DNA of 64,000 bases, from positions 2,206,799-2,270,798 of the forward strand of contig NZ_JAINZO010000001.1 in NCBI RefSeq assembly GCF_020179605.1. The letters run 5' to 3'. Source of the DNA: Geomonas agri (GTDB taxonomy: Bacteria; Desulfobacterota; Desulfuromonadia; Geobacterales; Geobacteraceae). A program made the position numbers and the translations under genes. Under the pieces are notes generated by a model. The model searched no databases and was not told the origin of the DNA. It was given only the letters and a program-made list of their open reading frames with translations. Below, piece by piece: positions 1 through 64,000 of the stretch (position 1 is the first letter of the stretch; each line of letters begins with the position of its first letter).

Positions 1-687
1 GGTGATCCCCTCGGAATAGACGTCCTTCAGGTCGATCTTGGTGCCGAAGCACAACGACAGGAGCAGGCAGAGCTTGTGCGCGGTGTCGACCCCTTCAATG
101 TCGAAGGTCGGATCGGCCTCGGCGTAACCCAACTCCTGCGCGCTTTTGAGGACCTCGGCGAAGTCGGCGCCTTCCTGGGTCATCCTGGTGAGGATGTAGT
201 TGCAGGTGCCGTTGACGATGCCGAGTACGGTGGAGAAACGGTTGCCCGCCATGTTCCCCTTGATCGCGGAGAGGACCGGGATGCCGCCGCCGACCGCCGC
301 CTCGAAGAGGACCTCGACGTTGTTCTTCTTGGCCGCGGCGTAGATCTCCTCGCCATGCACGGCCAGAAGCGCCTTGTTGGCGGTGACCACGTGCTTGCCG
401 TTGCCGATCGCCTTGAGGGCAAAGCTGCGCGCCGGCTCGTAGCCGCCGATCAGTTCGATGACCACCGAGATCTCCGGGTCGGCCAGCACGTCGTCGGCGT
501 TACGGGAGAGCGTGATCCCTTCGGTGGAGACGCCGCGGTCGGTGGTGATGTCCAGGTCGACGATGGTTTTCAGAGAGATCCGAGCGCCGGTCTTCTCGGT
601 GAGGAGGGCGGAGTTTTCCTTGAGCAGCTTCACGACGCCGGCACCGATGGTGCCGAAACCTAGCAGGCCTACCTTAATCTCTTCCAT
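1..687 (-). CDS. hom: homoserine dehydrogenase, N-terminal part (cut by window edge)
   Basis: The frame opens at an ATG at 687 and stays open to base 1, giving 229 residues without a stop, so the gene continues beyond the window. The N-terminus has a Rossmann NAD(P)-binding start (GLLGFGTIGAGVVKLL), followed by the motifs VVTANKALLAVHG and AAVGGGIPVL and the family signature NGTCNYILTRM. Homoserine dehydrogenase reduces aspartate semialdehyde to homoserine in the cytoplasm, on the branch to threonine and methionine. The missing C-terminal half would hold the rest of the catalytic domain and a possible ACT regulatory domain. Family assignment is secure; whether the full protein is intact cannot be seen. 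Confidence 0.93.
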   Translation of the reverse strand, partial: MEEIKVGLLGFGTIGAGVVKLLKENSALLTEKTGARISLKTIVDLDITTDRGVSTEGITLSRNADDVLADPEISVVIELIGGYEPARSFALKAIGNGKHVVTANKALLAVHGEEIYAAAKKNNVEVLFEAAVGGGIPVLSAIKGNMAGNRFSTVLGIVNGTCNYILTRMTQEGADFAEVLKSAQELGYAEADPTFDIEGVDTAHKLCLLLSLCFGTKIDLKDVYSEGIT

Positions 688-874
688 ATTCCCTCTTTGA
701 TCGAATTTCAGATTTTTAAAGCTAAGGCATTGAACAGGGATAAAAGGGATCAAAGGGATAACAACTGAAGTGAATCGCGCTAAAGCAAATTTCTGAAGCA
801 ACTCCCCCCTGTCCCCCCTTCGCAAAGGGGGGGACGTGAGACCCCTTTATTCCTGTTTGTTTTGGTTTATCCGG
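688..874. repeat. intergenic repeats between nusB and hom
   Basis: No gene is seen here. Bases 736-762 hold three tandem-like copies of an AGGGATMAA unit. Bases 811-835 form a near-perfect hairpin with GTCCCCCCTT in one arm and AAGGGGGGGAC in the other around a short CGCA loop. It lies just after the nusB stop on the minus strand, but no T-run follows, so it looks more like a dispersed palindromic element than a classic terminator. Confidence 0.55.
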
Positions 875-1312
875 TTATTCCTTGTCGGTCACGGTGGAGG
901 CGATTTCGTCGAGGATGCCGTTGACGAAGGATGCAGAATCGTCGGCGCCGAATTTCTTGGCGACCTCGATGGCCTCGTTCATGGTGACGTTCTTCGGGAT
1001 GTCCGGACGGTACAACAGCTCGAACACGGCCAGGCGCAGGATGTTCAGATCCACGCGCGCCATGCGGGCCATGCTCCAGTGCTTCGATTTCTCGGCGATA
1101 CGGCCGTCGATCTCCTGGAGGTGGCTGGCAACGCCGGCAACCAACTCGGCGGCAAAGGCATAGGCCTTGGAGTTGGTGGAAAGGGTCGGGTCCTCGCCTT
1201 CGCCGAAACTCTCGACGATGCGCTTGAGCGTGGTGCTCGGGTCCTGGGTCACCAGGTCCTTGGAGTAGAGCGCCTGCAGCGCCAGTTCTCTACCTTCTCT
1301 GCGTGTGGTCAA
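875..1312 (-). CDS. nusB: transcription antitermination factor NusB
   Basis: A 145-residue all-helical protein of normal NusB length. It opens with [16 protein letters not shown] and ends with the family region [11 protein letters not shown] followed by [10 protein letters not shown]. NusB pairs with ribosomal protein S10 (NusE) at boxA to promote antitermination in rRNA operons. The start is a TTG that directly follows the ribH stop codon (TAA-TTG), with GGGAG inside the end of ribH as the ribosome site, so translation is probably coupled. The ribH-nusB pairing is common in bacteria. It is the last gene of the riboflavin operon. Confidence 0.95.
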
Positions 1313-1780
<468 letters not shown>

Positions 1781-1798
1781 AATGACTCCAATAAAGAG

Positions 1799-3001
1799 TT
1801 AGATATTTTCCAGCAGGTGTCCCATCTTCTCCCGCTTGGTCTTCAGGTATTTCTCGTTGGCCTTGGACGGCTTGATCTCTATGGGTACCCGCTCGACGAT
1901 GTTGATGCCGTAGCCCTGCAGGCCGATCAGTTTCTTCGGGTTGTTGGTCATCAGGCGGATCTTCTTCACGCCGAGGTTGACCAGGATCTGTGCCCCGATG
2001 CCGTAGTCGCGCAGGTCGGCCTTGAAGCCCAGGGCCAGGTTGGCCTCGACGGTGTCGTGCCCCTGATCCTGCAGCGCGTAGGCCTTGAGCTTGTTGGTGA
2101 GACCGATGCCGCGCCCTTCCTGGCGCATGTAGAGGATGATCCCCTTCCCTTCCTTCTCGATCTGCGCCATGGCGGCATGCAGCTGCTCCGCGCAGTCGCA
2201 GCGCACGGAACCGAACACGTCGCCGGTCAGGCACTCGGAGTGGACGCGCACCAGGACCGGCTCGTCCCCTTTAACCTCGCCCTTGACCAGGGCCAGGTGC
2301 TCGAGCTTGTCGATGTCGTTTTCGAAGGCGACGGCCCGGAAGTCGCCGAAGGAGCTGGGGAGCGCGACGTCAACGGAGCGCCGCACCAGCGATTCGTGCT
2401 TGAGGCGATAGGCAACCAGGTCGGCGATGGTGCAGACCTTGATGCCGTGCTCCTTGGCGAATTTCTTGAGTTCCGGCATGCGCGACATGGTGCCGTCTTC
2501 GTTCATGATCTCGCAGATGACGCCGGCCGGTTCGAGCCCTGCCAGGCGCGCCAGGTCGACGGAGCCTTCGGTCTGCCCGGAGCGGACCAGGACGCCGCCG
2601 TTTTTGGCGCGCAGCGGGAAGATGTGCCCCGGGCGTGCCAGGTCGGATGCCTGGGCGTTGGGCGCCACCGCGGTCAGAATGGTGTGGGCGCGGTCCGCGG
2701 CGGAGATGCCGGTGGTAACGCCCTTCTTCGCCTCGATGGAGACGGTGAAGGCGGTGCCGAAGGAAGAGGTGTTGTCCTGCACCATGGGGGGCAGGTCGAG
2801 GCGGTCGCAGCGCTCCGCGGTCATGGTGAGGCAGATCAGGCCGCGGCCGAAACGCGCCATGAAGTTGATCGCCTCGGGGGTCACACACTGGGCCGCCATG
2901 GTGAGGTCCCCTTCGTTCTCGCGGTCCTCGTCGTCGACCAGGATCACCATCCTCCCGGCTCTGATCTCCTCAATGGCTTCCTCTATGCTTGCTACAGACA
3001 T
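1799..3001 (-). CDS. ribBA: bifunctional 3,4-dihydroxy-2-butanone 4-phosphate synthase / GTP cyclohydrolase II
   Basis: A 400-residue fusion. The N-terminal DHBP synthase domain (about 1-205) makes the four-carbon unit from ribulose 5-phosphate and keeps the acidic metal site [10 protein letters not shown] (residues 23-32). The C-terminal GTP cyclohydrolase II domain (about 206-400) opens GTP. It keeps the zinc cysteines in [17 protein letters not shown] and the catalytic RQEGRGIGL, so both halves look active, unlike some RibBA proteins with a decayed half. The ATG at 3001 is preceded by GAGGAGAGG. It lies 136 bases after ribE and just ahead of ribH. Confidence 0.97.
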
Positions 3002-3137
3002 TTATGTAACCTCTCCTCGTTCAGTATCGGTCGTCGGGATGGGAGTTTGATCCTTTCCCGCGGCCAAATTTGGTTGGACAACAAACCTTAGGGCGTTGAC
3101 CATAACAAAATTTTCGTCCAAGTGGAAGCAAAAGCAG

Positions 3138-3782
3138 CTAGATAAAGCCGTTTTTAGTCAACAGGTCCATGGTGACACCGCCCGGCTTTGCTTCCTTTCC
3201 CGCCAGGAGACGTTCGAGGTAACGGCAGAGCAGGTCGGTCTCGATGTTCACCTCGTCCCCCACCCTCTTGGAGAGGAGCGTCGTCTTGGACGCGGTGTGC
3301 GGGATGATGTTGACGCTGAAGCTGTCTGGGCCGACCTCGTTGACGGTGAGGCTGATGCCGTCGATGGCGACCGAGCCCTTGGCGGCGATGTATTTCGCGA
3401 ACTCCGCCGGGAACCTGAAGGAGAAGACGATGTTGTTGGCCACCTCGCGCCGTTCCGTGATGGTGGCGACGCAGTCCACGTGGCCGGAGACCAGGTGGCC
3501 GTCCAGGCGGTCCGACAGGCGCATGGCGCGTTCCATGTTGAGCGGCGCGCCGCTTTTCAGGTTCTTGAACGCGGTGCGGTCGATGGTCTCGGGGGAGACG
3601 TCGAAGGTGACCGCGCCGCCGCCTTTGCGCACCACGGTGAGGCAGGCGCCGTTGATGGCGATGGAATCGCCGATCCGGATCTCGTCCAGGGGGAGCGAGG
3701 TCTTGACCGTGAGGCTCCCCGACGCGCCGCGGCGCTCGATGGAGACCAGTTCGCCTACTGTTTCAATAAGACCTGTGAACAT
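3138..3782 (-). CDS. ribE: riboflavin synthase, alpha subunit
   Basis: A 214-residue riboflavin synthase made of two repeated lumazine-binding barrels (about 1-97 and 98-200). It dismutates two 6,7-dimethyl-8-ribityllumazine molecules to riboflavin. The N-terminus MFTGLIETVGEL is the family signature and SGHVDCVATI marks the start of the second barrel. I start at the ATG at 3782, which has AAGAGG upstream and matches the usual MFTGI/L start; a TTG one codon earlier is also possible. Some annotators call this gene ribC. It is third from the front of the riboflavin genes. Confidence 0.95.
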   Translation of the reverse strand: MFTGLIETVGELVSIERRGASGSLTVKTSLPLDEIRIGDSIAINGACLTVVRKGGGAVTFDVSPETIDRTAFKNLKSGAPLNMERAMRLSDRLDGHLVSGHVDCVATITERREVANNIVFSFRFPAEFAKYIAAKGSVAIDGISLTVNEVGPDSFSVNIIPHTASKTTLLSKRVGDEVNIETDLLCRYLERLLAGKEAKPGGVTMDLLTKNGFI

Positions 3783-3793
3783 CAAAACCTCTT

Positions 3794-3833
3794 AAACCAT
3801 TGGCCATGGTCCGCAAGCGATGGCTAATGGTTT
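3794..3833 (-). other. stem-loop between ribD and ribE
   Basis: AAACCATTGGCCA at 3794-3806 pairs with TGGCTAATGGTTT at 3821-3833 (13 pairs, one of them a wobble). The hairpin overlaps the ribD stop codon and lies just upstream of the ribE ribosome site. There is no downstream T-run of terminator quality, so it more likely affects mRNA stability or ribE translation than ends transcription. Confidence 0.55.
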
Positions 3834-4927
3834 TGCTTTTTTACCGGTGTTCCTTCCACCAGCAGGTCGACGCCGATGCGCCTTACCTTCACTTCTTCCA
3901 GCCGGATGGCGTCGGACATGAGCTGGACTCCCTCGCCGGCGAAGAGTCCCGTGCCGGCGCCGCCGACGAGCTTGGGGGCCAGGAACAGCATGCAGTGGTC
4001 GATGAGCCCGCCCCTCACGAAGGCGCCGGCCAGGTGGTGGCCGCCCTCCAAAAGGACCGACTGCACGCCACGCTCGCCGAGCTTCGCCAATAGGTCGTCC
4101 AAGTCGACCCGCCCTTCCTTTTCCTTGCAGACCAGCACCTCGACGCCGTGGGCCGCTAGCGCCTCGACCCGCGCCGTGTCCGTGCAACAGGTGGCGATGA
4201 CGGTGGGCGCCTGCGACTTCAGGCTGAACAGTGCGGCGTGGCGCGGGATCCTGAGCGTCGAATCGACGATGACCCGCAGGGGGTCCTTGCCGCCGGGGAC
4301 CCGGCAGGTCAGGAGCGGATCGTCCTTGATCACGGTGCCAACGCCGACCATGATGGCGTCCAACCTGCCGCGCAGCCGGTGCACCTCGCGCCGGGCCGCA
4401 TCACTGGTGACCCACTTGGAATCGCCGCTGGCCGTCGCACTCATGCCGTCCAGGGTGAGCGCGCTTTTCAACACCACGTAGGGGCGCCTGGTCTGGATCC
4501 ACTTGATGAAGGGGTGGTTCAGCTCCCGGCTCTCAGCCTCCAAAAGCCCCACCTCGACCTCGATGCCAGCGTCGCGCAGCATGCCGATGCCCCGGCCGGA
4601 AACGAGCGGGTTAGGATCGACCATGGCGACGAAGACCCGCCCGACACGCGCCTCGATGAGCGCCTTGGCGCAGGGAGGGGTCTTGCCGAAATGGGAGCAG
4701 GGTTCCAGCGTCACGTAGACATCGGCGCCCTCGGCGAGGGCCCCGGCCGCACGCAGGGCGTGCACCTCGGCGTGGGGCGTGCCCGCTTTTTTATGCCACC
4801 CCTTGCCGACGATGGCGCCATCTTTCACGATGACGCAGCCGACGGCAGGGTTGGGGGCGGTCTTGCCGACGCCCTTTCTGGCCTCGGTCAGCGCCAGACG
4901 CATCATTTTCAGGTGCTGTGCGGACAT
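3824..4927 (-). CDS. ribD: bifunctional pyrimidine deaminase / 5-amino-6-(5-phosphoribosylamino)uracil reductase
   Basis: A 367-residue RibD. The N-terminal deaminase (about 1-145) has the zinc motif HAEVHALRAAG and the pair of cysteines in EPCSHFGKTPPCAKAL. The C-terminal NADPH-dependent reductase (about 150-360) has LKSALTLDGM near its start and LLEGGHHLAGAF. Together they carry out the second and third steps from GTP in riboflavin synthesis. It is the first rib gene and lies about 180 bases downstream of nrdR, separated by an inverted repeat. No FMN riboswitch core was recognised upstream, so FMN control is not evident from sequence. Confidence 0.96.
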   Translation of the reverse strand: MSAQHLKMMRLALTEARKGVGKTAPNPAVGCVIVKDGAIVGKGWHKKAGTPHAEVHALRAAGALAEGADVYVTLEPCSHFGKTPPCAKALIEARVGRVFVAMVDPNPLVSGRGIGMLRDAGIEVEVGLLEAESRELNHPFIKWIQTRRPYVVLKSALTLDGMSATASGDSKWVTSDAARREVHRLRGRLDAIMVGVGTVIKDDPLLTCRVPGGKDPLRVIVDSTLRIPRHAALFSLKSQAPTVIATCCTDTARVEALAAHGVEVLVCKEKEGRVDLDDLLAKLGERGVQSVLLEGGHHLAGAFVRGGLIDHCMLFLAPKLVGGAGTGLFAGEGVQLMSDAIRLEEVKVRRIGVDLLVEGTPVKKQNH

Positions 4928-4963
4928 GTGTGCTCGTCTAGGTTGATTTCACTGCCGGGGCTT

Positions 4964-5080
4964 CCCCCTCACCCCTGCCCCTCTCCCGGAGGGCGAGGGG
5001 ATGAATGCCACCATGCCGTCTCTGCCAGGAGGATAGCCGTCCACACTCCCTCTCCCCCCGGGAGAGGGTCGGGGTGAGGG
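4964..5080. repeat. long inverted repeat (REP-like) between nrdR and ribD
   Basis: The arm at 4966-4989 (CCCTCACCCCTGCCCCTCTC and four more bases) is matched, with one indel, by the reverse complement of 5058-5080. The arms are about 23 bases with about 68 bases between them, and each arm also contains smaller C/G palindromes. C/G-rich elements of this look recur in the window near 811-835 and 59960-60055, which suggests a dispersed palindromic family. Confidence 0.65.
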
Positions 5081-5108
5081 CGCTGCAAACATAGCGGGGT
5101 TCACCCAG

Positions 5109-5561
5109 TTACTTCTTCAGCAGGTCCTGCAGCTCGACCATGAACTCGTTGATGTCCTTGAAGGAGCGGTACACGGAGGCGAAACGGACGTAGGCGACCT
5201 GGTCGATGCCGTGCAACTCGTTCATGATCCACTCGCCCAGGGTGGTGGTCGGGATCTCGCGCTCGCCGCTTTCCTGCATGCGGGTCTCCAGGCGATCCAC
5301 CAGCTTCTCGATGGTCTCCACCGAAACCGGCCTCTTCTCGCACGCCTTCTGCAGGCCGTTCACCAGCTTCAGGCGGTCGAACGGCTCGCGCCGGCCGTCA
5401 CGCTTGGTCACCAGGGGGAGCACTTCCTCGACCCGCTCGTGGGTGGTGAAGCGCTTGCCGCAGGACTCGCACTCGCGCCGGCGCCGGATGGCGGCGCCAC
5501 CCTTGTCGGGACGGGAATCGACTACCTTGCTGTCGCTGAAACTGCAGAAGGGACATTTCAT
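5109..5561 (-). CDS. nrdR: transcriptional repressor NrdR
   Basis: A 150-residue NrdR, the usual length. The N-terminal zinc ribbon has CPFC at residues 3-6 and CESCGKRF at about 31-38. An ATP-cone domain follows (about 49-139, starting [16 protein letters not shown]). NrdR senses the ATP/dATP state and represses ribonucleotide reductase genes at NrdR boxes. The start overlaps the stop of the dCMP deaminase gene by four bases (ATGA), so the two are coupled. The pairing links dNTP-pool control with dUMP supply. Confidence 0.97.
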
Positions 5562-6013
5562 GGCTGCGACTCCTCGTACTTCTCGACGATGATGCCGGAC
5601 TCGCGGATCATCTCCTCCGCCAGTTGATCGGGATAGCCGGAGAGGTAGACCACGCGCTTGATGCCGGCGTTGATCACCATCTTCGAGCAGATGATGCAGG
5701 GCATGGTGTTGCAGTACAAGGTGGCCCCTTCAATGGAGGTGCCGTGCTTGGCAGCCTGGATGATCGCGTTTTGCTCGGCATGCAGGCCGCGGCAGAGTTC
5801 GTGGCGCTCGCCGGACGGGATCCCCATCTTCTCGCGCAGGCAGCCGATATCAAGGCAGTGGGCGGTCCCCGACGGTGCGCCGTTGTAGCCGGTCGCCAGG
5901 ATGTTCTTGTCCTTCACCAGGACGGCGCCGACCTGCCTCCTCAGGCAGGTGGAGCGTTTGGCAACCAGGCGTGTGATCTCGATGAAATATTCATCCCAAC
6001 TCGGACGCACCAT
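5558..6013 (-). CDS. dCMP/cytidylate deaminase family protein
   Basis: A 151-residue zinc deaminase of the ComEB/dCMP deaminase type. Catalytic zinc motifs are GLHAEQNAI (His plus catalytic Glu) and TMPCIICSK (two cysteines), preceded by the family start [18 protein letters not shown]. The enzyme deaminates dCMP to dUMP, feeding dTMP synthesis. It heads an overlapping pair with nrdR. A second zinc site is possible from the cysteines and histidine around [10 protein letters not shown], as in known dCMP deaminases. The substrate is inferred from family membership. Confidence 0.9.
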
Positions 6014-6067
6014 AACGAGCCCCTCTCATTTGAAATTTTGCCAGAATAGCGGTTTTCGCGAGCCCGG

Positions 6068-7333
6068 TCAAGCGGCGTGAGAGTACGGGGAGACTGATTC
6101 ACATGAGGACGTTGCCGCAGCGCAAGTCACCGGGATCGTTTTCGTGGTCGAGCACGGGACACCCTCCGCCCCCGGTTCCATGCTGTGCAGGGCGAAGAGG
6201 AGGACGGCGCCAAGCCCGACGGTCCCCGCGGTGTGGAATACGGCGGCAATGCCGAGGCTTCCCTGCAGCAGCGCACCGCACAGGGGACCCGCTGCGAAGC
6301 CGAGGTTGAGCGCGGCGTTGAATGTTCCCACCGTCACCGCCATGCCGTGCCGCATCCCCTCTTCCACCAGAAGTGCGCTGCTGGCCGGTTGAGAGACGAC
6401 GCTGCAGACGCCGATAGCCACGGTGAGTATGAGCATCTGGTAGAAACCGGGCGCCGCCGGGAGCAGAAAGTAGAGCAGGGAAACGGCGCTCCCCCCGGCA
6501 AGTACCAGCAGGCGGCGCGGCGCGCGGTCGGAGAGTTTGCCCATGGGACGCAGGAGCAGCGTCATGGCGACGGTACCGGAGGCGAGAATGATGCCGCTGC
6601 GCGCACCGGTCAGCCCGAGCTTCGCGGTGAGCAGGATGGGGAGAAAGGAGCCGGTGAGCGAGATCCCGAAGGCCCGGCCGAAGATGAAGGCGAGCAGCGC
6701 GCGGTAACTGCCGGGGCGATCCAGCTGCCAAAGCCGGAAAGCTGACGCTGCCTCATGTCGGCGTGCGTTGCCGGTACCGTGCCCACCGCCGGGGATGCCG
6801 CGCAGGGCGGCACAGAAAGCGGCGAGACACAAGAGGGCGACCGACATGAAGACGCCTGCGAAGCCAAAGGAGTCCTTGAGCAGGCCGCCGACCAGCGGCC
6901 CCAGGCACAACGCGCCGTAAAAGGAAATGTCGAAGGTGGCGAGAACGGTGCCGCGTTTTCCTTCCGCCGTGCAACTGCCGACCAGCGCCAGGAGCACCGG
7001 GCGGAACAGCGCGCAGCTCACCCCCTGCAGCAGGCGCAGCACGATGAGCGCCGGGACCGAGAGATTGTAGAGATAGCCCGTCGAGACCAGGAGGTAAAGG
7101 GCGAGGCTCACCAGCACCGCCCGGCGGTGCCCAACGCGATCCGACCAAGCGCCGAGCGCCGGGCTGCAGACGATCTTGGCGAGTGAATAGCAGACCAGCG
7201 GCAGCCCGAGCATGAGCCCACGCGCGCCGAGACTGAAGAGATAGGTCGAGAAGAAGGCGTCGGCAATACCGAAGCCGAGGGTTACGGCGAAGTTGACCAG
7301 GAACAGGATTCGCAGCAGATTGCGCTCCGGCAT
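6068..7333 (-). CDS. major facilitator superfamily transporter
   Basis: A roughly 421-residue integral membrane protein with about twelve hydrophobic segments. The MFS loop 2-3 signature is seen as LGAWSDRVGHRRAVL, and a related loop in the second half reads LLRPMGKLSDRAPRRLL. I start at the ATG at 7333 (MPERNLLRILFLVNF), five bases after the stop of the hemerythrin-like gene, so the two are probably translated together. A longer frame upstream overlaps that gene. Fold is clear; substrate and direction are unknown. Its position behind the cytochrome/flavoprotein/porin genes makes uptake or efflux of the same substrate a reasonable but untested guess. Confidence 0.85.
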   Translation of the reverse strand: MPERNLLRILFLVNFAVTLGFGIADAFFSTYLFSLGARGLMLGLPLVCYSLAKIVCSPALGAWSDRVGHRRAVLVSLALYLLVSTGYLYNLSVPALIVLRLLQGVSCALFRPVLLALVGSCTAEGKRGTVLATFDISFYGALCLGPLVGGLLKDSFGFAGVFMSVALLCLAAFCAALRGIPGGGHGTGNARRHEAASAFRLWQLDRPGSYRALLAFIFGRAFGISLTGSFLPILLTAKLGLTGARSGIILASGTVAMTLLLRPMGKLSDRAPRRLLVLAGGSAVSLLYFLLPAAPGFYQMLILTVAIGVCSVVSQPASSALLVEEGMRHGMAVTVGTFNAALNLGFAAGPLCGALLQGSLGIAAVFHTAGTVGLGAVLLFALHSMEPGAEGVPCSTTKTIPVTCAAATSSCESVSPYSHAA

Positions 7334-7338
7334 CTCGT

Positions 7339-7749
7339 TTACCCCCGCGCGGTGAGGAAGGCCTCGAAGAGCCGATCGTGTACTTCGATGTGCTCCAGCC
7401 AAAGCCGGCGGATCTGCTCCAGCTCGTCAGCAGGCGCCCCCTTCCCCAGAGCCAGGCGGTAGCGCAGCTTCGCCGTCCCGATGCTGATGGACTGGTGACA
7501 CAGCCGGTGTTCCCTCGCCTTGGGGAAGTCCACCAAATCCATGAAGCGCTCCTCCGGCCCGATCTGGGTCAGCGTCGCCTTCACCAGTTGATCGAGCTCA
7601 CCGCTCACGTCGCTTGAAGGCTGCCGGCGCAACTGGTCGAGCATCCGGTTCAGGTGGCCGATGATGCTTCTGTAGCGGCTGTCCCAGTGCAGGGGCTCGT
7701 GGTGCGGGTCACGCACGCTTGCGCTGTGGACCTGGCTGTTCGTTTCCAT
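7339..7749 (-). CDS. hemerythrin-like protein
   Basis: A 136-residue helical protein from the ATG at 7749. The four-helix hemerythrin pattern is visible: a His in helix 1 (SIIGHLNRML), EERFM followed by FPKAREHRLCH in the middle, and HIEVHD in the last helix. These supply most of the di-iron ligands, but where the family normally has His in the HFxxEE motif this protein has Gln (QIGPEE). Hemerythrins bind O2, NO or iron. The gene lies between the porin and the MFS gene and may be cotranscribed with them. A conventional start upstream of 7749 would run into the hairpin region. Confidence 0.75.
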   Translation of the reverse strand: METNSQVHSASVRDPHHEPLHWDSRYRSIIGHLNRMLDQLRRQPSSDVSGELDQLVKATLTQIGPEERFMDLVDFPKAREHRLCHQSISIGTAKLRYRLALGKGAPADELEQIRRLWLEHIEVHDRLFEAFLTARG

Positions 7750-7769
7750 CCTTTCTTCCCCTTGGTGAA

Positions 7770-7793
7770 GGCGGGGGGAGAAATCCCCCCGCC
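7770..7793 (-). other. hairpin between porin and hemerythrin-like gene
   Basis: GGCGGGGGGA pairs with TCCCCCCGCC around a four-base loop, a 10-base-pair GC stem. No T-run follows on the minus strand, so it is not a standard terminator. It could stabilise the upstream porin mRNA or attenuate read-through into the last two genes. Confidence 0.6.
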
Positions 7794-7835
7794 GCCATTG
7801 CTGCGACGCCCGGCGGCTGCCGGGGCATCGGGATG

Positions 7836-9017
7836 TTAAAAGGTCATCTGCCACTTGGCGCCGGCGATCAGGGAACGCGGCTCGTTTTGCCCCAGGGAGT
7901 TCTTGAAGTCGTTGATGTAGTCGATCTCCGGGACGATGTTGATGTGCTTGCCCAGGGCATAGTTCAGGTTGATGAAGGACGCCATCCGGGCATCGGCATG
8001 CGCCATGGAGTTGTCATCGACCACGTAGGAGGCGCCGGCATAGACCATGGTGCGGTCGCTGGCGCGGTAGCCAACCTGGCCGAAGCCGCCAATGGTATGG
8101 GAATTCTTGCCGTGCAGGGTGTCGTAGTAGGCACCGTTGGCCTGGCCGGGGTTGGCCAGGGTGTTGCCGGTACCGTTGCCGGTGGCGGTGCTCATCAGGT
8201 CGCCGGTATTCTGACCGGTGAAGACGTTGTAGCTGAATTCCACCGGCGCGAGGTCCACCTTGCCGTGGAAGAAGGCGAGGTAGGAATAGATGTCGTGCTT
8301 GGTCGGGGTGGAGTTGTTGGTCGAGCTGGTCACCTTGTACACGTTGCCGGCGACGCCGCCGCCGTAGTTCCAGTTGTTGAGTTTCCCTTCGTAGCCTACG
8401 ACCATCTTGGGGAGCATGGTGTCGTAGTCGGTGTAGGTGGCGGCATAGCTGTTGCCGGTCTGGCTGTAGGCGGCAGTAACGTCGGCGTTGGGCGAGACGT
8501 TGGTGGTGTTGTTGGCCTGGTTGCCGACGCGCGGCTGCATGGCGTCGACGTAGAAGCCGTTGTTCATGGTCACCTTGATGTTGGCGTAGCGGCCGTCCCA
8601 GAGCGAGCCGTAGCCGTTGAAGCCGCCGTCGCTGTCCCATACCTGCTGGGAACGGAACACGTAGGGGCTCGGCGTCTTACCGATGCGCAGCTTGCCCTCG
8701 CCGAAATCCCACTCGCCGTAGAGAAGCCGTACCTCCACCCCTTTGGAATACGCTTTCGGGTTGTACAGGCCGATCTCGGCCACGCCGGAGTATTCACCGT
8801 CTTTCACTTTCACCCCAACGAAGCTGTCGCCGAAGTTGTCCAGGCTGAAGTCGCTGTCGCGCCTTGAGGCGCCGGTGGTCGGGCTGTAGAAGGAGTTCTG
8901 GGTCCAGAAGGTTCCCAGCTTGATGTTGCCGTAGGCGTTGAGATCGATCGCCAGTGCGGGCGCGGAGCACGCGAGGGCTGCGGCAAAGGTCATGGCCGCG
9001 ATGTTCATCTTCTTCAT
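7836..9017 (-). CDS. outer-membrane porin
   Basis: A 393-residue exported protein. It begins with a typical signal peptide (MKKMNIAAMTFAAALACSAP, cleavage after ALA near residue 23). The mature part is rich in alternating aromatic beta-strand patterns such as VRLLYGEWDF and ATYTDYDTML, and it ends in Phe (WQMTF), as outer-membrane barrels do. It follows the flavoprotein gene by about 90 bases on the same strand, so it probably admits the organic substrate reduced by that enzyme. Substrate specificity cannot be read from the sequence. Family resemblance is to general beta-barrel porins of respiring proteobacteria. Confidence 0.85.
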   Translation of the reverse strand: MKKMNIAAMTFAAALACSAPALAIDLNAYGNIKLGTFWTQNSFYSPTTGASRRDSDFSLDNFGDSFVGVKVKDGEYSGVAEIGLYNPKAYSKGVEVRLLYGEWDFGEGKLRIGKTPSPYVFRSQQVWDSDGGFNGYGSLWDGRYANIKVTMNNGFYVDAMQPRVGNQANNTTNVSPNADVTAAYSQTGNSYAATYTDYDTMLPKMVVGYEGKLNNWNYGGGVAGNVYKVTSSTNNSTPTKHDIYSYLAFFHGKVDLAPVEFSYNVFTGQNTGDLMSTATGNGTGNTLANPGQANGAYYDTLHGKNSHTIGGFGQVGYRASDRTMVYAGASYVVDDNSMAHADARMASFINLNYALGKHINIVPEIDYINDFKNSLGQNEPRSLIAGAKWQMTF

Positions 9018-9106
9018 GGTACTGTTCCCTTTCGATTGGTAGTCGTTGAATTAGTTGCCATGCCATGCGCTGCCGTGGCGGGGTCACCGCCACGGCAGGT
9101 AAGAAG

Positions 9107-10642
9107 CTACTTGGTCATGCCGGCGTACTTGAGCGCGTTCTCGGCGGCGATACGTCCGGAGTTGATGGCGTAACCCGCGGTGCCGCCTCCCAAGAGCAGG
9201 TCGTAGCTGTCGCCGTACATGCCGCCGGAGTCGGTGCCGACCGCGTACAGGCCGGGGATCGGCTCGCCCTTGGCGTTGACCGCCTCGGTGTTGCCGCTGA
9301 TCTTGACCCCGCCCAGGGTGCCCAGGTGACGCGGCAAGAGCTTGACGGCGTAGAAGGGACCGGTGGCGACGGGGCGCAGGTACTTGGACTTCTTGTTGAA
9401 CTGGCTGTCCTCGCGCACGGCGGCGGACTTGTTCATGGTCTCGACGCTCGTCTTCAGGATCTTAGGATCCATGTTGAGCTGCTTGGCGAGGTCCTCGATG
9501 GTATCGGCCTTGAAGGCGAAGCCGCGCTTCCTGGTCAGCTCCTTGTTGAAGGACTCGTCGAATTTCACCAGCTTGGTCCCCTGCAGCACCCACTCGCCCA
9601 GCGGCATCTCGATCCCCTTCTCGACGGCCAGCTTCCTGGTGGCTTCGTCGAAGATGGAGTAGGCGGTGCCGCCGATCCTGGTGATGGCGTTGCCAGCGTA
9701 GGGCCAGAACTCGACGCTGGACTCGTCGACGTAGCGCTCGCCGCGCGGGGTGACCCAGAAGTAGGGCTGCACGGCCAGGGCGATCATCTGGTCGGCCGGG
9801 TGGAAACCGGGGAGACCCGGGCGGTACGCCTCGACGGTACCCATACCCTCGAGCTGCGCGCCGGCCTTTTCGGCCATCCTGATGCCGTCGCCGTCTTTGC
9901 CGATGTTGCCGACCGGGATCACGTCAGGGTATGCGACGTACTTCTTCATCATTTCCTTGTTGTTGGCGAAGCCGCCGGTCGCGATGATGACGGCCTTGGC
10001 CCTGACCTTCAGCTCCTCGCTCGACTTGTCCTTGGCCACAACGCCGACCACCTTGCCGTTCTCGGTAATGAGGTCGGTGCCCGGGGTCTCCAGGAGGATC
10101 TTGCCGCCGTGATCCACCACGTACTTCTCGAAGACGTTGATCATCCTCTGGCAGTGGAAGTCCCTCGGGTTCTTGTCCGGGTAGTCCGGGCCCGGGGCGA
10201 TGACGTGCCAGGTGAGCGGGCCGCCGAAGCCGCCGACGCCGACGTACTCGATCTTCACGCCCAGGTTGTCGAGCCAGTCGATGGTCTCGGCGGACTTGTC
10301 CACGAAGTTCTTGGCCAGGGCGCCGTTGGCCTTCCAGTGGCTGTAGTTCATGATCAGCTTGAAGGCGAAATCCTTGCTGACGTCGATGCCGATACGCTTT
10401 TGCGGCTTGCTCTCCGCGGCGAAGACGCCCTCGCAGAAGCTGCCGGTGCCGCCCACCTTGGCCTGCTTCTCGAGCACAACCACATTCGCGCCCAGCTGCA
10501 GCGCCTGAACCGCGGCGGCCAGGCCAGACGTGCCGGCGCCCACCACGACTACGTCGGTTTTCATCTCCTTCTCAGCCATTGCCGGTGCGGCAAAGGCGAG
10601 CAGTGCGACGAGCACCGTCGCGATACCTCGAACTCTTCTCAT
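9107..10642 (-). CDS. periplasmic FAD-dependent reductase-like flavoprotein (flavocytochrome c family, heme-free)
   Basis: A 511-residue FAD_binding_2 protein with an N-terminal signal peptide ending around AMAEK (residue 25). The FAD site is seen as DVVVVGAGTSGLAAAVQALQ (about 31-50) and again near the C-terminus in GLYAVGTDSGGMYGDSYD. It has no CXXCH, so its heme partner must be separate; the tetraheme cytochrome gene just upstream fits. This split arrangement resembles, by recollection, the methacrylate reductase (Mrd/Mcc) and urocanate reductase families. Residues that bind and protonate fumarate in flavocytochrome c3 appear replaced (HxxGG-region HTMGG becomes GTLGG; the NRLGG Arg becomes Leu). 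The substrate is therefore probably not fumarate. It likely reduces an organic acceptor in the periplasm. Confidence 0.85.
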   Translation of the reverse strand: MRRVRGIATVLVALLAFAAPAMAEKEMKTDVVVVGAGTSGLAAAVQALQLGANVVVLEKQAKVGGTGSFCEGVFAAESKPQKRIGIDVSKDFAFKLIMNYSHWKANGALAKNFVDKSAETIDWLDNLGVKIEYVGVGGFGGPLTWHVIAPGPDYPDKNPRDFHCQRMINVFEKYVVDHGGKILLETPGTDLITENGKVVGVVAKDKSSEELKVRAKAVIIATGGFANNKEMMKKYVAYPDVIPVGNIGKDGDGIRMAEKAGAQLEGMGTVEAYRPGLPGFHPADQMIALAVQPYFWVTPRGERYVDESSVEFWPYAGNAITRIGGTAYSIFDEATRKLAVEKGIEMPLGEWVLQGTKLVKFDESFNKELTRKRGFAFKADTIEDLAKQLNMDPKILKTSVETMNKSAAVREDSQFNKKSKYLRPVATGPFYAVKLLPRHLGTLGGVKISGNTEAVNAKGEPIPGLYAVGTDSGGMYGDSYDLLLGGGTAGYAINSGRIAAENALKYAGMTK

Positions 10643-10711
10643 CGATTCCTCCTCTTGATTCCCCTCAGGGGTTGGTGCGACGCGGTTTTGCCGCGTTCGG
10701 AACAGTTCGAG

Positions 10712-11065
10712 CTACTTGTCCTTGAATTCGAAGTCGCTGTGGCACTCCAGGCACAGGTACTCCGAAGGAGCGTGCACCCGGTGACACTTGAGGCAGGCCA
10801 TTCTCCCCAGGTGGGAGTCGTGCGGGTTGTTGTGCATCCCCTTGGTACGCTCCGCCATCTTGTCGTAGCCGCCGTGGCACTCGAGACAGGCCTCGACGGC
10901 CGCAGCCGCCGTAGGTTTGTCCGTCTTGTGGCAGTCGGCGCAGCCGAGCCCCTCGGAGCCGTGTTTCCCCTTGATGTTCGCCGCCGAGGCCTCACCCTGC
11001 GGCAGGCACATCCCCGCCCCCAGTGCGACCAGCAGCGACAGCGCTACCAATACTTTCTTCCCCAC
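10712..11065 (-). CDS. tetraheme c-type cytochrome, periplasmic
   Basis: A 117-residue secreted cytochrome with four CXXCH motifs (CADCH, CLECH, CLKCH, CLECH), so four covalent hemes in a mature protein of about 90 residues. A signal peptide runs to about GEASAA. I start at a GTG at 11065 with GGGAGG five bases upstream; frames extending further upstream cross the promoter. Hemes of this spacing are typical of the small cytochromes that feed flavocytochrome-type reductases. It is the first gene of the operon and is expected to pass electrons from the inner-membrane quinol pool to the flavoprotein encoded next. Confidence 0.92.
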   Translation of the reverse strand: MGKKVLVALSLLVALGAGMCLPQGEASAANIKGKHGSEGLGCADCHKTDKPTAAAAVEACLECHGGYDKMAERTKGMHNNPHDSHLGRMACLKCHRVHAPSEYLCLECHSDFEFKDK

Positions 11066-11143
11066 GTGAACCTCCCATTCCTGTTGTTGGCTGATCATCA
11101 TCGGGGCCCACTGCTGTGGAGCCGGCCCCGTTGCGTTGATTGT

Positions 11144-11159
11144 TGGCAAATAACGTGCT
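11144..11159 (+). promoter_or_regulatory. possible sigma-54 promoter toward the activator gene
   Basis: TGGCAAATAACGTGCT on the plus strand has the GG-N10-GC spacing of a -24/-12 element but a weaker -12 block (GTGC). It would allow autoactivation of the regulator, with a start near 11171 and a leader of about 130 bases. It could be a chance match. Confidence 0.35.
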
Positions 11160-11173
11160 TTGCATGTGGGAAT

Positions 11174-11189
11174 AGCAGCGAGCATGCCA
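11174..11189 (-). promoter_or_regulatory. sigma-54 promoter of the cytochrome/flavoprotein/porin operon
   Basis: On the minus strand the bases read TGGCATGCTCGCTGCT, which match the -24/-12 consensus (TGGCA, GG and GC spaced by ten bases). Transcription would start near 11162, leaving a leader of roughly 95 bases before the cytochrome GTG. The adjoining gene is a sigma-54 activator, which supports the assignment. Confidence 0.75.
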
Positions 11190-11250
11190 GCAAAAACTCG
11201 ATGGATATTCGGTGAGTTACAGTAAAGGCTCGTATACAACGTGGAAAATA

Positions 11251-11268
11251 CCTATCATTATGATAAGG
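11251..11268. promoter_or_regulatory. palindromic candidate activator-binding site (UAS)
   Basis: CCTATCATTATGATAAGG contains a perfect TATCAT-T-ATGATA palindrome. A half-site (TGATAGG) follows at 11282-11288. It lies about 62-77 bases upstream of the minus-strand sigma-54 promoter, a plausible distance for an enhancer bound by the neighbouring regulator. Confidence 0.5.
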
Positions 11269-11302
11269 TGCTTTATTATTCTGATAGGCACAGGAGGCGG
11301 GG

Positions 11303-12934
11303 ATGCAATCGGCGGATCTGGATTTACGGGAGCTACTATCCTTCCGTCCCGACGGGGGGACCATGTTTTTCATGGGGCGCAGGGCCATCATCTTCGATGC
11401 CATCGCCCTGGGGCTCTTGCGCAAAGAGTTAATCGATTCGCTGGGCGTGGCAGCGGCGCGCAGCATCCTGACCCGGTTCGGCTACGCCCACGGCAGGATG
11501 ACGGCGGAGAGCCTGAAACTGGAGTTTCCCGACCTGTTCGCCGACAGCTGGACCGGACCCAAGTTGCACATGCTGCAGGGGATGGTCCGGGTGGAAGAGA
11601 ACAAGCGCTCGGACGGCAGCGACGACGAACCGCTGGTCCAGTCCTTCTGGTACGACTCCTATGAAGTGGAGCAGCACCTGTTGCACCTGGGGCTTTCCGA
11701 GGATTCGGTCTGCTGGACCCTGACCGGCTTCGCCAGCGGCTACGTCTCGTACTGGAGGGGGGAGAAGGTCTACTTCATCGAGGACCGCTGCTGCGGCAAG
11801 GGGGACGCGGTCTGCCACGTCGAGGGGAGGACCAGGGAACAGTGGGGCGAGGCACTGGAACCGTATCTCCCCTACTTCGAGTCTGAGACCGGGGACGAGG
11901 TGTTCCAGAACCTGGCCAAGGCACTGAGGGACACCGAGGAGCGCCTGAAGAAACAGCGGCGCCAGATGTCGTGCCTCAGCCCTGGGGGCGAGGACTTCGG
12001 CTGCATCACCGCCCGCTCGGGCGCCATGCGGCAGGTGGTGGAGTTGACCCGGCGCATCGCCCGTGTCGATTCTTCGGTGATCGTAACTGGAGAGAGCGGC
12101 GCGGGCAAAGAGCGCATCGCACGGCTGATCCACGAAGAGTCGGCGCGCTCGGGTCGCCCGTTCGTGGCCGTTAACTGCGGCGCCCTCACCGAAACCCTCC
12201 TCGAGAGCGAACTTTTCGGTCACGCCAAGGGCGCCTTTACCGGGGCCGACCGGGACAAGATGGGACTCATCGAGGCGGCCCACGGTGGCACGCTGTTCCT
12301 GGACGAGATCGGCGAGATCTCCCAATCGATGCAGGTGAAGCTCTTGCGCGTGCTGCAGGAGCGGGAGGTGCGGCGAGTCGGCGAGAACAAGTCACGCCAG
12401 GTCGATATCAGGGTGGTCGCCGCCACCAACAGGAACCTCTCCGAGGAAGTGGGTACGGGGAACTTCAGGCGCGACCTCTACTATCGCCTGAGGGTGATCG
12501 AGGTGCGGGTCCCTCCCCTGCGCGAGCGCAACGAGGATATCCTCCCCCTGGCGCGCATCTTCCTGGAGCAAGCGTCCAAGCGCGCCGGGCGCAGAGTGAC
12601 CGGGTTCACCCCGAAGGCTGCCGACCAGCTGTTGCGCTACACCTGGCCGGGTAACGTGCGGGAATTGCAGAATGCGGTGGAGCACGCCGTGGCGCTCTCC
12701 CTAGACACGCGGGCCGACCTCGAGGACCTGCCGGAAGAGCTCAGGTCGGCCCTGCCACGGCCGGGGGTCGTGGAGTCGGTGCGACCGCTGGAAGAGGTGG
12801 AGCGGGAATACATCCTGGCGGCGTTGAGGGTCACCGGCAACAACAAGGCACGTACGGCGGCCGAGTTGAACATCGGTGTCGCCACCTTGTACCGCAAGCT
12901 CGCCGAGTACGAGAAGCAGGGTTTCCTCCCCTGA
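11303..12934 (+). CDS. sigma-54-dependent activator, XylR/DmpR type (XylR_N, V4R, AAA+, Fis HTH)
   Basis: A 543-residue enhancer-binding protein. Order of domains: XylR_N-type activator domain (about 15-100, with LLRKELIDSLG and LTRFGYAHGRM); V4R ligand domain (about 110-175, with FASGYVSYW and the zinc-type EDRCCGKGDAVC); a linker; AAA+ domain (about 230-400) with Walker A GESGAGKE, the sigma-54 contact GAFTGA and Walker B LFLDEIGE; and a C-terminal Fis-type helix-turn-helix (NKARTAAELNIGVATLYRKL). Relatives such as DmpR, XylR and PoxR bind phenolic or other aromatic effectors, so the ligand is probably a small aromatic or related organic molecule. GGAGGCGGGG precedes the ATG. It is divergent to the respiratory operon that it probably controls. 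Confidence 0.93.
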   Translation: MQSADLDLRELLSFRPDGGTMFFMGRRAIIFDAIALGLLRKELIDSLGVAAARSILTRFGYAHGRMTAESLKLEFPDLFADSWTGPKLHMLQGMVRVEENKRSDGSDDEPLVQSFWYDSYEVEQHLLHLGLSEDSVCWTLTGFASGYVSYWRGEKVYFIEDRCCGKGDAVCHVEGRTREQWGEALEPYLPYFESETGDEVFQNLAKALRDTEERLKKQRRQMSCLSPGGEDFGCITARSGAMRQVVELTRRIARVDSSVIVTGESGAGKERIARLIHEESARSGRPFVAVNCGALTETLLESELFGHAKGAFTGADRDKMGLIEAAHGGTLFLDEIGEISQSMQVKLLRVLQEREVRRVGENKSRQVDIRVVAATNRNLSEEVGTGNFRRDLYYRLRVIEVRVPPLRERNEDILPLARIFLEQASKRAGRRVTGFTPKAADQLLRYTWPGNVRELQNAVEHAVALSLDTRADLEDLPEELRSALPRPGVVESVRPLEEVEREYILAALRVTGNNKARTAAELNIGVATLYRKLAEYEKQGFLP

Positions 12935-13014
12935 TGGCGGGAGGGAAAGTTCTTGCCCCCGGCGGCCAAAGAGTGTAAGAAGTACCTCTTTTTTCCGGAG
13001 GAGACTTTTTGAAC

Positions 13015-15285
<2,271 letters not shown>

Positions 15286-15291
15286 AAAAAG

Positions 15292-15325
15292 AAGGGGCTG
15301 CCGGAATCATCCGACAGCCCCTTTT
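15292..15325 (+). terminator. intrinsic terminator after tex
   Basis: AAGGGGCTGCCGGA pairs with TCCGACAGCCCCTT, with a run of T after it (CCCCTTTTGC). The A-rich run before the stem lets it also act weakly for the converging gene at 15351-15797. Confidence 0.9.
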
Positions 15326-15350
15326 GCTTACTTCTTCTACTTATGCCCGA

Positions 15351-15797
15351 CTAGCAGGCGCTTCTCAGCAGCTTGCGACCGGTCTTGAAGACGACCTCGA
15401 CTTTGCCCGCCTGGCACGACGCTACGACGCCCGTCCCGAAAGTGGGATGGTTGATCAGCGTGTTGGCCTTGTACTTCCCTTCCATGCTGTAGGGGACCGC
15501 AAGATCCGGATCGAGTGGCTGGATCATCTCCTCCCAAATGGCCTCGTCCGATATCGCCGGGGCTTTGGCGGCCCTGGTGCGCGGTGCCTTTACCGCTTTT
15601 TCAGCCTTTGCTCCCTTCACGGTGGCGGCCTTTGGTTCTTTCGCAGGACGATGGTTGTGCTCGCTGCCACAGGTGTTGCATTTCACCCGCACCACCTGCC
15701 CCGCCACCATCGCCACGATGGTGTGGTTCAGCAGTGCCTTGCAACGCGTGCATTGCGAATCCACCATGTCTCCTGCCGTTAAAGCTCTTCTTTCCAT
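15351..15797 (-). CDS. zinc-ribbon protein with C-terminal Tudor-like segment
   Basis: A 148-residue protein of unknown role. Residues 15-43 form a zinc ribbon (CTRCKALLNHTI, then CNTCGSEH). A basic, Ala/Lys-rich linker follows (about 50-85). The last 35 residues read HPTFGTGVVASCQAGKVEVV, which resembles the small barrel seen at the C-terminus of PcrA/UvrD helicases and in DUF3553-like proteins that contact RNA polymerase. The start has GGGAGG four bases before ATG. It is a single gene between tex and a PAP2 gene. A role in transcription or repair is only an inference from the fold. Confidence 0.7.
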   Translation of the reverse strand: MERRALTAGDMVDSQCTRCKALLNHTIVAMVAGQVVRVKCNTCGSEHNHRPAKEPKAATVKGAKAEKAVKAPRTRAAKAPAISDEAIWEEMIQPLDPDLAVPYSMEGKYKANTLINHPTFGTGVVASCQAGKVEVVFKTGRKLLRSAC

Positions 15798-15827
15798 TGG
15801 GCCTCCCTGACCTGTTTATGCTCAAAC

Positions 15828-15862
15828 AAAAAAGGGCTTAACCGTCGGCGGCTAAACCCTTT
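15828..15862. other. imperfect hairpin upstream of the zinc-ribbon gene
   Basis: AAGGGCTTAACCG and CGGCTAAACCCTTT form an interrupted stem around TCGG. It could be a terminator for transcription arriving from the PAP2 gene at 16019-16684 on the minus strand, but the T-run is on only one side (AAAAAA at 15825-15830, read as T on the minus strand), which fits that direction. Confidence 0.6.
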
Positions 15863-16018
15863 CCATGCGTTATCTGATCGCGGCGGCACTCCCCGCTCAT
15901 CTGCTACGTATCGTTGGTTTAAGCGTTCATGATATCTTCGATGTGCTGTTGAAATATAAGGGATTTCGGCCGGCGATGCAAGGGAAAAAACGGAAACGAA
16001 GGCACTCTGGGTGCGGCC

Positions 16019-16684
16019 CTACGGGAAAGGGTTTGCTTGATCCGGCGAGGTATGGCGGCGACAAAAAAGCAGGCGTGCTATCATCACGTCGAGCAGGATG
16101 GCGAGGTAACCACCAACGACGACGTCGCTCAAAAAGTGATAGTTGGTGGCGATCAGGGCAACGCCAAGCAGAACCGAGAGCAAGATGCCAAAGGGACGGG
16201 CCTCGGGATAGAAGCGCCAACCGGCGGCCAGAAGCGCCACGATGACCATCATGTGGCCGGAGGGGAAGCCATCACAGTGCTCTTTCATCTGGAACCAGTG
16301 AAAGCCGTAATCGCCGGGGTTGGTGAGCCAGTAGCGCGTATTGGACCTGCCGAAGGCAATCTTCAGCACTGTCTTGGCGACATAGGAGGTGGGCGCGAGC
16401 CAGAGAATCTCTTTGGCCAGCAGGGTGGCGCGATCGAGGATGCCCCGACCGGAGCGTAACACGTAAAAGCAGCAGGAGGCGGCAGTGGAGACCAACACCA
16501 CCGTGAGCAGCAGGTCCGGAAGGTCCGACGTGGCACGGATCCAGTGCCGGTTCGAATAGAGGTGATCCCTGACGAAGACGGCAACCGGAATATCGAGATA
16601 GAACAGGCAAACGGCGGTGAAGGGAAGCAGTAAAGCCCCCATCACCGCCAGCCTGCGGGATGTCGCGTCAGTCACATCGGTCAT
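16019..16684 (-). CDS. PAP2-family membrane phosphatase
   Basis: A 221-residue integral membrane protein with about six hydrophobic segments. Phosphatase motifs in order: the basic first motif around KIAFGRSNTRYW, motif 2 FPSGHMM (catalytic His), and motif 3 as NYHFLSDVVVGG with the second His and Asp; the Ser-Arg that usually opens motif 3 is not obvious. Such enzymes dephosphorylate lipid phosphates, undecaprenyl diphosphate or lipid A on the outer face of the membrane. The start chosen (MTDVTD) has CAGGA six bases upstream. It is a single gene with no informative neighbours. Confidence 0.85.
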   Translation of the reverse strand: MTDVTDATSRRLAVMGALLLPFTAVCLFYLDIPVAVFVRDHLYSNRHWIRATSDLPDLLLTVVLVSTAASCCFYVLRSGRGILDRATLLAKEILWLAPTSYVAKTVLKIAFGRSNTRYWLTNPGDYGFHWFQMKEHCDGFPSGHMMVIVALLAAGWRFYPEARPFGILLSVLLGVALIATNYHFLSDVVVGGYLAILLDVMIARLLFCRRHTSPDQANPFP

Positions 16685-16773
16685 GCAGATCCTGCCGTAT
16701 CGTCTTGATGTTGAACACGCTACACCTAGCACAGATGCGGTTCAATATGAAGTCGAAACTGCAACACCCCAGC

Positions 16774-17064
16774 CTAATGGCTGTTGTGGGCGAGGCATTC
16801 GAGGCAGTTTCTGAAGGTGCAAACACCACAGGCATGTTCCATCAGCACCGGGATGTTGTTGGCCTTTGCCACCTGCATCGCCTCTATCTTGACGCGGTGC
16901 GAAACCTTGTTGGTGAAGATGACCATTGCGTCAGCTTTTCTAAGCTTCGCGGCTATGTTGGTTTCCGAGGTGCTGAAAAACTGAAGTTTAACCCCGGCGC
17001 GTTCTGCCTCTTCCAGGTAATGTTTTCCCAAGCGGTCCATTCCGCCGATCAGAGCTATACACAT
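16774..17064 (-). CDS. DUF2325 family protein
   Basis: A 96-residue protein beginning MCIALIGGMDRLGKHYLEEA, the usual start of DUF2325. The fold looks Rossmann-like (alternating strands and helices with ADAMVIFTNKVSHRVK). It ends in a cysteine cluster C-x2-C-x4-C-x2-C (CGVCTFRNCLEC) that could hold a metal or Fe-S centre. GGAGGAGG precedes the ATG. It is the second gene of a two-gene unit with the DUF3793 gene, 44 bases downstream of it. The function of the family is not established. Confidence 0.85.
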   Translation of the reverse strand: MCIALIGGMDRLGKHYLEEAERAGVKLQFFSTSETNIAAKLRKADAMVIFTNKVSHRVKIEAMQVAKANNIPVLMEHACGVCTFRNCLECLAHNSH

Positions 17065-17108
17065 CGTGCCCTCCTCCGAGACACACACCTCGGTTTTGAT
17101 ATTCACTT

Positions 17109-17855
17109 TCACGATACAGCCAAAAAAGGGGTGACGTTCTGCCGGTACGAATCAGCGGCCGTAGTGGAACAATTCCTGAGGCACTCAAGAGGGTTGCATC
17201 CCGAAGCCAGGCGCTCAGACATCCTGCTGCGGCACTCGCGGTGGCATTCGGCCAGGCGCAGGCTCTGTTCAGGCTTGCCAAAGATCTTCCAAGGCCCCTG
17301 AACGGTGAAGGCAAGCGGCGCCCACCCCATGAAGCCGATCACGTCCTTCAGGGGGTACCCCAGGAAGACGCCAATCTCGTGCGGGAAGCCCTCACCCGTC
17401 ACGCGCGTCTCCAGTTCGTCCAAAACGGCGTCGAAGTCGAAGACGTTCCCGTAACCGGCTTTCCCCAGGATGATGCGTACACTCTTCTGTGCGAGCAAAG
17501 CGCCCAGTGCCTCCTGCGAATAGAGCAGAAGCAGGACCGACGAACCGCGGTCGTCGAGAATGCGCACCTTGAGTCCGCTCTCTTCGAGGAGCGCGGCACC
17601 ATGTTCTTTCCAGAGGAGGTAGAGGTTGCGACCGCAGGAACGGTGCTTGTTGGCGAGACAGACGAGGTTTGCGGGTTTGGCGCCTTGCAGCACTTCGGCG
17701 AGTTCCAATGCAAGGAAGGAGGCGAGACATTCTTCGTCGGTCGGGTAAAGCGGCGCGAACTCCTGCCAGGCAGCCCTTGACTTCGGGTTTACCCCAGGCG
17801 CACCGGCTGCGTTTACCGCCAACAGATCCTCTTTCACTCCAACAGCACCGTTCAT
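17109..17855 (-). CDS. DUF3793 family protein, Fur-controlled
   Basis: A 248-residue cytoplasmic protein of unknown function. Typical DUF3793 features are PANLVCLANKHRSCGRNLYL in the first third and the hydrophobic GSSVLLLLYSQEALG. The C-terminal 55 residues carry a cysteine cluster C-x3-C-x11-C-x4-C-x3-C (within AECHREC and SGCNPLECLRNC). The ATG at 17855 follows GGAGGGGAC. It is led by a consensus-like promoter overlapped by a Fur box, so it should be induced when iron is scarce. Members of this family are often found beside flavodoxins or iron-uptake genes, which fits an iron-linked role. Confidence 0.85.
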   Translation of the reverse strand: MNGAVGVKEDLLAVNAAGAPGVNPKSRAAWQEFAPLYPTDEECLASFLALELAEVLQGAKPANLVCLANKHRSCGRNLYLLWKEHGAALLEESGLKVRILDDRGSSVLLLLYSQEALGALLAQKSVRIILGKAGYGNVFDFDAVLDELETRVTGEGFPHEIGVFLGYPLKDVIGFMGWAPLAFTVQGPWKIFGKPEQSLRLAECHRECRSRMSERLASGCNPLECLRNCSTTAADSYRQNVTPFLAVS

Positions 17856-17945
17856 GTCCCCTCCGAACTCCTGGTGCTGAGCATGCAAATCTCTCAACAC
17901 TTTAACCACACTCACAACTAAACCGTCTACCAGAACCAGCCTCAA

Positions 17946-17964
17946 GATAATGAAAACCGTTATC
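17946..17964 (-). promoter_or_regulatory. Fur box
   Basis: GATAATGAAAACCGTTATC matches the 19-base Fur consensus GATAATGATAATCATTATC at about 16 positions by my count. It lies directly downstream of the -10 element of the DUF3793 promoter, where bound Fur would block initiation. Confidence 0.8.
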
Positions 17965-17967
17965 ATT

Positions 17968-17996
17968 TTTATAAAGAAGATAATCCCCTTTGTCAA
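17968..17996 (-). promoter_or_regulatory. sigma-70 promoter of the DUF3793-DUF2325 operon
   Basis: On the minus strand, TTGACA (17991-17996) and TATAAA (17968-17973) are separated by exactly 17 bases. The predicted start near 17961 falls inside the Fur box. Confidence 0.8.
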
Positions 17997-18123
17997 CAGC
18001 AAAATTTCTACGGGAGCTATTTGACTGGATGCTATGGAAGAAGATGAGGAAAGGCGGGACTTTGAGATTTGAAGATCGCCCGGCCTCTGCCGTTCGGCAA
18101 AGGCCAAGGCGTTTGTTGCTCTG

Positions 18124-18522
18124 TCATTTACCCCAAGGCTCAGTGAGCTGCAGGGATTTGTGCAAAGCTTCGTCTGCGGCAGCAATGTTGTCCGGTTGGC
18201 CGAGGACAGCCTCCACCCACTGATTGAGCGCATGCACGCGACGCACCTCGGGCACAGGGGAAGTCAGCAGCGACTCCAGCGCTGCGCTCTTCTCCTCGAA
18301 GTCGATATCCAGGTACCACAGGGCCAGCACGTAAGAAGCCATGCCCTGTTCGGACTTAAACCCTTTGCTCTCTGCCAGTTCGACCGCGGCCGCCAGGAAT
18401 TCCAGGCGCTGGTCCCGCCCAATCTTGAAGTAATTGGTCAGGTCGCGCACCAATGCCGCGTCAAGCCTCTCCAGAAACTCCGCGCGCGCCACCTCGTTCA
18501 TCTGCTCGATTCGAGTTTCCAT
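18124..18522 (-). CDS. hypothetical helical protein at the end of the T6SS operon
   Basis: A 132-residue soluble, all-helical protein that I do not recognise as a named family. The middle (SEQGMASYVLALWYLDIDFE) resembles a pattern common in small proteins beside VgrG genes, where a helix with Y-x-L is followed by a short F-rich segment. There is no signal peptide or membrane segment. GGGGAGGTGTC precedes the ATG, and the gene lies 36 bases after vgrG. By position it may be an adaptor, effector-associated or immunity protein. No toxin-like catalytic motif is visible. Confidence 0.6.
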   Translation of the reverse strand: METRIEQMNEVARAEFLERLDAALVRDLTNYFKIGRDQRLEFLAAAVELAESKGFKSEQGMASYVLALWYLDIDFEEKSAALESLLTSPVPEVRRVHALNQWVEAVLGQPDNIAAADEALHKSLQLTEPWGK

Positions 18523-18558
18523 GACACCTCCCCAGATGATGACTGCGGCCTGGGATCG

Positions 18559-20514
18559 CTACCGCCCGGACCGGTTCTGTTCAGGTTCTTTGGGGGGCTT
18601 TGGTTTCTCAGGTGAGGCCCGCGCAGAAACGGCCGGACTGCCTCCTTGGTTAATCAGCACATTGCTGCCGACGATGTTGACTCCCGCCGGGCTAATATCT
18701 ATGAAGCTGTCTCCTACTTTCAGGCACACCTGAGTCAGGGATTCGATCACGATGTTTTTTGCTGAGAGGACAACTACCTCCTCCCCTGCCTGCAACGCGC
18801 ACTTGGTTGCAACCTTTAGTTGCACGTCCGCGCCCAGTGAAAGGGAAAGGGTTCCGCCAATGGTTTCATTGCAGTCGCCTACAATTTCAACGTGCTGATC
18901 GCGCGACACCTTCTCCAGCCGGTCCCGGTTGACGATGAGGTGGCGATCCTGCCCAACCCACTCCACGGAGTCCTCATTCACACGGTTCACCTGCTCCCGC
19001 TGCGCGTGAAGGTACAGCTGCTCCTCACCTTTCTTGTCCTCGAAGCGCAGCTCATTGTGCCCTTGTCCACCGGGCGTCGAACACGACTTCAGACAGCTTT
19101 TGGTCTTCTCCGCGGGCAGTTGGTAGGGTGGCAGGTTCATCCCGTTATGAAGCTGGCCGATGATGACCGGCCGGTCGGGATCACCCTCCAGGAATTGAAC
19201 CAGCACTTCATGACCGACACGGGGCAGAAATGTAGCGCCCCAACCGTTACCGGCCAGTGGCTGGCTCACCCTGATCCAGCAGGAGCTGCTGTCGTCGCCC
19301 TTCACTGCCCGATCCCAGAGAAACTTGACCTTTACCCGGCCGTACTGGTCGGTGTGAATCTCCTCTCCCGGCGGCCCCACGACCACAGCCGTCTGCGTCC
19401 CCTGCACGACCGGCTTTGGTGTAAGGCGTGTCGGGCGATATGGGGTCTGATGAGGTATGCAGACGAAGCTGTTGTGATAACTGGAAGAGGAACCTGTGGC
19501 GTATGCTTCCATCGCGTCATGCTTCACGGACACCAGGAGCAACTCCTTGCCCTCCCAGTTACTGTTGCAGTGATCTCTAAGCCTGAAGCGATAGCCGCTG
19601 GCAAAGGCACGACAATCGCTACTGCCGAACATAACGGTGGCCATTGTTTCTTCTTCCTCCATGCGGATCCTTGCCAGCCTGTCGCCTGCGCTCCTGCTGC
19701 CGTAGCAACCCGGAGCGTCATAGACCTCACATTTCGCCGTCTGTGTCTGGGCTACGGCGGGAGCTTCCGCTTTTAATCCCGTCCTTGGAATGGCGAAGTT
19801 GTAGTCATTAAGGGAGTACCTGCCGGAATGCATGTAGCGTGTGGTTTCCAGGGCGGTGATCACATCTTCGTTCCTGGTGCCGGTCGCGCTGGAACGCGAT
19901 GAGGCGTTCTGCTGAAACGGACAAGGCGGATTGGCATCGGGAGAATCTGCGATGATCATCGTGTGCTTGCCGTCCTCATGCCGGAAAAAATAGAAGAGGC
20001 CTTCTTCCTCCAGAAGGCGGGACACGAAATTGAAGGCGGTTTCCCGGTACTGGACACAGAACTCTCTCTTGTCGTAACTCCCGCGCAGATCGAAGCGGTA
20101 CCAGGAAAAACCATGGTTTTCGAATACCTGCTCCACAATCTCCGGGGTAGACCGGTTCTGGAAGATCCTTATGTCAGCACTTTTGCTAAGGGTCCAGAAC
20201 CAGGGAACGAGTATGCATCTGTAAAAGGAAAAGCGGCTATCCTCACCCTCTTCACCGCCCGACCTGCCCTGGGTGAAACTGGCAATGGTCCCGTTCAGGT
20301 ATCTCCTCCTGCCGTTAGTGAGGGTGATTGAGACAGTTGCGTTGCTGCCTGGAAGCGTTTGGAGTGGAATGGAGTGACGTTCGGAAAGTAGAGACAACTC
20401 AAAGCTGAAACTACGGGAGATCCCCTCCTCCCCGGTCAAATCCGTCAAGAGAAGTGCATCTTCCCCCAAAGTCGTGCGTATGGAAATGAGCCGGTCACGT
20501 TGTGTGAATGTCAT
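18559..20514 (-). CDS. vgrG: type VI secretion spike protein VgrG (TssI)
   Basis: A 651-residue VgrG. The N-terminal gp27-like half starts with FTQRDRLISIRTTLGED and contains FYRCILVPWFWTLSKSADIR and the ETAFNFVSRLLEEEGLFYFF block. The gp5-like OB region follows at about 380-470 (DQYGRVKVKFLWDR and WGATFLPRVGHEVLVQFLEG). The C-terminal beta-helix spike occupies about 515-630. After it there are only about 20 Pro/Lys/Glu-rich residues, so no enzymatic extension is present. VgrG trimers cap the Hcp tube and carry effectors. Its ATG overlaps the tssG stop (ATGA). No PAAR gene follows it here. Confidence 0.96.
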   Translation of the reverse strand: MTFTQRDRLISIRTTLGEDALLLTDLTGEEGISRSFSFELSLLSERHSIPLQTLPGSNATVSITLTNGRRRYLNGTIASFTQGRSGGEEGEDSRFSFYRCILVPWFWTLSKSADIRIFQNRSTPEIVEQVFENHGFSWYRFDLRGSYDKREFCVQYRETAFNFVSRLLEEEGLFYFFRHEDGKHTMIIADSPDANPPCPFQQNASSRSSATGTRNEDVITALETTRYMHSGRYSLNDYNFAIPRTGLKAEAPAVAQTQTAKCEVYDAPGCYGSRSAGDRLARIRMEEEETMATVMFGSSDCRAFASGYRFRLRDHCNSNWEGKELLLVSVKHDAMEAYATGSSSSYHNSFVCIPHQTPYRPTRLTPKPVVQGTQTAVVVGPPGEEIHTDQYGRVKVKFLWDRAVKGDDSSSCWIRVSQPLAGNGWGATFLPRVGHEVLVQFLEGDPDRPVIIGQLHNGMNLPPYQLPAEKTKSCLKSCSTPGGQGHNELRFEDKKGEEQLYLHAQREQVNRVNEDSVEWVGQDRHLIVNRDRLEKVSRDQHVEIVGDCNETIGGTLSLSLGADVQLKVATKCALQAGEEVVVLSAKNIVIESLTQVCLKVGDSFIDISPAGVNIVGSNVLINQGGSPAVSARASPEKPKPPKEPEQNRSGR

Positions 20515-21506
20515 GCTGTAAACCTCATTTGGTCGGGATCGAAGGTCACGAACGGGTCGGCATCAAGAACGGAGTCTGGCGCTTTGAGCCAGGTGGAACA
20601 GCCAAGCCTAGCTGCATCGGAAGTCACAACCCCGAGCCTACACCCGGGAACTTCCTCTCTCCTCAACATGAGCCTGGCCTCGAACTGGTATTCGGGTCCC
20701 ACCAGGAACCTGACCAGTGAAGCTAGCTCTTTCAGTTTCCGGTCTGACGACAGATCGATGAAATCGTCGAAAGACATTGGCCCCAGACAAAGCCGGAAGG
20801 TAGATTCAATGTCGCAGGTCTGGCCGCCGCAGACGGCGTCAACACCGAGCTGGCAATTGTTCTGGCCCAGCATGGTCATCTCCGACGGCTCCAAGCCCAC
20901 CATACGCGGTACAAACGACTCGACCTGGACATCCACGCTGAGGACATACTGAACGATCTGGGCAATGGTGCCGGCTGATGCTACCTGCCGACTTGCCAGC
21001 CCGCAAAACTGCAGCAATGCAGCCTCCGATGCTGAAAGCTTTTCCCGCAGTCCCTCGGTCCCCAGTCCGAGAAAGCTGAAGAGATGATTGGAGAAGACAT
21101 CGCTGTTGTCGCTTTCCTTCTGTGGCAAAAGCGAGGTGCACTTCCACGCACGATAAAAGAGGGATACGAGGCGGTGGTGAAAGAGGTCGTAGAAGTCGCC
21201 CATTGCATGATCGTGCGCCCGTTCCCGCTCCAAAAGCAGTTCATGGTACCAATGCGGCAATACTCCCGCCGGACCGATTAGTCCCATCAGGGTAACTTCG
21301 ACCTGGGTAGATCCGTCCTCACCGAAGGTAATCCCAGTGACGTCGCCTGCCGGAAAGGCAAATCCTTTCCTCACGGTGAAGCGGATCTTTTCCGTGTCTG
21401 GCGACGAGGCAGTTGCTACCTCGTGGCGGCCCCGCTGGATCCGCTCCAGCATACGAACCGTGGCAAAGAAGCCGCGGACAGATGGATTCGGCGCATGTAC
21501 TCTCAC
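20511..21506 (-). CDS. tssG: type VI secretion baseplate protein TssG
   Basis: A 331-residue TssG (VasB/ImpH). Family features are the N-terminal VRGFFATVRMLERIQRG, the middle FYDLFHHRLVSLFYRAWK and the C-terminal LGCSTWLK. I take the GTG at 21506, which overlaps the tssF stop (GTGA); a GTG at 21539 would overlap tssF by 37 bases. TssG forms the wedge of the baseplate with TssE, TssF and TssK. It is followed by the overlapping vgrG. Confidence 0.93.
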   Translation of the reverse strand: MRVHAPNPSVRGFFATVRMLERIQRGRHEVATASSPDTEKIRFTVRKGFAFPAGDVTGITFGEDGSTQVEVTLMGLIGPAGVLPHWYHELLLERERAHDHAMGDFYDLFHHRLVSLFYRAWKCTSLLPQKESDNSDVFSNHLFSFLGLGTEGLREKLSASEAALLQFCGLASRQVASAGTIAQIVQYVLSVDVQVESFVPRMVGLEPSEMTMLGQNNCQLGVDAVCGGQTCDIESTFRLCLGPMSFDDFIDLSSDRKLKELASLVRFLVGPEYQFEARLMLRREEVPGCRLGVVTSDAARLGCSTWLKAPDSVLDADPFVTFDPDQMRFTA

Positions 21507-23278
21507 AGCAGCACCTTGTCGCCGGTTCGGGCCGGCCACCGCTTGATGACCGCATCATTGCTTGCGCTCACGGCCACAAGCTGCACGAAGGAATTGATGG
21601 AAACGTACTGTCCCAGGAACCTCTCCAGAATCGACGCGAACAGGTAGACGCCGCTGCCGACGTACTTGTCCTCATTGAAGACAACCGTCACTTCCAATCC
21701 GCGGCAAAAGGCTGATCCTATTCTTCTGGTAACCGTGCGCGAACTCACTGAGACGATGCCGCTTATCTGGTGACGGGTGATAGAGGACGAGGCAAAGTCA
21801 TAGAGGGACAGCAGTTGCTTCAGCGCTGCGGCACCTCCTTCTACGATGGAGATGTAATTCAGGGAGAGATGTGAGATCAGGCGACGTTGCTGCGAGCCAT
21901 CGAGAAACGGACGTAAAGAGGGCGTCGGTTTGAGAAGACAGTTGATCGAGGTAATCGGGGCGGTGGACTCAGTCTCAAAGTCTCCGTTGGAATCGCCGAA
22001 AGGAATCCTGACAGGGAGGTCACGGTTGGAGCTGGTGACGCGGACCAAAACCGTTTCTTCCATCGGAACAGTGGCAGCATCGACAGGCTCACAAAGGGAA
22101 AGGAAAACCTCGGTGCCGGCGTCGTGCAGGCGCGAAGCCGGCCGCCGTTGAGACTGCCATACCCCTGCACTATCCTCTACGCCGTCCCCTGAAAACACCG
22201 GGCGGTAGCACTTTAGCTCACGAAGGGAAGTCGCCTCGTAAGTCATGACTTCATCGACACTCAGTACCTCGAAGGCCCCCTCACCTCTTACGTCAGGAAC
22301 GATCCGGTACTCACTCTTGCCGTGGTTGTGCCTGATCGGCTCAGCAATCTTTTGGAAACTGTTGACGACGGGGGTCGCATAGAGGCAGAAAGTCTCCGGC
22401 CCAACCACCACGGACTCCGGCGCGTGCGTATCCAGGTAAAACAATAAATCGACGGCATCACCGGAGGCAGCACATTTCCAGAGTGCGGAGGTGCCAGTCA
22501 GATCGAGGAAAAGGAACTTGTGCGGAAAGGCGAAGTACTCGAGGAGCAGCCGATACCCAGGGAAAGACTGTTCCGGGTATGGCAGAAGTCCCTCATCTGA
22601 AGCGAAGCCAACAGGCCGCAGGCAAGCCGATGGCAGTTGCAGGGAATCAGCGGCCGAGGCACCGGGCGGCACATATTCAACAGAGCAAAGGTGATTCAGC
22701 AGCAACTGGTACAGCGGGAAAACGTGCTGGGGCTGACCGTTCAGATAAAACCGCAGCCTGTCCCCGGCAAAGGAGGCGCTGTGCAGCAACAAACGAACCC
22801 GCACCACCTGCTGCGCGCCTTTCACCAGCTTTACTGGCGCCTGCAAAGAGGCATCGATTACCTCCAACGGGCAGAGGGTGACAGGGTAGGTAGTCCTGAA
22901 CTGGCAGGACACGCCGTCAACGGGTTTGGAGAAGAGAGGCGTCCCCTTGGGGACCTGGTAGCCCGCCTCCGGCACGTTCCTGAACAGGGGCGCGAACTTC
23001 ACCACCGACAGAGACGGGATCGGCGCCGTCAATTGCGGATAGAGCACCTGTAACAGCGACTGGGTGATTTCCGGCACGCCGTCGTCGATCTTGCGCTGAA
23101 TGCGGGCGCACAGGAATGCGAAGGCCTCAATGAGCCGCTCCGTGTGCGGGTCCTCGCACTTGCCGGGCTCGAGCAGTAGTCTCCCGGCGATCTTGGGATA
23201 CTTTCTAGCGAAGTCGCTCCCCGTCTCACGCAGGAAGCTTAACTCTCTTTCGAAGTAGTCGAGGAAGTCATCGGACAT
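21503..23278 (-). CDS. tssF: type VI secretion baseplate protein TssF
   Basis: A 591-residue TssF (VasA/ImpG), the usual length. The N-terminus FLDYFERELSFLRETGSDFA and PKIAGRLLLEPGKCEDPHTE are diagnostic. The C-terminal VTVVFNEDKYVGSGVYLFAS is also typical. TssF is the main wedge protein of the T6SS baseplate in the cytoplasm under the membrane complex. It starts six bases after tssE. The third-base usage here looks less GC-biased than in the flanking metabolic genes, which would fit acquisition, but I did not compute it. Confidence 0.95.
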   Translation of the reverse strand: MSDDFLDYFERELSFLRETGSDFARKYPKIAGRLLLEPGKCEDPHTERLIEAFAFLCARIQRKIDDGVPEITQSLLQVLYPQLTAPIPSLSVVKFAPLFRNVPEAGYQVPKGTPLFSKPVDGVSCQFRTTYPVTLCPLEVIDASLQAPVKLVKGAQQVVRVRLLLHSASFAGDRLRFYLNGQPQHVFPLYQLLLNHLCSVEYVPPGASAADSLQLPSACLRPVGFASDEGLLPYPEQSFPGYRLLLEYFAFPHKFLFLDLTGTSALWKCAASGDAVDLLFYLDTHAPESVVVGPETFCLYATPVVNSFQKIAEPIRHNHGKSEYRIVPDVRGEGAFEVLSVDEVMTYEATSLRELKCYRPVFSGDGVEDSAGVWQSQRRPASRLHDAGTEVFLSLCEPVDAATVPMEETVLVRVTSSNRDLPVRIPFGDSNGDFETESTAPITSINCLLKPTPSLRPFLDGSQQRRLISHLSLNYISIVEGGAAALKQLLSLYDFASSSITRHQISGIVSVSSRTVTRRIGSAFCRGLEVTVVFNEDKYVGSGVYLFASILERFLGQYVSINSFVQLVAVSASNDAVIKRWPARTGDKVLL

Positions 23279-23284
23279 GGGGAC

Positions 23285-23791
23285 TCACGTGAGGATCGTG
23301 TAGGAGCCACTGTTGAGGTCGAAGTGGGTATCGAAGGCGGTGGAGACGGCTACCGGCTCTACCTGCAAGACGGCATCGATGAGGAAGCTGAGGCTACGCT
23401 CTCCTTGGAATTCGCCAAGCCTTACGGTCACATCCGTCAACCGCGGCTCGAAACTCTCCAGCAGTCGCACTATTTCCAAACGTATCGACTGCTGCACCCG
23501 GTGCGAGCGTGGGTTGTCGAGACTGAAATCACGGCTGCCGTAAGTGAGGATGGAGCGTTCCAGATGCGAAGGGAGGAGGACAGCCCCCTGCGAAGCCAGT
23601 CCCCGGTGCGACAGTCCCTTGTGCGTGGGGAAGGATCTGGTGTTGAACAGGTTCTCTAGGTCGCGCAGCACCGAGTCGATCAGCGACTTCACGCTGCTGC
23701 GGGAGGAGCAGGCGTTGCCAACCGGACCTTCCAGCCCATGGTCGATGAGCCTGTCCAGTAAGGATTGTCTCGGTTCCGGCTGGAATCGCAT
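23285..23791 (-). CDS. tssE: type VI secretion baseplate protein TssE
   Basis: A 168-residue gp25/GPW-type protein. The start MRFQPEPRQSLLDRLID has a G-rich ribosome site (GGCGGGGGGGCAC) upstream; a frame extending to 23851 would overlap hcp. The region SVKSLIDSVLRDLENLFNTR and the lysozyme-like gp25 core ending in DFSLDNPRSH are typical. TssE connects the baseplate with the first tail sheath ring. It lies 29 bases after hcp, in the usual hcp-E-F-G order. Confidence 0.92.
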   Translation of the reverse strand: MRFQPEPRQSLLDRLIDHGLEGPVGNACSSRSSVKSLIDSVLRDLENLFNTRSFPTHKGLSHRGLASQGAVLLPSHLERSILTYGSRDFSLDNPRSHRVQQSIRLEIVRLLESFEPRLTDVTVRLGEFQGERSLSFLIDAVLQVEPVAVSTAFDTHFDLNSGSYTILT

Positions 23792-23820
23792 GTGCCCCCC
23801 CGCCACCTGCCACGTTACGA

Positions 23821-24318
23821 TCAGACTTTCTTGTTGGTCTCCAGGTTCCATCCTGCGGCAACCTGTCCTCCGCCGGAGCCGTCGGAGCGGTTTTGCTGGG
23901 TGTAGGCGAGTTCGATCTTGCCGTAGTTGAAGGCGATCTCCTCAACCGGAATGGCTTCGCCGCCGTGGGCGCTGCCACCGGGGCGGTTCAGGCTGATGAT
24001 CACGTTACTGAGCTTGTACTCCATGTATTTCAATTTGTCCCCGCCGGCCCGACAAATCTCCAGGGTTACGCTGGGGATGTGCCTGCCGGTGGCGCAGGCT
24101 TCGAACAACTTCGGGCTCGCCTTGTCCAGCACCTTGACGACGCTGAAGTCGGAGAAACTGGCGCGCTCTGCGGAAGCGCCGCCCGCACTGCTGGCGGTGC
24201 CGGAGGTGGGCTGGGTGACGGAGAAGTTGTAGGAGAGGACCTCGATCCAGTCCCTGTGCTTGTCGTCGCTGCTCTCTCCCGGTATTCCTTCTATCTTCAA
24301 GAATGCATCAAAGGCCAT
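23821..24318 (-). CDS. hcp: type VI secretion tube protein Hcp (TssD)
   Basis: A 165-residue Hcp. The start MAFDAFLKIEGIPGESSDD, the SYNFSVTQP strand and the central VVKVLDKASPKLFEACATGR are family hallmarks, and the C-terminal IAFNYGKIELAYTQQ is the typical final strand. Hcp hexamers stack into the inner tube expelled by sheath contraction and can carry small effectors in the lumen. It is the only hcp in the window and sits 34 bases after tssC. Confidence 0.97.
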   Translation of the reverse strand: MAFDAFLKIEGIPGESSDDKHRDWIEVLSYNFSVTQPTSGTASSAGGASAERASFSDFSVVKVLDKASPKLFEACATGRHIPSVTLEICRAGGDKLKYMEYKLSNVIISLNRPGGSAHGGEAIPVEEIAFNYGKIELAYTQQNRSDGSGGGQVAAGWNLETNKKV

Positions 24319-24352
24319 GACGTCCTCCCTTTCATGGTGATCTCAACTTCGG

Positions 24353-25837
24353 TCAGCTCGTCCGGGGCGAAGGGAGATTGGCGACGAGCCGCAAGGAAAT
24401 GGTCAATTCATCCAGCTGATAGTGCGGCTTCAAGAAGGCAACCGCACGATAGCATCCCGGCCGCCCCGGCTGGTCAAACACCTCGATCCTGGCCTCCCGC
24501 AGCGGGAAGCGCGCCTTCATCTCCTGCCCGGCATCGTCGTCCAGGAGCACATAACGGCTGATCCACCGGTTTAGGTGATCCTCGACGTTCTTCCTGGTCC
24601 CGAAGCTGCCGATCTTGTCTCTCATCATTGCCTTCAGGTAGTGGGCGAAGCGCGACACGGAGAGGATGTACTGCAGCTGGCAGGATAGCCGGGCATTGGC
24701 GTTGGCGGCGTCGCTGTCGTAGAGCTTTGGCTTGTGGGCGCTCTGGACGCTGAAGAAGGCGGCCATGTCAGTTCCCTTGCAGTGCACCAGGGGGACGAAG
24801 CCGAGGTCGGCGAGCTCCTTCTCACGCCGGTCGGTGATGGCTATCTCAGTCGGGCACTTCGCCGCCAGTTCGCCCTCGCCGGTGTCGAAGGTGTGAATGG
24901 GGAGATCGGTTACCGCCCCGCCCCCTTCCACGCCACGAATGGCTGCGGTCCAGCCGTACCTGGAGAAAGCATCGGTGATGCGGCCGGCGAGACAGTAAGC
25001 GGCGTTGCCCCAGAGATAGTTGCCGTGGTCGCCGGCCACGTTCTCCTCGAACTGGAACGATTCCACCGGGTCAGTGTCCGGCCCGTACGGCAGCCGCATC
25101 AGCACGTGCGGCAGACATAGCGCCACGTACTTGGCGTCTTCGGACATCCGGAATGAGCGCCACCGGGCGTAGTCGGCTCCCTGGAAGACCTTGGCAAGAT
25201 CCCGCGGCCCGTCCAGGTCTGCGTAGCTGTCCACGCCGAAGAGGGGCGACGACGCGGAGGTGATCAGGGGAGCGTGCGCCGCGGCGGCAACTTCAGACAT
25301 CCGTGTCAACAGCGACAGGTCCTGCGGCGTGTTGCCGAACTCGTAGTCGCCCACAAGACAACCGTAAGAGGCGCCGCCGAAGCTGCCGAACTCCTCCTCG
25401 TAGATCTTCTTGAAGAGCGTGGACTGGTCGAACTCGGCCGCTTTCTCCATGTCTTTGGCGATGTCCTGCTTCGAGGCGTTCAGCACGCGGATCTTCAGGT
25501 TACTGCCCGTCTCCGCCTGGTGCACGAAATAGGAGAGCCCGCGCCAGGAGGCCTCCAGCTTCCGGAACTCGGGATGGTGAATGATCTCGTTCACCTGGTC
25601 GCCGATAAGGCGGTCGATCTCAGCGATCCGGGCATGGATCATTCGCTCGAGGTCGCCGCCGGGGACCATCTCCCCTGCCACAACCTGCTGCACCAGTTCG
25701 ACCAGCATCTCCTTCGCGTAAGGCTTTTGCTCGTCGCAACGCGCCAGGCGCCCTTCGCTTACGATGAGATCGATCAGATCGGTGGCAGTGCCTGCTTCGG
25801 CGCACGCTACGCCCTTTTCTCGATTCAACTCTTCCAT
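24353..25837 (-). CDS. tssC: type VI secretion sheath large subunit TssC
   Basis: A 494-residue VipB/TssC. It contains the invariant HPEFRKLEASWRGLSYFV at about residues 87-104, GSFGGASYGCLVGDYEFGN and the C-terminal QLDELTISLRLVANL. With TssB it forms the contractile outer sheath. It follows tssB by 13 bases. The N-terminal helix region that couples to TssB and would be handled by ClpV in other systems is present in ordinary form. Confidence 0.97.
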   Translation of the reverse strand: MEELNREKGVACAEAGTATDLIDLIVSEGRLARCDEQKPYAKEMLVELVQQVVAGEMVPGGDLERMIHARIAEIDRLIGDQVNEIIHHPEFRKLEASWRGLSYFVHQAETGSNLKIRVLNASKQDIAKDMEKAAEFDQSTLFKKIYEEEFGSFGGASYGCLVGDYEFGNTPQDLSLLTRMSEVAAAAHAPLITSASSPLFGVDSYADLDGPRDLAKVFQGADYARWRSFRMSEDAKYVALCLPHVLMRLPYGPDTDPVESFQFEENVAGDHGNYLWGNAAYCLAGRITDAFSRYGWTAAIRGVEGGGAVTDLPIHTFDTGEGELAAKCPTEIAITDRREKELADLGFVPLVHCKGTDMAAFFSVQSAHKPKLYDSDAANANARLSCQLQYILSVSRFAHYLKAMMRDKIGSFGTRKNVEDHLNRWISRYVLLDDDAGQEMKARFPLREARIEVFDQPGRPGCYRAVAFLKPHYQLDELTISLRLVANLPSPRTS

Positions 25838-25850
25838 GGTTCCCTCCTTT

Positions 25851-26378
25851 TCAGGCGCTCTCGCCGCCAGCTCCGCTGCCGCCGAAGGGACGGTGGCAGA
25901 TGGCCTTAAGGGCCTCGCCGCCAGCCAAAAGATCCTGCAGCAGTTCGTCCAACCGGTCGTTGCCGTCCAACCGGTTCAGTAGATCGGAGAGTCTTCCCCG
26001 CGCCTCGACCAGCTTCCGAAGCGGCTCCACCTGCTGCACCACGCGCTCGGGATGGAAGTCCTCCAGCGTGGTGAAGCGCAACTCGACCGCAAGCTGGGAG
26101 CCGTCGCTGCACAGCGTGTTGTCGACCCTGAAGGCGAGCCGAGGTTGGACAGCTTCCATGACGCGGTTGAAATTGTCCCGGTCGACTTCCACGAACTTCC
26201 TCTCCTTAAGCTTGGGCAGAGGAGGGTCCGGGGTTCCGGACAGGTCGGCTAGCACACCCACCACGAAAGGAATTTCCTTTACCTCCACGCCGTCCTCGAC
26301 CTCGACGTCGTAGGTGATGCGGACCCGGGGCGCCCTCACTCTCTCCAGCCTGTGTTGCAGACTTTCTGAAATAGCCAT
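25851..26378 (-). CDS. tssB: type VI secretion sheath small subunit TssB
   Basis: A 175-residue VipA/TssB. The beta-strand pair VRITYDVEVEDGVEVKEIPF and LADLSG are diagnostic, followed by the DNFNRVMEAVQPRLAFRVDN segment and a helical C-terminus ending in a Gly/Ser-rich tail. TssB dimerises with TssC to build the sheath protomer. The order tssA-tssB-tssC is conserved. Confidence 0.96.
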   Translation of the reverse strand: MAISESLQHRLERVRAPRVRITYDVEVEDGVEVKEIPFVVGVLADLSGTPDPPLPKLKERKFVEVDRDNFNRVMEAVQPRLAFRVDNTLCSDGSQLAVELRFTTLEDFHPERVVQQVEPLRKLVEARGRLSDLLNRLDGNDRLDELLQDLLAGGEALKAICHRPFGGSGAGGESA

Positions 26379-26399
26379 GGTCTCTCCTCCTGCCGATCC

Positions 26400-27716
26400 C
26401 TAGTGGGGGTACGGCATTGCCTTGGTGACGTCGAGCAGACAGATGCGCTTGAACAGCGCGCGGGCAAGGTCGAGGTCGCTGTCGCGGGGGCCATCGGCTT
26501 GAAGACAGCGGTAGTAGGCGGCCAATACTTCGGCGATCCAAAGTGGCGACTCCCATCGCTCCAGATGTAGTTCCTCGATGGTTCCGTGCAACTCCTCCAT
26601 GATCGGCCGGGCCAGGTCCGCCCTTCCCGCTTCAAGGCAAAGCTTGGCCATCAGGAGCCTGACCCGGTTGCGATCTCGCAACGACTCGGTGCCATTACCG
26701 GCGAAGAGCAGCATGGCCACGGCCTCCTGCAGCTGCCCCGCCGCGACCATGGCCAGCGCATCGCGCCACAACGCATGCTCAGGGAGCTCCCCGGCGCAAT
26801 CGGCTGCAGCGGCTGCAGCAAGGTCCGGCACCGGGTGCAGGGCGGCCTCTTCCCCTTTGCTACCGTTCACAACGCGCGCCGCTTTGGTACGCCCTGCCGT
26901 CGGGGCGGGCGCCGCGTTGCCGGCATGGGCCCGGTAGAGCGTATCGACGAGCTTACTGCAACCGTCGATGGCCGCGGCAAGCTCGCCCACAGTCGGCGCC
27001 GAGGACACAAACTTATCCTCGAGCACCGTTGCCAGCCGTTGCACTCGTTGACTGCACCTGAGCAGCCCACCGCGCAGCGCGGCGGCATAACCTGCGCTGG
27101 AGCGAGCGACTGCGGCATCGAAATCCTCAGGACTCACCGCCGACTCGGCCAGGAGTTGGTCACGGCGGCTCTTCTTACACTCGTCGATTTCTCCGTAGCG
27201 GTCCTTGACCTCCGCCTCCGAGCCCACCTCCCGGGATTGCCGCCATTGAAGCCACGAGTAGCCGGGCGTGAGCGCCGGGTCGGTAAGCGGGATCTGCCGA
27301 ACGTGTAAAGCAACTTTCCCGTCCAGGAACTGGAAAGGGGTGGCACGGTACTCCAGGTCCCCCTCCTCCGTCTGCGGATACACCGTTTCCCAGAAGCGCT
27401 CGGCAAGACCCGTGATCAGCTCGAGCCCCAACTCCAGACCGGCAAAACCTTCGGTGACGGTCAGCCCTTCGGCAAGCCACGCCGCTATCTGCAGGTCCTT
27501 GGTCTTTTCTCCCAGTGCTGCGGTAGCAAGAGAAATGGCCTTGTCCCAGTTCGCCTGTTTGACGTCGTGCTGCCAGTCCCCCATGGCAACGGCATCCTCG
27601 CAGCGGCGGGCCTCCATGATCTCCTCGTAGACAGTCGTGTAGCGGAGGTCGCTCCCGGCAGGGCTTTCTGAAGAGATGGGCAGCAGCAGCTTCTCTAGGC
27701 AAAGGTCCCTGATCAT
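26400..27716 (-). CDS. tssA: type VI secretion assembly protein TssA
   Basis: A 438-residue ImpA-type TssA. The N-terminal ImpA_N domain begins with SSESPAGSDLRYT and has WDKAISLATAALGEKTKDLQ; the middle is Ala/Gly rich and the C-terminal third is helical (VRLLMAKLCLEAGRADLARP). TssA recruits tail components and caps the growing sheath. It lies between tssM and tssB. Class (TssA1 or TssA2) cannot be settled from this reading. Confidence 0.9.
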   Translation of the reverse strand: MIRDLCLEKLLLPISSESPAGSDLRYTTVYEEIMEARRCEDAVAMGDWQHDVKQANWDKAISLATAALGEKTKDLQIAAWLAEGLTVTEGFAGLELGLELITGLAERFWETVYPQTEEGDLEYRATPFQFLDGKVALHVRQIPLTDPALTPGYSWLQWRQSREVGSEAEVKDRYGEIDECKKSRRDQLLAESAVSPEDFDAAVARSSAGYAAALRGGLLRCSQRVQRLATVLEDKFVSSAPTVGELAAAIDGCSKLVDTLYRAHAGNAAPAPTAGRTKAARVVNGSKGEEAALHPVPDLAAAAAADCAGELPEHALWRDALAMVAAGQLQEAVAMLLFAGNGTESLRDRNRVRLLMAKLCLEAGRADLARPIMEELHGTIEELHLERWESPLWIAEVLAAYYRCLQADGPRDSDLDLARALFKRICLLDVTKAMPYPH

Positions 27717-27725
27717 GGTGTCCCC

Positions 27726-30700
27726 CTAGTCCCAGCACTCCGCAATCTTCACTGGGACCCGCGCAGGGAGCGATTCTGCCGGCTGGGCAGCCAAGTCCCC
27801 CGCACCAAAGAGCTGGTAGTTGACCTTGATGAAGCGTACCCCCAACCGGTGCAGGGCCTCTTTTTCCTGGGGGAAGTTGGCCGGATAAAAGGTGTGTCGC
27901 CCCGCCGGGAAATCGCGCAGGAATTCCGCAAAGCCGCGGCTACCGGGGTATCTCCTGGTGAGCGTGGTGTCGCCGACATCGATCTGCAGCACGACATCAC
28001 TGCAGGCCTCGGGCATGTAGACAAACGGCCTACTCACCGGGAAGTTCATGTTGACGATGGACTGCACCCCCGTGGCGCAATGCAGCTCCAGCCGCGTCCC
28101 CTGGGGCTTGATGCGCGCCTCTGCGTTGGCGTCGGTGGGGAGCCCCTTGATGGTGACGTTGTAGACCGGTTTGGGCGAGGCGGCTGCGGCAGCAAGCTTG
28201 GCCTTTCCCCCCTGCGCCAGGAAAGAATAGAACTCCGGCTTGAACGGTATCGAGCCGCCGAGCGCCGACTTCGGGAAGTAGCCCCGTGCCGGGCTCCAGC
28301 CGATGAAAGGGTTGACGTAGTCGCCAACGTATTTCCAGACCGGCCCGTCCTTGCCAAGAAGGTACTGCAGGGTCTGGGGATCCCGGCTCCCCTGCACCTC
28401 CTTCAGCACCGTCTGCTCCCACTGGGCCTGCAGGACGCAGGCGGTCTCCATGCGGATATAGGTGCCGTAGAAGGTGATGGGGCCGTAGATGAGACGGGTG
28501 AAGATCTCGTCGTCCTGCCCCCGCACGAGGAGCTGGTTCAGCCGCTGGGCGGCCTCTGCCGCCTGAAACAGCGGCGACTTGCCGGCCTCGCCAGAATCAC
28601 TGAAGGCCTGCAGCGCCATCCGGTGCGCCAGCGCTCTCGATTTGGCCACTGGAGCTATCTGCGCGACCGCGTTCAGGTATTCCCTGGCTAGGTTGGCACC
28701 GTCGCCGTCGCTGGGGAGATCCTGTTTCTTGCCGCCGAGCCGGCCGATAGTCCCGGCCACCCTGCTGGCTTGCCCGGAAAGGGAAGAGGCAACCCCGGCA
28801 GGACCGGCGCTTTTCATGGCTTGGAACCGGTAGAGCTCCGCCACCCAGACCGGCAATGGTTCGGATGGATCGAAGGGCTGTAGCTCCGTAAGGGCGCGTC
28901 GCATGAAGTTGAAGTAGGGGCTCTGCTCCCCCGCCATGACGGCCGCCGCACTCTGCCACTCCTTAGGTGGCATCAGCCTTAGCGCACCGCTTGGCAACTG
29001 CGACGCGAAGGTCTGCCAGGCGTTGAAAGAAGCCCCGCGGTAGCTGCGCCAGAACTCCGCACGCGCCCGCTCCAGAACGCCGCGATCGGGGTACGCGGAG
29101 CTTAGTTCTCCGAGCAGGCTGGTTACCCGCTCTCTGCCGTTACGGGTGAAACAAGGGGCCAGCAGGGGTTCCCCCAGCAGCGTCCTGGACCCGCCCCAGA
29201 ATTCCTGCAATGCAACCGGCCGCACCGTTTCCTCCCGGTCCGCGTACCCCAGCACCCAACTGAAGTCCGCACCTTTCAGGATCACCAGGCGCTTGAGCAG
29301 CTGCTGCAGCCGTTGCAACTCCTCGGACATCTGGGCAGGGTCGGCAAGCCAGGCGACGTAGGCGAGGTAAAGGTTGCCGGCGGCAGGGTCGGCCCATCCC
29401 TGTGCTTGCGACGCCAGTAGCTGGTAGGCCGGGGCCGGGCGCGCAGCCAGGTCCGTTTCATCCTCGCCAGCCAGCCTTCCTTTCAGGAGGTTGCAGCGCC
29501 GGCTCAGGTGCAGAACCAGGCCGCCGAAGGCGGCATCGGGGAGGGTTGGAGAGAGAGCGTCCAACGCGCCGGTCATCTGCGCATCGAACGGAGCCAACAG
29601 GTGTTTTCTGTATGCCAGGCAGTAACGTACTTTCAGGGCCTGCTCTACTTCGCTACTGCGGGTCAGACCGAAACGGGGCACCCACCAGTTCCGGTTCTTT
29701 TGTTCGACGTCGACAATAGCGCGCCGCATGGTCTCCAGCACGGCAAGATCGGCGGCGGTGTTCCCCTGCAACTGTGGCATGCCGGCCGACGCGACGGATG
29801 CCTGGCGCAACACCCCGACGTTCTTGACGAAGGCGATGGTCAGCATGGCACACAGCGAGACGCCCACCAATAGCCAGCATACCAGGGCCAGGTTGTCGGA
29901 GAGGCGTTGCCACTTCAGGGTGCGGGCACTGGGACTCCACAGCCCGCGATCCCGAGGGAGAACTTTTTCGAAGAAATCGTGGAGAAACGGCGCATGAGCC
30001 ACGGCCGGGTGCTGCCCGTCGGCCATGGGGCGGGTGAGGGTTCGGACCGGTAGCGCGCTGCAGAGGAAGATGCCGCGGAGAAGCGGCGTCTCCTGGTAGT
30101 GGTTCTTGCCAAAGGCGGCAGGCATCAAGAGTTCGAGCCCCGGGCGCAACGCGCGCAAACGATCCGGGAAAAGGAGCAGACGGCCGGTCGGAGGCGTTGC
30201 CGCAGCACGGTGCAGCAGCAACAGACGCAACATGCGCAGCTGCCCGTCGATCAATTTCCAAAACCGCTCCAGCAAGCGTGGCACATCGCCATCGACCTCG
30301 CGATTCAAAAACCCCATCGGCTGGTCCAGGGGCTCAGGCGGCAGCTCCGCGCAGAACTCGCTCATGCCGCTGACCAGGTCGCACTTGGTGATGAGCAGGT
30401 ATACCGGGAAAGTGACGCCCAGGTGGCGGATCATCTCCTCGATGCGGCTGCGCAGTTGCCGTCCCAGTTCCTCCAGTTGCACGGGGTCCCCGGCCGCCAA
30501 CTGGTCGGCAGCCACGGCGACTATGACGCCGTTGATAAGCTCGGTCCTGCGGTACCTCTTCAGCAACGACAAAAAGGTGAGCCACTCCTCGTGATCCGAA
30601 GCCGGATCGATCGGCAGGGCATAGCGTCCCGCAGTATCGATCACGATCCCCTGATCGTAGAAGTGCCAGGAGCAGTTGGCCGTTGCCTCTCCTTCCGCCC

Positions 30701-31169
30701 CCTTGGAAAACGGCGACAACAACCTGGCCCCTCGCACCGCACTGGTCTTGCCCGAGCCGCTGGCGCCGACGACCAGGTACCAGGGCAGCACGTGCAACGG
30801 ATCCCCTTCCTGCTTGAGGTGGGATGCCTTTAGGGCGCGCACCGCCGATCGAAAGTTCTGCTGCAGATCGAAAATCCGTTCCCGCCGCGCCGGTTCCACC
30901 GGCGATGGATCCAACCGGGCCGATTCCTCGTGCGCCGGGTGTGCCGACGGGTCTGCCGCGGCGGGTTCCGGCCGCTGTTTCTGCCGCGCGCGCAGAACGA
31001 GCTTTTTGAGCCCTTCCAGAGCCCCCCACAGCAAGAGCACGATTAAGGGCAGGAAGATGCCGATGCGCCACGGCCAGGAAAGGAGCGGGATCATCACCAG
31101 GGAGATCAGCATGATGGGAAGCAGCGCCGCGCCAAAGAGCACGTATTTACAATAGATGAGCCACTTCAC
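27726..31169 (-). CDS. tssM: type VI secretion inner-membrane protein TssM (IcmF)
   Basis: A 1147-residue IcmF/TssM. Two N-terminal transmembrane segments are seen within residues 1-60 and a third near residue 425 (LALVCWLLVGVSLCAMLTI). The cytoplasmic region between them has a Walker A motif GASGSGKT near residue 135, so this copy may bind nucleotide. The periplasmic part ends with the TssM C-terminal domain that contacts TssJ. With TssJ and TssL it builds the trans-envelope core complex. Gene order and length are standard. Confidence 0.96.
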   Translation of the reverse strand: MKWLIYCKYVLFGAALLPIMLISLVMIPLLSWPWRIGIFLPLIVLLLWGALEGLKKLVLRARQKQRPEPAAADPSAHPAHEESARLDPSPVEPARRERIFDLQQNFRSAVRALKASHLKQEGDPLHVLPWYLVVGASGSGKTSAVRGARLLSPFSKGAEGEATANCSWHFYDQGIVIDTAGRYALPIDPASDHEEWLTFLSLLKRYRRTELINGVIVAVAADQLAAGDPVQLEELGRQLRSRIEEMIRHLGVTFPVYLLITKCDLVSGMSEFCAELPPEPLDQPMGFLNREVDGDVPRLLERFWKLIDGQLRMLRLLLLHRAAATPPTGRLLLFPDRLRALRPGLELLMPAAFGKNHYQETPLLRGIFLCSALPVRTLTRPMADGQHPAVAHAPFLHDFFEKVLPRDRGLWSPSARTLKWQRLSDNLALVCWLLVGVSLCAMLTIAFVKNVGVLRQASVASAGMPQLQGNTAADLAVLETMRRAIVDVEQKNRNWWVPRFGLTRSSEVEQALKVRYCLAYRKHLLAPFDAQMTGALDALSPTLPDAAFGGLVLHLSRRCNLLKGRLAGEDETDLAARPAPAYQLLASQAQGWADPAAGNLYLAYVAWLADPAQMSEELQRLQQLLKRLVILKGADFSWVLGYADREETVRPVALQEFWGGSRTLLGEPLLAPCFTRNGRERVTSLLGELSSAYPDRGVLERARAEFWRSYRGASFNAWQTFASQLPSGALRLMPPKEWQSAAAVMAGEQSPYFNFMRRALTELQPFDPSEPLPVWVAELYRFQAMKSAGPAGVASSLSGQASRVAGTIGRLGGKKQDLPSDGDGANLAREYLNAVAQIAPVAKSRALAHRMALQAFSDSGEAGKSPLFQAAEAAQRLNQLLVRGQDDEIFTRLIYGPITFYGTYIRMETACVLQAQWEQTVLKEVQGSRDPQTLQYLLGKDGPVWKYVGDYVNPFIGWSPARGYFPKSALGGSIPFKPEFYSFLAQGGKAKLAAAAASPKPVYNVTIKGLPTDANAEARIKPQGTRLELHCATGVQSIVNMNFPVSRPFVYMPEACSDVVLQIDVGDTTLTRRYPGSRGFAEFLRDFPAGRHTFYPANFPQEKEALHRLGVRFIKVNYQLFGAGDLAAQPAESLPARVPVKIAECWD

Positions 31170-31184
31170 GATGCACCTCCTCCG

Positions 31185-31850
31185 CTAGAGGTTCGGAAGC
31201 ACCAGACCGTTCAGCACATACCGGTACACGAGGTACATGATGGCGAAGAGGATGACCGGCGCCGCCAGCAGGCCCGCCGACAGTGGAGTGATGGCGAAGT
31301 CGGTCTGCAGCCTGCGCACTGCGGTGACCGGCAGGTCAGGGAGAGCCCCAGGGCAAAGGGTAAGAGTATCCAGCGCGGGCACAGCGTCCGCTGTCCCCAG
31401 AAACCGCTTCAGTTGCGCGCACCTCAACTGCTCCAACAAATACTCCCCCTGCTCCCCGATGTAGCGGCCTCTGAAGCCAAGAGCGAGGCAAGTGCAATAG
31501 ACTTCCAGCACCTCCTGCTGCTCCCCCAGGGCCTCCAAGCGTTGGAAAGCTTCCACGCCGGCATCGGTGGTCTTGTAAAAAACGCGCTGCAACTGCTCAT
31601 GCTGCCAGAGTTGCCGGTCGGGCCACTGCGAGGCGAGCAGAGTCTCGTCAACCCAGGCGCAGACGATGAACCGGGCCTGGCCGAAGTGGTCGAGGTCGCA
31701 CCCGGTACCCTGCGCCAGCGTTTCGGATTGTGTCAGGAGTTCCCTAATCTCCCCCTTCACCTGGGCATAGTCGGCTTTGCACTGTGGCAGTCCATTCCGG
31801 AACTCCACGACATGGGCCAGCAATGGCATAAAGCAGTCGATCAGTCTCAT
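31185..31850 (-). CDS. tssL: type VI secretion membrane protein TssL (DotU), short form
   Basis: A 221-residue DotU/TssL. The cytoplasmic helical hook domain contains ARFIVCAWVDETLLASQW and the conserved VFYKTTDAGVEAFQRLEAL. One C-terminal transmembrane helix (AAPVILFAIMYLVYRYVL) anchors it. The OmpA-like peptidoglycan-binding extension found in longer TssL proteins is missing, so cell-wall anchoring must come from elsewhere. It lies between tssK and tssM. Confidence 0.95.
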   Translation of the reverse strand: MRLIDCFMPLLAHVVEFRNGLPQCKADYAQVKGEIRELLTQSETLAQGTGCDLDHFGQARFIVCAWVDETLLASQWPDRQLWQHEQLQRVFYKTTDAGVEAFQRLEALGEQQEVLEVYCTCLALGFRGRYIGEQGEYLLEQLRCAQLKRFLGTADAVPALDTLTLCPGALPDLPVTAVRRLQTDFAITPLSAGLLAAPVILFAIMYLVYRYVLNGLVLPNL

Positions 31851-31852
31851 GG

Positions 31853-33247
31853 TCAGCCTCTGGTGACGATCATCAGCTCAACCTCCAGGACATCAGGCGC
31901 CTGATCCCAGAAAAGAGCTATGTTGTGCCACTTCTCGATTAGGTCCCACTGTTCGGAACGGCTGTCGATGGCGAAGTACAGGGACGAAGCCCGGCGTGGC
32001 AGCTCCGGAGGCGGGTTGGACATGGGCTCCAGGGGGACACCCGGCAAGGCCTGCGCGATCAGGAGAGGGAGTCTCTCACGCGCACCAAGCTTGGCGAGGC
32101 CGGTGAGGTAGGCCAGTACTGCAGCGGGGTCAGTTTCGGTAGTTACCGCAAGGTAGAAACGGTTCTTTCCTTGGAAGTGGGCGGGGGTGAGGTCCGCGGA
32201 ATAGTAAGTGCCGTCAAAGCAGAGCCTGAGGGCATACTCGGGCCCGGTGCAAACCTGGTCCAGGAGCTTCAGGATCAGGTCATGCGCAGAGGCGAAGCAG
32301 CCGCCGATGTCTAGGTGGTTGTAGCCAGGGAGAAATGCGGCCCCACCGCCCTCCCCGTCCCCCAAGCAGGCGACGGACTCGTCAAAGCATGACAGTTCGG
32401 CCACGAGCTGTGCGAGGACGCCGTACACCTGCCAGGGGTGAACTTGGGCCAGGATAAGGTGATCAAGCTGGGCGAGGTAGCGGTTTACCGTCCTGAGGGC
32501 AAGGAGGTAAACCAAATCCTTCGAGCCGAATTCCGCCCTCTGGACGCCGCGCTGCTTCTTACAGCTTTCCATCTGGCGGCAACGCACCGCGACCAGGTCC
32601 CGTATCCCCAGCACCAACTCATTCAGCAGTGGCACGGCGGCGATGGTGAGACAGGGGGCGATGAAATCGGGGGCGATCTCCAGTTCGGCCCCGCGCCTCT
32701 CCAGCCGTGCCACGGGGAGCAGCAGGTAGTCGCCCAGCAGGTCTAGTTCGCTGTCCCAGAAGAGCTTTAAAGCATGGTCCATGTGCCGTACTTCCGCAGC
32801 GGGACCGCCAGCGTGCAGGTCGGGGCTGGAAGCGCCCTCGGCGGCTACCAAGTATCGGGTAGTGAATCCACCAGGGGCAACGCCCTGCTGCAGGACCGCC
32901 GCGTTTTCCGCCCGGGCCTGCCATTTTTTCAGTCCCAGATACACCGTCAGTGAGGCGCCCTTCCCCGGCGCCTCTTCCGGGATCAGCCGCGACTCGACTA
33001 ACGCGTTACCGGGGAGTTCGACGTAGGTCCCGTCGGGAAACAAAAAGGCGCCACTGGTAACCTCGATTGATGGCAACCCTTTGGAGCTAGTCCTGACCGT
33101 AGCGCGGGAGATCCCCCAGAAGTTGGGCGCCAAGTGGCTCTGGTACGGGATCAGCAGGGAGTGCATGCTGCGGTCGACAAGCTGGAAATGCTGCGGCTGC
33201 AGGAACATGCCCTGGTGCCAGAAAATGGGACGCTGGGCCGTGTTCAT
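31853..33247 (-). CDS. tssK: type VI secretion baseplate protein TssK
   Basis: A 464-residue TssK (VasE/ImpJ). The start PIFWHQGMFLQPQHFQLVDR is the family hallmark; the middle has RHMDHALKLFWDSELDLLGD and the C-terminal YFAIDSRSEQWDLIEKWHNI is typical. TssK trimers link the baseplate to the TssL/TssM complex. The ATG overlaps the tssJ stop by four bases. Confidence 0.96.
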   Translation of the reverse strand: MNTAQRPIFWHQGMFLQPQHFQLVDRSMHSLLIPYQSHLAPNFWGISRATVRTSSKGLPSIEVTSGAFLFPDGTYVELPGNALVESRLIPEEAPGKGASLTVYLGLKKWQARAENAAVLQQGVAPGGFTTRYLVAAEGASSPDLHAGGPAAEVRHMDHALKLFWDSELDLLGDYLLLPVARLERRGAELEIAPDFIAPCLTIAAVPLLNELVLGIRDLVAVRCRQMESCKKQRGVQRAEFGSKDLVYLLALRTVNRYLAQLDHLILAQVHPWQVYGVLAQLVAELSCFDESVACLGDGEGGGAAFLPGYNHLDIGGCFASAHDLILKLLDQVCTGPEYALRLCFDGTYYSADLTPAHFQGKNRFYLAVTTETDPAAVLAYLTGLAKLGARERLPLLIAQALPGVPLEPMSNPPPELPRRASSLYFAIDSRSEQWDLIEKWHNIALFWDQAPDVLEVELMIVTRG

Positions 33248-33747
33248 TCCACCCTCGCACTGGTTATTTCCTGGGCGCCGAGGTCAAGATGAAGTAACCC
33301 CTGCGGACCGTTGTCCACAGTGCCAGAAGGTAGAGCGACCACTTCCGTCACCTTCCGCTTACTTGAGCTGTAATAGCCAGTGGCAAGCCCCAGGTAGCGG
33401 GTGCCGGCCGCCTTGTCGCAGCTTTGGCTGAGGGTCTGGCCCGGCTGCACGACCAGGAGTTGCGCGTTTACCACTGACGGGTCGAAACGGCCGCACTCCA
33501 AGAGTTTCGGCACTCCATCCTTGTGCTGCGCTAACTGCCTAAAACCTTCCGGCTCCCTGAGTTGATACAGGCACAGCAGCAGCGCGTGGGAGTTCCTGTC
33601 GTAGCGATTGAGCTGGGGATCCGCCTGAACTTTGAGCCGGATCACCCCGCCCGGTGAGGTGGACGTGCCGTTTTGCGCCAGCCGCATGTTCATCGAGCAA
33701 CCAGCCAGTAATGCGAGAACAGAAACAGCGACAAGTATCTTAAACAT
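33244..33747 (-). CDS. tssJ: type VI secretion lipoprotein TssJ
   Basis: A 167-residue outer-membrane lipoprotein. The signal peptide MFKILVAVSVLALLAGC has a clear lipobox (LLAGC) with Cys 17. The mature part has the transthyretin-like pattern of TssJ (RLKVQADPQLNRYDRNSHAL, then a YQL helix start). I start at the ATG at 33747; a start six codons upstream would delay the signal peptide. TssJ ties the TssM periplasmic domain to the outer membrane. It is the first gene of the operon. Confidence 0.9.
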   Translation of the reverse strand: MFKILVAVSVLALLAGCSMNMRLAQNGTSTSPGGVIRLKVQADPQLNRYDRNSHALLLCLYQLREPEGFRQLAQHKDGVPKLLECGRFDPSVVNAQLLVVQPGQTLSQSCDKAAGTRYLGLATGYYSSSKRKVTEVVALPSGTVDNGPQGLLHLDLGAQEITSARVE

Positions 33748-33951
33748 GGCCACCCCCCATCGCACTCGTGGGCATGCCCAGACGGCAGGCTTCGGATGTC
33801 GCGCCCGAGGACAACGGAGAGGTTAGCATAAATTTATTAAGTGCAAACACCGGGGCGGGATTTTAATTTCTGCCACCGCCGACGGGACTTATGGTATAAA
33901 CGAGGCTGGTTTGCGGATCACACAAGGGCGAGCAAAGCGGAGTCAGCAGTG

Positions 33952-34548
33952 ATGCCGGATTTCGTGGCAGACGACATAACGGGCGTAATCCTGGTGGGGG
34001 GCAAGAGCCGCCGCATGGGGCGGGACAAGGCGTTCCTGCAACTATTGGGGAGGCCTCTCTTCGAGCGGGTACTCGACCTGTTCAGGGAGAGCTTCCCCGA
34101 GGTCGTGCTGGTGGGTGACCGTGGGGAGCGTTTCGCTGGCTATGACGTTAAGGTCCTCCCCGACCTTATCCCCGGCAGCTCCCTGGGTGGGGTCTACACC
34201 GCGTTGGCCGGCACCGACAGCGAATGGATCTTTGTATCTTCCTGCGACCTACCCTTCCCCAGCAAGGCGATCCTGCAGCATCTTTGCGCGCTCAGGGAGG
34301 GATGTGACGCGGTGGTACCGAAGACCAAGCAGGGATACGAGCCGCTCTTCGCACTGTATTCGAAAAGATGCCTGGCACCGATCCGAAACCTGCTGGAACA
34401 AGGTGAGTGTTGCGCCTACGCTTGGTACCCGCAGGCCAAGGTCAAGGAGGTTGGTCCCGAGGAGATTGCGCTTCTCGACCCAGCCGGCACGGCATTCCTG
34501 AATCTCAACACACCGGAAGACGTTATCAATACAGGAGGAATTACATGA
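33952..34548 (+). CDS. mobA: molybdenum cofactor guanylyltransferase
   Basis: A 198-residue MobA nucleotidyltransferase. The signature GGKSRRMGRDKAFLQL (about residues 17-32) binds GTP; VSSCDLPFP holds the metal-binding Asp. MobA links GMP to molybdopterin to make bis-MGD, the cofactor of DMSO reductase-type enzymes such as formate dehydrogenase and nitrate reductase. The ATG at 33952 is preceded by GCGGAG. The stop overlaps the mobB ATG (ATGA). Confidence 0.93.
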   Translation: MPDFVADDITGVILVGGKSRRMGRDKAFLQLLGRPLFERVLDLFRESFPEVVLVGDRGERFAGYDVKVLPDLIPGSSLGGVYTALAGTDSEWIFVSSCDLPFPSKAILQHLCALREGCDAVVPKTKQGYEPLFALYSKRCLAPIRNLLEQGECCAYAWYPQAKVKEVGPEEIALLDPAGTAFLNLNTPEDVINTGGIT

Positions 34549-35048
34549 CGGTAAAGGCAGTATCCTTTGTAGCGAAGTCGGGGACTGGCAAGACCACCCT
34601 GCTGGAGAAGGTGATTGTGCACCTGAAAGCACGCGGCTACAAGGTGGGGGTCATCAAGCACGACGCGCACCGTTTCGATATCGATCATCCCGGCAAGGAC
34701 AGCTACCGACTCACCGCGGCAGGCGCCGACACCATGCTGATCTCCTCACCGGAGAAGCTCGCCATCGTCAAGAAGCACACCCAGTCCCCTCCCATCGAGG
34801 AACTGATCGAGACCTATTTCAGCGACATGGACATCGTGGTCACCGAGGGTTTCAAGAAGAGCGGCATGCCCAAGATCGAGGTTAACCGCCAGGAGAGAAG
34901 CACTACGCTCCTCTGCCGCGGCGAGACCGACGATCCCACCTTGGTCGCGGTGGCCAGCGACGCCGACCTCGACCTCGACGTGCCGGTACTTGACCTGAAT
35001 GACCCGAGCGCCGTTGCGGATTTCATCGAGGAAACGTTCCTGCAGTAA
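34545..35048 (+). CDS. mobB: molybdopterin-guanine dinucleotide biosynthesis protein B
   Basis: A 167-residue P-loop GTPase. Walker A is seen as AKSGTGKTTLLEKV at residues 10-23, followed by VGVIKHDAHRF and the Walker B-like DIVVTEGFKKS. MobB binds GTP and helps MobA with the guanylylation step or cofactor delivery. AGGAGGAATTAC precedes the ATG, which overlaps the mobA stop. A perfect terminator hairpin follows. Confidence 0.95.
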   Translation: MTVKAVSFVAKSGTGKTTLLEKVIVHLKARGYKVGVIKHDAHRFDIDHPGKDSYRLTAAGADTMLISSPEKLAIVKKHTQSPPIEELIETYFSDMDIVVTEGFKKSGMPKIEVNRQERSTTLLCRGETDDPTLVAVASDADLDLDVPVLDLNDPSAVADFIEETFLQ

Positions 35049-35073
35049 CAGACATTCCCATAGCTGAAATGGA

Positions 35074-35103
35074 AAAGGGAGACCCGCGCGGGTCTCCCTT
35101 TTT
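35074..35103 (+). terminator. intrinsic terminator after mobB
   Basis: A perfect palindrome (AAAGGGAGACCCGC with GCGGGTCTCCCTTT) followed by TTTT. The A-run before the stem makes it usable in both directions, including for the converging gene at 35179-35454. Confidence 0.92.
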
Positions 35104-35178
35104 GTTGCCACTGGTGCCCCCCGGATGCGGATCCTCCGGCAAGCAGCCGCGGGGGCGGGGCGGTCACCGGAGGGTCTG

Positions 35179-35454
35179 CTATTCCTGCTCTTCCATCAGT
35201 TGCCAAGCGGCGTAGCCGGACTTGCGCTCGGTGAGCCTGCGCCCCGACAACTGGATGGTCTTTCTGACCGGATCGGTCTTGATCGCGATATAGGCGCGTA
35301 CGATGGCAGCGACAGTGGCCTCCTGGAGGGTGATGGTTGTGCCGTCGGCAAGCTTCAGCGTGGTGCGTAGGTGCCGATGCTGCTCGGGGATCTCAGCCAC
35401 GACCTGCACCACGTCCTCGGTTCTCAGTACAATTTCCCCTTCGCTGAGCTGCAT
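35179..35454 (-). CDS. hypothetical protein, 91 residues
   Basis: A small soluble protein that I do not recognise. It starts MQLSEGEIVLRTEDVVQ, has a beta-rich front (RTTLKLADGTTITLQEAT) and a helical rear ending in WQLMEEQE. The ATG at 35454 follows GGAGCG; an earlier frame start would run into the tRNA terminator. It lies downstream of tRNA-Gly and converges on mobB. There are no catalytic or membrane features. Confidence 0.7.
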   Translation of the reverse strand: MQLSEGEIVLRTEDVVQVVAEIPEQHRHLRTTLKLADGTTITLQEATVAAIVRAYIAIKTDPVRKTIQLSGRRLTERKSGYAAWQLMEEQE

Positions 35455-35485
35455 GGCCACGCTCCTTTGCCGCCGGGCGCAATGC

Positions 35486-35523
35486 AAAAACCCCGGGAGC
35501 CTTTCAGGCTACCGGGGTTTTGT
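35486..35523 (-). terminator. terminator after tRNA-Gly
   Basis: ACCCCGGTAGCC and GGCTCCCGGGGT form a stem with one bulge around TGAAA on the minus strand, followed by TTTTT. It lies nine bases past the CCA end of the tRNA. Confidence 0.85.
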
Positions 35524-35531
35524 TAATTAAT

Positions 35532-35606
<75 letters not shown>

Positions 35607-35773
35607 TCAACAGAGATCCTGTTTATAGCAAAAGCGGCTTCCCCAGTCAACCTCTTTTTTTAATGACATGAAAAATTTCGGCTACCAATGTGCTAAATGT
35701 CGTATCATATCGCGGACCATCAGCTATACTGCTCACATGAGTTGAGATGGCAGGGCCATAAAAGGAGATGCAC

Positions 35774-36208
35774 ATGGAGAACAGAAAGGCGGAGCTGATC
35801 GAGACGCTGCTCCCTAAGGATACCAACTCGTACGGAAACATCTTCGGCGGCGTGATCATGAGCATCATGGACAAGACCGCCGGCGTGGTCTGCTGGCGCT
35901 ATTCCCGCAAGCGCGTGGTCACCGCCTGTGCCCAGCGCATCACCTTCCACACCCCCATCAACGTGGGAGAGGTGATCTACTCCCGGGCCACCATCATCTA
36001 CGTGGGGCACACCTCCATGGAGGTCGAAGTGGTGGTGGAAGCGGAAAACGTAACTGACGGTGCCAAGCGACTGGCGGCCAGCGGGGTCTTCACCATGGTG
36101 GCCGTGGACGAGAACTGGCACCCCGCGCCGGTACCGCAGTGGCAACCGGTGACCGAGGCGGAACTGGAAAAGTGGCGCGAGGTGGAGAGAAGGAGAAAGA
36201 AAGGATGA
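35774..36208 (+). CDS. acyl-CoA thioesterase (hotdog fold, YciA/BACH type)
   Basis: A 144-residue hotdog thioesterase. The typical region is NSYGNIFGGVIMSIMDKTAG with the Asp of the active site, then ITFHTPINVGEVIYSRATI. Such enzymes hydrolyse acyl-CoA thioesters in the cytoplasm. The second ATG (35774) is eight bases after AAAGGAG and is preferred over an ATG at 35768, which would overlap it. The stop overlaps the start of the next small gene by four bases. The acyl chain preferred is unknown. Confidence 0.88.
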   Translation: MENRKAELIETLLPKDTNSYGNIFGGVIMSIMDKTAGVVCWRYSRKRVVTACAQRITFHTPINVGEVIYSRATIIYVGHTSMEVEVVVEAENVTDGAKRLAASGVFTMVAVDENWHPAPVPQWQPVTEAELEKWREVERRRKKG

Positions 36209-36411
36209 GCCTGCGCATGCTCCTGCTGCTGCCAACGCTGTTGCTGCCGGGATGCGAGACGCTGAACGACGCCATGATCCGCCACATGCTGAAGGAACCG
36301 GGACTGAGCGGAAAGATCAGCGACCAGATCCGCGATGGACTGGAGAGACGGGAGAAAGCCCCGTCGGCGACGATACCGGAGGCGGCTCCCCCGTTCCTAG
36401 ATCAGGGGTAG
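36205..36411 (+). CDS. small predicted lipoprotein
   Basis: A 68-residue protein with a signal peptide and lipobox (LLLLPTLLLPGC). The mature part of about 50 residues is helical and charged (KISDQIRDGLERREKA), then Pro/Ala rich. The ATG overlaps the thioesterase stop (ATGA) and has AAAGG upstream. Its end overlaps the converging gluQ gene by ten bases. I do not know its role; by coupling it should be expressed with the thioesterase. Confidence 0.65.
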   Translation: MSLRMLLLLPTLLLPGCETLNDAMIRHMLKEPGLSGKISDQIRDGLERREKAPSATIPEAAPPFLDQG

Positions 36412-37328
36412 AGAAAGGACGCGGGGGTACGGGGAATGGTGGCGACGTCAAGATGGGTGACGCCCCAAGCCAGGAGTTCCACCGGTGCCGCATCTTGCAG
36501 TTCCGGCGGCGGGGACTGCCCCAGGAAGCGGAGTGCCGCGAACAGCCGCCTCCCCCCTTCCCGATCCAGGTCACACCCGGCGGCGAGGGAAACCGCGTTG
36601 TCGCGCTTGCTGAGCTTGGCGCCATCGGGGCCGGTGACCAGCGGCAGATGGTAATAGGAAGGCGTCGGGAAGCCGAAGATGCACTGCAGGTAGATCTGGC
36701 GTGGTGTTGAGGCCAGCAGGTCTGCCCCCCTCACCACCTGGTTGACACCCGATGCTGCGTCGTCGACCACCACGGCCAAGTGGTAGGCATATGGCCCGTC
36801 GGCCCGGTGAATGACGAAATCCCCGCAGGACGCAGTGAGGTGCTGGCTGTAGCGCCCCATGATCCCGTCGTCGAAGGAAATCACCTCGTCATAGACTTTG
36901 ACCCGCAGCGCCCGCTCGACCTTCTCGGGCGGCAACCCCTCGCGGCACAACCCGGGATAGACCAGGCCCTCTTCATGCGGTGCCGAGGCGATCTGGGCTA
37001 TCTCGCTCCTGGTGCAGCCGCAGGCGTAGGCAAGGCCTCGGTGCTGCAACTCTTCCGCGGCCGCCCGGTAATGCTCGGTGCGCCTGCTCTGGTACAGCAC
37101 TTCTCCGTCCCAGGCAAAGCCGAGCTTCTCCAGAGTCCTCATCATGTCGTCGGCTATCCCCGGCACCACGCGCGGCAGGTCCAGATCCTCCATGCGCAGC
37201 AGCCAGAGACCTCCCGCCTTCTTCGCGATCAGGTAACTCCCAAGCGCGGCAACCAGTGAGCCGACGTGCAGCGGCCCGGTCGGGGACGGCGCGAAGCGGC
37301 CGATTATCTGAGATTTATCTGTGGCCAT
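36402..37328 (-). CDS. gluQ: glutamyl-Q tRNA(Asp) synthetase
   Basis: A 308-residue truncated GluRS paralogue. IGRFAPSPTGPLHVGSLVAA carries the HIGH-type motif (HVGS) and KLSK stands for KMSK. The zinc-site pattern CGCTRSEI with YPGLCR is characteristic of GluQ-RS. The anticodon-binding half of true GluRS is missing. The enzyme attaches glutamate to queuosine-34 of tRNA-Asp. I start at ATG 37328, which matches the family N-terminus; a GTG at 37352 is possible and neither has a strong ribosome site. It converges on the small lipoprotein gene. Confidence 0.93.
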   Translation of the reverse strand: MATDKSQIIGRFAPSPTGPLHVGSLVAALGSYLIAKKAGGLWLLRMEDLDLPRVVPGIADDMMRTLEKLGFAWDGEVLYQSRRTEHYRAAAEELQHRGLAYACGCTRSEIAQIASAPHEEGLVYPGLCREGLPPEKVERALRVKVYDEVISFDDGIMGRYSQHLTASCGDFVIHRADGPYAYHLAVVVDDAASGVNQVVRGADLLASTPRQIYLQCIFGFPTPSYYHLPLVTGPDGAKLSKRDNAVSLAAGCDLDREGGRRLFAALRFLGQSPPPELQDAAPVELLAWGVTHLDVATIPRTPASFLYP

Positions 37329-37346
37329 GAAACACCGAAAGCGATC

Positions 37347-37419
37347 GGCCACGGAGATGCCGAGGAAAACGTGCCCCCGAGGTGGGCTTCTCAGGAGTCC
37401 TCAGATTTTCTCCGTGGCC
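37347..37419. repeat. inverted repeat upstream of gluQ
   Basis: GGCCACGGAGA at 37347-37357 is the exact reverse complement of TCTCCGTGGCC at 37409-37419, spaced by 51 bases. It lies across the gluQ 5' end and the ppnP 3' region and may be a dispersed element or part of a termination structure. Confidence 0.5.
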
Positions 37420-37431
37420 AATAGTCTGGTT

Positions 37432-37743
37432 TTAGAGGAAAGAGCAGCAGTAGTCGGAGACGGCGGAGACCTTCAGCTTGAAGCTCGAGTTCTCGGGAAC
37501 CTCGAAAGCCTCGCCCCCCTTGATGGTGACCCAGTCCGGGGAACCGGGAAGCAGCACGGTCATCTCGCCGGACATGATCTCCATCAGTTCCGCGGAACCG
37601 GTATTGAAGGTGTACTCGCCGGGCATCATGATGCCCAGGGTCTTGCGGGACCCATCGGCAAAGAAAATGGTACGGCTGGTCACGCCGCCGTCGAAATAGA
37701 CATTGGCCTCTTTGACGACCGTTACGTTGTTAAATTCAGACAT
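37432..37743 (-). CDS. ppnP: pyrimidine/purine nucleoside phosphorylase (PpnP family)
   Basis: A 103-residue cupin-fold protein (formerly DUF1255/YaiE). The family run [20 protein letters not shown] and [20 protein letters not shown] is intact, and the ending SDYCCSFL is typical. PpnP cleaves a broad range of nucleosides with phosphate. The ATG at 37743 follows GGGAGGTTGCT. It lies 79 bases upstream of gluQ on the same strand. Confidence 0.93.
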
Positions 37744-37816
37744 AGCAACCTCCCTCGATGGTATGAAATTGGGCATAGAACCCTGTAGTACGCACTTCTG
37801 CTGCGGCTGACCGCCT

Positions 37817-38164
37817 CTACTGCTCCCACTCGCCGCTCTCCCAGCGCTCCAAGGCGGTTTGAGCTCGAAACCCCATAAGCCCCGGCTCGCGGGCTATGAC
37901 GCTCAACCTGGCCACGCAGCGTTCGGGGGCCTCCCGCATGGCATACACGGCCACCATGCCGGCAATGACCGGATCGGGATCTTCGAGCAGGCGCAGTAAA
38001 TCGGGCACGCCGCCTTCACGCTGCAGGGCATGGTAGTAGCGGTTGAGATCTGCAACTTCGGCGGCGGCCAGATCCTCGGCCATGGCTTCGAGAGCCTCGG
38101 CATGGCGCAGGGCCGCTTTGGCAAACCATCCCACCAGCTTTGTCACCTTCTCATGTTGCTGCAA
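37817..38164 (-). CDS. DUF2019-like helical repeat protein
   Basis: A 115-residue helical protein. The outline ([18 protein letters not shown], then [13 protein letters not shown], then [20 protein letters not shown]) fits DUF2019, a HEAT-like domain often found in immunity or stress-related small proteins. There is no signal peptide. The start codon lies after a moderately AG-rich stretch (GGAGGAATGG). It is a single gene downstream of glnA's terminator, with no functional clue from neighbours. Confidence 0.7.
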
Positions 38165-38294
38165 CCATTCCTCCTGCCCGCCTGTCGTCTACCAGGCCGC
38201 GAACGGTGAAGGTATCAGTTTTTCCGCATGCCTTCAAGGATAAAGACTCCGTCTATAGACACCACGAGGACACAACACTCACCGCATGAGACGC

Positions 38295-38326
38295 GAAAAA
38301 GGCGGGGGAAATCCCCCGCCTTTTTT
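38295..38326 (-). terminator. intrinsic terminator after glnA
   Basis: GGCGGGGGA pairs with TCCCCCGCC around an AAA/TTT turn. On the minus strand it is followed by a TTTTT run and lies 24 bases past the glnA stop; T-runs on both sides make it bidirectional. Confidence 0.92.
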
Positions 38327-38349
38327 GCTGCCCGTAGGAGCACAACTGC

Positions 38350-39762
38350 TTAGATGTCGAAGTACAGAGCGAACTCGAGCGGTACCGGACGCATACGGAC
38401 CGGGTTGACTTCGGCTTCGGTTTTGTACTCGATCCACTTGTCGATGACGTCCGGGGTGAACACGTCGCCCTTGAGCAGGAACTCGTGGTCGTCCTTGAGG
38501 GCGTTGAGAGCCTCTTCCAGGCTGCCCGGAGCGGACGGGATGGTGGAGAGCTCTTCCGGGGACAGACCGTAGATGTCCTTGTCCAGCGGCTGGCCCGGGT
38601 CGATCTTGTTCTCGACGCCGTCGAGGCCTGCCATCAGCATCGCTGCAAACGCGAGGTAGCCGTTGCAGGACGGGTCCGGAGTACGGTACTCGATCCTCTT
38701 TGCCTTCGGGTTGGTGGAGAACATCGGGATGCGCAGGGAGGCGGAACGGTTACGGCTGGAGTAAGCCATGTTCACCGGAGCCTCGAAGCCCGGCACCAGA
38801 CGCTTGTAGGAGTTGGTGGTCGGGTTGGTGAAGGCGCACAGGGCGCGGGCATGCTTGATGATGCCGCCGATGTAGTACAGAGCCATCTGGGAAAGCCCGC
38901 CGTACTTGTCGCCGGCGAAGAGGTTGGTACCGTCTTTCCACAGGGACATGTGGCAGTGCATACCGGAACCGTTGTCGCCGTAAAGCGGCTTCGGCATGAA
39001 GGTTACCGTCTTGCCGTTGCGGTTGGCGACGTTCTTGATGACGTACTTGAACCACTGCAGCTGGTCAGCCATGTCGACCAGCGAGGAGAAGCGCATGTCG
39101 ATCTCGGCCTGGCCGCCAGTGGCGACTTCGTGGTGCTGGCACTCGACGCGGATACCGACCTTCTGGAGCTCCATGACCATCTCGTTACGGAGGTCGTTCT
39201 GGGAGTCGGTCGGGGCGACCGGGAAGTAGCCTTCCTTGTGGCGCGGCTTGTAGCCGAGGTTCGGGAACTCTTCACGGCCGGTGTTCCAGGCGCCTTCGGA
39301 AGAGTCGACGGCGTAGAAGGAGGAGTTGGCGTTGGAGTCGTAACGGACGTCGTCGAAGATGAAGAACTCGGCTTCCGGTCCGAAGTAAGCGGTGTCGGCG
39401 AGGCCGGTGGACTTCAGGTAGCTCTCCGCTTTCTTGGCGATGTTACGCGGGTCACGGGAGTAGCTTTCCTTGGTGATCGGGTCGAAGATATCGCAGATCA
39501 GGGAGAGGGTCGGCACCGCGGTGAACGGGTCCATCTTGGCAGTGGTCGGATCCGGCAGGATGATCATGTCAGAAGCGTGAATGGGCTGCCAGCCGCGGAT
39601 GGAGGAGCCGTCGAAACCCTGGCCTTCCTCGAAGGTATCCTCGCCGAACTCGCTCATGGGCACGGTGAAGTGCTGCCAGATGCCGACGAAGTCCATGAAT
39701 TTGAAATCGACCATCAGCACGCCGTTTTCTTTGGCAAACTCCACTACTTGTTTTGGTGTCAT
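38350..39762 (-). CDS. glnA: glutamine synthetase, type I
   Basis: A 470-residue GSI dodecamer subunit making glutamine from glutamate, ammonia and ATP. Motifs in order: [29 protein letters not shown] (metal Glu), [12 protein letters not shown] (His and catalytic loop), and [15 protein letters not shown]. The C-terminal [10 protein letters not shown] places a Tyr where GSI-beta enzymes are adenylylated (Tyr397 region), so GlnE control is likely. It lies 38 bases after glnB and shares its promoters. A second, unrelated-type synthetase (glnN) is encoded just upstream. Confidence 0.98.
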
Positions 39763-39800
39763 CTACTGTCTCCTTTCAAATTAAGTAAAGAATCAGCCAA

Positions 39801-40208
<408 letters not shown>

Positions 40209-40244
40209 CTAATAAACCGCGGTTTGGTGTTTGACAACTCTATT

Positions 40245-40260
40245 TGCAAGACTTTGGCCA
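40245..40260 (-). promoter_or_regulatory. sigma-54 promoter of glnB-glnA
   Basis: TGGCCAAAGTCTTGCA on the minus strand matches the -24/-12 element (TGG and TTGCA with ten bases between GG and GC). It lies upstream of the sigma-70 promoter and would add nitrogen-limited transcription through an NtrC-like activator. Confidence 0.75.
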
Positions 40261-40454
40261 ACCGGTAGACAGCCAGCAGATACCTGACTTTACGGTAATT
40301 TAGCCAATCTAAGGGACTCGACGGTATCGATGGCGGCAACGCTGTTGCTTATAACTTAGGCAGGTAGCTGCCTGCAATATATCCGTTCGCCGCAGACATC
40401 AGTTAAGCGTTTTTTGTTAAGACGGTCCTACCTGTCGAACCCTACTGGCAAAGC
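40261..40454. other. intergenic stretch between glnN and glnB promoters
   Basis: No gene is visible. Bases 40337-40349 contain a small hairpin (GCAAC-GCT-GTTGC) and 40360-40375 another (GCAGG-TAGCTG-CCTGC). They lie upstream of the sigma-54 promoter of glnB and could be activator sites or a small RNA. No NtrC consensus was recognised. Confidence 0.4.
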
Positions 40455-40482
40455 TAAAATAGGAGCCCCTCACGGGGCCCCT
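40455..40482 (-). terminator. terminator after glnN
   Basis: AGGGGCCCC and GGGGCTCCT pair around GTGA on the minus strand, followed by ATTTT. It lies about 28 bases past the glnN stop. Confidence 0.75.
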
Positions 40483-40509
40483 ACCTTCAGACACGTAAAG
40501 ATCCAGGGA

Positions 40510-42597
40510 TTACAGAACAAAAAGCATTTCCCTGTAGGTCGGCAGCGGCCAGTACTTGGCAGCGATGATCTTCTCCAGTGCGTCACCAGTGGTGCGCAGT
40601 TCGAGCATCTTGGCGAAGACGTTTGCCCTGAATGCTGCAGCCTGCTTCTCGGCATCGGCGATGTTCAGTGCGTCTTCCAGCGCCTTCTCCAGAGCCTTGG
40701 TGTTGGCGCTCATCGCGGCCAGCTTGTCACTGAGCTCTTCCAGCAGTTCCTTCTGGGTCGAGACGTCCAGCTTACTGGATACTGCAGTAACCGCATTGAT
40801 GGAGGATGCCACCGTGGTCGCATACTCAATGGCGGTCGGGATGATGCTGTGGTTGGCCATGTCGATCATGGTCAGGGCTTCAATGTTCAGGGTCTTGACG
40901 TACTGCTCGACCATGATTTCGTAGCGTGCGTGAACTTCTTTCTCGTTGAAGACGTTGTGAGCAGCGAACACCTCCATCGCTTCTTTGGAGATCAGCTCCT
41001 TGAGTGCGTCAGGAGTGTTGGGAATGTTCGGCAGGCCGCGCTTGGCAGCTTCCTGGACCCACTCGTCGGAATAGTTGTTGCCGTTGAAGATCACGCGCTG
41101 GTGCTTCTTGGCGGTTTCCTGCAGCAGTTTGTCCAGGTCGGCGTCGAAGTTGGTCGATTTCTCGAGGACATCGGCGAATTCCTTGAGCGCCTGGGCAATG
41201 ATGGTGTTGATGATGATGTTCGGGCCCGAGATGGAGAAGGAGGAACCGAGCATCCTGAACTCGAACTTGTTGCCGGTAAAGGCGAACGGCGAGGTCCTGT
41301 TCCGGTCGGTGGCGTCCTTGGGCAGTGCGGGAAGAGTGCTTACACCGATGTCCATGTGACCGCTCATTTCGGACGATTTCGCTACGCCTGCGACGATCTG
41401 ATCGATGATGTCGGCAAGCTGCTCGCCGAGGAATACGGAAATGATCGCCGGAGGTGCTTCGTTGGCGCCCAGGCGATGGTCGTTGCCGGCATTGGCGCAG
41501 GAGCAGCGCAGCAGGCCGGCGTAGGTGTCGACAGCCTTGATGGTCGCCATGAGGAAGGTCAGGAACTGGGCGTTCTCGTGCGGGGTATGACCCGGCTCGA
41601 GCAGGTTCTGGCCGTCGTTGGAGCTCATGGACCAGTTGTTGTGCTTACCGGAGCCGTTGACGCCGGCAAACGGCTTCTCGTGCAGCAGGCAGACCATGTC
41701 GTGCCTGAGGGCGACGCGCTTGAGAACTTCCATGACCATTTGGTTGTGGTCGGTGGCGATGTTGGTGTTCTCGAAAATCGGAGCGATCTCGAACTGTCCC
41801 GGTGCCACTTCGTTGTGCTGGGTCTTGGCGGTAACGCCGAGCTTCCACAGCTCTTCGTTCACTTCCTTCATGTACCCCAGCACTCTTTCCTTGATGCTGC
41901 CGAAGTAGTGGTCTTCCATCTCCTGTCCCTTGGAGGACATGGCGCCGAAAAGGGTCCTGCCGGCCATCATCAGGTCGGGCCTTTTCAGGTAGAAGGACTT
42001 GTCGACCAGGAAGTATTCCTGCTCGGCGCCGACAGTCGAGGTAACCCTGGTGACATCGTTGTTGCCGAACAGTTTGAGAACGCGCACGGCCTGCGTGGAA
42101 AGCGCTTCCATGGAACGGAGCAGGGGGACCTTCTTGTCGAGGGCCTCACCGGTGTAGGAGCAGAAGGCGGTCGGAATGCAGAGAGTAACAACGTCAGCCT
42201 CTTCCCTCAGGAAGGCAGGCGAGGTGCAATCCCAGGCGGTGTACCCCCTGGCTTCGAAGGTTGCCCTCAGGCCGCCGCTCGGGAAAGAGGATGCGTCAGG
42301 CTCGCCCTTGACGAGCTCCTTGCCGGAGAACTCCAGTAGTGCCCCACCCTCCGACGGGGAAAGGAAAGCGTCGTGCTTTTCCGCAGTGATGCCGGTCATA
42401 GGCTGGAACCAGTGAGTGAAGTGCGTTGCGCCCCTCTCAACGGCCCACTCTTTCATTGCCGCTGCGACGACATCTGCGATGGAGGGATCCAGCGGCAGAC
42501 CTTCGTCGATGGTTTTCTTGAGGTTCTTGAAAACAGCTTTCGGCAGTTTGTCTCTCATAACGGACTGGTTAAATACGTTTTGCCCAAACATCTCCAC
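40510..42597 (-). CDS. glnN: glutamine synthetase, type III
   Basis: A 695-residue GSIII, the usual length of about 700. The start [20 protein letters not shown] and the internal [28 protein letters not shown] and [10 protein letters not shown] blocks are characteristic. The GTG at 42597 has AAGGAGG seven bases upstream and is preferred over the ATG two codons later. GSIII enzymes are often nitrogen-limitation or starvation induced, and the sigma-54 promoter upstream agrees. It is transcribed separately from glnB-glnA. Confidence 0.96.
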
Positions 42598-42628
42598 GGT
42601 ACAGCCTCCTTTTTGTGCAGCAGTGTCT

Positions 42629-42650
42629 AAAAAATAAGCAGAACGCTTAT
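42629..42650 (-). promoter_or_regulatory. terminator-like hairpin in the glnN leader
   Basis: ATAAGC-GTTCT-GCTTAT forms a six-pair stem with a TTTTTT run directly after it, between the predicted sigma-54 start (near 42698) and the glnN GTG. Such a leader could allow transcription attenuation with an antiterminator. Confidence 0.5.
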
Positions 42651-42708
42651 CTACGTCTATGAAGTTCCAAGGCTTTACAGCATAATCAAGCCAAAGCACC
42701 CTATACCT

Positions 42709-42724
42709 AGCAAGAGAAGTGCCC
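42709..42724 (-). promoter_or_regulatory. sigma-54 promoter of glnN
   Basis: GGGCACTTCTCTTGCT on the minus strand matches -24 (GGCAC) and -12 (TTGCT) with the right ten-base GG-GC spacing. The start near 42698 gives a leader of about 100 bases. Confidence 0.8.
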
Positions 42725-42907
42725 ACTCTGCCCCGCACCTGATTAAACTTAACACACCCCCTGACAGTCACGGGGACGGCGCATGCCAGGCAATGAGCAG
42801 CCCCCTCCCCGCGGCACAGTCGCCACTTGCCAAGCAGCGGCTGCCGTACTATAGTACCGGCTGCTGCAAGCATGGGATCAAGCACCAGTTCGGCCCGGGG
42901 ATTAACG

Positions 42908-43636
42908 GTGAAGAAACAGGCAATTGCACAACGGCGGCAGGTAACAGCACGGCTGGCGGGTACACTCCTGCCGGCAGCGGCGCTGTGCGTGCTCTGGGTC
43001 GCGCCGGCGCAGGCGGACTTTTTCCGCTATACCGACGAGAACGGCGTTGAGGTCTTCACCAACACCCCGACCACCAACGGTGCGGTCCGAGTGCTGCGCG
43101 AAGCGAAGAAAACGAAACCCGGCCCGAAGGCGCAGCAATCTTCTAGCTACGAGGCACCTGATCTCTCGGGTATGGACGCCAAGCTTCCGGTACATGGAGT
43201 AATCACCTCCGGGTACGGCATGCGGCACGACCCGATCGACGGCGGGATGAGGCATCACAACGGTGTGGACATCGCGGTACCGACCGGCACCAGGGTGAAG
43301 GCGATTGCGGCAGGCAGGGTAATAGAGAGCGCCGCGCATGGCGGCTACGGGAACCTGGTGACCATACAACATGCCGACGGCATGGTCTCCATGTACGGCC
43401 ACAACTCCGAGCTCGACGTCAAGGTGGGGGACCAGGTGGAGGCGGGGCAGACCGTGGCGCTGTCGGGATCTACCGGTAGATCGACGGGTCCCCACGTGCA
43501 TTTCGAACTCTGGAAAAACGGCGTCAACGTGACGCGGAACTACCTCGACAACGGCGCCGGCATCCCCGAGGTGACCGGCAGCATCAGAAGCTACCTGCAC
43601 AAGGACGGGTCACTCGTCTTCACCAACATCAACTAA
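42908..43636 (+). CDS. exported M23-family peptidase with DUF4124-like ends
   Basis: A 242-residue secreted protein. The signal peptide ends near PAQA|DFF. Then comes a DUF4124-like segment ([17 protein letters not shown]). The LytM/M23 domain (about 95-220) has [17 protein letters not shown] and the zinc-binding GPHVHFELW, so it should cut peptidoglycan peptide bonds or act as a regulator of amidases. A second short segment, [15 protein letters not shown], at the very end resembles the first. I prefer the GTG at 42908 because the signal peptide then starts properly; ATG 42827 or 42872 are alternatives. It is divergent from glnN. Confidence 0.88.
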
Positions 43637-43638
43637 CT

Positions 43639-46119
43639 TCACATTCTCTTCTTCACATGTCTCGTCGCCGGTGCGTTCCAGGGATCGTCTGGCCAGGGAT
43701 GCCTCGGGTAGCGACCTTTCAACTCCTTGCACACTTCACGATAGGCCCCGTTCCAGAAACTCTTCAAGTCCGCGGTGACCTGGATCGGCCGCCGCGCCGG
43801 CGACAAGAGGTGGATCAGGACCGGCACCCTGCCCCGCGCCAGACGCGGCGTCTCTGCTAACCCAAACATCTCCTGGAGCTTGACCGCCAGAAACGGCTCA
43901 CCCTCCGCCGAGTACTCCAGCGCAACGCGGGACCCGCTGGGCACCTGCAGGTGCGTGGGGGCCTCCCGCTCCACGAATTGCTGCTGCCGATAATCGAGCA
44001 ACGACTTCAACGGCTGCAGCAGATCTACCTTGGCCAGTTGAGCCAGACTCCTCACCCCCTGAAGGTAGGGAAGCAGCCACTGCCCCATGCTCCCGGCGAG
44101 CGCCTCGTCGGACAGGTCAGGCAACTCCTCCTCGGGAAGCGTACGGGCCAGGAAGCGGACCCGGTTGCGGTACTGCGCGGCCTGGCCGCTCCAGTTCAGC
44201 CCGTCGATGCCCGCGCCGGAAACAATCCCCTGCAACAGCGCCGCGACCACCTCTTCCTTCTCCGGGACCGCCGCCCGTTCGGAAAGGACCACGGCACCCA
44301 GCCGCTCCTCGTCGCGGGCGACCACCCTCCCCTCGCGCTCTTCCCAGAATACCCTGCGCTCACGCGTGATGCCGGCCGCACATCCGGACCGGATTGCCTC
44401 CAGCGACACGGAACTCGCCATGTGGATATCGGCCTCCCCCGCCCCACCCTCGACCTCGACGGCGACGATGAAGGGCTGCGCCCTGAGGTTACTGCGTGGG
44501 GAGAGCTTGGCGCCGGTGCCGTTGGCCATCAGGTATCGTCCTGATCCGGGGCTCCTCTCCCGGGCAACACGGTCGGGATAGGCCATCAGGAGCAGCCGCC
44601 CCACGGTGGCAGCATCGGCAGGCGTGGCGGCATCGGCCACGGCGACGGTGCCGCGAAAATAGGCAGCCAGCCGCTCCACCGTGCGCGCCCCCTGCGGGTC
44701 GCGCCGTTCGCGAAACGCGTCAAGGCGGTCCAGCAGATCGCTCTCGGAGATGCTGCCGCTGCCGCGCGGCAGGAGGTCGCGTTCGGAGAGTATGGCGGCA
44801 AGCGTGCAGGCAAGCGGAGCGTCCCCCACGGCGAGGGATCCCACCAGCATGGCGGCCAGGCGCGGGTGCATGGGGAGCGTCGCCATCCTGGCGCCAAGAT
44901 CGGTGAGGGTGCCGCGCGCGTCGAGCGCGCCCAAGGCGCGCAAGAGAGCCCGACCTTCGGCAAGATGGGCGGCGGGGGGCGCATCGAGGAAGCTCAGCGA
45001 GGCGGGATCGGCCACACCCCACTGCGCCAGGTCGAGCGCAAGCGGAGCCAGGTCGGATACCTTGATCTCGGGGGGAGTAAAGGGAAGCAGCGCACTCTGG
45101 GTGTGCTCGGTCCAAAGACGATAACAGACGCCAGGGGCCACCCTGCCGGCACGGCCGGCGCGCTGCTGGGCGGAGGCCGCGGAGATGCGCATGGTGTCGA
45201 GGCGGTTCAGGCCGGTGGACGGGTCGTATCGGAGCTGGCGGGAGTAGCCGGTATCGACCACCACCCGCACCCCCTCGATGGTGAGGCTGGTTTCGGCGAT
45301 GTTGGTGGCGAGCACCACCTTGCGGTGCTCGCCGGGAAGGATGGCCCGCTCCTGCGCGGCAAAGGGAAGGTCCCCGTAGAGGACGGCGATCATCACCTTG
45401 GAGCCGACCTGGGCCTGGAGGATGCTCTCGCAGCGCCTGATGTCTCCAGCCCCGGGCAGGAAGACCAGGACGTCCCCCTCGGTCTCGGCGAGCGCCCTCA
45501 TCACACCGGCGCAGGCGGTTTCGGCGAGCCGTGTGGCGGGGTCGGCCTTGAGATAGCGGACATCGACGGGGAACTGGCGCCCTTCGCTGGTGATCAGCGG
45601 GGCGCCGCCCAGGAGCTTCGCTACCGGGTCGGCGTCGAGGGTCGCGGACATGACCAGCAGGCGCAGGTCCTCGCGCAGCCCAAGCTGGACGTCGCGGCAG
45701 AGGGCAAGGGAAAGGTCGCAGGTGAGGCTTCGTTCGTGAAATTCGTCGAAGATGACCGCCGCCACCCCTTCCAGGAGCGGGTCGCTCTGCAACCGGCGGG
45801 CCAGGATACCCTCGGTCACCACCTCGATGCGGGTGGCCTTGGAGACCTTGCGCTCGAAGCGGATGCTGTAGCCAACCGTCTTGCCCACCTCTTCGCCCAG
45901 ACATTGGGCCATGTAGCGGGCGGCATTGACGGCGGCGAGGCGGCGCGGCTCAAGCATGATGATCCTGCCACCTGCCAAGAGCGGTGCATCGAGCAGGGCC
46001 AGCGGCACACGGGTAGTCTTGCCGGCGCCGGGAGGCGCCTGCAGTACGGCGACGTTTCCCTTTTGCAGTACCGCGAGCAGTTCCGGGAGTATGGAGTCGA
46101 TAACGGCAGGTTTCAGCAT
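43639..46119 (-). CDS. hrpB: ATP-dependent helicase HrpB
   Basis: An 826-residue DExH helicase. Walker A is APPGAGKTTRVPLAL near residue 31, motif II is FDEFHERS, and motif VI is QRAGRAGRVAPGVCYRLW. The HrpB-type C-terminal domain follows (ending in the SFWNGAYREVCKELKGRYPR block). Its cellular role is not settled. I start at ATG 46119, four bases after the HAD gene stop, so the two genes are coupled. It converges on the M23 peptidase gene with only two bases between the stops. Confidence 0.95.
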   Translation of the reverse strand: MLKPAVIDSILPELLAVLQKGNVAVLQAPPGAGKTTRVPLALLDAPLLAGGRIIMLEPRRLAAVNAARYMAQCLGEEVGKTVGYSIRFERKVSKATRIEVVTEGILARRLQSDPLLEGVAAVIFDEFHERSLTCDLSLALCRDVQLGLREDLRLLVMSATLDADPVAKLLGGAPLITSEGRQFPVDVRYLKADPATRLAETACAGVMRALAETEGDVLVFLPGAGDIRRCESILQAQVGSKVMIAVLYGDLPFAAQERAILPGEHRKVVLATNIAETSLTIEGVRVVVDTGYSRQLRYDPSTGLNRLDTMRISAASAQQRAGRAGRVAPGVCYRLWTEHTQSALLPFTPPEIKVSDLAPLALDLAQWGVADPASLSFLDAPPAAHLAEGRALLRALGALDARGTLTDLGARMATLPMHPRLAAMLVGSLAVGDAPLACTLAAILSERDLLPRGSGSISESDLLDRLDAFRERRDPQGARTVERLAAYFRGTVAVADAATPADAATVGRLLLMAYPDRVARERSPGSGRYLMANGTGAKLSPRSNLRAQPFIVAVEVEGGAGEADIHMASSVSLEAIRSGCAAGITRERRVFWEEREGRVVARDEERLGAVVLSERAAVPEKEEVVAALLQGIVSGAGIDGLNWSGQAAQYRNRVRFLARTLPEEELPDLSDEALAGSMGQWLLPYLQGVRSLAQLAKVDLLQPLKSLLDYRQQQFVEREAPTHLQVPSGSRVALEYSAEGEPFLAVKLQEMFGLAETPRLARGRVPVLIHLLSPARRPIQVTADLKSFWNGAYREVCKELKGRYPRHPWPDDPWNAPATRHVKKRM

Positions 46120-46123
46120 GGGA

Positions 46124-46798
46124 TCAGACGAGCAGGCGCAGCCCCTCGAGATCGACGCCGGCAAGCGTATCGACCACGCGGCAGGCGCCGGTCAGCCGCT
46201 CGGCAGGGTAGCTGTTGGTGACGGCCAGCACCTTCAACCCGGCGCCGGTCGCCGAGGTGATGCCAGCCGGGGTGTCCTCGACGGCAATGGAATCCGCCGC
46301 CTCGACCTGCCCCGGGAAACGCTCCTGAAGCCGCTGCACGGCGAGACGGTAACTCTCCGGGTCGGGCTTGCTCGCCGCGACTTCGTCGGCGGTCACCTTG
46401 ACGTCGAAGGCGTCAGTCAGACCCAACTGGGCCAGAATCGGCTCGATGTCACTCTGGAGGGCGCCGCTGCAAAGGGCAAGCGGGAGATTGCCGGAGATGG
46501 AGCGGATCAATTCCACCACGCCCGGATATGGCCCGACACCACCAGAGACAATCTTGAGGAATGCCTCGGCCTTCCCCTTGATAAGCTCCTTGAGCTCCTG
46601 GTCGGAAAGGGGCCGACCGTGTACCCGGAAGGCCTCGCGGAAGGCATCGCGATCGTCAAAGCCGATGTAGAGATCGAGGTACTCCTGCCAGGAATAGCCC
46701 AGGCCAAGAGGCACTAGCAGTTCCTGGAACGCCTTGTAGTGCAACGGCTCGGTGTCCACGATGATCCCGTCGAAGTCGAAGATGACTGCCTTCAGCAT
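46124..46798 (-). CDS. HAD-superfamily hydrolase (beta-phosphoglucomutase-like phosphatase)
   Basis: A 224-residue HAD protein with motif I DFDGIIVDTEP, motif II in ALCSGALQSD, motif III Lys in VAASKPDPESY, and motif IV VEDTPAGITSA. The cap after motif I is of subclass I type, as in phosphoglycolate phosphatase or beta-phosphoglucomutase. The substrate cannot be named. AAGGAGCTTCGC precedes the ATG. It is cotranscribed with hrpB. Confidence 0.9.
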   Translation of the reverse strand: MLKAVIFDFDGIIVDTEPLHYKAFQELLVPLGLGYSWQEYLDLYIGFDDRDAFREAFRVHGRPLSDQELKELIKGKAEAFLKIVSGGVGPYPGVVELIRSISGNLPLALCSGALQSDIEPILAQLGLTDAFDVKVTADEVAASKPDPESYRLAVQRLQERFPGQVEAADSIAVEDTPAGITSATGAGLKVLAVTNSYPAERLTGACRVVDTLAGVDLEGLRLLV

Positions 46799-46832
46799 GC
46801 GAAGCTCCTTACGTTAAGTGGATTGCGGCGTG

Positions 46833-47735
46833 TTAGAACTTGCCCAGCAGTGCCAGGGCGGGGGCCCCGTCGATGGCCATCGGGGCCACGGTGACGCTGC
46901 CGGCGGGGGCTGAACGATACCTGGTAACGGCGGCACCGGCCAACTCCCCGATGGCAGCACCCAATACTACATCGCTGGCCCAGTGCTTGGTCTGGTACAC
47001 GCGGGAAAAGCCGGCCAGGCTGGCGGCGGCATAGCAGGCGGCCTGGCCGTAGAAACTGTCGGTCTTGTCGGCGACCACGTGTGCCAAGGCAAAGGAGCTC
47101 GCGGTGTGCATCGAGGGGAGGGAGTCGTAGCCTCCCTTGAACTGGAGCGGGCGGTAGCTCGAGCTGCTGTCGGTCTGGTACGGACGGCCCCGCCCGATCA
47201 CCCCTTTGAGCACGAAGGTGGCGCCGTCGGCCAAAAGCAGTGCCTCCCCCATCTCCTCGCCAAGCTTCATGACCTTCGCCTGATCGGTCACCGCACCGGC
47301 GCCGTAGAAGGCGGCGGCGACGCCGAGATGGAGCAGCGGGTTGCTGACAGCGTTGCCGGCATCGGTGATACCCCTCATTACTCCGTGGTGCGGGCCGTCA
47401 AACTCGTCCCGGATCTTCTCGTCGAAGAGGTAGGTCAGGCCGAACAGACCGGCGGTCACGACGGTCCCGGTGAGGTAGGGATCGACCGGGCCCTTCAGGA
47501 ACAGCTTCCCCTCTCCCGCGAAGCGCACCGCCTCTTCCTTGATGGCAGTGGTGCTGGTGAAGACGGTGTCGGCGGCATGAAGCGGCGTGACCAGTGCCAG
47601 TTGGCAGATGGTTAGCAAGGCGAGAAATACAGCGAATAGGCCGGCCCGGGGGCGGCGGGTGATGCCGAGAATGGCGGGTGCTGCAGACTGCTGCGCTGGC
47701 GAGGTTGTTTCTGAAACGGTCACTGTCCTGGTCAT
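46833..47735 (-). CDS. PAP2-family acid phosphatase, exported or membrane
   Basis: A 300-residue protein with an N-terminal hydrophobic segment (GLFAVFLALLTICQLALV) that may be a signal or anchor. The PAP2 active site is complete: KGVIGRGRP (motif 1), SMHTASSFA (motif 2) and SRVYQTKHWASD (motif 3). Several further hydrophobic stretches suggest an inner-membrane lipid phosphatase. GGAGAAAGTCG precedes the ATG. It follows a tRNA terminator and is separated from hrpB's upstream gene by 34 bases. The substrate is unknown. Confidence 0.9.
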   Translation of the reverse strand: MTRTVTVSETTSPAQQSAAPAILGITRRPRAGLFAVFLALLTICQLALVTPLHAADTVFTSTTAIKEEAVRFAGEGKLFLKGPVDPYLTGTVVTAGLFGLTYLFDEKIRDEFDGPHHGVMRGITDAGNAVSNPLLHLGVAAAFYGAGAVTDQAKVMKLGEEMGEALLLADGATFVLKGVIGRGRPYQTDSSSSYRPLQFKGGYDSLPSMHTASSFALAHVVADKTDSFYGQAACYAAASLAGFSRVYQTKHWASDVVLGAAIGELAGAAVTRYRSAPAGSVTVAPMAIDGAPALALLGKF

Positions 47736-47827
47736 CGACTTTCTCCGTCCTTTATATTTATCTCACTCTTCGAGCAACTCCCGGGGGGAAACGGTGACCT
47801 CTGACTTGCGGCAGCACCGGCACAGCT

Positions 47828-47866
47828 TAAAAAAAAACAGCGCCCTGCTTCTGGCGCTGTTTTTAA
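47828..47866 (-). terminator. terminator after tRNA-Glu
   Basis: ACAGCGCC and GGCGCTGT pair around AGAAGCAG on the minus strand, followed by a long T-run (TTTTTTTTT). It lies immediately after the CCA of tRNA-Glu. Confidence 0.93.
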
Positions 47867-47868
47867 GG

Positions 47869-47943
47869 TGGTGATCCCAAGGGGACTTGAACCCCTGTTA
47901 CCGACGTGAAAGGCCGGTGTCCTAACCACTAGACGATGGGACC
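47869..47943 (-). tRNA. tRNA-Glu (TTC)
   Basis: A 75-base tRNA on the minus strand with encoded CCA. The acceptor pairs are GGTCCCA with TGGGATC, the TPsiC arm is GGGGTTCAAGTCCCC, and the anticodon loop CT-TTC-AC gives TTC for glutamate. Confidence 0.96.
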
Positions 47944-47981
47944 TAACTATGTAGCAGCTTGCAAAGAAGCTGGGGTTGATA

Positions 47982-48055
47982 TGGCTGGGGTACAAGGATT
48001 CGAACCTTGGATGACGGAGTCAGAGTCCGTTGCCTTACCGCTTGGCGATACCCCA
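47982..48055 (-). tRNA. tRNA-Gln (CTG)
   Basis: A 74-base tRNA on the minus strand with acceptor TGGGGTA and TACCCCA, encoded CCA, and TPsiC arm AAGGTTCGAATCCTT. The anticodon stem ACGGA/TCCGT holds CT-CTG-AC, giving CTG for glutamine. It is 38 bases upstream of tRNA-Glu and likely cotranscribed with it. Confidence 0.95.
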
Positions 48056-48096
48056 TCGCGAGAGACAAGTTTAATACCAGAACCCGGTTGGCAAAG

Positions 48097-48651
48097 TCAA
48101 GCTTCTTTTTTCGCCCTGGCAGCCTCGGCCCCGGTTTCAATCGCCTTGACGTTGGCGGGGATGAACTTGTGGTTGCGCTCAGGAAGCGCCTGGGAAAGCG
48201 CCGCGGCCAGGGACGGGAGCTTTACCGCGTCGGTGAGGGCGGCGTAGGCACCCAGCGCCACCATGTTCACCATGCGCAGATCGCCCAGATCAGTGGCGAT
48301 GTCGTTCATGGCAACCTGGACGACCTTTATGTCAGTCCGCCCCAGGCCAGAGACGTCGACCAGCGAGGAGTTGACGATAAGGACGCCGCCGGGGCGCACC
48401 CGGGCACCGAAGCGCTCCAGGGAGGCCTGGTTCAGCACCACCAGCACCGAGGGCTGCCCGACCACCGGAGAGCCGACCGCGCCGTCAGCGATCACGACCG
48501 TGCAGGTGGCGGAACCGCCGCGCTTCTCGACCCCGTAGGCGGGAAAGTAGCTGACGTTCTTCCCTTCATCTATAGCTGCATAGGAGAGCAGGTTGCCCGC
48601 CAGAAGTACCCCCTGGCCGCCGAACCCCGCTATCAAGACATCTTTACGCAT
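48097..48651 (-). CDS. korC: 2-oxoacid:ferredoxin oxidoreductase, gamma subunit
   Basis: A 184-residue gamma chain. The start DVLIAGFGGQGVLLAGNLLS and PAYGVEKRGGSATCTVVI are the family hallmarks. With the alpha, beta and ferredoxin subunits it forms the enzyme that decarboxylates a 2-oxoacid to its acyl-CoA and reduces ferredoxin. The gene order ferredoxin-alpha-beta-gamma equals korDABC of Geobacter, so 2-oxoglutarate is the most likely substrate; 2-oxoisovalerate (vor) is the alternative. Confidence 0.9.
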   Translation of the reverse strand: MRKDVLIAGFGGQGVLLAGNLLSYAAIDEGKNVSYFPAYGVEKRGGSATCTVVIADGAVGSPVVGQPSVLVVLNQASLERFGARVRPGGVLIVNSSLVDVSGLGRTDIKVVQVAMNDIATDLGDLRMVNMVALGAYAALTDAVKLPSLAAALSQALPERNHKFIPANVKAIETGAEAARAKKEA

Positions 48652-48716
48652 CCGCGTCCCTCCAGAACATCAGAACCATTTACAGGTTCTATGTTCTACG
48701 TTCTAAGTTAGCTGCC

Positions 48717-49457
48717 CTACGCCTCTTCCTTCTTGAACACGCCCAGCGGGAAGTAGGGGATCATCTCCTCGCCGATCCGCGCATTGGCCTTCAGCGGGTT
48801 CATGCCCCAGTTGGTGGGACAGGCGGACAGTACCTCAACAAAGGAGAACCCTTTGCCCTGTGCCTGATACCCGAAGGCCTCGCGCATCACCTTCTTGGCC
48901 TCCAGAACGTGCTTGGGCGAGTCCACGGCTACCCGCGCGGAGTAGGCGACGCCGCCCAACTGCGCCATCAGCTCCGCCATCTTGATGGGAGAGCCGTCCT
49001 TCGACTTGTCGCGGCCGTAGGGGGAAGTGGAGGTCTTCTGTCCCACCAGGGTGGTCGGGGCCATCTGGCCGCCGGTCATGCCGTAGGTGGTGTTGTTAAC
49101 GAAGACAACGGTGATGTCCTCGCCGCGGTTGGCGGCGTGGATGATCTCAGCGGTGCCGATGGCGGCCAGGTCGCCGTCCCCCTGGTAGGTGAAGACGAAG
49201 CTGTCCGGCCTGGCGCGCTTGACGCCGGTGGCGACCGCCGGTGCCCTGCCGTGGGGAGCCTCGACGACGTCGATATCGAAATAGCCGTACAGGAAGACGG
49301 AGCACCCCACCGACGCGACACCGATGGTGCGGTCCTGCACCCCATAGAGGTCCATGGCGTCAGCCACCAGGCGGTGGATGGTGCCGTGGTGGCAGCCGGG
49401 GCAGAAATGGGTCTGCACGTCCTTCAAACTCTGCGGTCTTTTAAAAACCTGTTGCAT
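48717..49457 (-). CDS. korB: 2-oxoacid:ferredoxin oxidoreductase, beta subunit (TPP-binding)
   Basis: A 246-residue beta chain with the Fe-S or CoA-associated FCPGCHHG near the N-terminus, and the TPP-binding motif [19 protein letters not shown] followed by [15 protein letters not shown]. Binding of pyrophosphate and Mg is therefore expected. I start at ATG 49457 (MQQVFKRP), nine bases after AAGGGG; an in-frame TTG sits three codons upstream. It lies 22 bases after the alpha subunit gene. Confidence 0.92.
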
Positions 49458-49479
49458 ATCGATCAACCCCTTTCCCGGC

Positions 49480-50550
49480 CTAGCGTGCCGTCTCGTCGTA
49501 GTTCTTCCTGATCACTTCGAGCAGCTCCTCCGGTGACGGAAGGGAGCCGGCTCCCGGCGGCCTGCCATAGAAGGAGACCTGCGCGGCGGCGCCTACGCTG
49601 AGACGGACGTCCTCGACCATCTGTCCGGTGTTGAGTTCCACCACCAGCACCTTGCCGGCCCTAGCCGCGGTCTGCGCCAGCGCCTGCTCGGGGAACGGGA
49701 ACAGGGTGACGGGACGGAACAGCCCCACCTTCATCCCCTCGGCCCGCGCCATGGTGACGGCGGTGTGGGCAATGCGGGACACGGAGCCGAAACCGGCGAC
49801 GATCAAGCGGGCATCGGCCGTCTCGTACTCCTCGGACATGCACTCCTTCTCTTTCATCACCTGGTACTTGGCGTGCAGGTGCCAGTTGTGGGCCTCCAGC
49901 TCGCCGTCGCCCAGGAACAGGGACTTGACGACGCGCTGCTCCGCGCCGCTCTTGCCGCGCACCGCCCACCCCTTGGCCGGGAGCTCGCGCACCGGGCGCG
50001 GGTTGGGAATGAGCGCCTCCTTCATCTGCCCGATAACGGAATCGCCGAGGAGCATGACCGGGGTACGGTACAGGTCGGCCAGGTCGAAAGCGTGCATGGT
50101 GAGGTCGTACATCTCCTGGACGGAGTTGGGAGCAAGCACCGGAATGTGGTAGCCGCCGTGGCCGCCACCTTTCACGCACTGGAAGTAGTCCGACTGGGAG
50201 GCGTCGATGCCGCCAAGTCCTGGGCCGGAACGGGAGATGTTGATGATGACGCCGGGAAGCTCAGCTCCGGCCATGTAGGAGATCCCCTCCTGCTTCAAGG
50301 AGATGCCGGGACTCGAGGAGGAGGTCATGGCGCGCACGCCGGTAGCGGAGGCGCCCAGGAGCATGTTGATTGCCCCGATCTCGCTTTCGGCCTGGATGAA
50401 CTCGCCGTTCAGTGGGGGGAGTTCGCGCGAAAGGTATTCCGGAATATCGCTTTGCGGGGTGATGGGATAACCGAAGTAGTAGCGGCAACCGGCTTCGACC
50501 GCGCCCATGGCGGCGGCCTCGTTCCCCTTGACAAAAAGCCGTTTAGACAA
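49480..50550 (-). CDS. korA: 2-oxoacid:ferredoxin oxidoreductase, alpha subunit
   Basis: A 356-residue alpha chain. [20 protein letters not shown] at the start is typical; [12 protein letters not shown] and [20 protein letters not shown] carry the pyrimidine-binding region. The C-terminal domain ends with [20 protein letters not shown]. The start is a TTG at 50550 with GGGAGGG four bases upstream; the open frame extends 28 codons further without a ribosome site. It follows the ferredoxin gene. Confidence 0.93.
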
Positions 50551-50664
50551 TTGACCCTCCCACAGATCCTGCCTGCCGAGGCACGCCTCGGGCTGTCGAC
50601 GCCGTCCGGGCCTGCGCCGGGCCGGGTCGATCAATAAGCAGGGAACACATTTTCAGTGTTTGAA

Positions 50665-50868
50665 TTACTTGAAGACAGTTATGGCAACATCAGGACAGAT
50701 TTCGGCGCAGAGAGCGCACCCGGTGCACTGCTCCTGATTGGGAGCCTCCGCCGGTGCATATCCCTGGATATTGACCTTTTCGCACAGCCTGATCAGCTTC
50801 TTTGGGCAAGCAATGGTGCAGATACCGCAACCCTTGCAGCGCATTTCGTCTATTACAATTCTCGGCAT
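50665..50868 (-). CDS. korD: 2-oxoacid oxidoreductase ferredoxin-type subunit (two 4Fe-4S)
   Basis: A 67-residue ferredoxin with two classic clusters, CKGCGICTIACP and CTGCALCAEICP. It is the delta subunit that moves electrons from the TPP enzyme to free ferredoxin. It is the first gene of the korDABC operon. The leader includes the region upstream to 51063, which it shares with the divergent MucR-like gene. Confidence 0.93.
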   Translation of the reverse strand: MPRIVIDEMRCKGCGICTIACPKKLIRLCEKVNIQGYAPAEAPNQEQCTGCALCAEICPDVAITVFK

Positions 50869-50969
50869 GCCTTAAGTCCCCTCATTGTCTCGTGGCCTGC
50901 TCAGGCCAAGCAATCAGCGCTGGAAAACTAGCAGAATTTTGTGAAGTCAGTCAACTTTTTTTGTTTACA

Positions 50970-50987
50970 CAAGTGATTTATCACTTG
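50970..50987. promoter_or_regulatory. inverted repeat in the korD/MucR intergenic region
   Basis: CAAGTGATTTATCACTTG is a perfect palindrome of two 8-base arms around TT. It lies between the divergent starts at 50868 and 51064, in AT-rich DNA, and is a good candidate for an operator. Confidence 0.6.
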
Positions 50988-51063
50988 CTTTTAAACCTTT
51001 GTATAGTTTAATAATAAGCGTCTCATTTGCGCACCCTAAAACTCTAAAAGGAGGAGCGAAACG

Positions 51064-51570
51064 ATGGCATCATCACTGCTCGAATTGACAGCAACCATTG
51101 TCTCTTCACATGCCTCGGTTACAGAGATGTCAGGCGATGATTTGCTTCTTGAACTGCAGAAGGTGCATGGCGCCCTGCAGAAGCTCGAAGTGGAGACCGG
51201 CGAGGGGGTGGAAAGGGGCGAAGGCAAGGGCCCTGCCGTTCCCCTGAAGAAGGCCTTCCAGCCTGACCAGATTAGCTGCATGCTCTGCGGCAAAAGTGGG
51301 ATGAAAACGCTGGCACGCCACCTGGCGCAGGTTCATGGCATCAAGCCCGGCGAGTACCGCAAGCAGTTCGGTATTCCCAGCAACCAGGCCCTGACCGCAA
51401 AGAACTTCTCCGAGGCGCGCAGACGGATGGCGCAGGAAAAGGGACTGGCGGACAATCTGGCCAAGGCGCGCGCCGTACGGGCGGCGAAGTTAGCGGCCAA
51501 AGGTGGTGCTGAAAAAAAGCCCGCGAAGGTGCCGCGCGCGCCGAAGCAGAAGCAACAGATGAGCGCTTGA
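51064..51570 (+). CDS. MucR/Ros-family transcriptional regulator
   Basis: A 168-residue regulator. The Ros-type zinc finger is seen as CMLCGKSGMKTLARHLAQVH, followed by GIKPGEYRKQFGIP; the N-terminal part is a helical dimerisation region. The C-terminal 35 residues are Lys/Ala/Pro rich and probably bind DNA non-specifically. AAGGAGGAGCGAAACG precedes the ATG. MucR proteins bind AT-rich DNA and silence or activate surface and symbiosis genes. It may regulate itself through the palindrome upstream. Targets are unknown. Confidence 0.88.
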   Translation: MASSLLELTATIVSSHASVTEMSGDDLLLELQKVHGALQKLEVETGEGVERGEGKGPAVPLKKAFQPDQISCMLCGKSGMKTLARHLAQVHGIKPGEYRKQFGIPSNQALTAKNFSEARRRMAQEKGLADNLAKARAVRAAKLAAKGGAEKKPAKVPRAPKQKQQMSA

Positions 51571-51601
51571 CCCCAAATGTGATGATACCTGTCTGCTTCC
51601 A

Positions 51602-51678
51602 GTGGGACGGCTCCGGGTTCCCTGAACCCGCCGATGGCGATGCCGAGGGGAGTGCTCCGGCATCGGCCTGAGTCCCAC
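51602..51678 (+). ncRNA. candidate structured RNA downstream of the MucR gene
   Basis: GTGGGAC (51602-51608) pairs with GTCCCAC (51672-51678), closing a three-way junction. One arm is GGGTTC-CCT-GAACCC (51615-51629); the other, GCCGATG with CATCGGC (51630-51636 and 51661-51667), has an inner GGAG/CTCC. The pairing is unusually complete for a 77-base stretch. It lies before a strong terminator. I do not recognise a named class. Confidence 0.4.
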
Positions 51679-51707
51679 CTGTGCGTGCAGTTTTTAATAT
51701 ATCTATG

Positions 51708-51735
51708 AAAAAAGCCGCCCTCGGGCGGCTTTTCT
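51708..51735. terminator. bidirectional terminator between the MucR and rluB genes
   Basis: AAAAGCCGCCC and GGGCGGCTTTT form an 11-pair stem around a two-base turn, with A-run before and T-run after it. It serves the plus-strand MucR transcript and the minus-strand rluB transcript, which end on either side. Confidence 0.92.
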
Positions 51736-51763
51736 TGTTATCACTGCCGGCATAGGTCAAACC

Positions 51764-52552
51764 TCACCTGCGCGGTGCGACCTTTCTCCTTGCCACGACT
51801 CCGGTTTTCCTGGGTCCGCGCCCGGTGCCGCTGGGCACCGTCTTGCGCTTAAGTTTGGACACCTCTTCCGCAGTGAGGTGCCTGAACTCGCCCGGCTTCA
51901 TCTCACCGATCTCCAGGAAGTCGTAGCGCGATCTCTTCAGACGCACGACGTTCAGCCCCACCGCCTCGCACATGCGCCGCACTTGCCGGTAACGGCCTTC
52001 GTGGATGGTGATCGAGATCCAGGAGTTGTTGTCGCTTTCGCTCACCGGGAGCACCTTGGCAGGTGCGGTCATGCCGTCCTCAAGCTTCACCCCTTCGGCC
52101 AGCTTCTGGATCTGAGCCGGCGACACGTGGCCGCTCACCCGCACCAGGTACCCCTTGTCGACCTCGTGACTGGGGTGCATCAGCATGTTGGCGAACGTCC
52201 CGTCGTTGGTCAGAAGCAGCAGTCCCTCGGTGTTGTAGTCCAGGCGTCCAACCGGGTAGACGCGCTCCTTGACCCCCTTCAAAAGGTCCGAAACGATGGG
52301 CCGTCCCTCTGGGTCCTTCATCGTGGTCATGTAGCCGACCGGCTTGTAAAGAAGCAAGTAGACGCGCTTCTCGGCAACTGTGATCGGCTTGTCGTCCACG
52401 GTGATGGTGTCGGTGTCCGGGTCGGCCTTGGTACCCAGTTCGGTGACCACGACGCCGTTCACGGCGACCCGCCCCGCAGCTATGATGGTTTCAGACTCAC
52501 GCCTCGAGGCGATTCCTGCCTGTGAAAGTATCTTCTGCAAACGTTCCTGCAT
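51764..52552 (-). CDS. rluB: 23S rRNA pseudouridine synthase, RluB/RsuA family
   Basis: A 262-residue pseudouridine synthase. An N-terminal S4 domain (about 1-60) is followed by the catalytic motif VGRLDYNTEGLLLLTNDG with the active Asp. The region HEGRYRQVRRMCEAVGLNVV is typical of the RluB group. The C-terminal 35 residues form a basic tail. The enzyme modifies U2605 of 23S rRNA in relatives. GGAGAATAG precedes the ATG. RluB versus RluE or RluF cannot be settled firmly, but length and tail favour RluB. Confidence 0.92.
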   Translation of the reverse strand: MQERLQKILSQAGIASRRESETIIAAGRVAVNGVVVTELGTKADPDTDTITVDDKPITVAEKRVYLLLYKPVGYMTTMKDPEGRPIVSDLLKGVKERVYPVGRLDYNTEGLLLLTNDGTFANMLMHPSHEVDKGYLVRVSGHVSPAQIQKLAEGVKLEDGMTAPAKVLPVSESDNNSWISITIHEGRYRQVRRMCEAVGLNVVRLKRSRYDFLEIGEMKPGEFRHLTAEEVSKLKRKTVPSGTGRGPRKTGVVARRKVAPRR

Positions 52553-53004
52553 CTATTCTCCTTGCCCGGTTGTCCCGGATTCTTAACGAAGCTAGTCATA
52601 ACATGCTGCTGTAGCAACCGCAAGCTTTTACCCGACTCCGGCAATCCTTACCAGGCTCCCCCTCTCCACAACCAATCAGTTATTTTAGATTTTCAATCAT
52701 TCTTTAATACCCCTGGTTGGTTCCAAACCAGGCGCCCCGCACCACGACTGCTACATCCTTTGACACTGCCATGCCCCGGAACAGCAAGCCGCGCACCGGC
52801 GTGGAGCTTCTCAGCACGGGAGGGGTTACGGTGAGGTCGCACCCTCCCGAGGTATCCGACCATGTCACGGTTAGCGGACCAGCCGGAGGCATCACCTTAT
52901 AGAGCAGTGTTATTCTGGTTATTGCCTTGTTTCCGGCAACCTGATAAAAAGGTGGGCCGCCGTCTATGGCAACAGACACGCAAGGAAACAAGGAGTAGCA
53001 GCAG
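52553..53004. other. 452-base stretch with no secure gene
   Basis: The minus strand has an open frame from a GTG at 52979 to a stop at 52704 (91 residues) whose middle reads LTVTWSDTSGGCDLTVTPPV, which looks like a real beta-rich exported protein. It has no ribosome site and its natural extension would run into the DUF445 gene. It may be the tail of a decayed gene. The 150 bases next to rluB are AT-rich and probably hold its promoter. Confidence 0.35.
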
Positions 53005-54267
53005 ATGGATACCAGACAAGCAGCACTTACCAAGAACAAGACCATTGCCGGCGCCCTGTTGGTCGGCGCCGCCCTGCTTTTCATAGTGGCCCGACTCAAC
53101 CACGGCACCGGCGCCTGGGGCTGGGTAGCCGCCTTCGCTGAGGCCGCCATGGTGGGCGCTCTCGCCGACTGGTTCGCGGTGGTCGCCCTGTTCCGGCACC
53201 CGCTGGGGCTCCCCATCCCGCACACCGCCATCGTCGCGGAAAAGAAGGAGAGCATCGCGGACAACATGGGGCGCTTCATCCAGGAGAAGTTTCTTGCCAC
53301 CGAGGTCCTGGTGGAGCGGATGCGCAAGTTCGACCCCGCCCGGCACCTGTGCAACTACCTGCTCTCCCGCGACAATGCCGAAGGACTGGCGAGAGGGATA
53401 ACCCGCCTCATCTCCGAATCCATCGACTTCCTCGAGGACGAGCGGGTCAGCAAGGTGGTGAGCGCCGCGCTGGGAGATCGCATCGACCGCTTCGACGCTG
53501 CAACCTCCGCAGGCAACCTCCTGGAAAGCCTGAGGAAGGAAAACAGACACCAGGTGGTGCTGGACGAGTTATTGAAGCGCCTCGGCGGATGGCTAGCGAC
53601 ACCGCAGTCGCAGGAAAAGGTAGCGGTGGCGCTCGACACCTGGGTGGAGACCGAGTATCCCCTGTTGAGCAAGTTCATCCCGAATCGTCCCCAGTTTTCC
53701 CGTAACGCAGGTGAAAAAATCGTCACGAAGGTGAGCGGGTTCCTCGACGCGGTCAACGCCGACCCAAGCCACGAGCTGCGCCTGGAATTCGACCGGGTCG
53801 TGGGGGATTTTATCCTGAAACTCAAAGAGGACGAGGGGATGCGGGCCAGGGTGGCGGAACTGAAGCAGGAACTGGTCAGCAACCACCAGCTTTCCGACTA
53901 CGCCAAGGGCTTGGTCAGCGACCTGAAGAGTTGGATGGTGCAGGATCTGGGTCGTGACGACTCGAGCATCCAGCGAAAGATTGCCGACGCCGCCGTGGCA
54001 CTGGGCGATACCCTCTCCCGGAGCGGCGAGCTGGGAGATTCCATCAACGAGCATCTGGAAGCCGTGGTGAGAAGGTACGCCGGCGACCTGAGGAGCGGCC
54101 TGGCCAAGCACATTTCAGGGACGGTGAAGGAGTGGGAGAACGAGGAATTCATCAACGAGATCGAGCTCAGCATTGGTTCCGATCTTCAGTTCATCAGGAT
54201 GAACGGCACCCTGGTCGGTGGCATGATCGGCATCCTGCTGCATGCAGCGTCCTTGGTCTTAGGGTAA
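53005..54267 (+). CDS. DUF445 family membrane protein
   Basis: A 420-residue YjiN-type protein. The N-terminal region has two hydrophobic segments (AGALLVGAALLFIVARL and the AAFAEAAMVGALADWFAVVA signature), then a long soluble helical middle with repeated amphipathic heptads, and a last transmembrane helix (TLVGGMIGILLHAASLVLG). GADW and the ALFRHPLGLPIPHTAIV motif are family hallmarks. Function is unknown. AAGGAG precedes the ATG. The gene stands alone. Confidence 0.92.
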   Translation: MDTRQAALTKNKTIAGALLVGAALLFIVARLNHGTGAWGWVAAFAEAAMVGALADWFAVVALFRHPLGLPIPHTAIVAEKKESIADNMGRFIQEKFLATEVLVERMRKFDPARHLCNYLLSRDNAEGLARGITRLISESIDFLEDERVSKVVSAALGDRIDRFDAATSAGNLLESLRKENRHQVVLDELLKRLGGWLATPQSQEKVAVALDTWVETEYPLLSKFIPNRPQFSRNAGEKIVTKVSGFLDAVNADPSHELRLEFDRVVGDFILKLKEDEGMRARVAELKQELVSNHQLSDYAKGLVSDLKSWMVQDLGRDDSSIQRKIADAAVALGDTLSRSGELGDSINEHLEAVVRRYAGDLRSGLAKHISGTVKEWENEEFINEIELSIGSDLQFIRMNGTLVGGMIGILLHAASLVLG

Positions 54268-54360
54268 GCTGCATTCGTCTGTCCACGTGCCACACATAGC
54301 GAATCAGCCACCATGTCTGATCTACGATATGCCGACTCCAACTGATTCCTGTTGTACAAC

Positions 54361-54405
54361 GAGAAGGGGGCATGGCTTGTAAGCCATGCCCCCTTCTCAT
54401 TTTTT
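54361..54405. terminator. bidirectional terminator between DUF445 and accA
   Basis: GAGAAGGGGGCATGGCTT and AAGCCATGCCCCCTTCTC form a perfect 18-pair stem around GT, followed by ATTTTTT. It serves the plus-strand DUF445 transcript and the minus-strand accA transcript. Confidence 0.95.
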
Positions 54406-54420
54406 CAAGCTTCTTCGTTT

Positions 54421-55380
54421 TTACTCAGCGAAGCGGCTCATTTTTCTAAACTTCTGATACCGCTGCTCGATCAGCTCTTCTGCCGGTACCGCCTTCAGTT
54501 CCTTCAGGTTCCTGGAGAGCGCCTCGTGCAGATTCTTGGCCATTGCCTCGTGGTCGCGGTGAGCGCCGCCAGCGGGTTCGGGGACGATCTCGTCGATGAC
54601 GTCGAGGTCCTTGATGTCCTTGGCGGTGAGCTTCAGGGCCTCGGCGGCCTGCGCTCCCTTGGTCCCGTCGGACCACAGAATCGCTGCGCACCCTTCCGGA
54701 GAGATGACGGCGTACACGGAGTGCTGCAGCATGAGGATCCGGTCGCCGACCGCAATGGCAAGCGCACCGCCGGAGCCACCCTCGCCCGTGATGACAACGA
54801 TGATAGGCACGGTGAGGCGGGACATCTCCCTCAGGTTCCTGGCAATCGCCTCAGCCTGGCCACGCTCCTCGGCGCCTATGCCGGGGAAGGCACCCGGGGT
54901 ATCGACGAAGGTGATGATGGGAAGCTTGAAGCGCTCGGCCATCTCCATCAGGCGCAGCGCCTTCCGGTACCCTTCCGGGTTGGGCATGCCGAAGTTGCGG
55001 AACACCTTCTCCTTGGTGTCGCGCCCTTTCTGGTGGCCGATCACCATGACCGGCTCGCCGTCCAGCTTGGCCAGGCCGCCCACGATGGCGTGGTCGTCGC
55101 CGAAGTTGCGGTCACCGTGCAGTTCCACGAACTCGGTGAAGATGAGGCTCAGGTAGTCGAGGGTGAAAGGACGGTTGATATGGCGGGCCACTTGGGCCGT
55201 CTGCCAGCGTGAAAGGTTGGCGAACATCTCTTCGCGCATCTTCTCGGCTTTCACCTCGAGTTTGGCGACCTCGGCGGAGAGATCGACCCCCTGGGTGGAA
55301 AATGCGAGCAGTTCCTGGATCTTTTTATCCAGCTCCGCCAGCGGCTTCTCAAAATCAAGATAGCTCTGCTGCAATGCCAT
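54421..55380 (-). CDS. accA: acetyl-CoA carboxylase carboxyltransferase, alpha subunit
   Basis: A 319-residue AccA. The start [18 protein letters not shown] and the crotonase-fold core ([36 protein letters not shown]) are typical. With AccD it transfers carboxyl from carboxybiotin to acetyl-CoA to make malonyl-CoA for fatty acid synthesis. It lies 51 bases after dnaE on the same strand, an arrangement seen in many bacteria. Confidence 0.97.
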
Positions 55381-55431
55381 ATATCTCTATCTCCTTGCTT
55401 TCAAATAAAAATAACCACAACCGTCCTGAGG

Positions 55432-58400
55432 CTACTCGAAGGACACGGCATTATAGCCGAAGAGGTTACTCACTTCCACTGTTAATTCTTCACTGGCCGC
55501 CACTTTGTATACGTCGGAAAGACGGATGGTGACGCGCGAACTGTTCTCTATGTCGAGATGCAGGAAGCTGCGACAGATCCCCTGGTAGCGCGAGATGATC
55601 TCTTTGAGTGTCTTGAGCTTGCCGGGATCGGCTTCCTTGGCGTCGATGGTGAAGTTCACCCTGCGCGTCTCGCGCTCCACCAGGTCGCGCAGGAGCACGA
55701 TGTCGCTGGCCATGATCTTGGCCCCCTTCTCGCCCTGCTCGACGGTGCCGGTGACGTGCACCGGGTCGTCCCCTTTGAGGAACTCGGAGCAGCGCGCGTA
55801 GACGTCGGAGAAGACGACCACCTCCAGCGAGCCGACCAAGTCCTCCAGGGTGATAAAGCCCATCCGGTCGCCCTTCTTGGTCATGATCTCCTTGAGACTC
55901 GCCGGGACGCCGCAGATCTTCACCTCGCTTTTGTCCTTCGCCTCGTTGATGGAGAAACAGTCCACGTTGGAGAAGCGGCGCATGTCGGCCACGTAGCGGT
56001 CCAGCGGGTGGCCGGTGATGAAGAAGCCGATGGCCTCCTTCTCGCAGCCGAGCCGGTACTTCTCGTCCCACTCCGGGATATCGGGGAGCCGGCTGCCGCC
56101 GCCGTTGGACCCACGCTGTATCTCGGCCATGCCGAAGAGCGACACCTGGGCGCTCTCGCGCTCCTGTTGCACGCGCTGGCCTTGCGCGACGGCGTCATCC
56201 AAGGCGGCCATAAGCTGCGCACGCCTGGCCTTGGTGCAGTCGAAGGCGCCGCTTTTGATGAGCGCCTCGATGACCCTCTTGTTGCAGCGGCGCAGATCGA
56301 CCCGCTCGCAGAAGTCAAAGATGTCCTTGAAGGGCTCATTGCCGCGCGCCTCCAAGATGGCCTCGATGGCCCCCTCTCCTACGTTCTTGACCGCACCCAG
56401 GCCGAAGCGCATGGCAGTATCCAGAACGCGGAAGGAGCGCAGCGACTCGTTGATGTCGGGCGGCAGCACCTCGATGCCCATCTCGCGGCAATCGCCGATG
56501 CTCTTGATCACCTTGTCGGTGTTGCTCATGTCCTCGGTGAGGAGGGCGGCCATGAACTCCACCGGGTAGTGGGCCTTCAGGTACGCGGTCTGGTAGGCGA
56601 CCAGGGCGTAGGCCGCGGAGTGCGACTTGTTGAAACCGTACTCGGCAAACTTGGCCATGAGGTCGAAGATGGCGGCGCACTTCTTGGAATCGAGGCCCAG
56701 CTTCTCGGACCCCTCCATGAACTTCAGGCGCTCCTTGGCCATCTGCTCGGCATCTTTCTTACCCATGGCGCGGCGCAGGAGGTCCGCGCCGCCCAGCGAG
56801 TAGCCAGCCAGGGAACGGGAGATCTGCATGACCTGTTCCTGGTAGACGATGACGCCGTAGGTGTCCTTGAGGACCGGCTCGAGCTGCGGCAGGTCGTAGA
56901 CGGTCTGCTTGCGGCCGTGCTTACGCTCGATGAAGTCGTCCACCATGCCCGAACCGAGCGGGCCAGGACGGTACAGGGCGCAGACCGCGATGATGTCCTC
57001 GAAGCAGGAAGGCTTCAGCTTGACCAGGAGCTCCTTCATGCCGCTGGACTCGAGCTGGAAGACGCCGGTGGTGTTGCCGGCCTGCAGCAGCTTGTAGGTC
57101 TCGGGATCGTCGTCCGTCAGCAGGGTGATGTCGAAGTTGGGATCCTTGCCGTTACGGATGTGCTTGCAGGCGTTGTCGATGACCGTGAGGTTCTTGAGGC
57201 CGAGGAAGTCGAACTTCACCAGGCCGACCTTCTCCACGTACTTCATCGAGTACTGGGTGGTCAGCGAGCCGGTCTTCTGGTCCTTGTAGACCGGGCAGAA
57301 GTCCTCCATCTGCCGGGGCGCAACCACGAGGCCGGCCGCGTGGGTCGAGATGTGGCGGGCAAGACCCTCCAGGCGCAAGGCGACCGTCATGACCTCGTTC
57401 ACCTTCGGGTCGGCCGCCATCAGCTCCTTGATCTTGGGTTCCTGCTCGATGGCCTTGTCCAGCGTGATGCCCAAAACCTCCGGGACCAGTTTGGCGATCT
57501 TGTCCACGTCGGCGAAGGTGAGATCGAGGGCACGCCCCACGTCGCGAATGACGCCGCGGGCAGCCATGGTACCGAAGGCCGCGATCTGGCACACCTTCTC
57601 CCTGCCGTAGCGCTCGACCATGTACTGGATCACCTCTTCGCGGCGGTCCTGGCAGAAGTCGACGTCGATATCCGGCATGGAGATACGTTCCGGGTTGAGG
57701 AATCGCTCGAACAGCAGGTTGTACGGCATCGGGTCGATGTCGGTGATCCTGATGCAGAAAGCGACCAGCGAGCCGGCCGCCGAGCCCCTGCCAGGCCCGA
57801 CCGGGATGCCGTGGTCCTTGGCCCAGTTGATGAAGTCCGCGACGATCAGGAAGTAGCCCGGGAAGCCCATGTGCCTGATGCAGTCCAGCTCGATGCGCAG
57901 GCGGTCGTGGTAGGCCTGCTCCTGCTCCGGGGTCAGGTTCGGGTACTTGATCTTGATCTTTTCGAGACGCAGCTTGAGGCCTTCGATGGACTCGCGCTCG
58001 AGTTGCTGGTCCAGGGTTTCCCCCGGCGGCGCTTCGTATGCGGGGAAGTGGTAGGTCTTGAAGTCGAACTCGTAGTGGCAGCGCTCGGCGATCTTGACTG
58101 TGTTTTCCAGCGCCTCCGGGCAGTAGTGGAAATCCCGCGCCATCTCCTCCGGGCTCTTCACGTAGAAGGCCTCGGTGGAGAAGCGCATCCGGCTCGGGTC
58201 GCTCATGGTCTTGCCGGTCTGGATGCAGAGCAGGATCTCGTGCGCCTTGGCGTCGTCCTTGTTGAGGTAGTGGCAGTCGTTGGTGGCGACCAGCGGCAGG
58301 TTCAGCTCGCGCGCAATCTCCATCACGCGCCGGTTGGCGATGGTCTGCTCCGGGAGCCCGTTCTCCTGGATCTCCAGGTAATAGCTGTCCGGGAACATCT

Positions 58401-58908
58401 CGGCGTACCAGATGGCGGCGGCCTTGGCCTCGTCCATCTTGTTCCTGCCGGCCAGGTAAGCGACCTCACCCTGCAGGCAGGCGGAGAGACAGATGAGACC
58501 TTCCCGGTGTTTCTCCAGCAGCTCCTTGTCGATACGGGGGCGGCGGTAGAAGCCGTCCTTGTAGCCGGCGGAAGTGAGGTAGCAGAGATTCTTGAAGCCG
58601 GTCATGTTCTCGGCCAGCAGGATGAGGTGGTAACTGGTGACCGGATCTGCGGCGGTGGGGGCCTTCTTGTCGAGACGGGAACCGGGGGCGATGTAGACCT
58701 CGCACCCGAGGATCGGCTTGACCCCCTTGTCCTGGGCCTTCAGGTAGAATTCGAGCGAGCCGAACATGTTGCCGTGGTCGGTAACCGCCACCGCGGGCAT
58801 GTGGTATTCCTTGGCCTTCTTGACCAGGTCACCTATGCGGATGGCGCCGTCCAGCAGGGAGTACTGGGAGTGCAGGTGGAGATGTACGAAATTGGCAGGT
58901 GAATCCAT
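55432..58908 (-). CDS. dnaE: DNA polymerase III, alpha subunit
   Basis: A 1158-residue DnaE replicase subunit. The PHP domain starts with FVHLHLHSQYSLLDGAIR; the catalytic acidic pair is in MPDIDVDFC, followed by QIAAFGTMAARGVIRDVGRA; the C-terminal OB fold and beta-binding region are intact. The PHP metal ligands at the N-terminus look complete. Dual genes dnaE-accA are a conserved pair. Its upstream region (58909-59156) is shared with the divergent pirin gene. Confidence 0.98.
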   Translation of the reverse strand: MDSPANFVHLHLHSQYSLLDGAIRIGDLVKKAKEYHMPAVAVTDHGNMFGSLEFYLKAQDKGVKPILGCEVYIAPGSRLDKKAPTAADPVTSYHLILLAENMTGFKNLCYLTSAGYKDGFYRRPRIDKELLEKHREGLICLSACLQGEVAYLAGRNKMDEAKAAAIWYAEMFPDSYYLEIQENGLPEQTIANRRVMEIARELNLPLVATNDCHYLNKDDAKAHEILLCIQTGKTMSDPSRMRFSTEAFYVKSPEEMARDFHYCPEALENTVKIAERCHYEFDFKTYHFPAYEAPPGETLDQQLERESIEGLKLRLEKIKIKYPNLTPEQEQAYHDRLRIELDCIRHMGFPGYFLIVADFINWAKDHGIPVGPGRGSAAGSLVAFCIRITDIDPMPYNLLFERFLNPERISMPDIDVDFCQDRREEVIQYMVERYGREKVCQIAAFGTMAARGVIRDVGRALDLTFADVDKIAKLVPEVLGITLDKAIEQEPKIKELMAADPKVNEVMTVALRLEGLARHISTHAAGLVVAPRQMEDFCPVYKDQKTGSLTTQYSMKYVEKVGLVKFDFLGLKNLTVIDNACKHIRNGKDPNFDITLLTDDDPETYKLLQAGNTTGVFQLESSGMKELLVKLKPSCFEDIIAVCALYRPGPLGSGMVDDFIERKHGRKQTVYDLPQLEPVLKDTYGVIVYQEQVMQISRSLAGYSLGGADLLRRAMGKKDAEQMAKERLKFMEGSEKLGLDSKKCAAIFDLMAKFAEYGFNKSHSAAYALVAYQTAYLKAHYPVEFMAALLTEDMSNTDKVIKSIGDCREMGIEVLPPDINESLRSFRVLDTAMRFGLGAVKNVGEGAIEAILEARGNEPFKDIFDFCERVDLRRCNKRVIEALIKSGAFDCTKARRAQLMAALDDAVAQGQRVQQERESAQVSLFGMAEIQRGSNGGGSRLPDIPEWDEKYRLGCEKEAIGFFITGHPLDRYVADMRRFSNVDCFSINEAKDKSEVKICGVPASLKEIMTKKGDRMGFITLEDLVGSLEVVVFSDVYARCSEFLKGDDPVHVTGTVEQGEKGAKIMASDIVLLRDLVERETRRVNFTIDAKEADPGKLKTLKEIISRYQGICRSFLHLDIENSSRVTIRLSDVYKVAASEELTVEVSNLFGYNAVSFE

Positions 58909-59060
58909 AAATCCAAGGCCCTAACTATAACCAAACGACTGAATTGAAAAGACAAAAGGAGCCGTGACTCAGCGGGCTCCAGTTGCTGATGATGAATAAA
59001 AATAAGGGAAGTTTTAGCACTAGGCGGCTGCCGATGTAAAGGCCAAAGTAAGACATCCTG

Positions 59061-59090
59061 TTGACAAAGCGGAGACATATAATTTAATAT
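59061..59090 (+). promoter_or_regulatory. probable sigma-70 promoter of the pirin gene
   Basis: TTGACA (59061-59066) is followed after 18 bases by TAATAT (59085-59090), in AT-rich DNA upstream of the pirin ATG at 59157. The -35 is perfect and the -10 is imperfect. Confidence 0.55.
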
Positions 59091-59156
59091 CAAATCATAA
59101 GAGGTCAAACGAATCAGCTTTTGCAAGGATTCGTGAAACTTAGGCAGGAGGATGCC

Positions 59157-59855
59157 ATGATCACCATCAGAAGAGCGAACGACAGGGGCCATGCCGACCA
59201 CGGCTGGCTCAACACCTACCACACCTTTTCCTTTGCCGATTACTACGATCCGCGTCACATGGGGTTCAGGAACCTGCGCGTCATCAACGAGGACCGCGTG
59301 AAGCCGGGCGTCGGTTTCCCCACTCATCCGCACCGGGACATGGAAATCATCTCTTACGTGCTGGAAGGGGCATTGGCGCACCGCGACAGCATGGGGACCG
59401 GCTCAGTCATTCGTCCCGGGGACGTACAACGCATGAGCGCCGGCACCGGTATAACCCACAGCGAGTTCAACCAGAGCAAGGACGAACCGCTGCACTTTTT
59501 CCAGATCTGGATACTGCCGGAGCGGACCGGGATCACGCCGAGCTACGAGCAGAAATACTTCTCGGACGATGACAAACGGGGCAACCTCCGGCTGATCGCC
59601 TCACCGGACGGGCGCGACGGGTCCGTCACCATCCACCAGGACGCAAGACTGTACGCCACGATCCTGGATCCAGGCGCGGAGATCGAGCATCGCCTCCCAG
59701 CGGGACAGCACTCCTGGGTACAGGTTGCGCGCGGCAAGGTGCTCGTCAATGGTCATCTTTTGGAGGCAGGTGACGGAGCGGCAATCAGTGGCGAAGATCT
59801 GCTGCGACTGACCGGGAAGGAAGCAAGCGAGCTGCTGCTTTTCGAACTGCCGTAA
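59157..59855 (+). CDS. pirin family protein
   Basis: A 232-residue bicupin of the pirin family. Metal-binding residues are in PTHPHRDMEIISYVLEG (the His-x-His and Glu pattern), and the typical GDVQRMSAGTGITHSEFN follows. Bacterial pirins can act as quercetinases or redox-responsive cofactors. AGGAGG precedes the ATG at 59157, ten bases before it. It is a single gene closed by a terminator. No substrate can be read. Confidence 0.93.
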   Translation: MITIRRANDRGHADHGWLNTYHTFSFADYYDPRHMGFRNLRVINEDRVKPGVGFPTHPHRDMEIISYVLEGALAHRDSMGTGSVIRPGDVQRMSAGTGITHSEFNQSKDEPLHFFQIWILPERTGITPSYEQKYFSDDDKRGNLRLIASPDGRDGSVTIHQDARLYATILDPGAEIEHRLPAGQHSWVQVARGKVLVNGHLLEAGDGAAISGEDLLRLTGKEASELLLFELP

Positions 59856-59873
59856 GTGGCACACGCGACACAT

Positions 59874-59924
59874 AAAAAGGGGACAGGCCACTTTATTCTG
59901 AAAAGTAGCCTGTCCCCTTTTCTT
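59874..59924 (+). terminator. terminator after the pirin gene
   Basis: AAAAGGGGACAGGC with one arm and GCCTGTCCCCTTTT with the other make a long stem, with the inner CACTTT/AAAAGT also pairing in part. A T-run follows. Confidence 0.9.
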
Positions 59925-59959
59925 TTCTTGTTTTTATACGAAAGACGTATGCATTGCTC

Positions 59960-60055
59960 CTCCCCCAGGTCGGGAGGGGGGAAATGCGTCCAAGTACAGG
60001 TTCCCCCTCCCTAACCCTCCCCCTCCCCCTCCAGGTGAGGGGACTACTAGACCAG
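59960..60055. repeat. C/G-rich repeat between pirin and hisS
   Basis: CCTCCCCCAGGTCGGGAGGG forms a hairpin at the start, and polypyrimidine CCCTCC units fill 60001-60045. It resembles the C/G elements at 811-835 and 4964-5080. No gene is seen between 59925 and 60091. Confidence 0.5.
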
Positions 60056-60091
60056 GGAAATAGGGGACGGGCTCTGTGGCCCTAGGAGTTG

Positions 60092-61345
60092 CTAGGCCCC
60101 GCCGGTCATGGCAGCTTGGATGCTGACCGCATCGAGGGTGACCTCAACCTGGCTGCCGCCGTCCATGTTCTTCAAGGGCGCGGTGCCACGGGCCAACTCG
60201 TCGCCACCAATGATCAGGGTGAAGCGGGAGTTGAACTTGTCGGCGCGACGCATCTGGCTCTTCAGGCTCTTGCCTTCATAGTCGATTTCCACGGCAAAGC
60301 CCAGACGCTGCAGGGCACTCATCAGGCGGAAGGCTTCCGGATGCGCCTCATCGCCGAGAGCGGCAATGAAAAGATCCGGACGGCGGGAGAAGTCCTTCTC
60401 AGCCAGAAGCAGCGCAACGCGCTCGACGCCCATGGCGAAACCGATGCCGGGAATCTGCGGACCGCCGATCGACGAGATGAGTCCATCGTAACGGCCGCCG
60501 GCGGCGACGGCGCTCTGCGCGCCCAGCATGGTGGTCACCATCTCGAAGGTGGTCCGGGTGTAGTAGTCAAGCCCGCGCACCATGCGCTGATTGATGCTGT
60601 AAGGGGTGCCGACCAGTTCCAGATGCTTCCTGGTCTTGTCAAAGTGGTCGCTGCACTCGTCGCAGAGGTGATCGAGCATGGAGGGCGCACCCTGGGTCGC
60701 TTCCTGGCAGCCGGTCGACTTGCAGTCCAGCGCGCGCAGCGGGTTGGTGTCGTAACGGCGCTTGCAGTCGTCACAGAGCTTGTCGATGCGGTCCAGCAGG
60801 AACTTCTTGAGAGCCTCGCGGTAAGCGGGACGGCAGCAGGGGCAGCCCAGCGAGTTGATCTGCAGAGACGGTTCGGTGAGCCCCAGTTCCTGGAAGAAAT
60901 GGGTCAGCATGGTGAGCACCTGGGCATCGACCGTAGGGGCCGCAACTCCGGTGATCTCAGCGCCGATCTGGTGGAACTGGCGGTAACGCCCCTTCTGCGG
61001 GCGCTCGTAGCGGAACATCGGCCCCATGTAGTACAGGCGCGCCACCGGGTCCAGGGCGTGCATCTTGTGCTCGACGTAGGCACGCATCACTGACGCGGTT
61101 CCCTCAGGGCGCATGGTGACCTTGTTGCCCCCCTTGTCTTCGAAGGAGTACATCTCCTTTTCCACGATGTCGGTAGCGTCGCCGATGGAGCGGCAGAAGA
61201 GCTCGGTTTTTTCCAGGATCGGGATCCTGATCTCCGAAAGCCCGTAAAGTTCGAAAACCCGGCGCGCCGTGGCCTCGATGTGCTGCCACTTCTCGACCTC
61301 GCCTGGGAGGATATCGTTGAAACCTTTAATGCCGGTGATTGCCAC
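60092..61345 (-). CDS. hisS: histidyl-tRNA synthetase
   Basis: A 417-residue class II synthetase. Motif 1 and 2 are seen in GFNDILPGEVEKWQHIE and MGPMFRYERPQKGRYRQF; motif 2 is followed by the HisRS-specific VRGLDYYTRTTFE and motif 3 GIGFAMGVERVALLL. A central insertion has four CXXC-type pairs (CPCC, CDDC, CDEC and a CKSTGC), which may hold zinc, as in several bacterial HisRS. The start codon is GTG at 61345 after GAGAGGG. It is a single gene. Confidence 0.97.
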   Translation of the reverse strand: MAITGIKGFNDILPGEVEKWQHIEATARRVFELYGLSEIRIPILEKTELFCRSIGDATDIVEKEMYSFEDKGGNKVTMRPEGTASVMRAYVEHKMHALDPVARLYYMGPMFRYERPQKGRYRQFHQIGAEITGVAAPTVDAQVLTMLTHFFQELGLTEPSLQINSLGCPCCRPAYREALKKFLLDRIDKLCDDCKRRYDTNPLRALDCKSTGCQEATQGAPSMLDHLCDECSDHFDKTRKHLELVGTPYSINQRMVRGLDYYTRTTFEMVTTMLGAQSAVAAGGRYDGLISSIGGPQIPGIGFAMGVERVALLLAEKDFSRRPDLFIAALGDEAHPEAFRLMSALQRLGFAVEIDYEGKSLKSQMRRADKFNSRFTLIIGGDELARGTAPLKNMDGGSQVEVTLDAVSIQAAMTGGA

Positions 61346-61395
61346 GGTTAATCCCTCTCCTCACTCACGAAATAAAACCAAAAAGCTGGATCTCT

Positions 61396-61494
61396 AACGC
61401 AAAGACGCCAAGCGCTAAGAAAATCTAAAGCGGGTAGAGCAAAACCTGCAGGTTCTGGACGTGCTCTTTGCGCCTCCGCGCCTTTGCGTTTAAA
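61396..61494. repeat. AACGCAAAG inverted dispersed repeat
   Basis: AACGCAAAGACGCCAAG at 61396-61412 faces its inverse, CTTTGCGCCTCCGCGCC followed by TTTGCGTT, at 61466-61491. Tandem ACGCAAAG-like units of this type are scattered in deltaproteobacterial genomes by my recollection. It lies upstream of hisS, between it and the GGDEF gene terminator. Confidence 0.6.
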
Positions 61495-61526
61495 AACAAA
61501 AAAACCGGCGTAGACTACTGTCCGGT
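61492..61526 (-). terminator. terminator after the response regulator-GGDEF gene
   Basis: On the minus strand ACCGGACAGTAG-T-CTACGCCGGT folds into a hairpin with a small internal bulge, followed by TTTTTTTGTTTTT. It lies about 30 bases past the stop at 61559. Confidence 0.8.
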
Positions 61527-61558
61527 CCGCTGCAACATGCTGTGATCCCTTGCCAGCG

Positions 61559-62938
61559 TCAGGGCGGAGTCATCAGCCTGTCGGCATGAAACGCCCTGTT
61601 CTTGCCGGCGCTCTTGCCGCGGTACATGGCCTGATCCGCCATTTCCAGCAGTTCCGCCTTGGTGGTGGCGTCATCGGGGGCGCAGGCGTAGCCAAGGCTC
61701 ACGGTGAGCTTGATGGCGAGACCATCGGCCTTGGCGAAAGTATGCGCCTCGATGGTCCTCCGGATACGCTCGGCGACTATGGCCGCCCCGTCCATCCCGG
61801 TTTCCACCAGGACTATGGTGTACTCGTCACCGCCGTAACGGATCACCGCATCGACGTCGCGCACGCTTTTTCTCACCAGGGAGCCTACCTCGCGCAGCAC
61901 GCGACTGCCGATCAGGTGTCCGAAGTTGTCGTTCACCGACTTGAACAGGTCGATGTCGAGGAAAAGGATGCCCAGGTTGGAACCGTATCGCTCGCAGCGC
62001 TTAAGTTCCCGCTCCAGCACCACGTCCAGGTAGCGGTAGTTGTACAGGCCGGTTAGCTCGTCTATGTAAAGGAGATCTTTGGCGATGTTGTAACGGGCGG
62101 CGTTGTCCAGGGCCAGCGACCCCTGGTCGAGCAGGAAGGAGATGTGTTTGCGGTTTATGTCCCTGGGCAGCAGCACACCGGGGTCGTTAAACAGGATGAT
62201 CACTCCCTGCAGCTCGGATCTCTGCCGCAGGTAAAGGCACATGGCCTCCGCTACTTCGCTACCGTATTCGGCGTCCTCGGGGAGGAAGTGCCTCAGGAGC
62301 ATCAAGTTGGCGCTGCCGTCATCGCGCAGGTCGCACTCGCTGATTACGGCCTGGCCCAGCAGGTGCGCGTTCAACTCCTCGATTCCCTTCAACTCGCGCA
62401 GCGTGAGCTGCCCGTTGTCCATGAAGTAACCGAGTGCCCGGGTCACGCCGACTTCCTTTACGAGGGCATCGGTGAGCATCGAGTAGATGCGCTCGAGCTC
62501 CAGGCAGTTGGCGATGTTCTGGCTCACCTGGAACAGGTTGACCAATCCCTTCAGCTCCAGGTTCTCGTCGAGGAGCCTGCGCTGCTCCATGCAATGGGCA
62601 ACGATGTGACGGAACTCGTCCGGGTTGATTGGCTTGATGAGATAGTCCGTGGCGCCATTTTTGAGGGCGTAAATGGCGGTCTCCACGTTTGCGTGTCCGG
62701 TGACCATGATCACCGCGGTGGCAGGATCAAGCCTCTTCACCTCCGAAAGGAGGTCGAGACCTGACACGTCGCGCATCACCAAGTCAGTGACGACGAGGTG
62801 GTACCCTCCCCTACCGATCATTTCCAGCGCATCCTCTCCGGAAGCGGCCACTTCGACGCTATAGCCATCTCCCTTGAGCAGGTCGGTGTAAACCTCTCGG
62901 AAAAAGCTGTCGTCTTCGACTAAAAGAATCCTTTCCAT
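61559..62938 (-). CDS. response regulator with GAF-like and GGDEF domains (diguanylate cyclase)
   Basis: A 459-residue signalling protein. The receiver domain (1-120) has VEDDSFF, the phospho-acceptor Asp in VVTDLVM and the Lys in DYLIKPI. A GAF-like sensor follows (about 135-280). The GGDEF domain (about 290-450) has the active variant GGDEY, and RDVD five residues before it gives the inhibitory I-site, so it should make and be feedback-limited by c-di-GMP. CAGGAGATTC precedes the ATG. Its histidine kinase is not in the window. The gene follows comEC on the same strand. Confidence 0.93.
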   Translation of the reverse strand: MERILLVEDDSFFREVYTDLLKGDGYSVEVAASGEDALEMIGRGGYHLVVTDLVMRDVSGLDLLSEVKRLDPATAVIMVTGHANVETAIYALKNGATDYLIKPINPDEFRHIVAHCMEQRRLLDENLELKGLVNLFQVSQNIANCLELERIYSMLTDALVKEVGVTRALGYFMDNGQLTLRELKGIEELNAHLLGQAVISECDLRDDGSANLMLLRHFLPEDAEYGSEVAEAMCLYLRQRSELQGVIILFNDPGVLLPRDINRKHISFLLDQGSLALDNAARYNIAKDLLYIDELTGLYNYRYLDVVLERELKRCERYGSNLGILFLDIDLFKSVNDNFGHLIGSRVLREVGSLVRKSVRDVDAVIRYGGDEYTIVLVETGMDGAAIVAERIRRTIEAHTFAKADGLAIKLTVSLGYACAPDDATTKAELLEMADQAMYRGKSAGKNRAFHADRLMTPP

Positions 62939-63013
62939 GCAAAGAATCTCCTGGATGGCCGGATATTACAGGGGGCAATGCCAGCATAAACTAGCAGATA
63001 GGACTCTTAAGTG

Positions 63014-64000
63014 TCAATTAAAATGCCCCCAAAGAGCCGATAATATTACCTCACCATCCGCATTGCAGACGGCCTCGATGGTGCCTTCGAGGTCGGTCCG
63101 GTAGGTCCTGACGCCGTGGCGCTGCAGTCTGACCAGCGTGTCGGCGGCGGGGAGATGGAAGGCGTTGCGGTACCCTGCGGAAATGACCGCGGCCGCCGGG
63201 TGCACCGCTGCTACGAAAGAGTCGCAGGAAGAATACCTGCTGCCGTGATGGGCGACCTTCAAGAGGTTGCACCGTTGCACGGCTCCCCGGTCAAGAAGTT
63301 CCCGCTCCTCCGGTGTGCCGATGTCACCGGTAAATAAAACCGAGCTCCTACCGTAGACAAGTCTGAATACCAAAGAAGATGCATTTGCATCCGCCTGCGA
63401 CTCCCCCTCGCCGCCCGGCCATAAAAACTCAAGCAGAACGCCCCCCACCAGCAAAGGAGCCAGCCCCGCACCGACCTCCTGCACCGGAACCTCCCGTGAG
63501 GCCAGAATCCATTTCAATTGCTGCGACTCCGAGGCATCGATGGTTTGCCTGTCAACGAGGAACCGCCCCACGTCGAAGTTTGCGGCGAGGTACTGCACCC
63601 CCTGCAGATGATCAGGATGCCCGTGCGACAACACCAGGTAATCGATGCGTCGCACCGATAGGGCCCGCAGGGCAGGGAGCAACAAGCGAGACCCTACTTT
63701 GGTATCGGCGTCGGTGGCGTTGCCGCCGCCGTCGACCAGCATCCATTTCCCGTCAGGCAGGCGCACCAGCGTGGCATCCCCCTGCCCCACGCTCAGGAAG
63801 TACAGCCGTAGGGTTCCATCGGTAGCTTGGGCACCCGGCACGGCCCGCACCACGAGAGCGGCAACTAGCGCGATGACAGTCGGGTAACGCCACCCTCTCG
63901 ACGTGAAAAAAGTGATGGCGCAAAGCACCAGACATGCCAGCAAGAGGTCCAGGCGGTCCGGGACGTAACCGGTAAAGACCGGGACCCGGGACAGCAACTC
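63014..64000 (-). CDS. ComEC/Rec2 competence protein, C-terminal part (cut by window edge)
   Basis: At least 328 residues; the frame runs off the right edge. Two hydrophobic segments end the membrane Competence domain (LDLLLACLVLCAITFF and IALVAALVVRAV). Then comes the metallo-beta-lactamase domain with LSHGHPDHLQG and HHGSRYSS, typical of the nuclease-like C-terminal domain of ComEC. Full-length proteins are about 750-800 residues and move single-stranded DNA across the inner membrane. Whether it starts intact cannot be seen. Confidence 0.92.
   Translation of the reverse strand, partial: ELLSRVPVFTGYVPDRLDLLLACLVLCAITFFTSRGWRYPTVIALVAALVVRAVPGAQATDGTLRLYFLSVGQGDATLVRLPDGKWMLVDGGGNATDADTKVGSRLLLPALRALSVRRIDYLVLSHGHPDHLQGVQYLAANFDVGRFLVDRQTIDASESQQLKWILASREVPVQEVGAGLAPLLVGGVLLEFLWPGGEGESQADANASSLVFRLVYGRSSVLFTGDIGTPEERELLDRGAVQRCNLLKVAHHGSRYSSCDSFVAAVHPAAAVISAGYRNAFHLPAADTLVRLQRHGVRTYRTDLEGTIEAVCNADGEVILSALWGHFN

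Follow-up and report, generated by a model that had tools for sequence, protein, structure and literature searches.

Closest described systems

Among the flavin reductases nearest to the system described here, UrdA of Shewanella keeps an Arg/His/Arg set for the substrate carboxylate, according to the portion of PMC7921117 used here, and Mrd of Geobacter sulfurreducens AM-1 keeps R353/H461/R501 for the same role in the consulted part of PMC4427408. On the regulatory side, a His/Trp pair anchors the phenolic hydroxyl in phenol-sensing activators (extracts of PMC7264223 and PMC10715001); in the extract of the DmpR paper the His is conserved across phenol sensors, with Tyr instead in XylR (PMC7264223), and the ligands given for this sensor family in the extract of PMC10715001 are small para-substituted phenols. 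The locus compared with these systems lies in a window of 64,000 nucleotides, the whole stretch of DNA that was analysed, which its relatives place in the genus Geomonas. We tentatively read it as a mobile phenol-inducible periplasmic reductase cassette with a vinylphenol-type acceptor and an MFS transporter for flavin export, a composite model whose chance of being right in full we put a little below even.

Organization and conservation of the cassette

The locus is a six-gene cassette at approximately 6068–12934 of the window, with a sigma-54 activator divergent to genes for a cytochrome, a flavoprotein, a porin-like protein, a degenerate hemerythrin and an MFS transporter. All of these genes had been named in an initial annotation made from the sequence, and profile matches and a signal peptide bore this out; its interval of 7339–12934 contained the other genes as named but left out the MFS gene (6068–7333, reverse strand, 421 aa), which its text had mentioned. 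The periplasmic tetraheme cytochrome c (10712–11065, reverse strand, 117 aa, GTG start) has four CXXCH motifs and a Cytochrom_c3_2 match of 68.7 bits. The 393-aa product of 7836–9017 (reverse strand) had no match in a Pfam search and is a probable outer-membrane porin-like protein by its position, signal peptide, C-terminal Phe and an all-beta model of low confidence (pLDDT 53.6); in other cassettes this slot is occupied by OprD, alginate-export or Phenol_MetA_deg proteins. The hemerythrin-like protein (7339–7749, reverse strand, 136 aa) scored below the cut-offs of Pfam (20.6 versus 25.3) and NCBIfam (40.6 versus 84) and, judged by these profiles, is a degenerate form that does not reach the bacteriohemerythrin family score.

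Directly downstream of the cassette, a riboflavin operon encoding dCMP deaminase, NrdR, RibD, RibE, RibBA, RibH and NusB (875–6013) starts 54 bp past the MFS gene on the same, reverse strand; it adjoins the cassette and is not a member of it. An Rfam scan of the cassette revealed no FMN riboswitch or other RNA element at or above the gathering score, and scans for sigma-70 promoters and terminators gave counts close to chance. The Rfam matches in the window were three tRNAs, all outside the cassette.

Comparison of relatives placed the regulator, cytochrome and flavoprotein genes within one 4.5-kb stretch in 17/17 loci from two families, a set defined by flavoproteins at least 72% identical to the window protein. 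The regulator adjoined the flavoprotein in all 17 and was in no case unlinked, with locus L030 exceptional in carrying it on the opposite side of the flavoprotein. Codon-scored gene calling missed the flavoprotein in L054 and the MFS in L050, and both were supplied by other searches. The locus of a Shewanella mangrovi homologue (58%) contained a cytochrome, the flavoprotein, an OprD porin and a tannase/feruloyl esterase. The genes that flank the cassette, tex and dCMP deaminase, were directly adjacent in 8/9 cassette-free Geomonas genomes, which indicates that the cassette was gained or lost as a block; on this genome comparison it is a mobile unit that moves en bloc.

The activator and its DNA sites

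The 543-aa activator (11303–12934, forward strand) combines XylR_N, V4R, sigma-54 AAA+ and Fis-type HTH domains. Pfam scores for XylR_N (99.7 bits), sigma-54 AAA+ (239.2 bits) and HTH_8 (51.8 bits) were above cut-off, and the V4R score fell just below (29.6 versus a gathering score of 31 bits). All four Zn ligands (C137, E160, C163 and C171) are retained, as is the His/Trp pair that anchors the phenolic hydroxyl (H89 and W116). Because this pair is kept, a phenolic compound rather than a hydrocarbon is the expected ligand. The pair was present in 18/19 regulators adjoining the closest flavoproteins, and was absent from the regulator beside the 73% flavoprotein of G073. It was still kept in seven short-type XylR_N copies in relatives, where a flavoprotein was absent within four genes. 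Other positions of the sensor pocket are unlike those of MopR, to which the sensor is only 31% identical. XylR_N activators usually govern catabolism, so the ligand may be a mere inducer. The genome holds a single XylR_N, at the cassette.

In the divergent promoter region, a motif scan combined with conservation identified a sigma-54 -24/-12 promoter of the cytochrome-led operon, TGGCATGCTCGCTGCTA (11173–11189, reverse strand; 1 match versus 0.03 expected). The scan also revealed a palindrome, TATCATTATGATA (11253–11265, no strand assigned; 1 match versus 0.00 expected), which is conserved in relatives and is a likely upstream activator site, with a further TGATA half site nearby at 11282–11286. 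A GG-N10-GC element pointing to the cytochrome was found in 18/18 regions scored, and an identical palindrome 13-mer in 10/10 Geomonas regions; in the second family, L061 and L062 carry TATCANNNTGATA and other members have looser versions or no palindrome. The earlier description of an inducible extracytoplasmic redox system beside a XylR/DmpR-type activator is supported; a regulator unlinked to the operon in relatives, which would have refuted it, was not observed.

The MFS transporter and its proposed part in flavin supply

The transporter (141.9 bits, Pfam) is an ordinary MFS_1 protein whose drug-efflux-like family scores all lie below cut-off; this, and the position of its gene inside the operon, would fit a carrier of what the reductase consumes or produces, in place of the flavin/FAD exporter that we propose. 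Counted at E <= 1e-60, 43 MFS copies were present in 24/147 genomes. A same-strand flavoprotein was found up to six genes upstream in 38/42 called copies (16 fused four-heme, 22 heme-free). Of 19 Geomonas genomes, 14 carried the MFS, and these same 14 and no others had a flavocytochrome c above cut-off; a second above-cut-off flavocytochrome c, found in 11 Geomonas genomes, had no MFS beside it. Fused flavocytochromes followed by the MFS kept Arg/His/Arg in 6/6 sampled, and the heme-free partners were without it. That one MFS subfamily follows both kinds of enzyme argues against substrate transport, as does RibBA, which in five cases is the first or second gene upstream of the MFS.

Five Tat-type flavoproteins in Geobacterales stretches, which are expected to fold with their cofactor in the cytoplasm, had no MFS copy within six genes, as judged by eye; this again speaks against substrate transport. 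They belong to a set of ten recognized by eye, for which pattern matching gave nine matches, two of them false (L086_14 and L108_0), and missed L112_2, L113_3 and L193_5. The other five (Sutterellaceae and one Syntrophobacterales MAG) say little about the MFS link: in Sutterellaceae the Sec-type flavoproteins are also without MFS, and the cluster that holds L114_1 contains an MFS and a Sec-type flavoprotein as well. In favour of substrate transport, no MFS adjoined many of the Sec-type homologues found beyond Geobacterales, in Sutterella, Serratia, Brenneria and Shewanella; a script counted 43 Sec-like flavoproteins without an MFS alongside. Since the MFS tracks Sec-exported flavoproteins of differing specificity, and often riboflavin genes, its gene neighbourhood suggests a flavin exporter rather than a substrate transporter, and carriage of the reductase substrate or product is a possibility of appreciable but lesser weight.

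The flavoprotein and its probable substrate

The heme-free flavoprotein (9107–10642, reverse strand, 511 aa) matched FAD_binding_2 with 201.4 bits (Pfam), and both inspection of its sequence and a leader script identified its leader, MRRVRGIATVLVALLAFAAPAMA, as Sec-like, not Tat. Its best NCBIfam family was vinyl phenol reductase (NF053717, VprA), matched over the full length with 374.9 bits against a cut-off of 600; the score for flavocytochrome c (TIGR01813, 219.1 bits) was also below its cut-off of 285. In this vinyl-phenol-reductase-like active site, the equivalents of Arg402, His504 and Arg544 are all replaced, the first two by E311 and G441 and Arg544 by a longer GDSYDLLLGG loop; the residue in the Arg544 column depends on the alignment (Leu in one, Tyr in others). 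Across 65 flavoproteins, Arg/His/Arg was kept in 12, R/F/R in one and neither in 52, and 50 of these 52 had Tyr at the R544 column. A tree of the 65 rows set the fumarate/urocanate group apart (99/96) and grouped the window protein with VprA (100/99), outside the fumarate reductase clade; a place among characterised fumarate reductases would have refuted the initial annotation. The VprA used for comparison is encoded on a Lactiplantibacillus plantarum plasmid and is not the characterised chromosomal enzyme; it scored 783.8 bits against NF053717, above the VprA cut-off, and sat on a long branch. It is likewise without R402/H504/R544 and has YSH, TWH and GD[ST]Y motifs in common with the window flavoprotein, to which it is 31% identical. 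Given the missed cut-off, the low identity and the long branch, the identity of the substrate does not follow from VprA. Our best guess is a carboxyl-free phenolic alkene of the 4-vinylphenol type. A search of the genome for phenolic acid decarboxylase (PF05870) found none, so vinylphenol would need an outside source.

Loss of the carboxylate residues indicates just the absence of a carboxylate, and the same cassette might serve another neutral phenolic or conjugated acceptor, such as a stilbene (resveratrol), a coniferyl-type alcohol, an enone or a chalcone. The fold neighbours of the flavoprotein, which include 3-ketosteroid dehydrogenases and cyclohexanone dehydrogenase, have enone substrates or products, and the long branch of VprA points the same way. 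We consider such an acceptor unlikely, if still worth weighing: among curated families VprA scored best, and small para-substituted phenols are what sensors of this family accept (extract of PMC10715001). A second fold-neighbour list, in which no vinyl phenol reductase structure was found, was given no weight.

The same fold relatives are dehydrogenases, XylR_N activators usually turn on catabolism of their ligand and the hosts are iron reducers, all of which would suit the reverse direction, with a periplasmic dehydrogenase oxidising an alkylphenol-like donor and passing electrons through the tetraheme cytochrome to Fe(III). This appears less probable still: VprA is itself a reductase, tetraheme cytochromes of the small kind occur paired or fused with reductases, for example those for methacrylate and fumarate (consulted part of PMC4427408), and the cassette contains no aromatic-degradation gene. 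An acrylate-like or aryl-acrylate acceptor (methacrylate, cinnamate or urocanate) was rejected as highly improbable, because the three carboxylate-handling residues kept in UrdA and Mrd are absent, the flavoprotein falls in a separate clade and its leader is Sec-like where that of Mrd is Tat. A close kinship to methacrylate and urocanate reductases is not supported; of the "aromatic or acrylate-like acceptor" proposed earlier, the aromatic half stands, narrowed to a phenol by the retained His/Trp, and the acrylate half finds no support.

Proposed mechanism and significance

In the preferred reading, reduction of a vinylphenol-type acceptor, a phenolic compound would bind the XylR_N/V4R sensor via H89 and W116, and the activator would then bind the TATCAnnnTGATA palindrome and open the sigma-54 promoter. 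The acceptor would enter the periplasm through the porin-like protein. Electrons from an inner-membrane quinol system would pass via the tetraheme cytochrome to the FAD flavoprotein, as the gene pairing suggests. The flavoprotein would reduce a phenolic alkene without a carboxyl group, most likely 4-vinylphenol or 4-vinylguaiacol, at its C=C bond and so yield the ethylphenol, a substrate choice proposed because of the vinyl-phenol-reductase-like active site and the phenol sensor; other organisms may produce these vinylphenols from plant hydroxycinnamates. The MFS would export FAD or another flavin, supplied on the evidence of comparative genomics by the neighbouring riboflavin operon, and so load the Sec-exported apo-flavoprotein outside the inner membrane. 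More speculatively, and we think with rather low probability, this transferable sigma-54 cassette enables Geobacterales and scattered relatives to respire vinylphenols or other phenolic alkenes free of a carboxyl group, and the co-travelling MFS, found also with fused fumarate-type flavocytochromes, is a flavin exporter for Sec-exported periplasmic flavoproteins.

If correct, neutral plant phenolics would join the known periplasmic respiratory acceptors, and the cassette would be a possible source of ethylphenol in anoxic soil; Geomonas comprises iron reducers that were obtained from paddy soil. The presence of Arg/His/Arg would provide a simple sequence test by which periplasmic flavin reductases of unassigned function could be divided into those that use carboxylates and those that do not, and the MFS would be a concrete candidate flavin exporter for Geobacterales.

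Comparison with known systems

VprA of L. plantarum (NF053717) resembles the window flavoprotein as its best full-length family, with the same loss of R402/H504/R544 and the YSH, TWH, GNA and GD[ST]Y motifs. The plasmid VprA is, however, without a leader and has a LysR gene as its neighbour, and no cytochrome gene was listed close to it, whereas the window flavoprotein has a leader, a tetraheme cytochrome partner and a family score below cut-off. Mrd/Mcc likewise pairs a heme-free flavoprotein with a separate tetraheme cytochrome in one operon, followed by a GTP cyclohydrolase gene that we count as a further likeness, but Mrd has R353/H461/R501 and a Tat leader, neither of which is found in the window flavoprotein, and the consulted part of PMC4427408 describes no XylR_N regulator for it. 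DmpR/CapR, MopR, PoxR, PheR and EtpR share the domain order, Zn site and His/Trp phenol anchors of the window activator; in the extract of PMC10715001 these regulators govern degradation, whereas the window activator flanks a reductase and a cytochrome. UrdA and Fcc3 of Shewanella have the FAD_binding_2 fold in common with the window flavoprotein, which in contrast is without the carboxylate residues and belongs to another clade. The Shewanella flavin exporter, which we take to be Bfe, is a MATE-type protein, whereas the window protein is an MFS. The job proposed for the two is nevertheless alike, namely provision of flavin for periplasmic reductases (extract of PMC9973259).

Gene content and control region of the cassette

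Every gene named in the initial annotation was found in the window. The minus strand carries, in order of transcription, a tetraheme cytochrome (10712-11065), a heme-free FAD flavoprotein (9107-10642), a porin-like protein with no Pfam match and only a weak all-beta model (7836-9017), a hemerythrin-like protein scoring below family cut-offs (7339-7749) and an MFS protein (6068-7333), separated by 69, 89, 86 and 5 bp, respectively; the XylR_N/V4R/sigma-54 activator gene (11303-12934) is divergent on the plus strand. The span of the system as first annotated, 7339-12934, left out the MFS gene. A complete dCMP deaminase-NrdR-RibD-RibE-RibBA-RibH-NusB block (875-6013) follows 54 bp after the MFS gene on the same strand, so that the riboflavin operon comes right after the cassette. 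In the HxxxE motif of the hemerythrin-like protein, Gln occupies a position that is His in many relatives, a replacement that may impair the metal site. The window also contains type VI secretion parts, namely a VgrG-like protein (Phage_GPD, Gp5_trimer_C; 18559-20136) and TssF (21503-23278).

A sigma-54 box, TGGCATGCTCGCTGCTA (11173-11189, minus strand), faces the cytochrome gene and was the single match in the window (0.03 expected). A GG-N10-GC element facing the same way was present in 18/18 divergent regions, matching 9-11 of 12 consensus letters when scored without a shuffle control, compared with 4-9 letters for opposite-facing elements; locus L066 was excluded because its regulator does not lie upstream. 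The palindrome TATCATTATGATA (11253-11265) also matched once (0.00 expected) and was identical in all 10 Geomonas regions; it reads TATCANNNTGATA in two regions from the second family (L061, L062) and is looser or absent elsewhere. A weaker GG-N10-GC sigma-54-like element (11144-11160) faces the activator gene, as it does in three further Geomonas (9 of 12 letters), and self-regulation of the activator via this element is possible.

Distribution and mobility

A search of 147 relatives, own genome included, identified the flavoprotein in 20 genomes (E at most 1e-60). These comprised 10 of the 19 Geomonas genomes (identity 93-95% in the nine besides the window's own), seven from a second family (72-84%) and three with distant copies only (G111, G114, G124); matching named records were Geomonas, Oryzomonas, Trichlorobacter and Geobacteraceae MAGs. 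The activator and cytochrome lay within the same 4.5-kb stretch as the flavoprotein in 17/17 close loci. In the window the cassette sits between the dCMP deaminase and tex genes. Of the nine Geomonas genomes lacking the flavoprotein, eight have these two genes side by side, and in the ninth (L237) they are separated by two other genes. Thus, the six genes are gained or lost as a single unit, at a site immediately preceding the riboflavin operon.

Desulfopila and one Nitrospiraceae MAG, both outside Geobacterales, show the activator-cytochrome-flavoprotein order as well. Three Deferribacterota loci (L084-L086) and Shewanella mangrovi (L109) carry cytochrome, flavoprotein and OprD-like porin genes with a GntR/FCD-type gene upstream; Pfam confirmed OprD in L084 and L109, GntR/FCD in L084 and the FCD part alone in L109. 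Flavoprotein, OprD porin and tannase/feruloyl esterase genes are consecutive in S. mangrovi (L109 8043-12801).

Regulator linkage and predicted ligand

The cassette activator is the sole XylR_N gene in its genome. Among 33 window-type XylR_N copies called in Geobacterales stretches, 25 had a flavoprotein within four genes, and a flavoprotein placed by homology search lay near a further copy (L054). No flavoprotein was found within four genes of seven copies (L189, L190, L191, L195, L196_10, L197, L200); at an eighth such place (L192) no regulator was called. The 1.5-kb flanks of sixteen longer, higher-scoring XylR_N loci (L130-L145) also contained no flavoprotein, while those of 12 of the 13 loci L146-L158, many of them the same cassettes, did. 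Therefore, the regulator-flavoprotein link is common, yet this sensor type serves other genes as well.

Alignment with the phenol sensor MopR revealed that the activator keeps H106 and W134 (as H89 and W116) and the Zn ligands C155, E178, C181 and C189 (as C137, E160, C163 and C171). According to the DmpR structure paper (PMC7264223), phenol sensors conserve this His, and XylR has Tyr instead. On the basis of these residues the ligand is predicted to be phenolic rather than hydrocarbon, with the particular phenol not specified; sensor identity to MopR amounts to 31% overall, with differences at other positions of the pocket. His and Trp were present in 18/19 activators adjoining the closest flavoproteins (exception L066_4, G073) and in the seven unlinked copies.

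G111 has eight XylR_N genes, and six of its flavoproteins exceed the threshold; G098 combines an activator (sensor 74% identical) with a Tat-type flavoprotein, cytochrome, porin, FG-GAP protein and RibBA; and G008 and G016 have similar sets with activators carrying Ser/Met in place of His/Trp. Thus, the sensor-reductase-cytochrome-porin layout is a modular theme with exchangeable reductases.

Three alternative cassettes (L196, L198, L199) contain an XylR_N activator, Tat-type flavoprotein, tetraheme cytochrome, porin and FG-GAP-repeat protein, with Ser/Met replacing His/Trp in two of the three activators. In one relative (L194 801-4490), a flavoprotein gene of the window's kind is broken by two IS21-type insertion genes (IstB_IS21, Mu-transpos_C_2). 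The genome bearing the cassette has a second split flavoprotein/tetraheme pair (L044 8034-9587 and G000:C1:509668-509901). The active site of this pair differs again, with T/K/G in place of R/H/R, the carboxylate-handling residues of fumarate, urocanate and methacrylate reductases, and no MFS lies within six genes of it.

Association of the MFS protein with flavoproteins

We also examined the MFS protein, a proposed flavin exporter, and found 43 copies in 24/147 genomes (E at most 1e-60). For 38 of the 42 called copies, a flavoprotein (16 fused four-heme, 22 heme-free) preceded the MFS gene on the same strand by no more than six genes. The others reflected a gene-caller miss, with the flavoprotein placed by homology search (L054), a flavoprotein that an insertion has split in the adjacent stretch (L201/L194), a contig end (L217) and a nearest listed flavoprotein ~9 kb upstream (L220); the 43rd copy (G010:C11) also has a flavoprotein upstream, judged by coordinates. 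R/H/R was kept in 6/6 fused flavoproteins of the alignment, which indicates that the MFS accompanies enzymes of differing specificity. Five MFS copies (L049, L062, L063, L067, L201) had RibBA upstream at a distance of one or two genes.

Among the 20 genomes that encode the window-type flavoprotein, 18 also had the MFS; in G101 both flavoprotein copies reach contig ends, and in G114 the flavoprotein has no leader. Tat leaders were recognized by eye in ten flavoproteins, and no MFS occurred within six genes of the five from Geobacterales (L066_3, L193_5, L196_4, L198_5, L199_6). Four of the rest are from Sutterellaceae, where Sec-type flavoproteins also have no MFS; the fifth, L114_1, lies in one cluster with both a Sec-type flavoprotein and an MFS. 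In G008 and G016, which have a Tat-type flavoprotein in the cassette, no MFS of this kind was found anywhere at E at most 1e-60. The MFS and a flavocytochrome c above the cut-off occurred in an identical set of 14 of the 19 Geomonas genomes (Fisher P = 8.6e-5, a value that overstates the association as the genomes are related). Two observations count against the link: a script count gave 43 Sec-like flavoproteins, mostly outside Geobacterales, with no MFS near (including two misread Tat ones and some stretches truncated at contig ends), and in 11 Geomonas genomes the second flavocytochrome scoring above the cut-off had no MFS next to it.

Comparison with known systems

Among the records listed in the literature searches, none described the six-gene cassette, respiration with vinylphenol or, for Geobacter, a flavin exporter of the MFS type. 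For Weissella cibaria, one abstract reports that ferulic acid, a carboxylate, serves as electron acceptor (PMC13101492). Taken together, the parts of the cassette are of known kinds; what is new is their combination and the predicted neutral acceptor.
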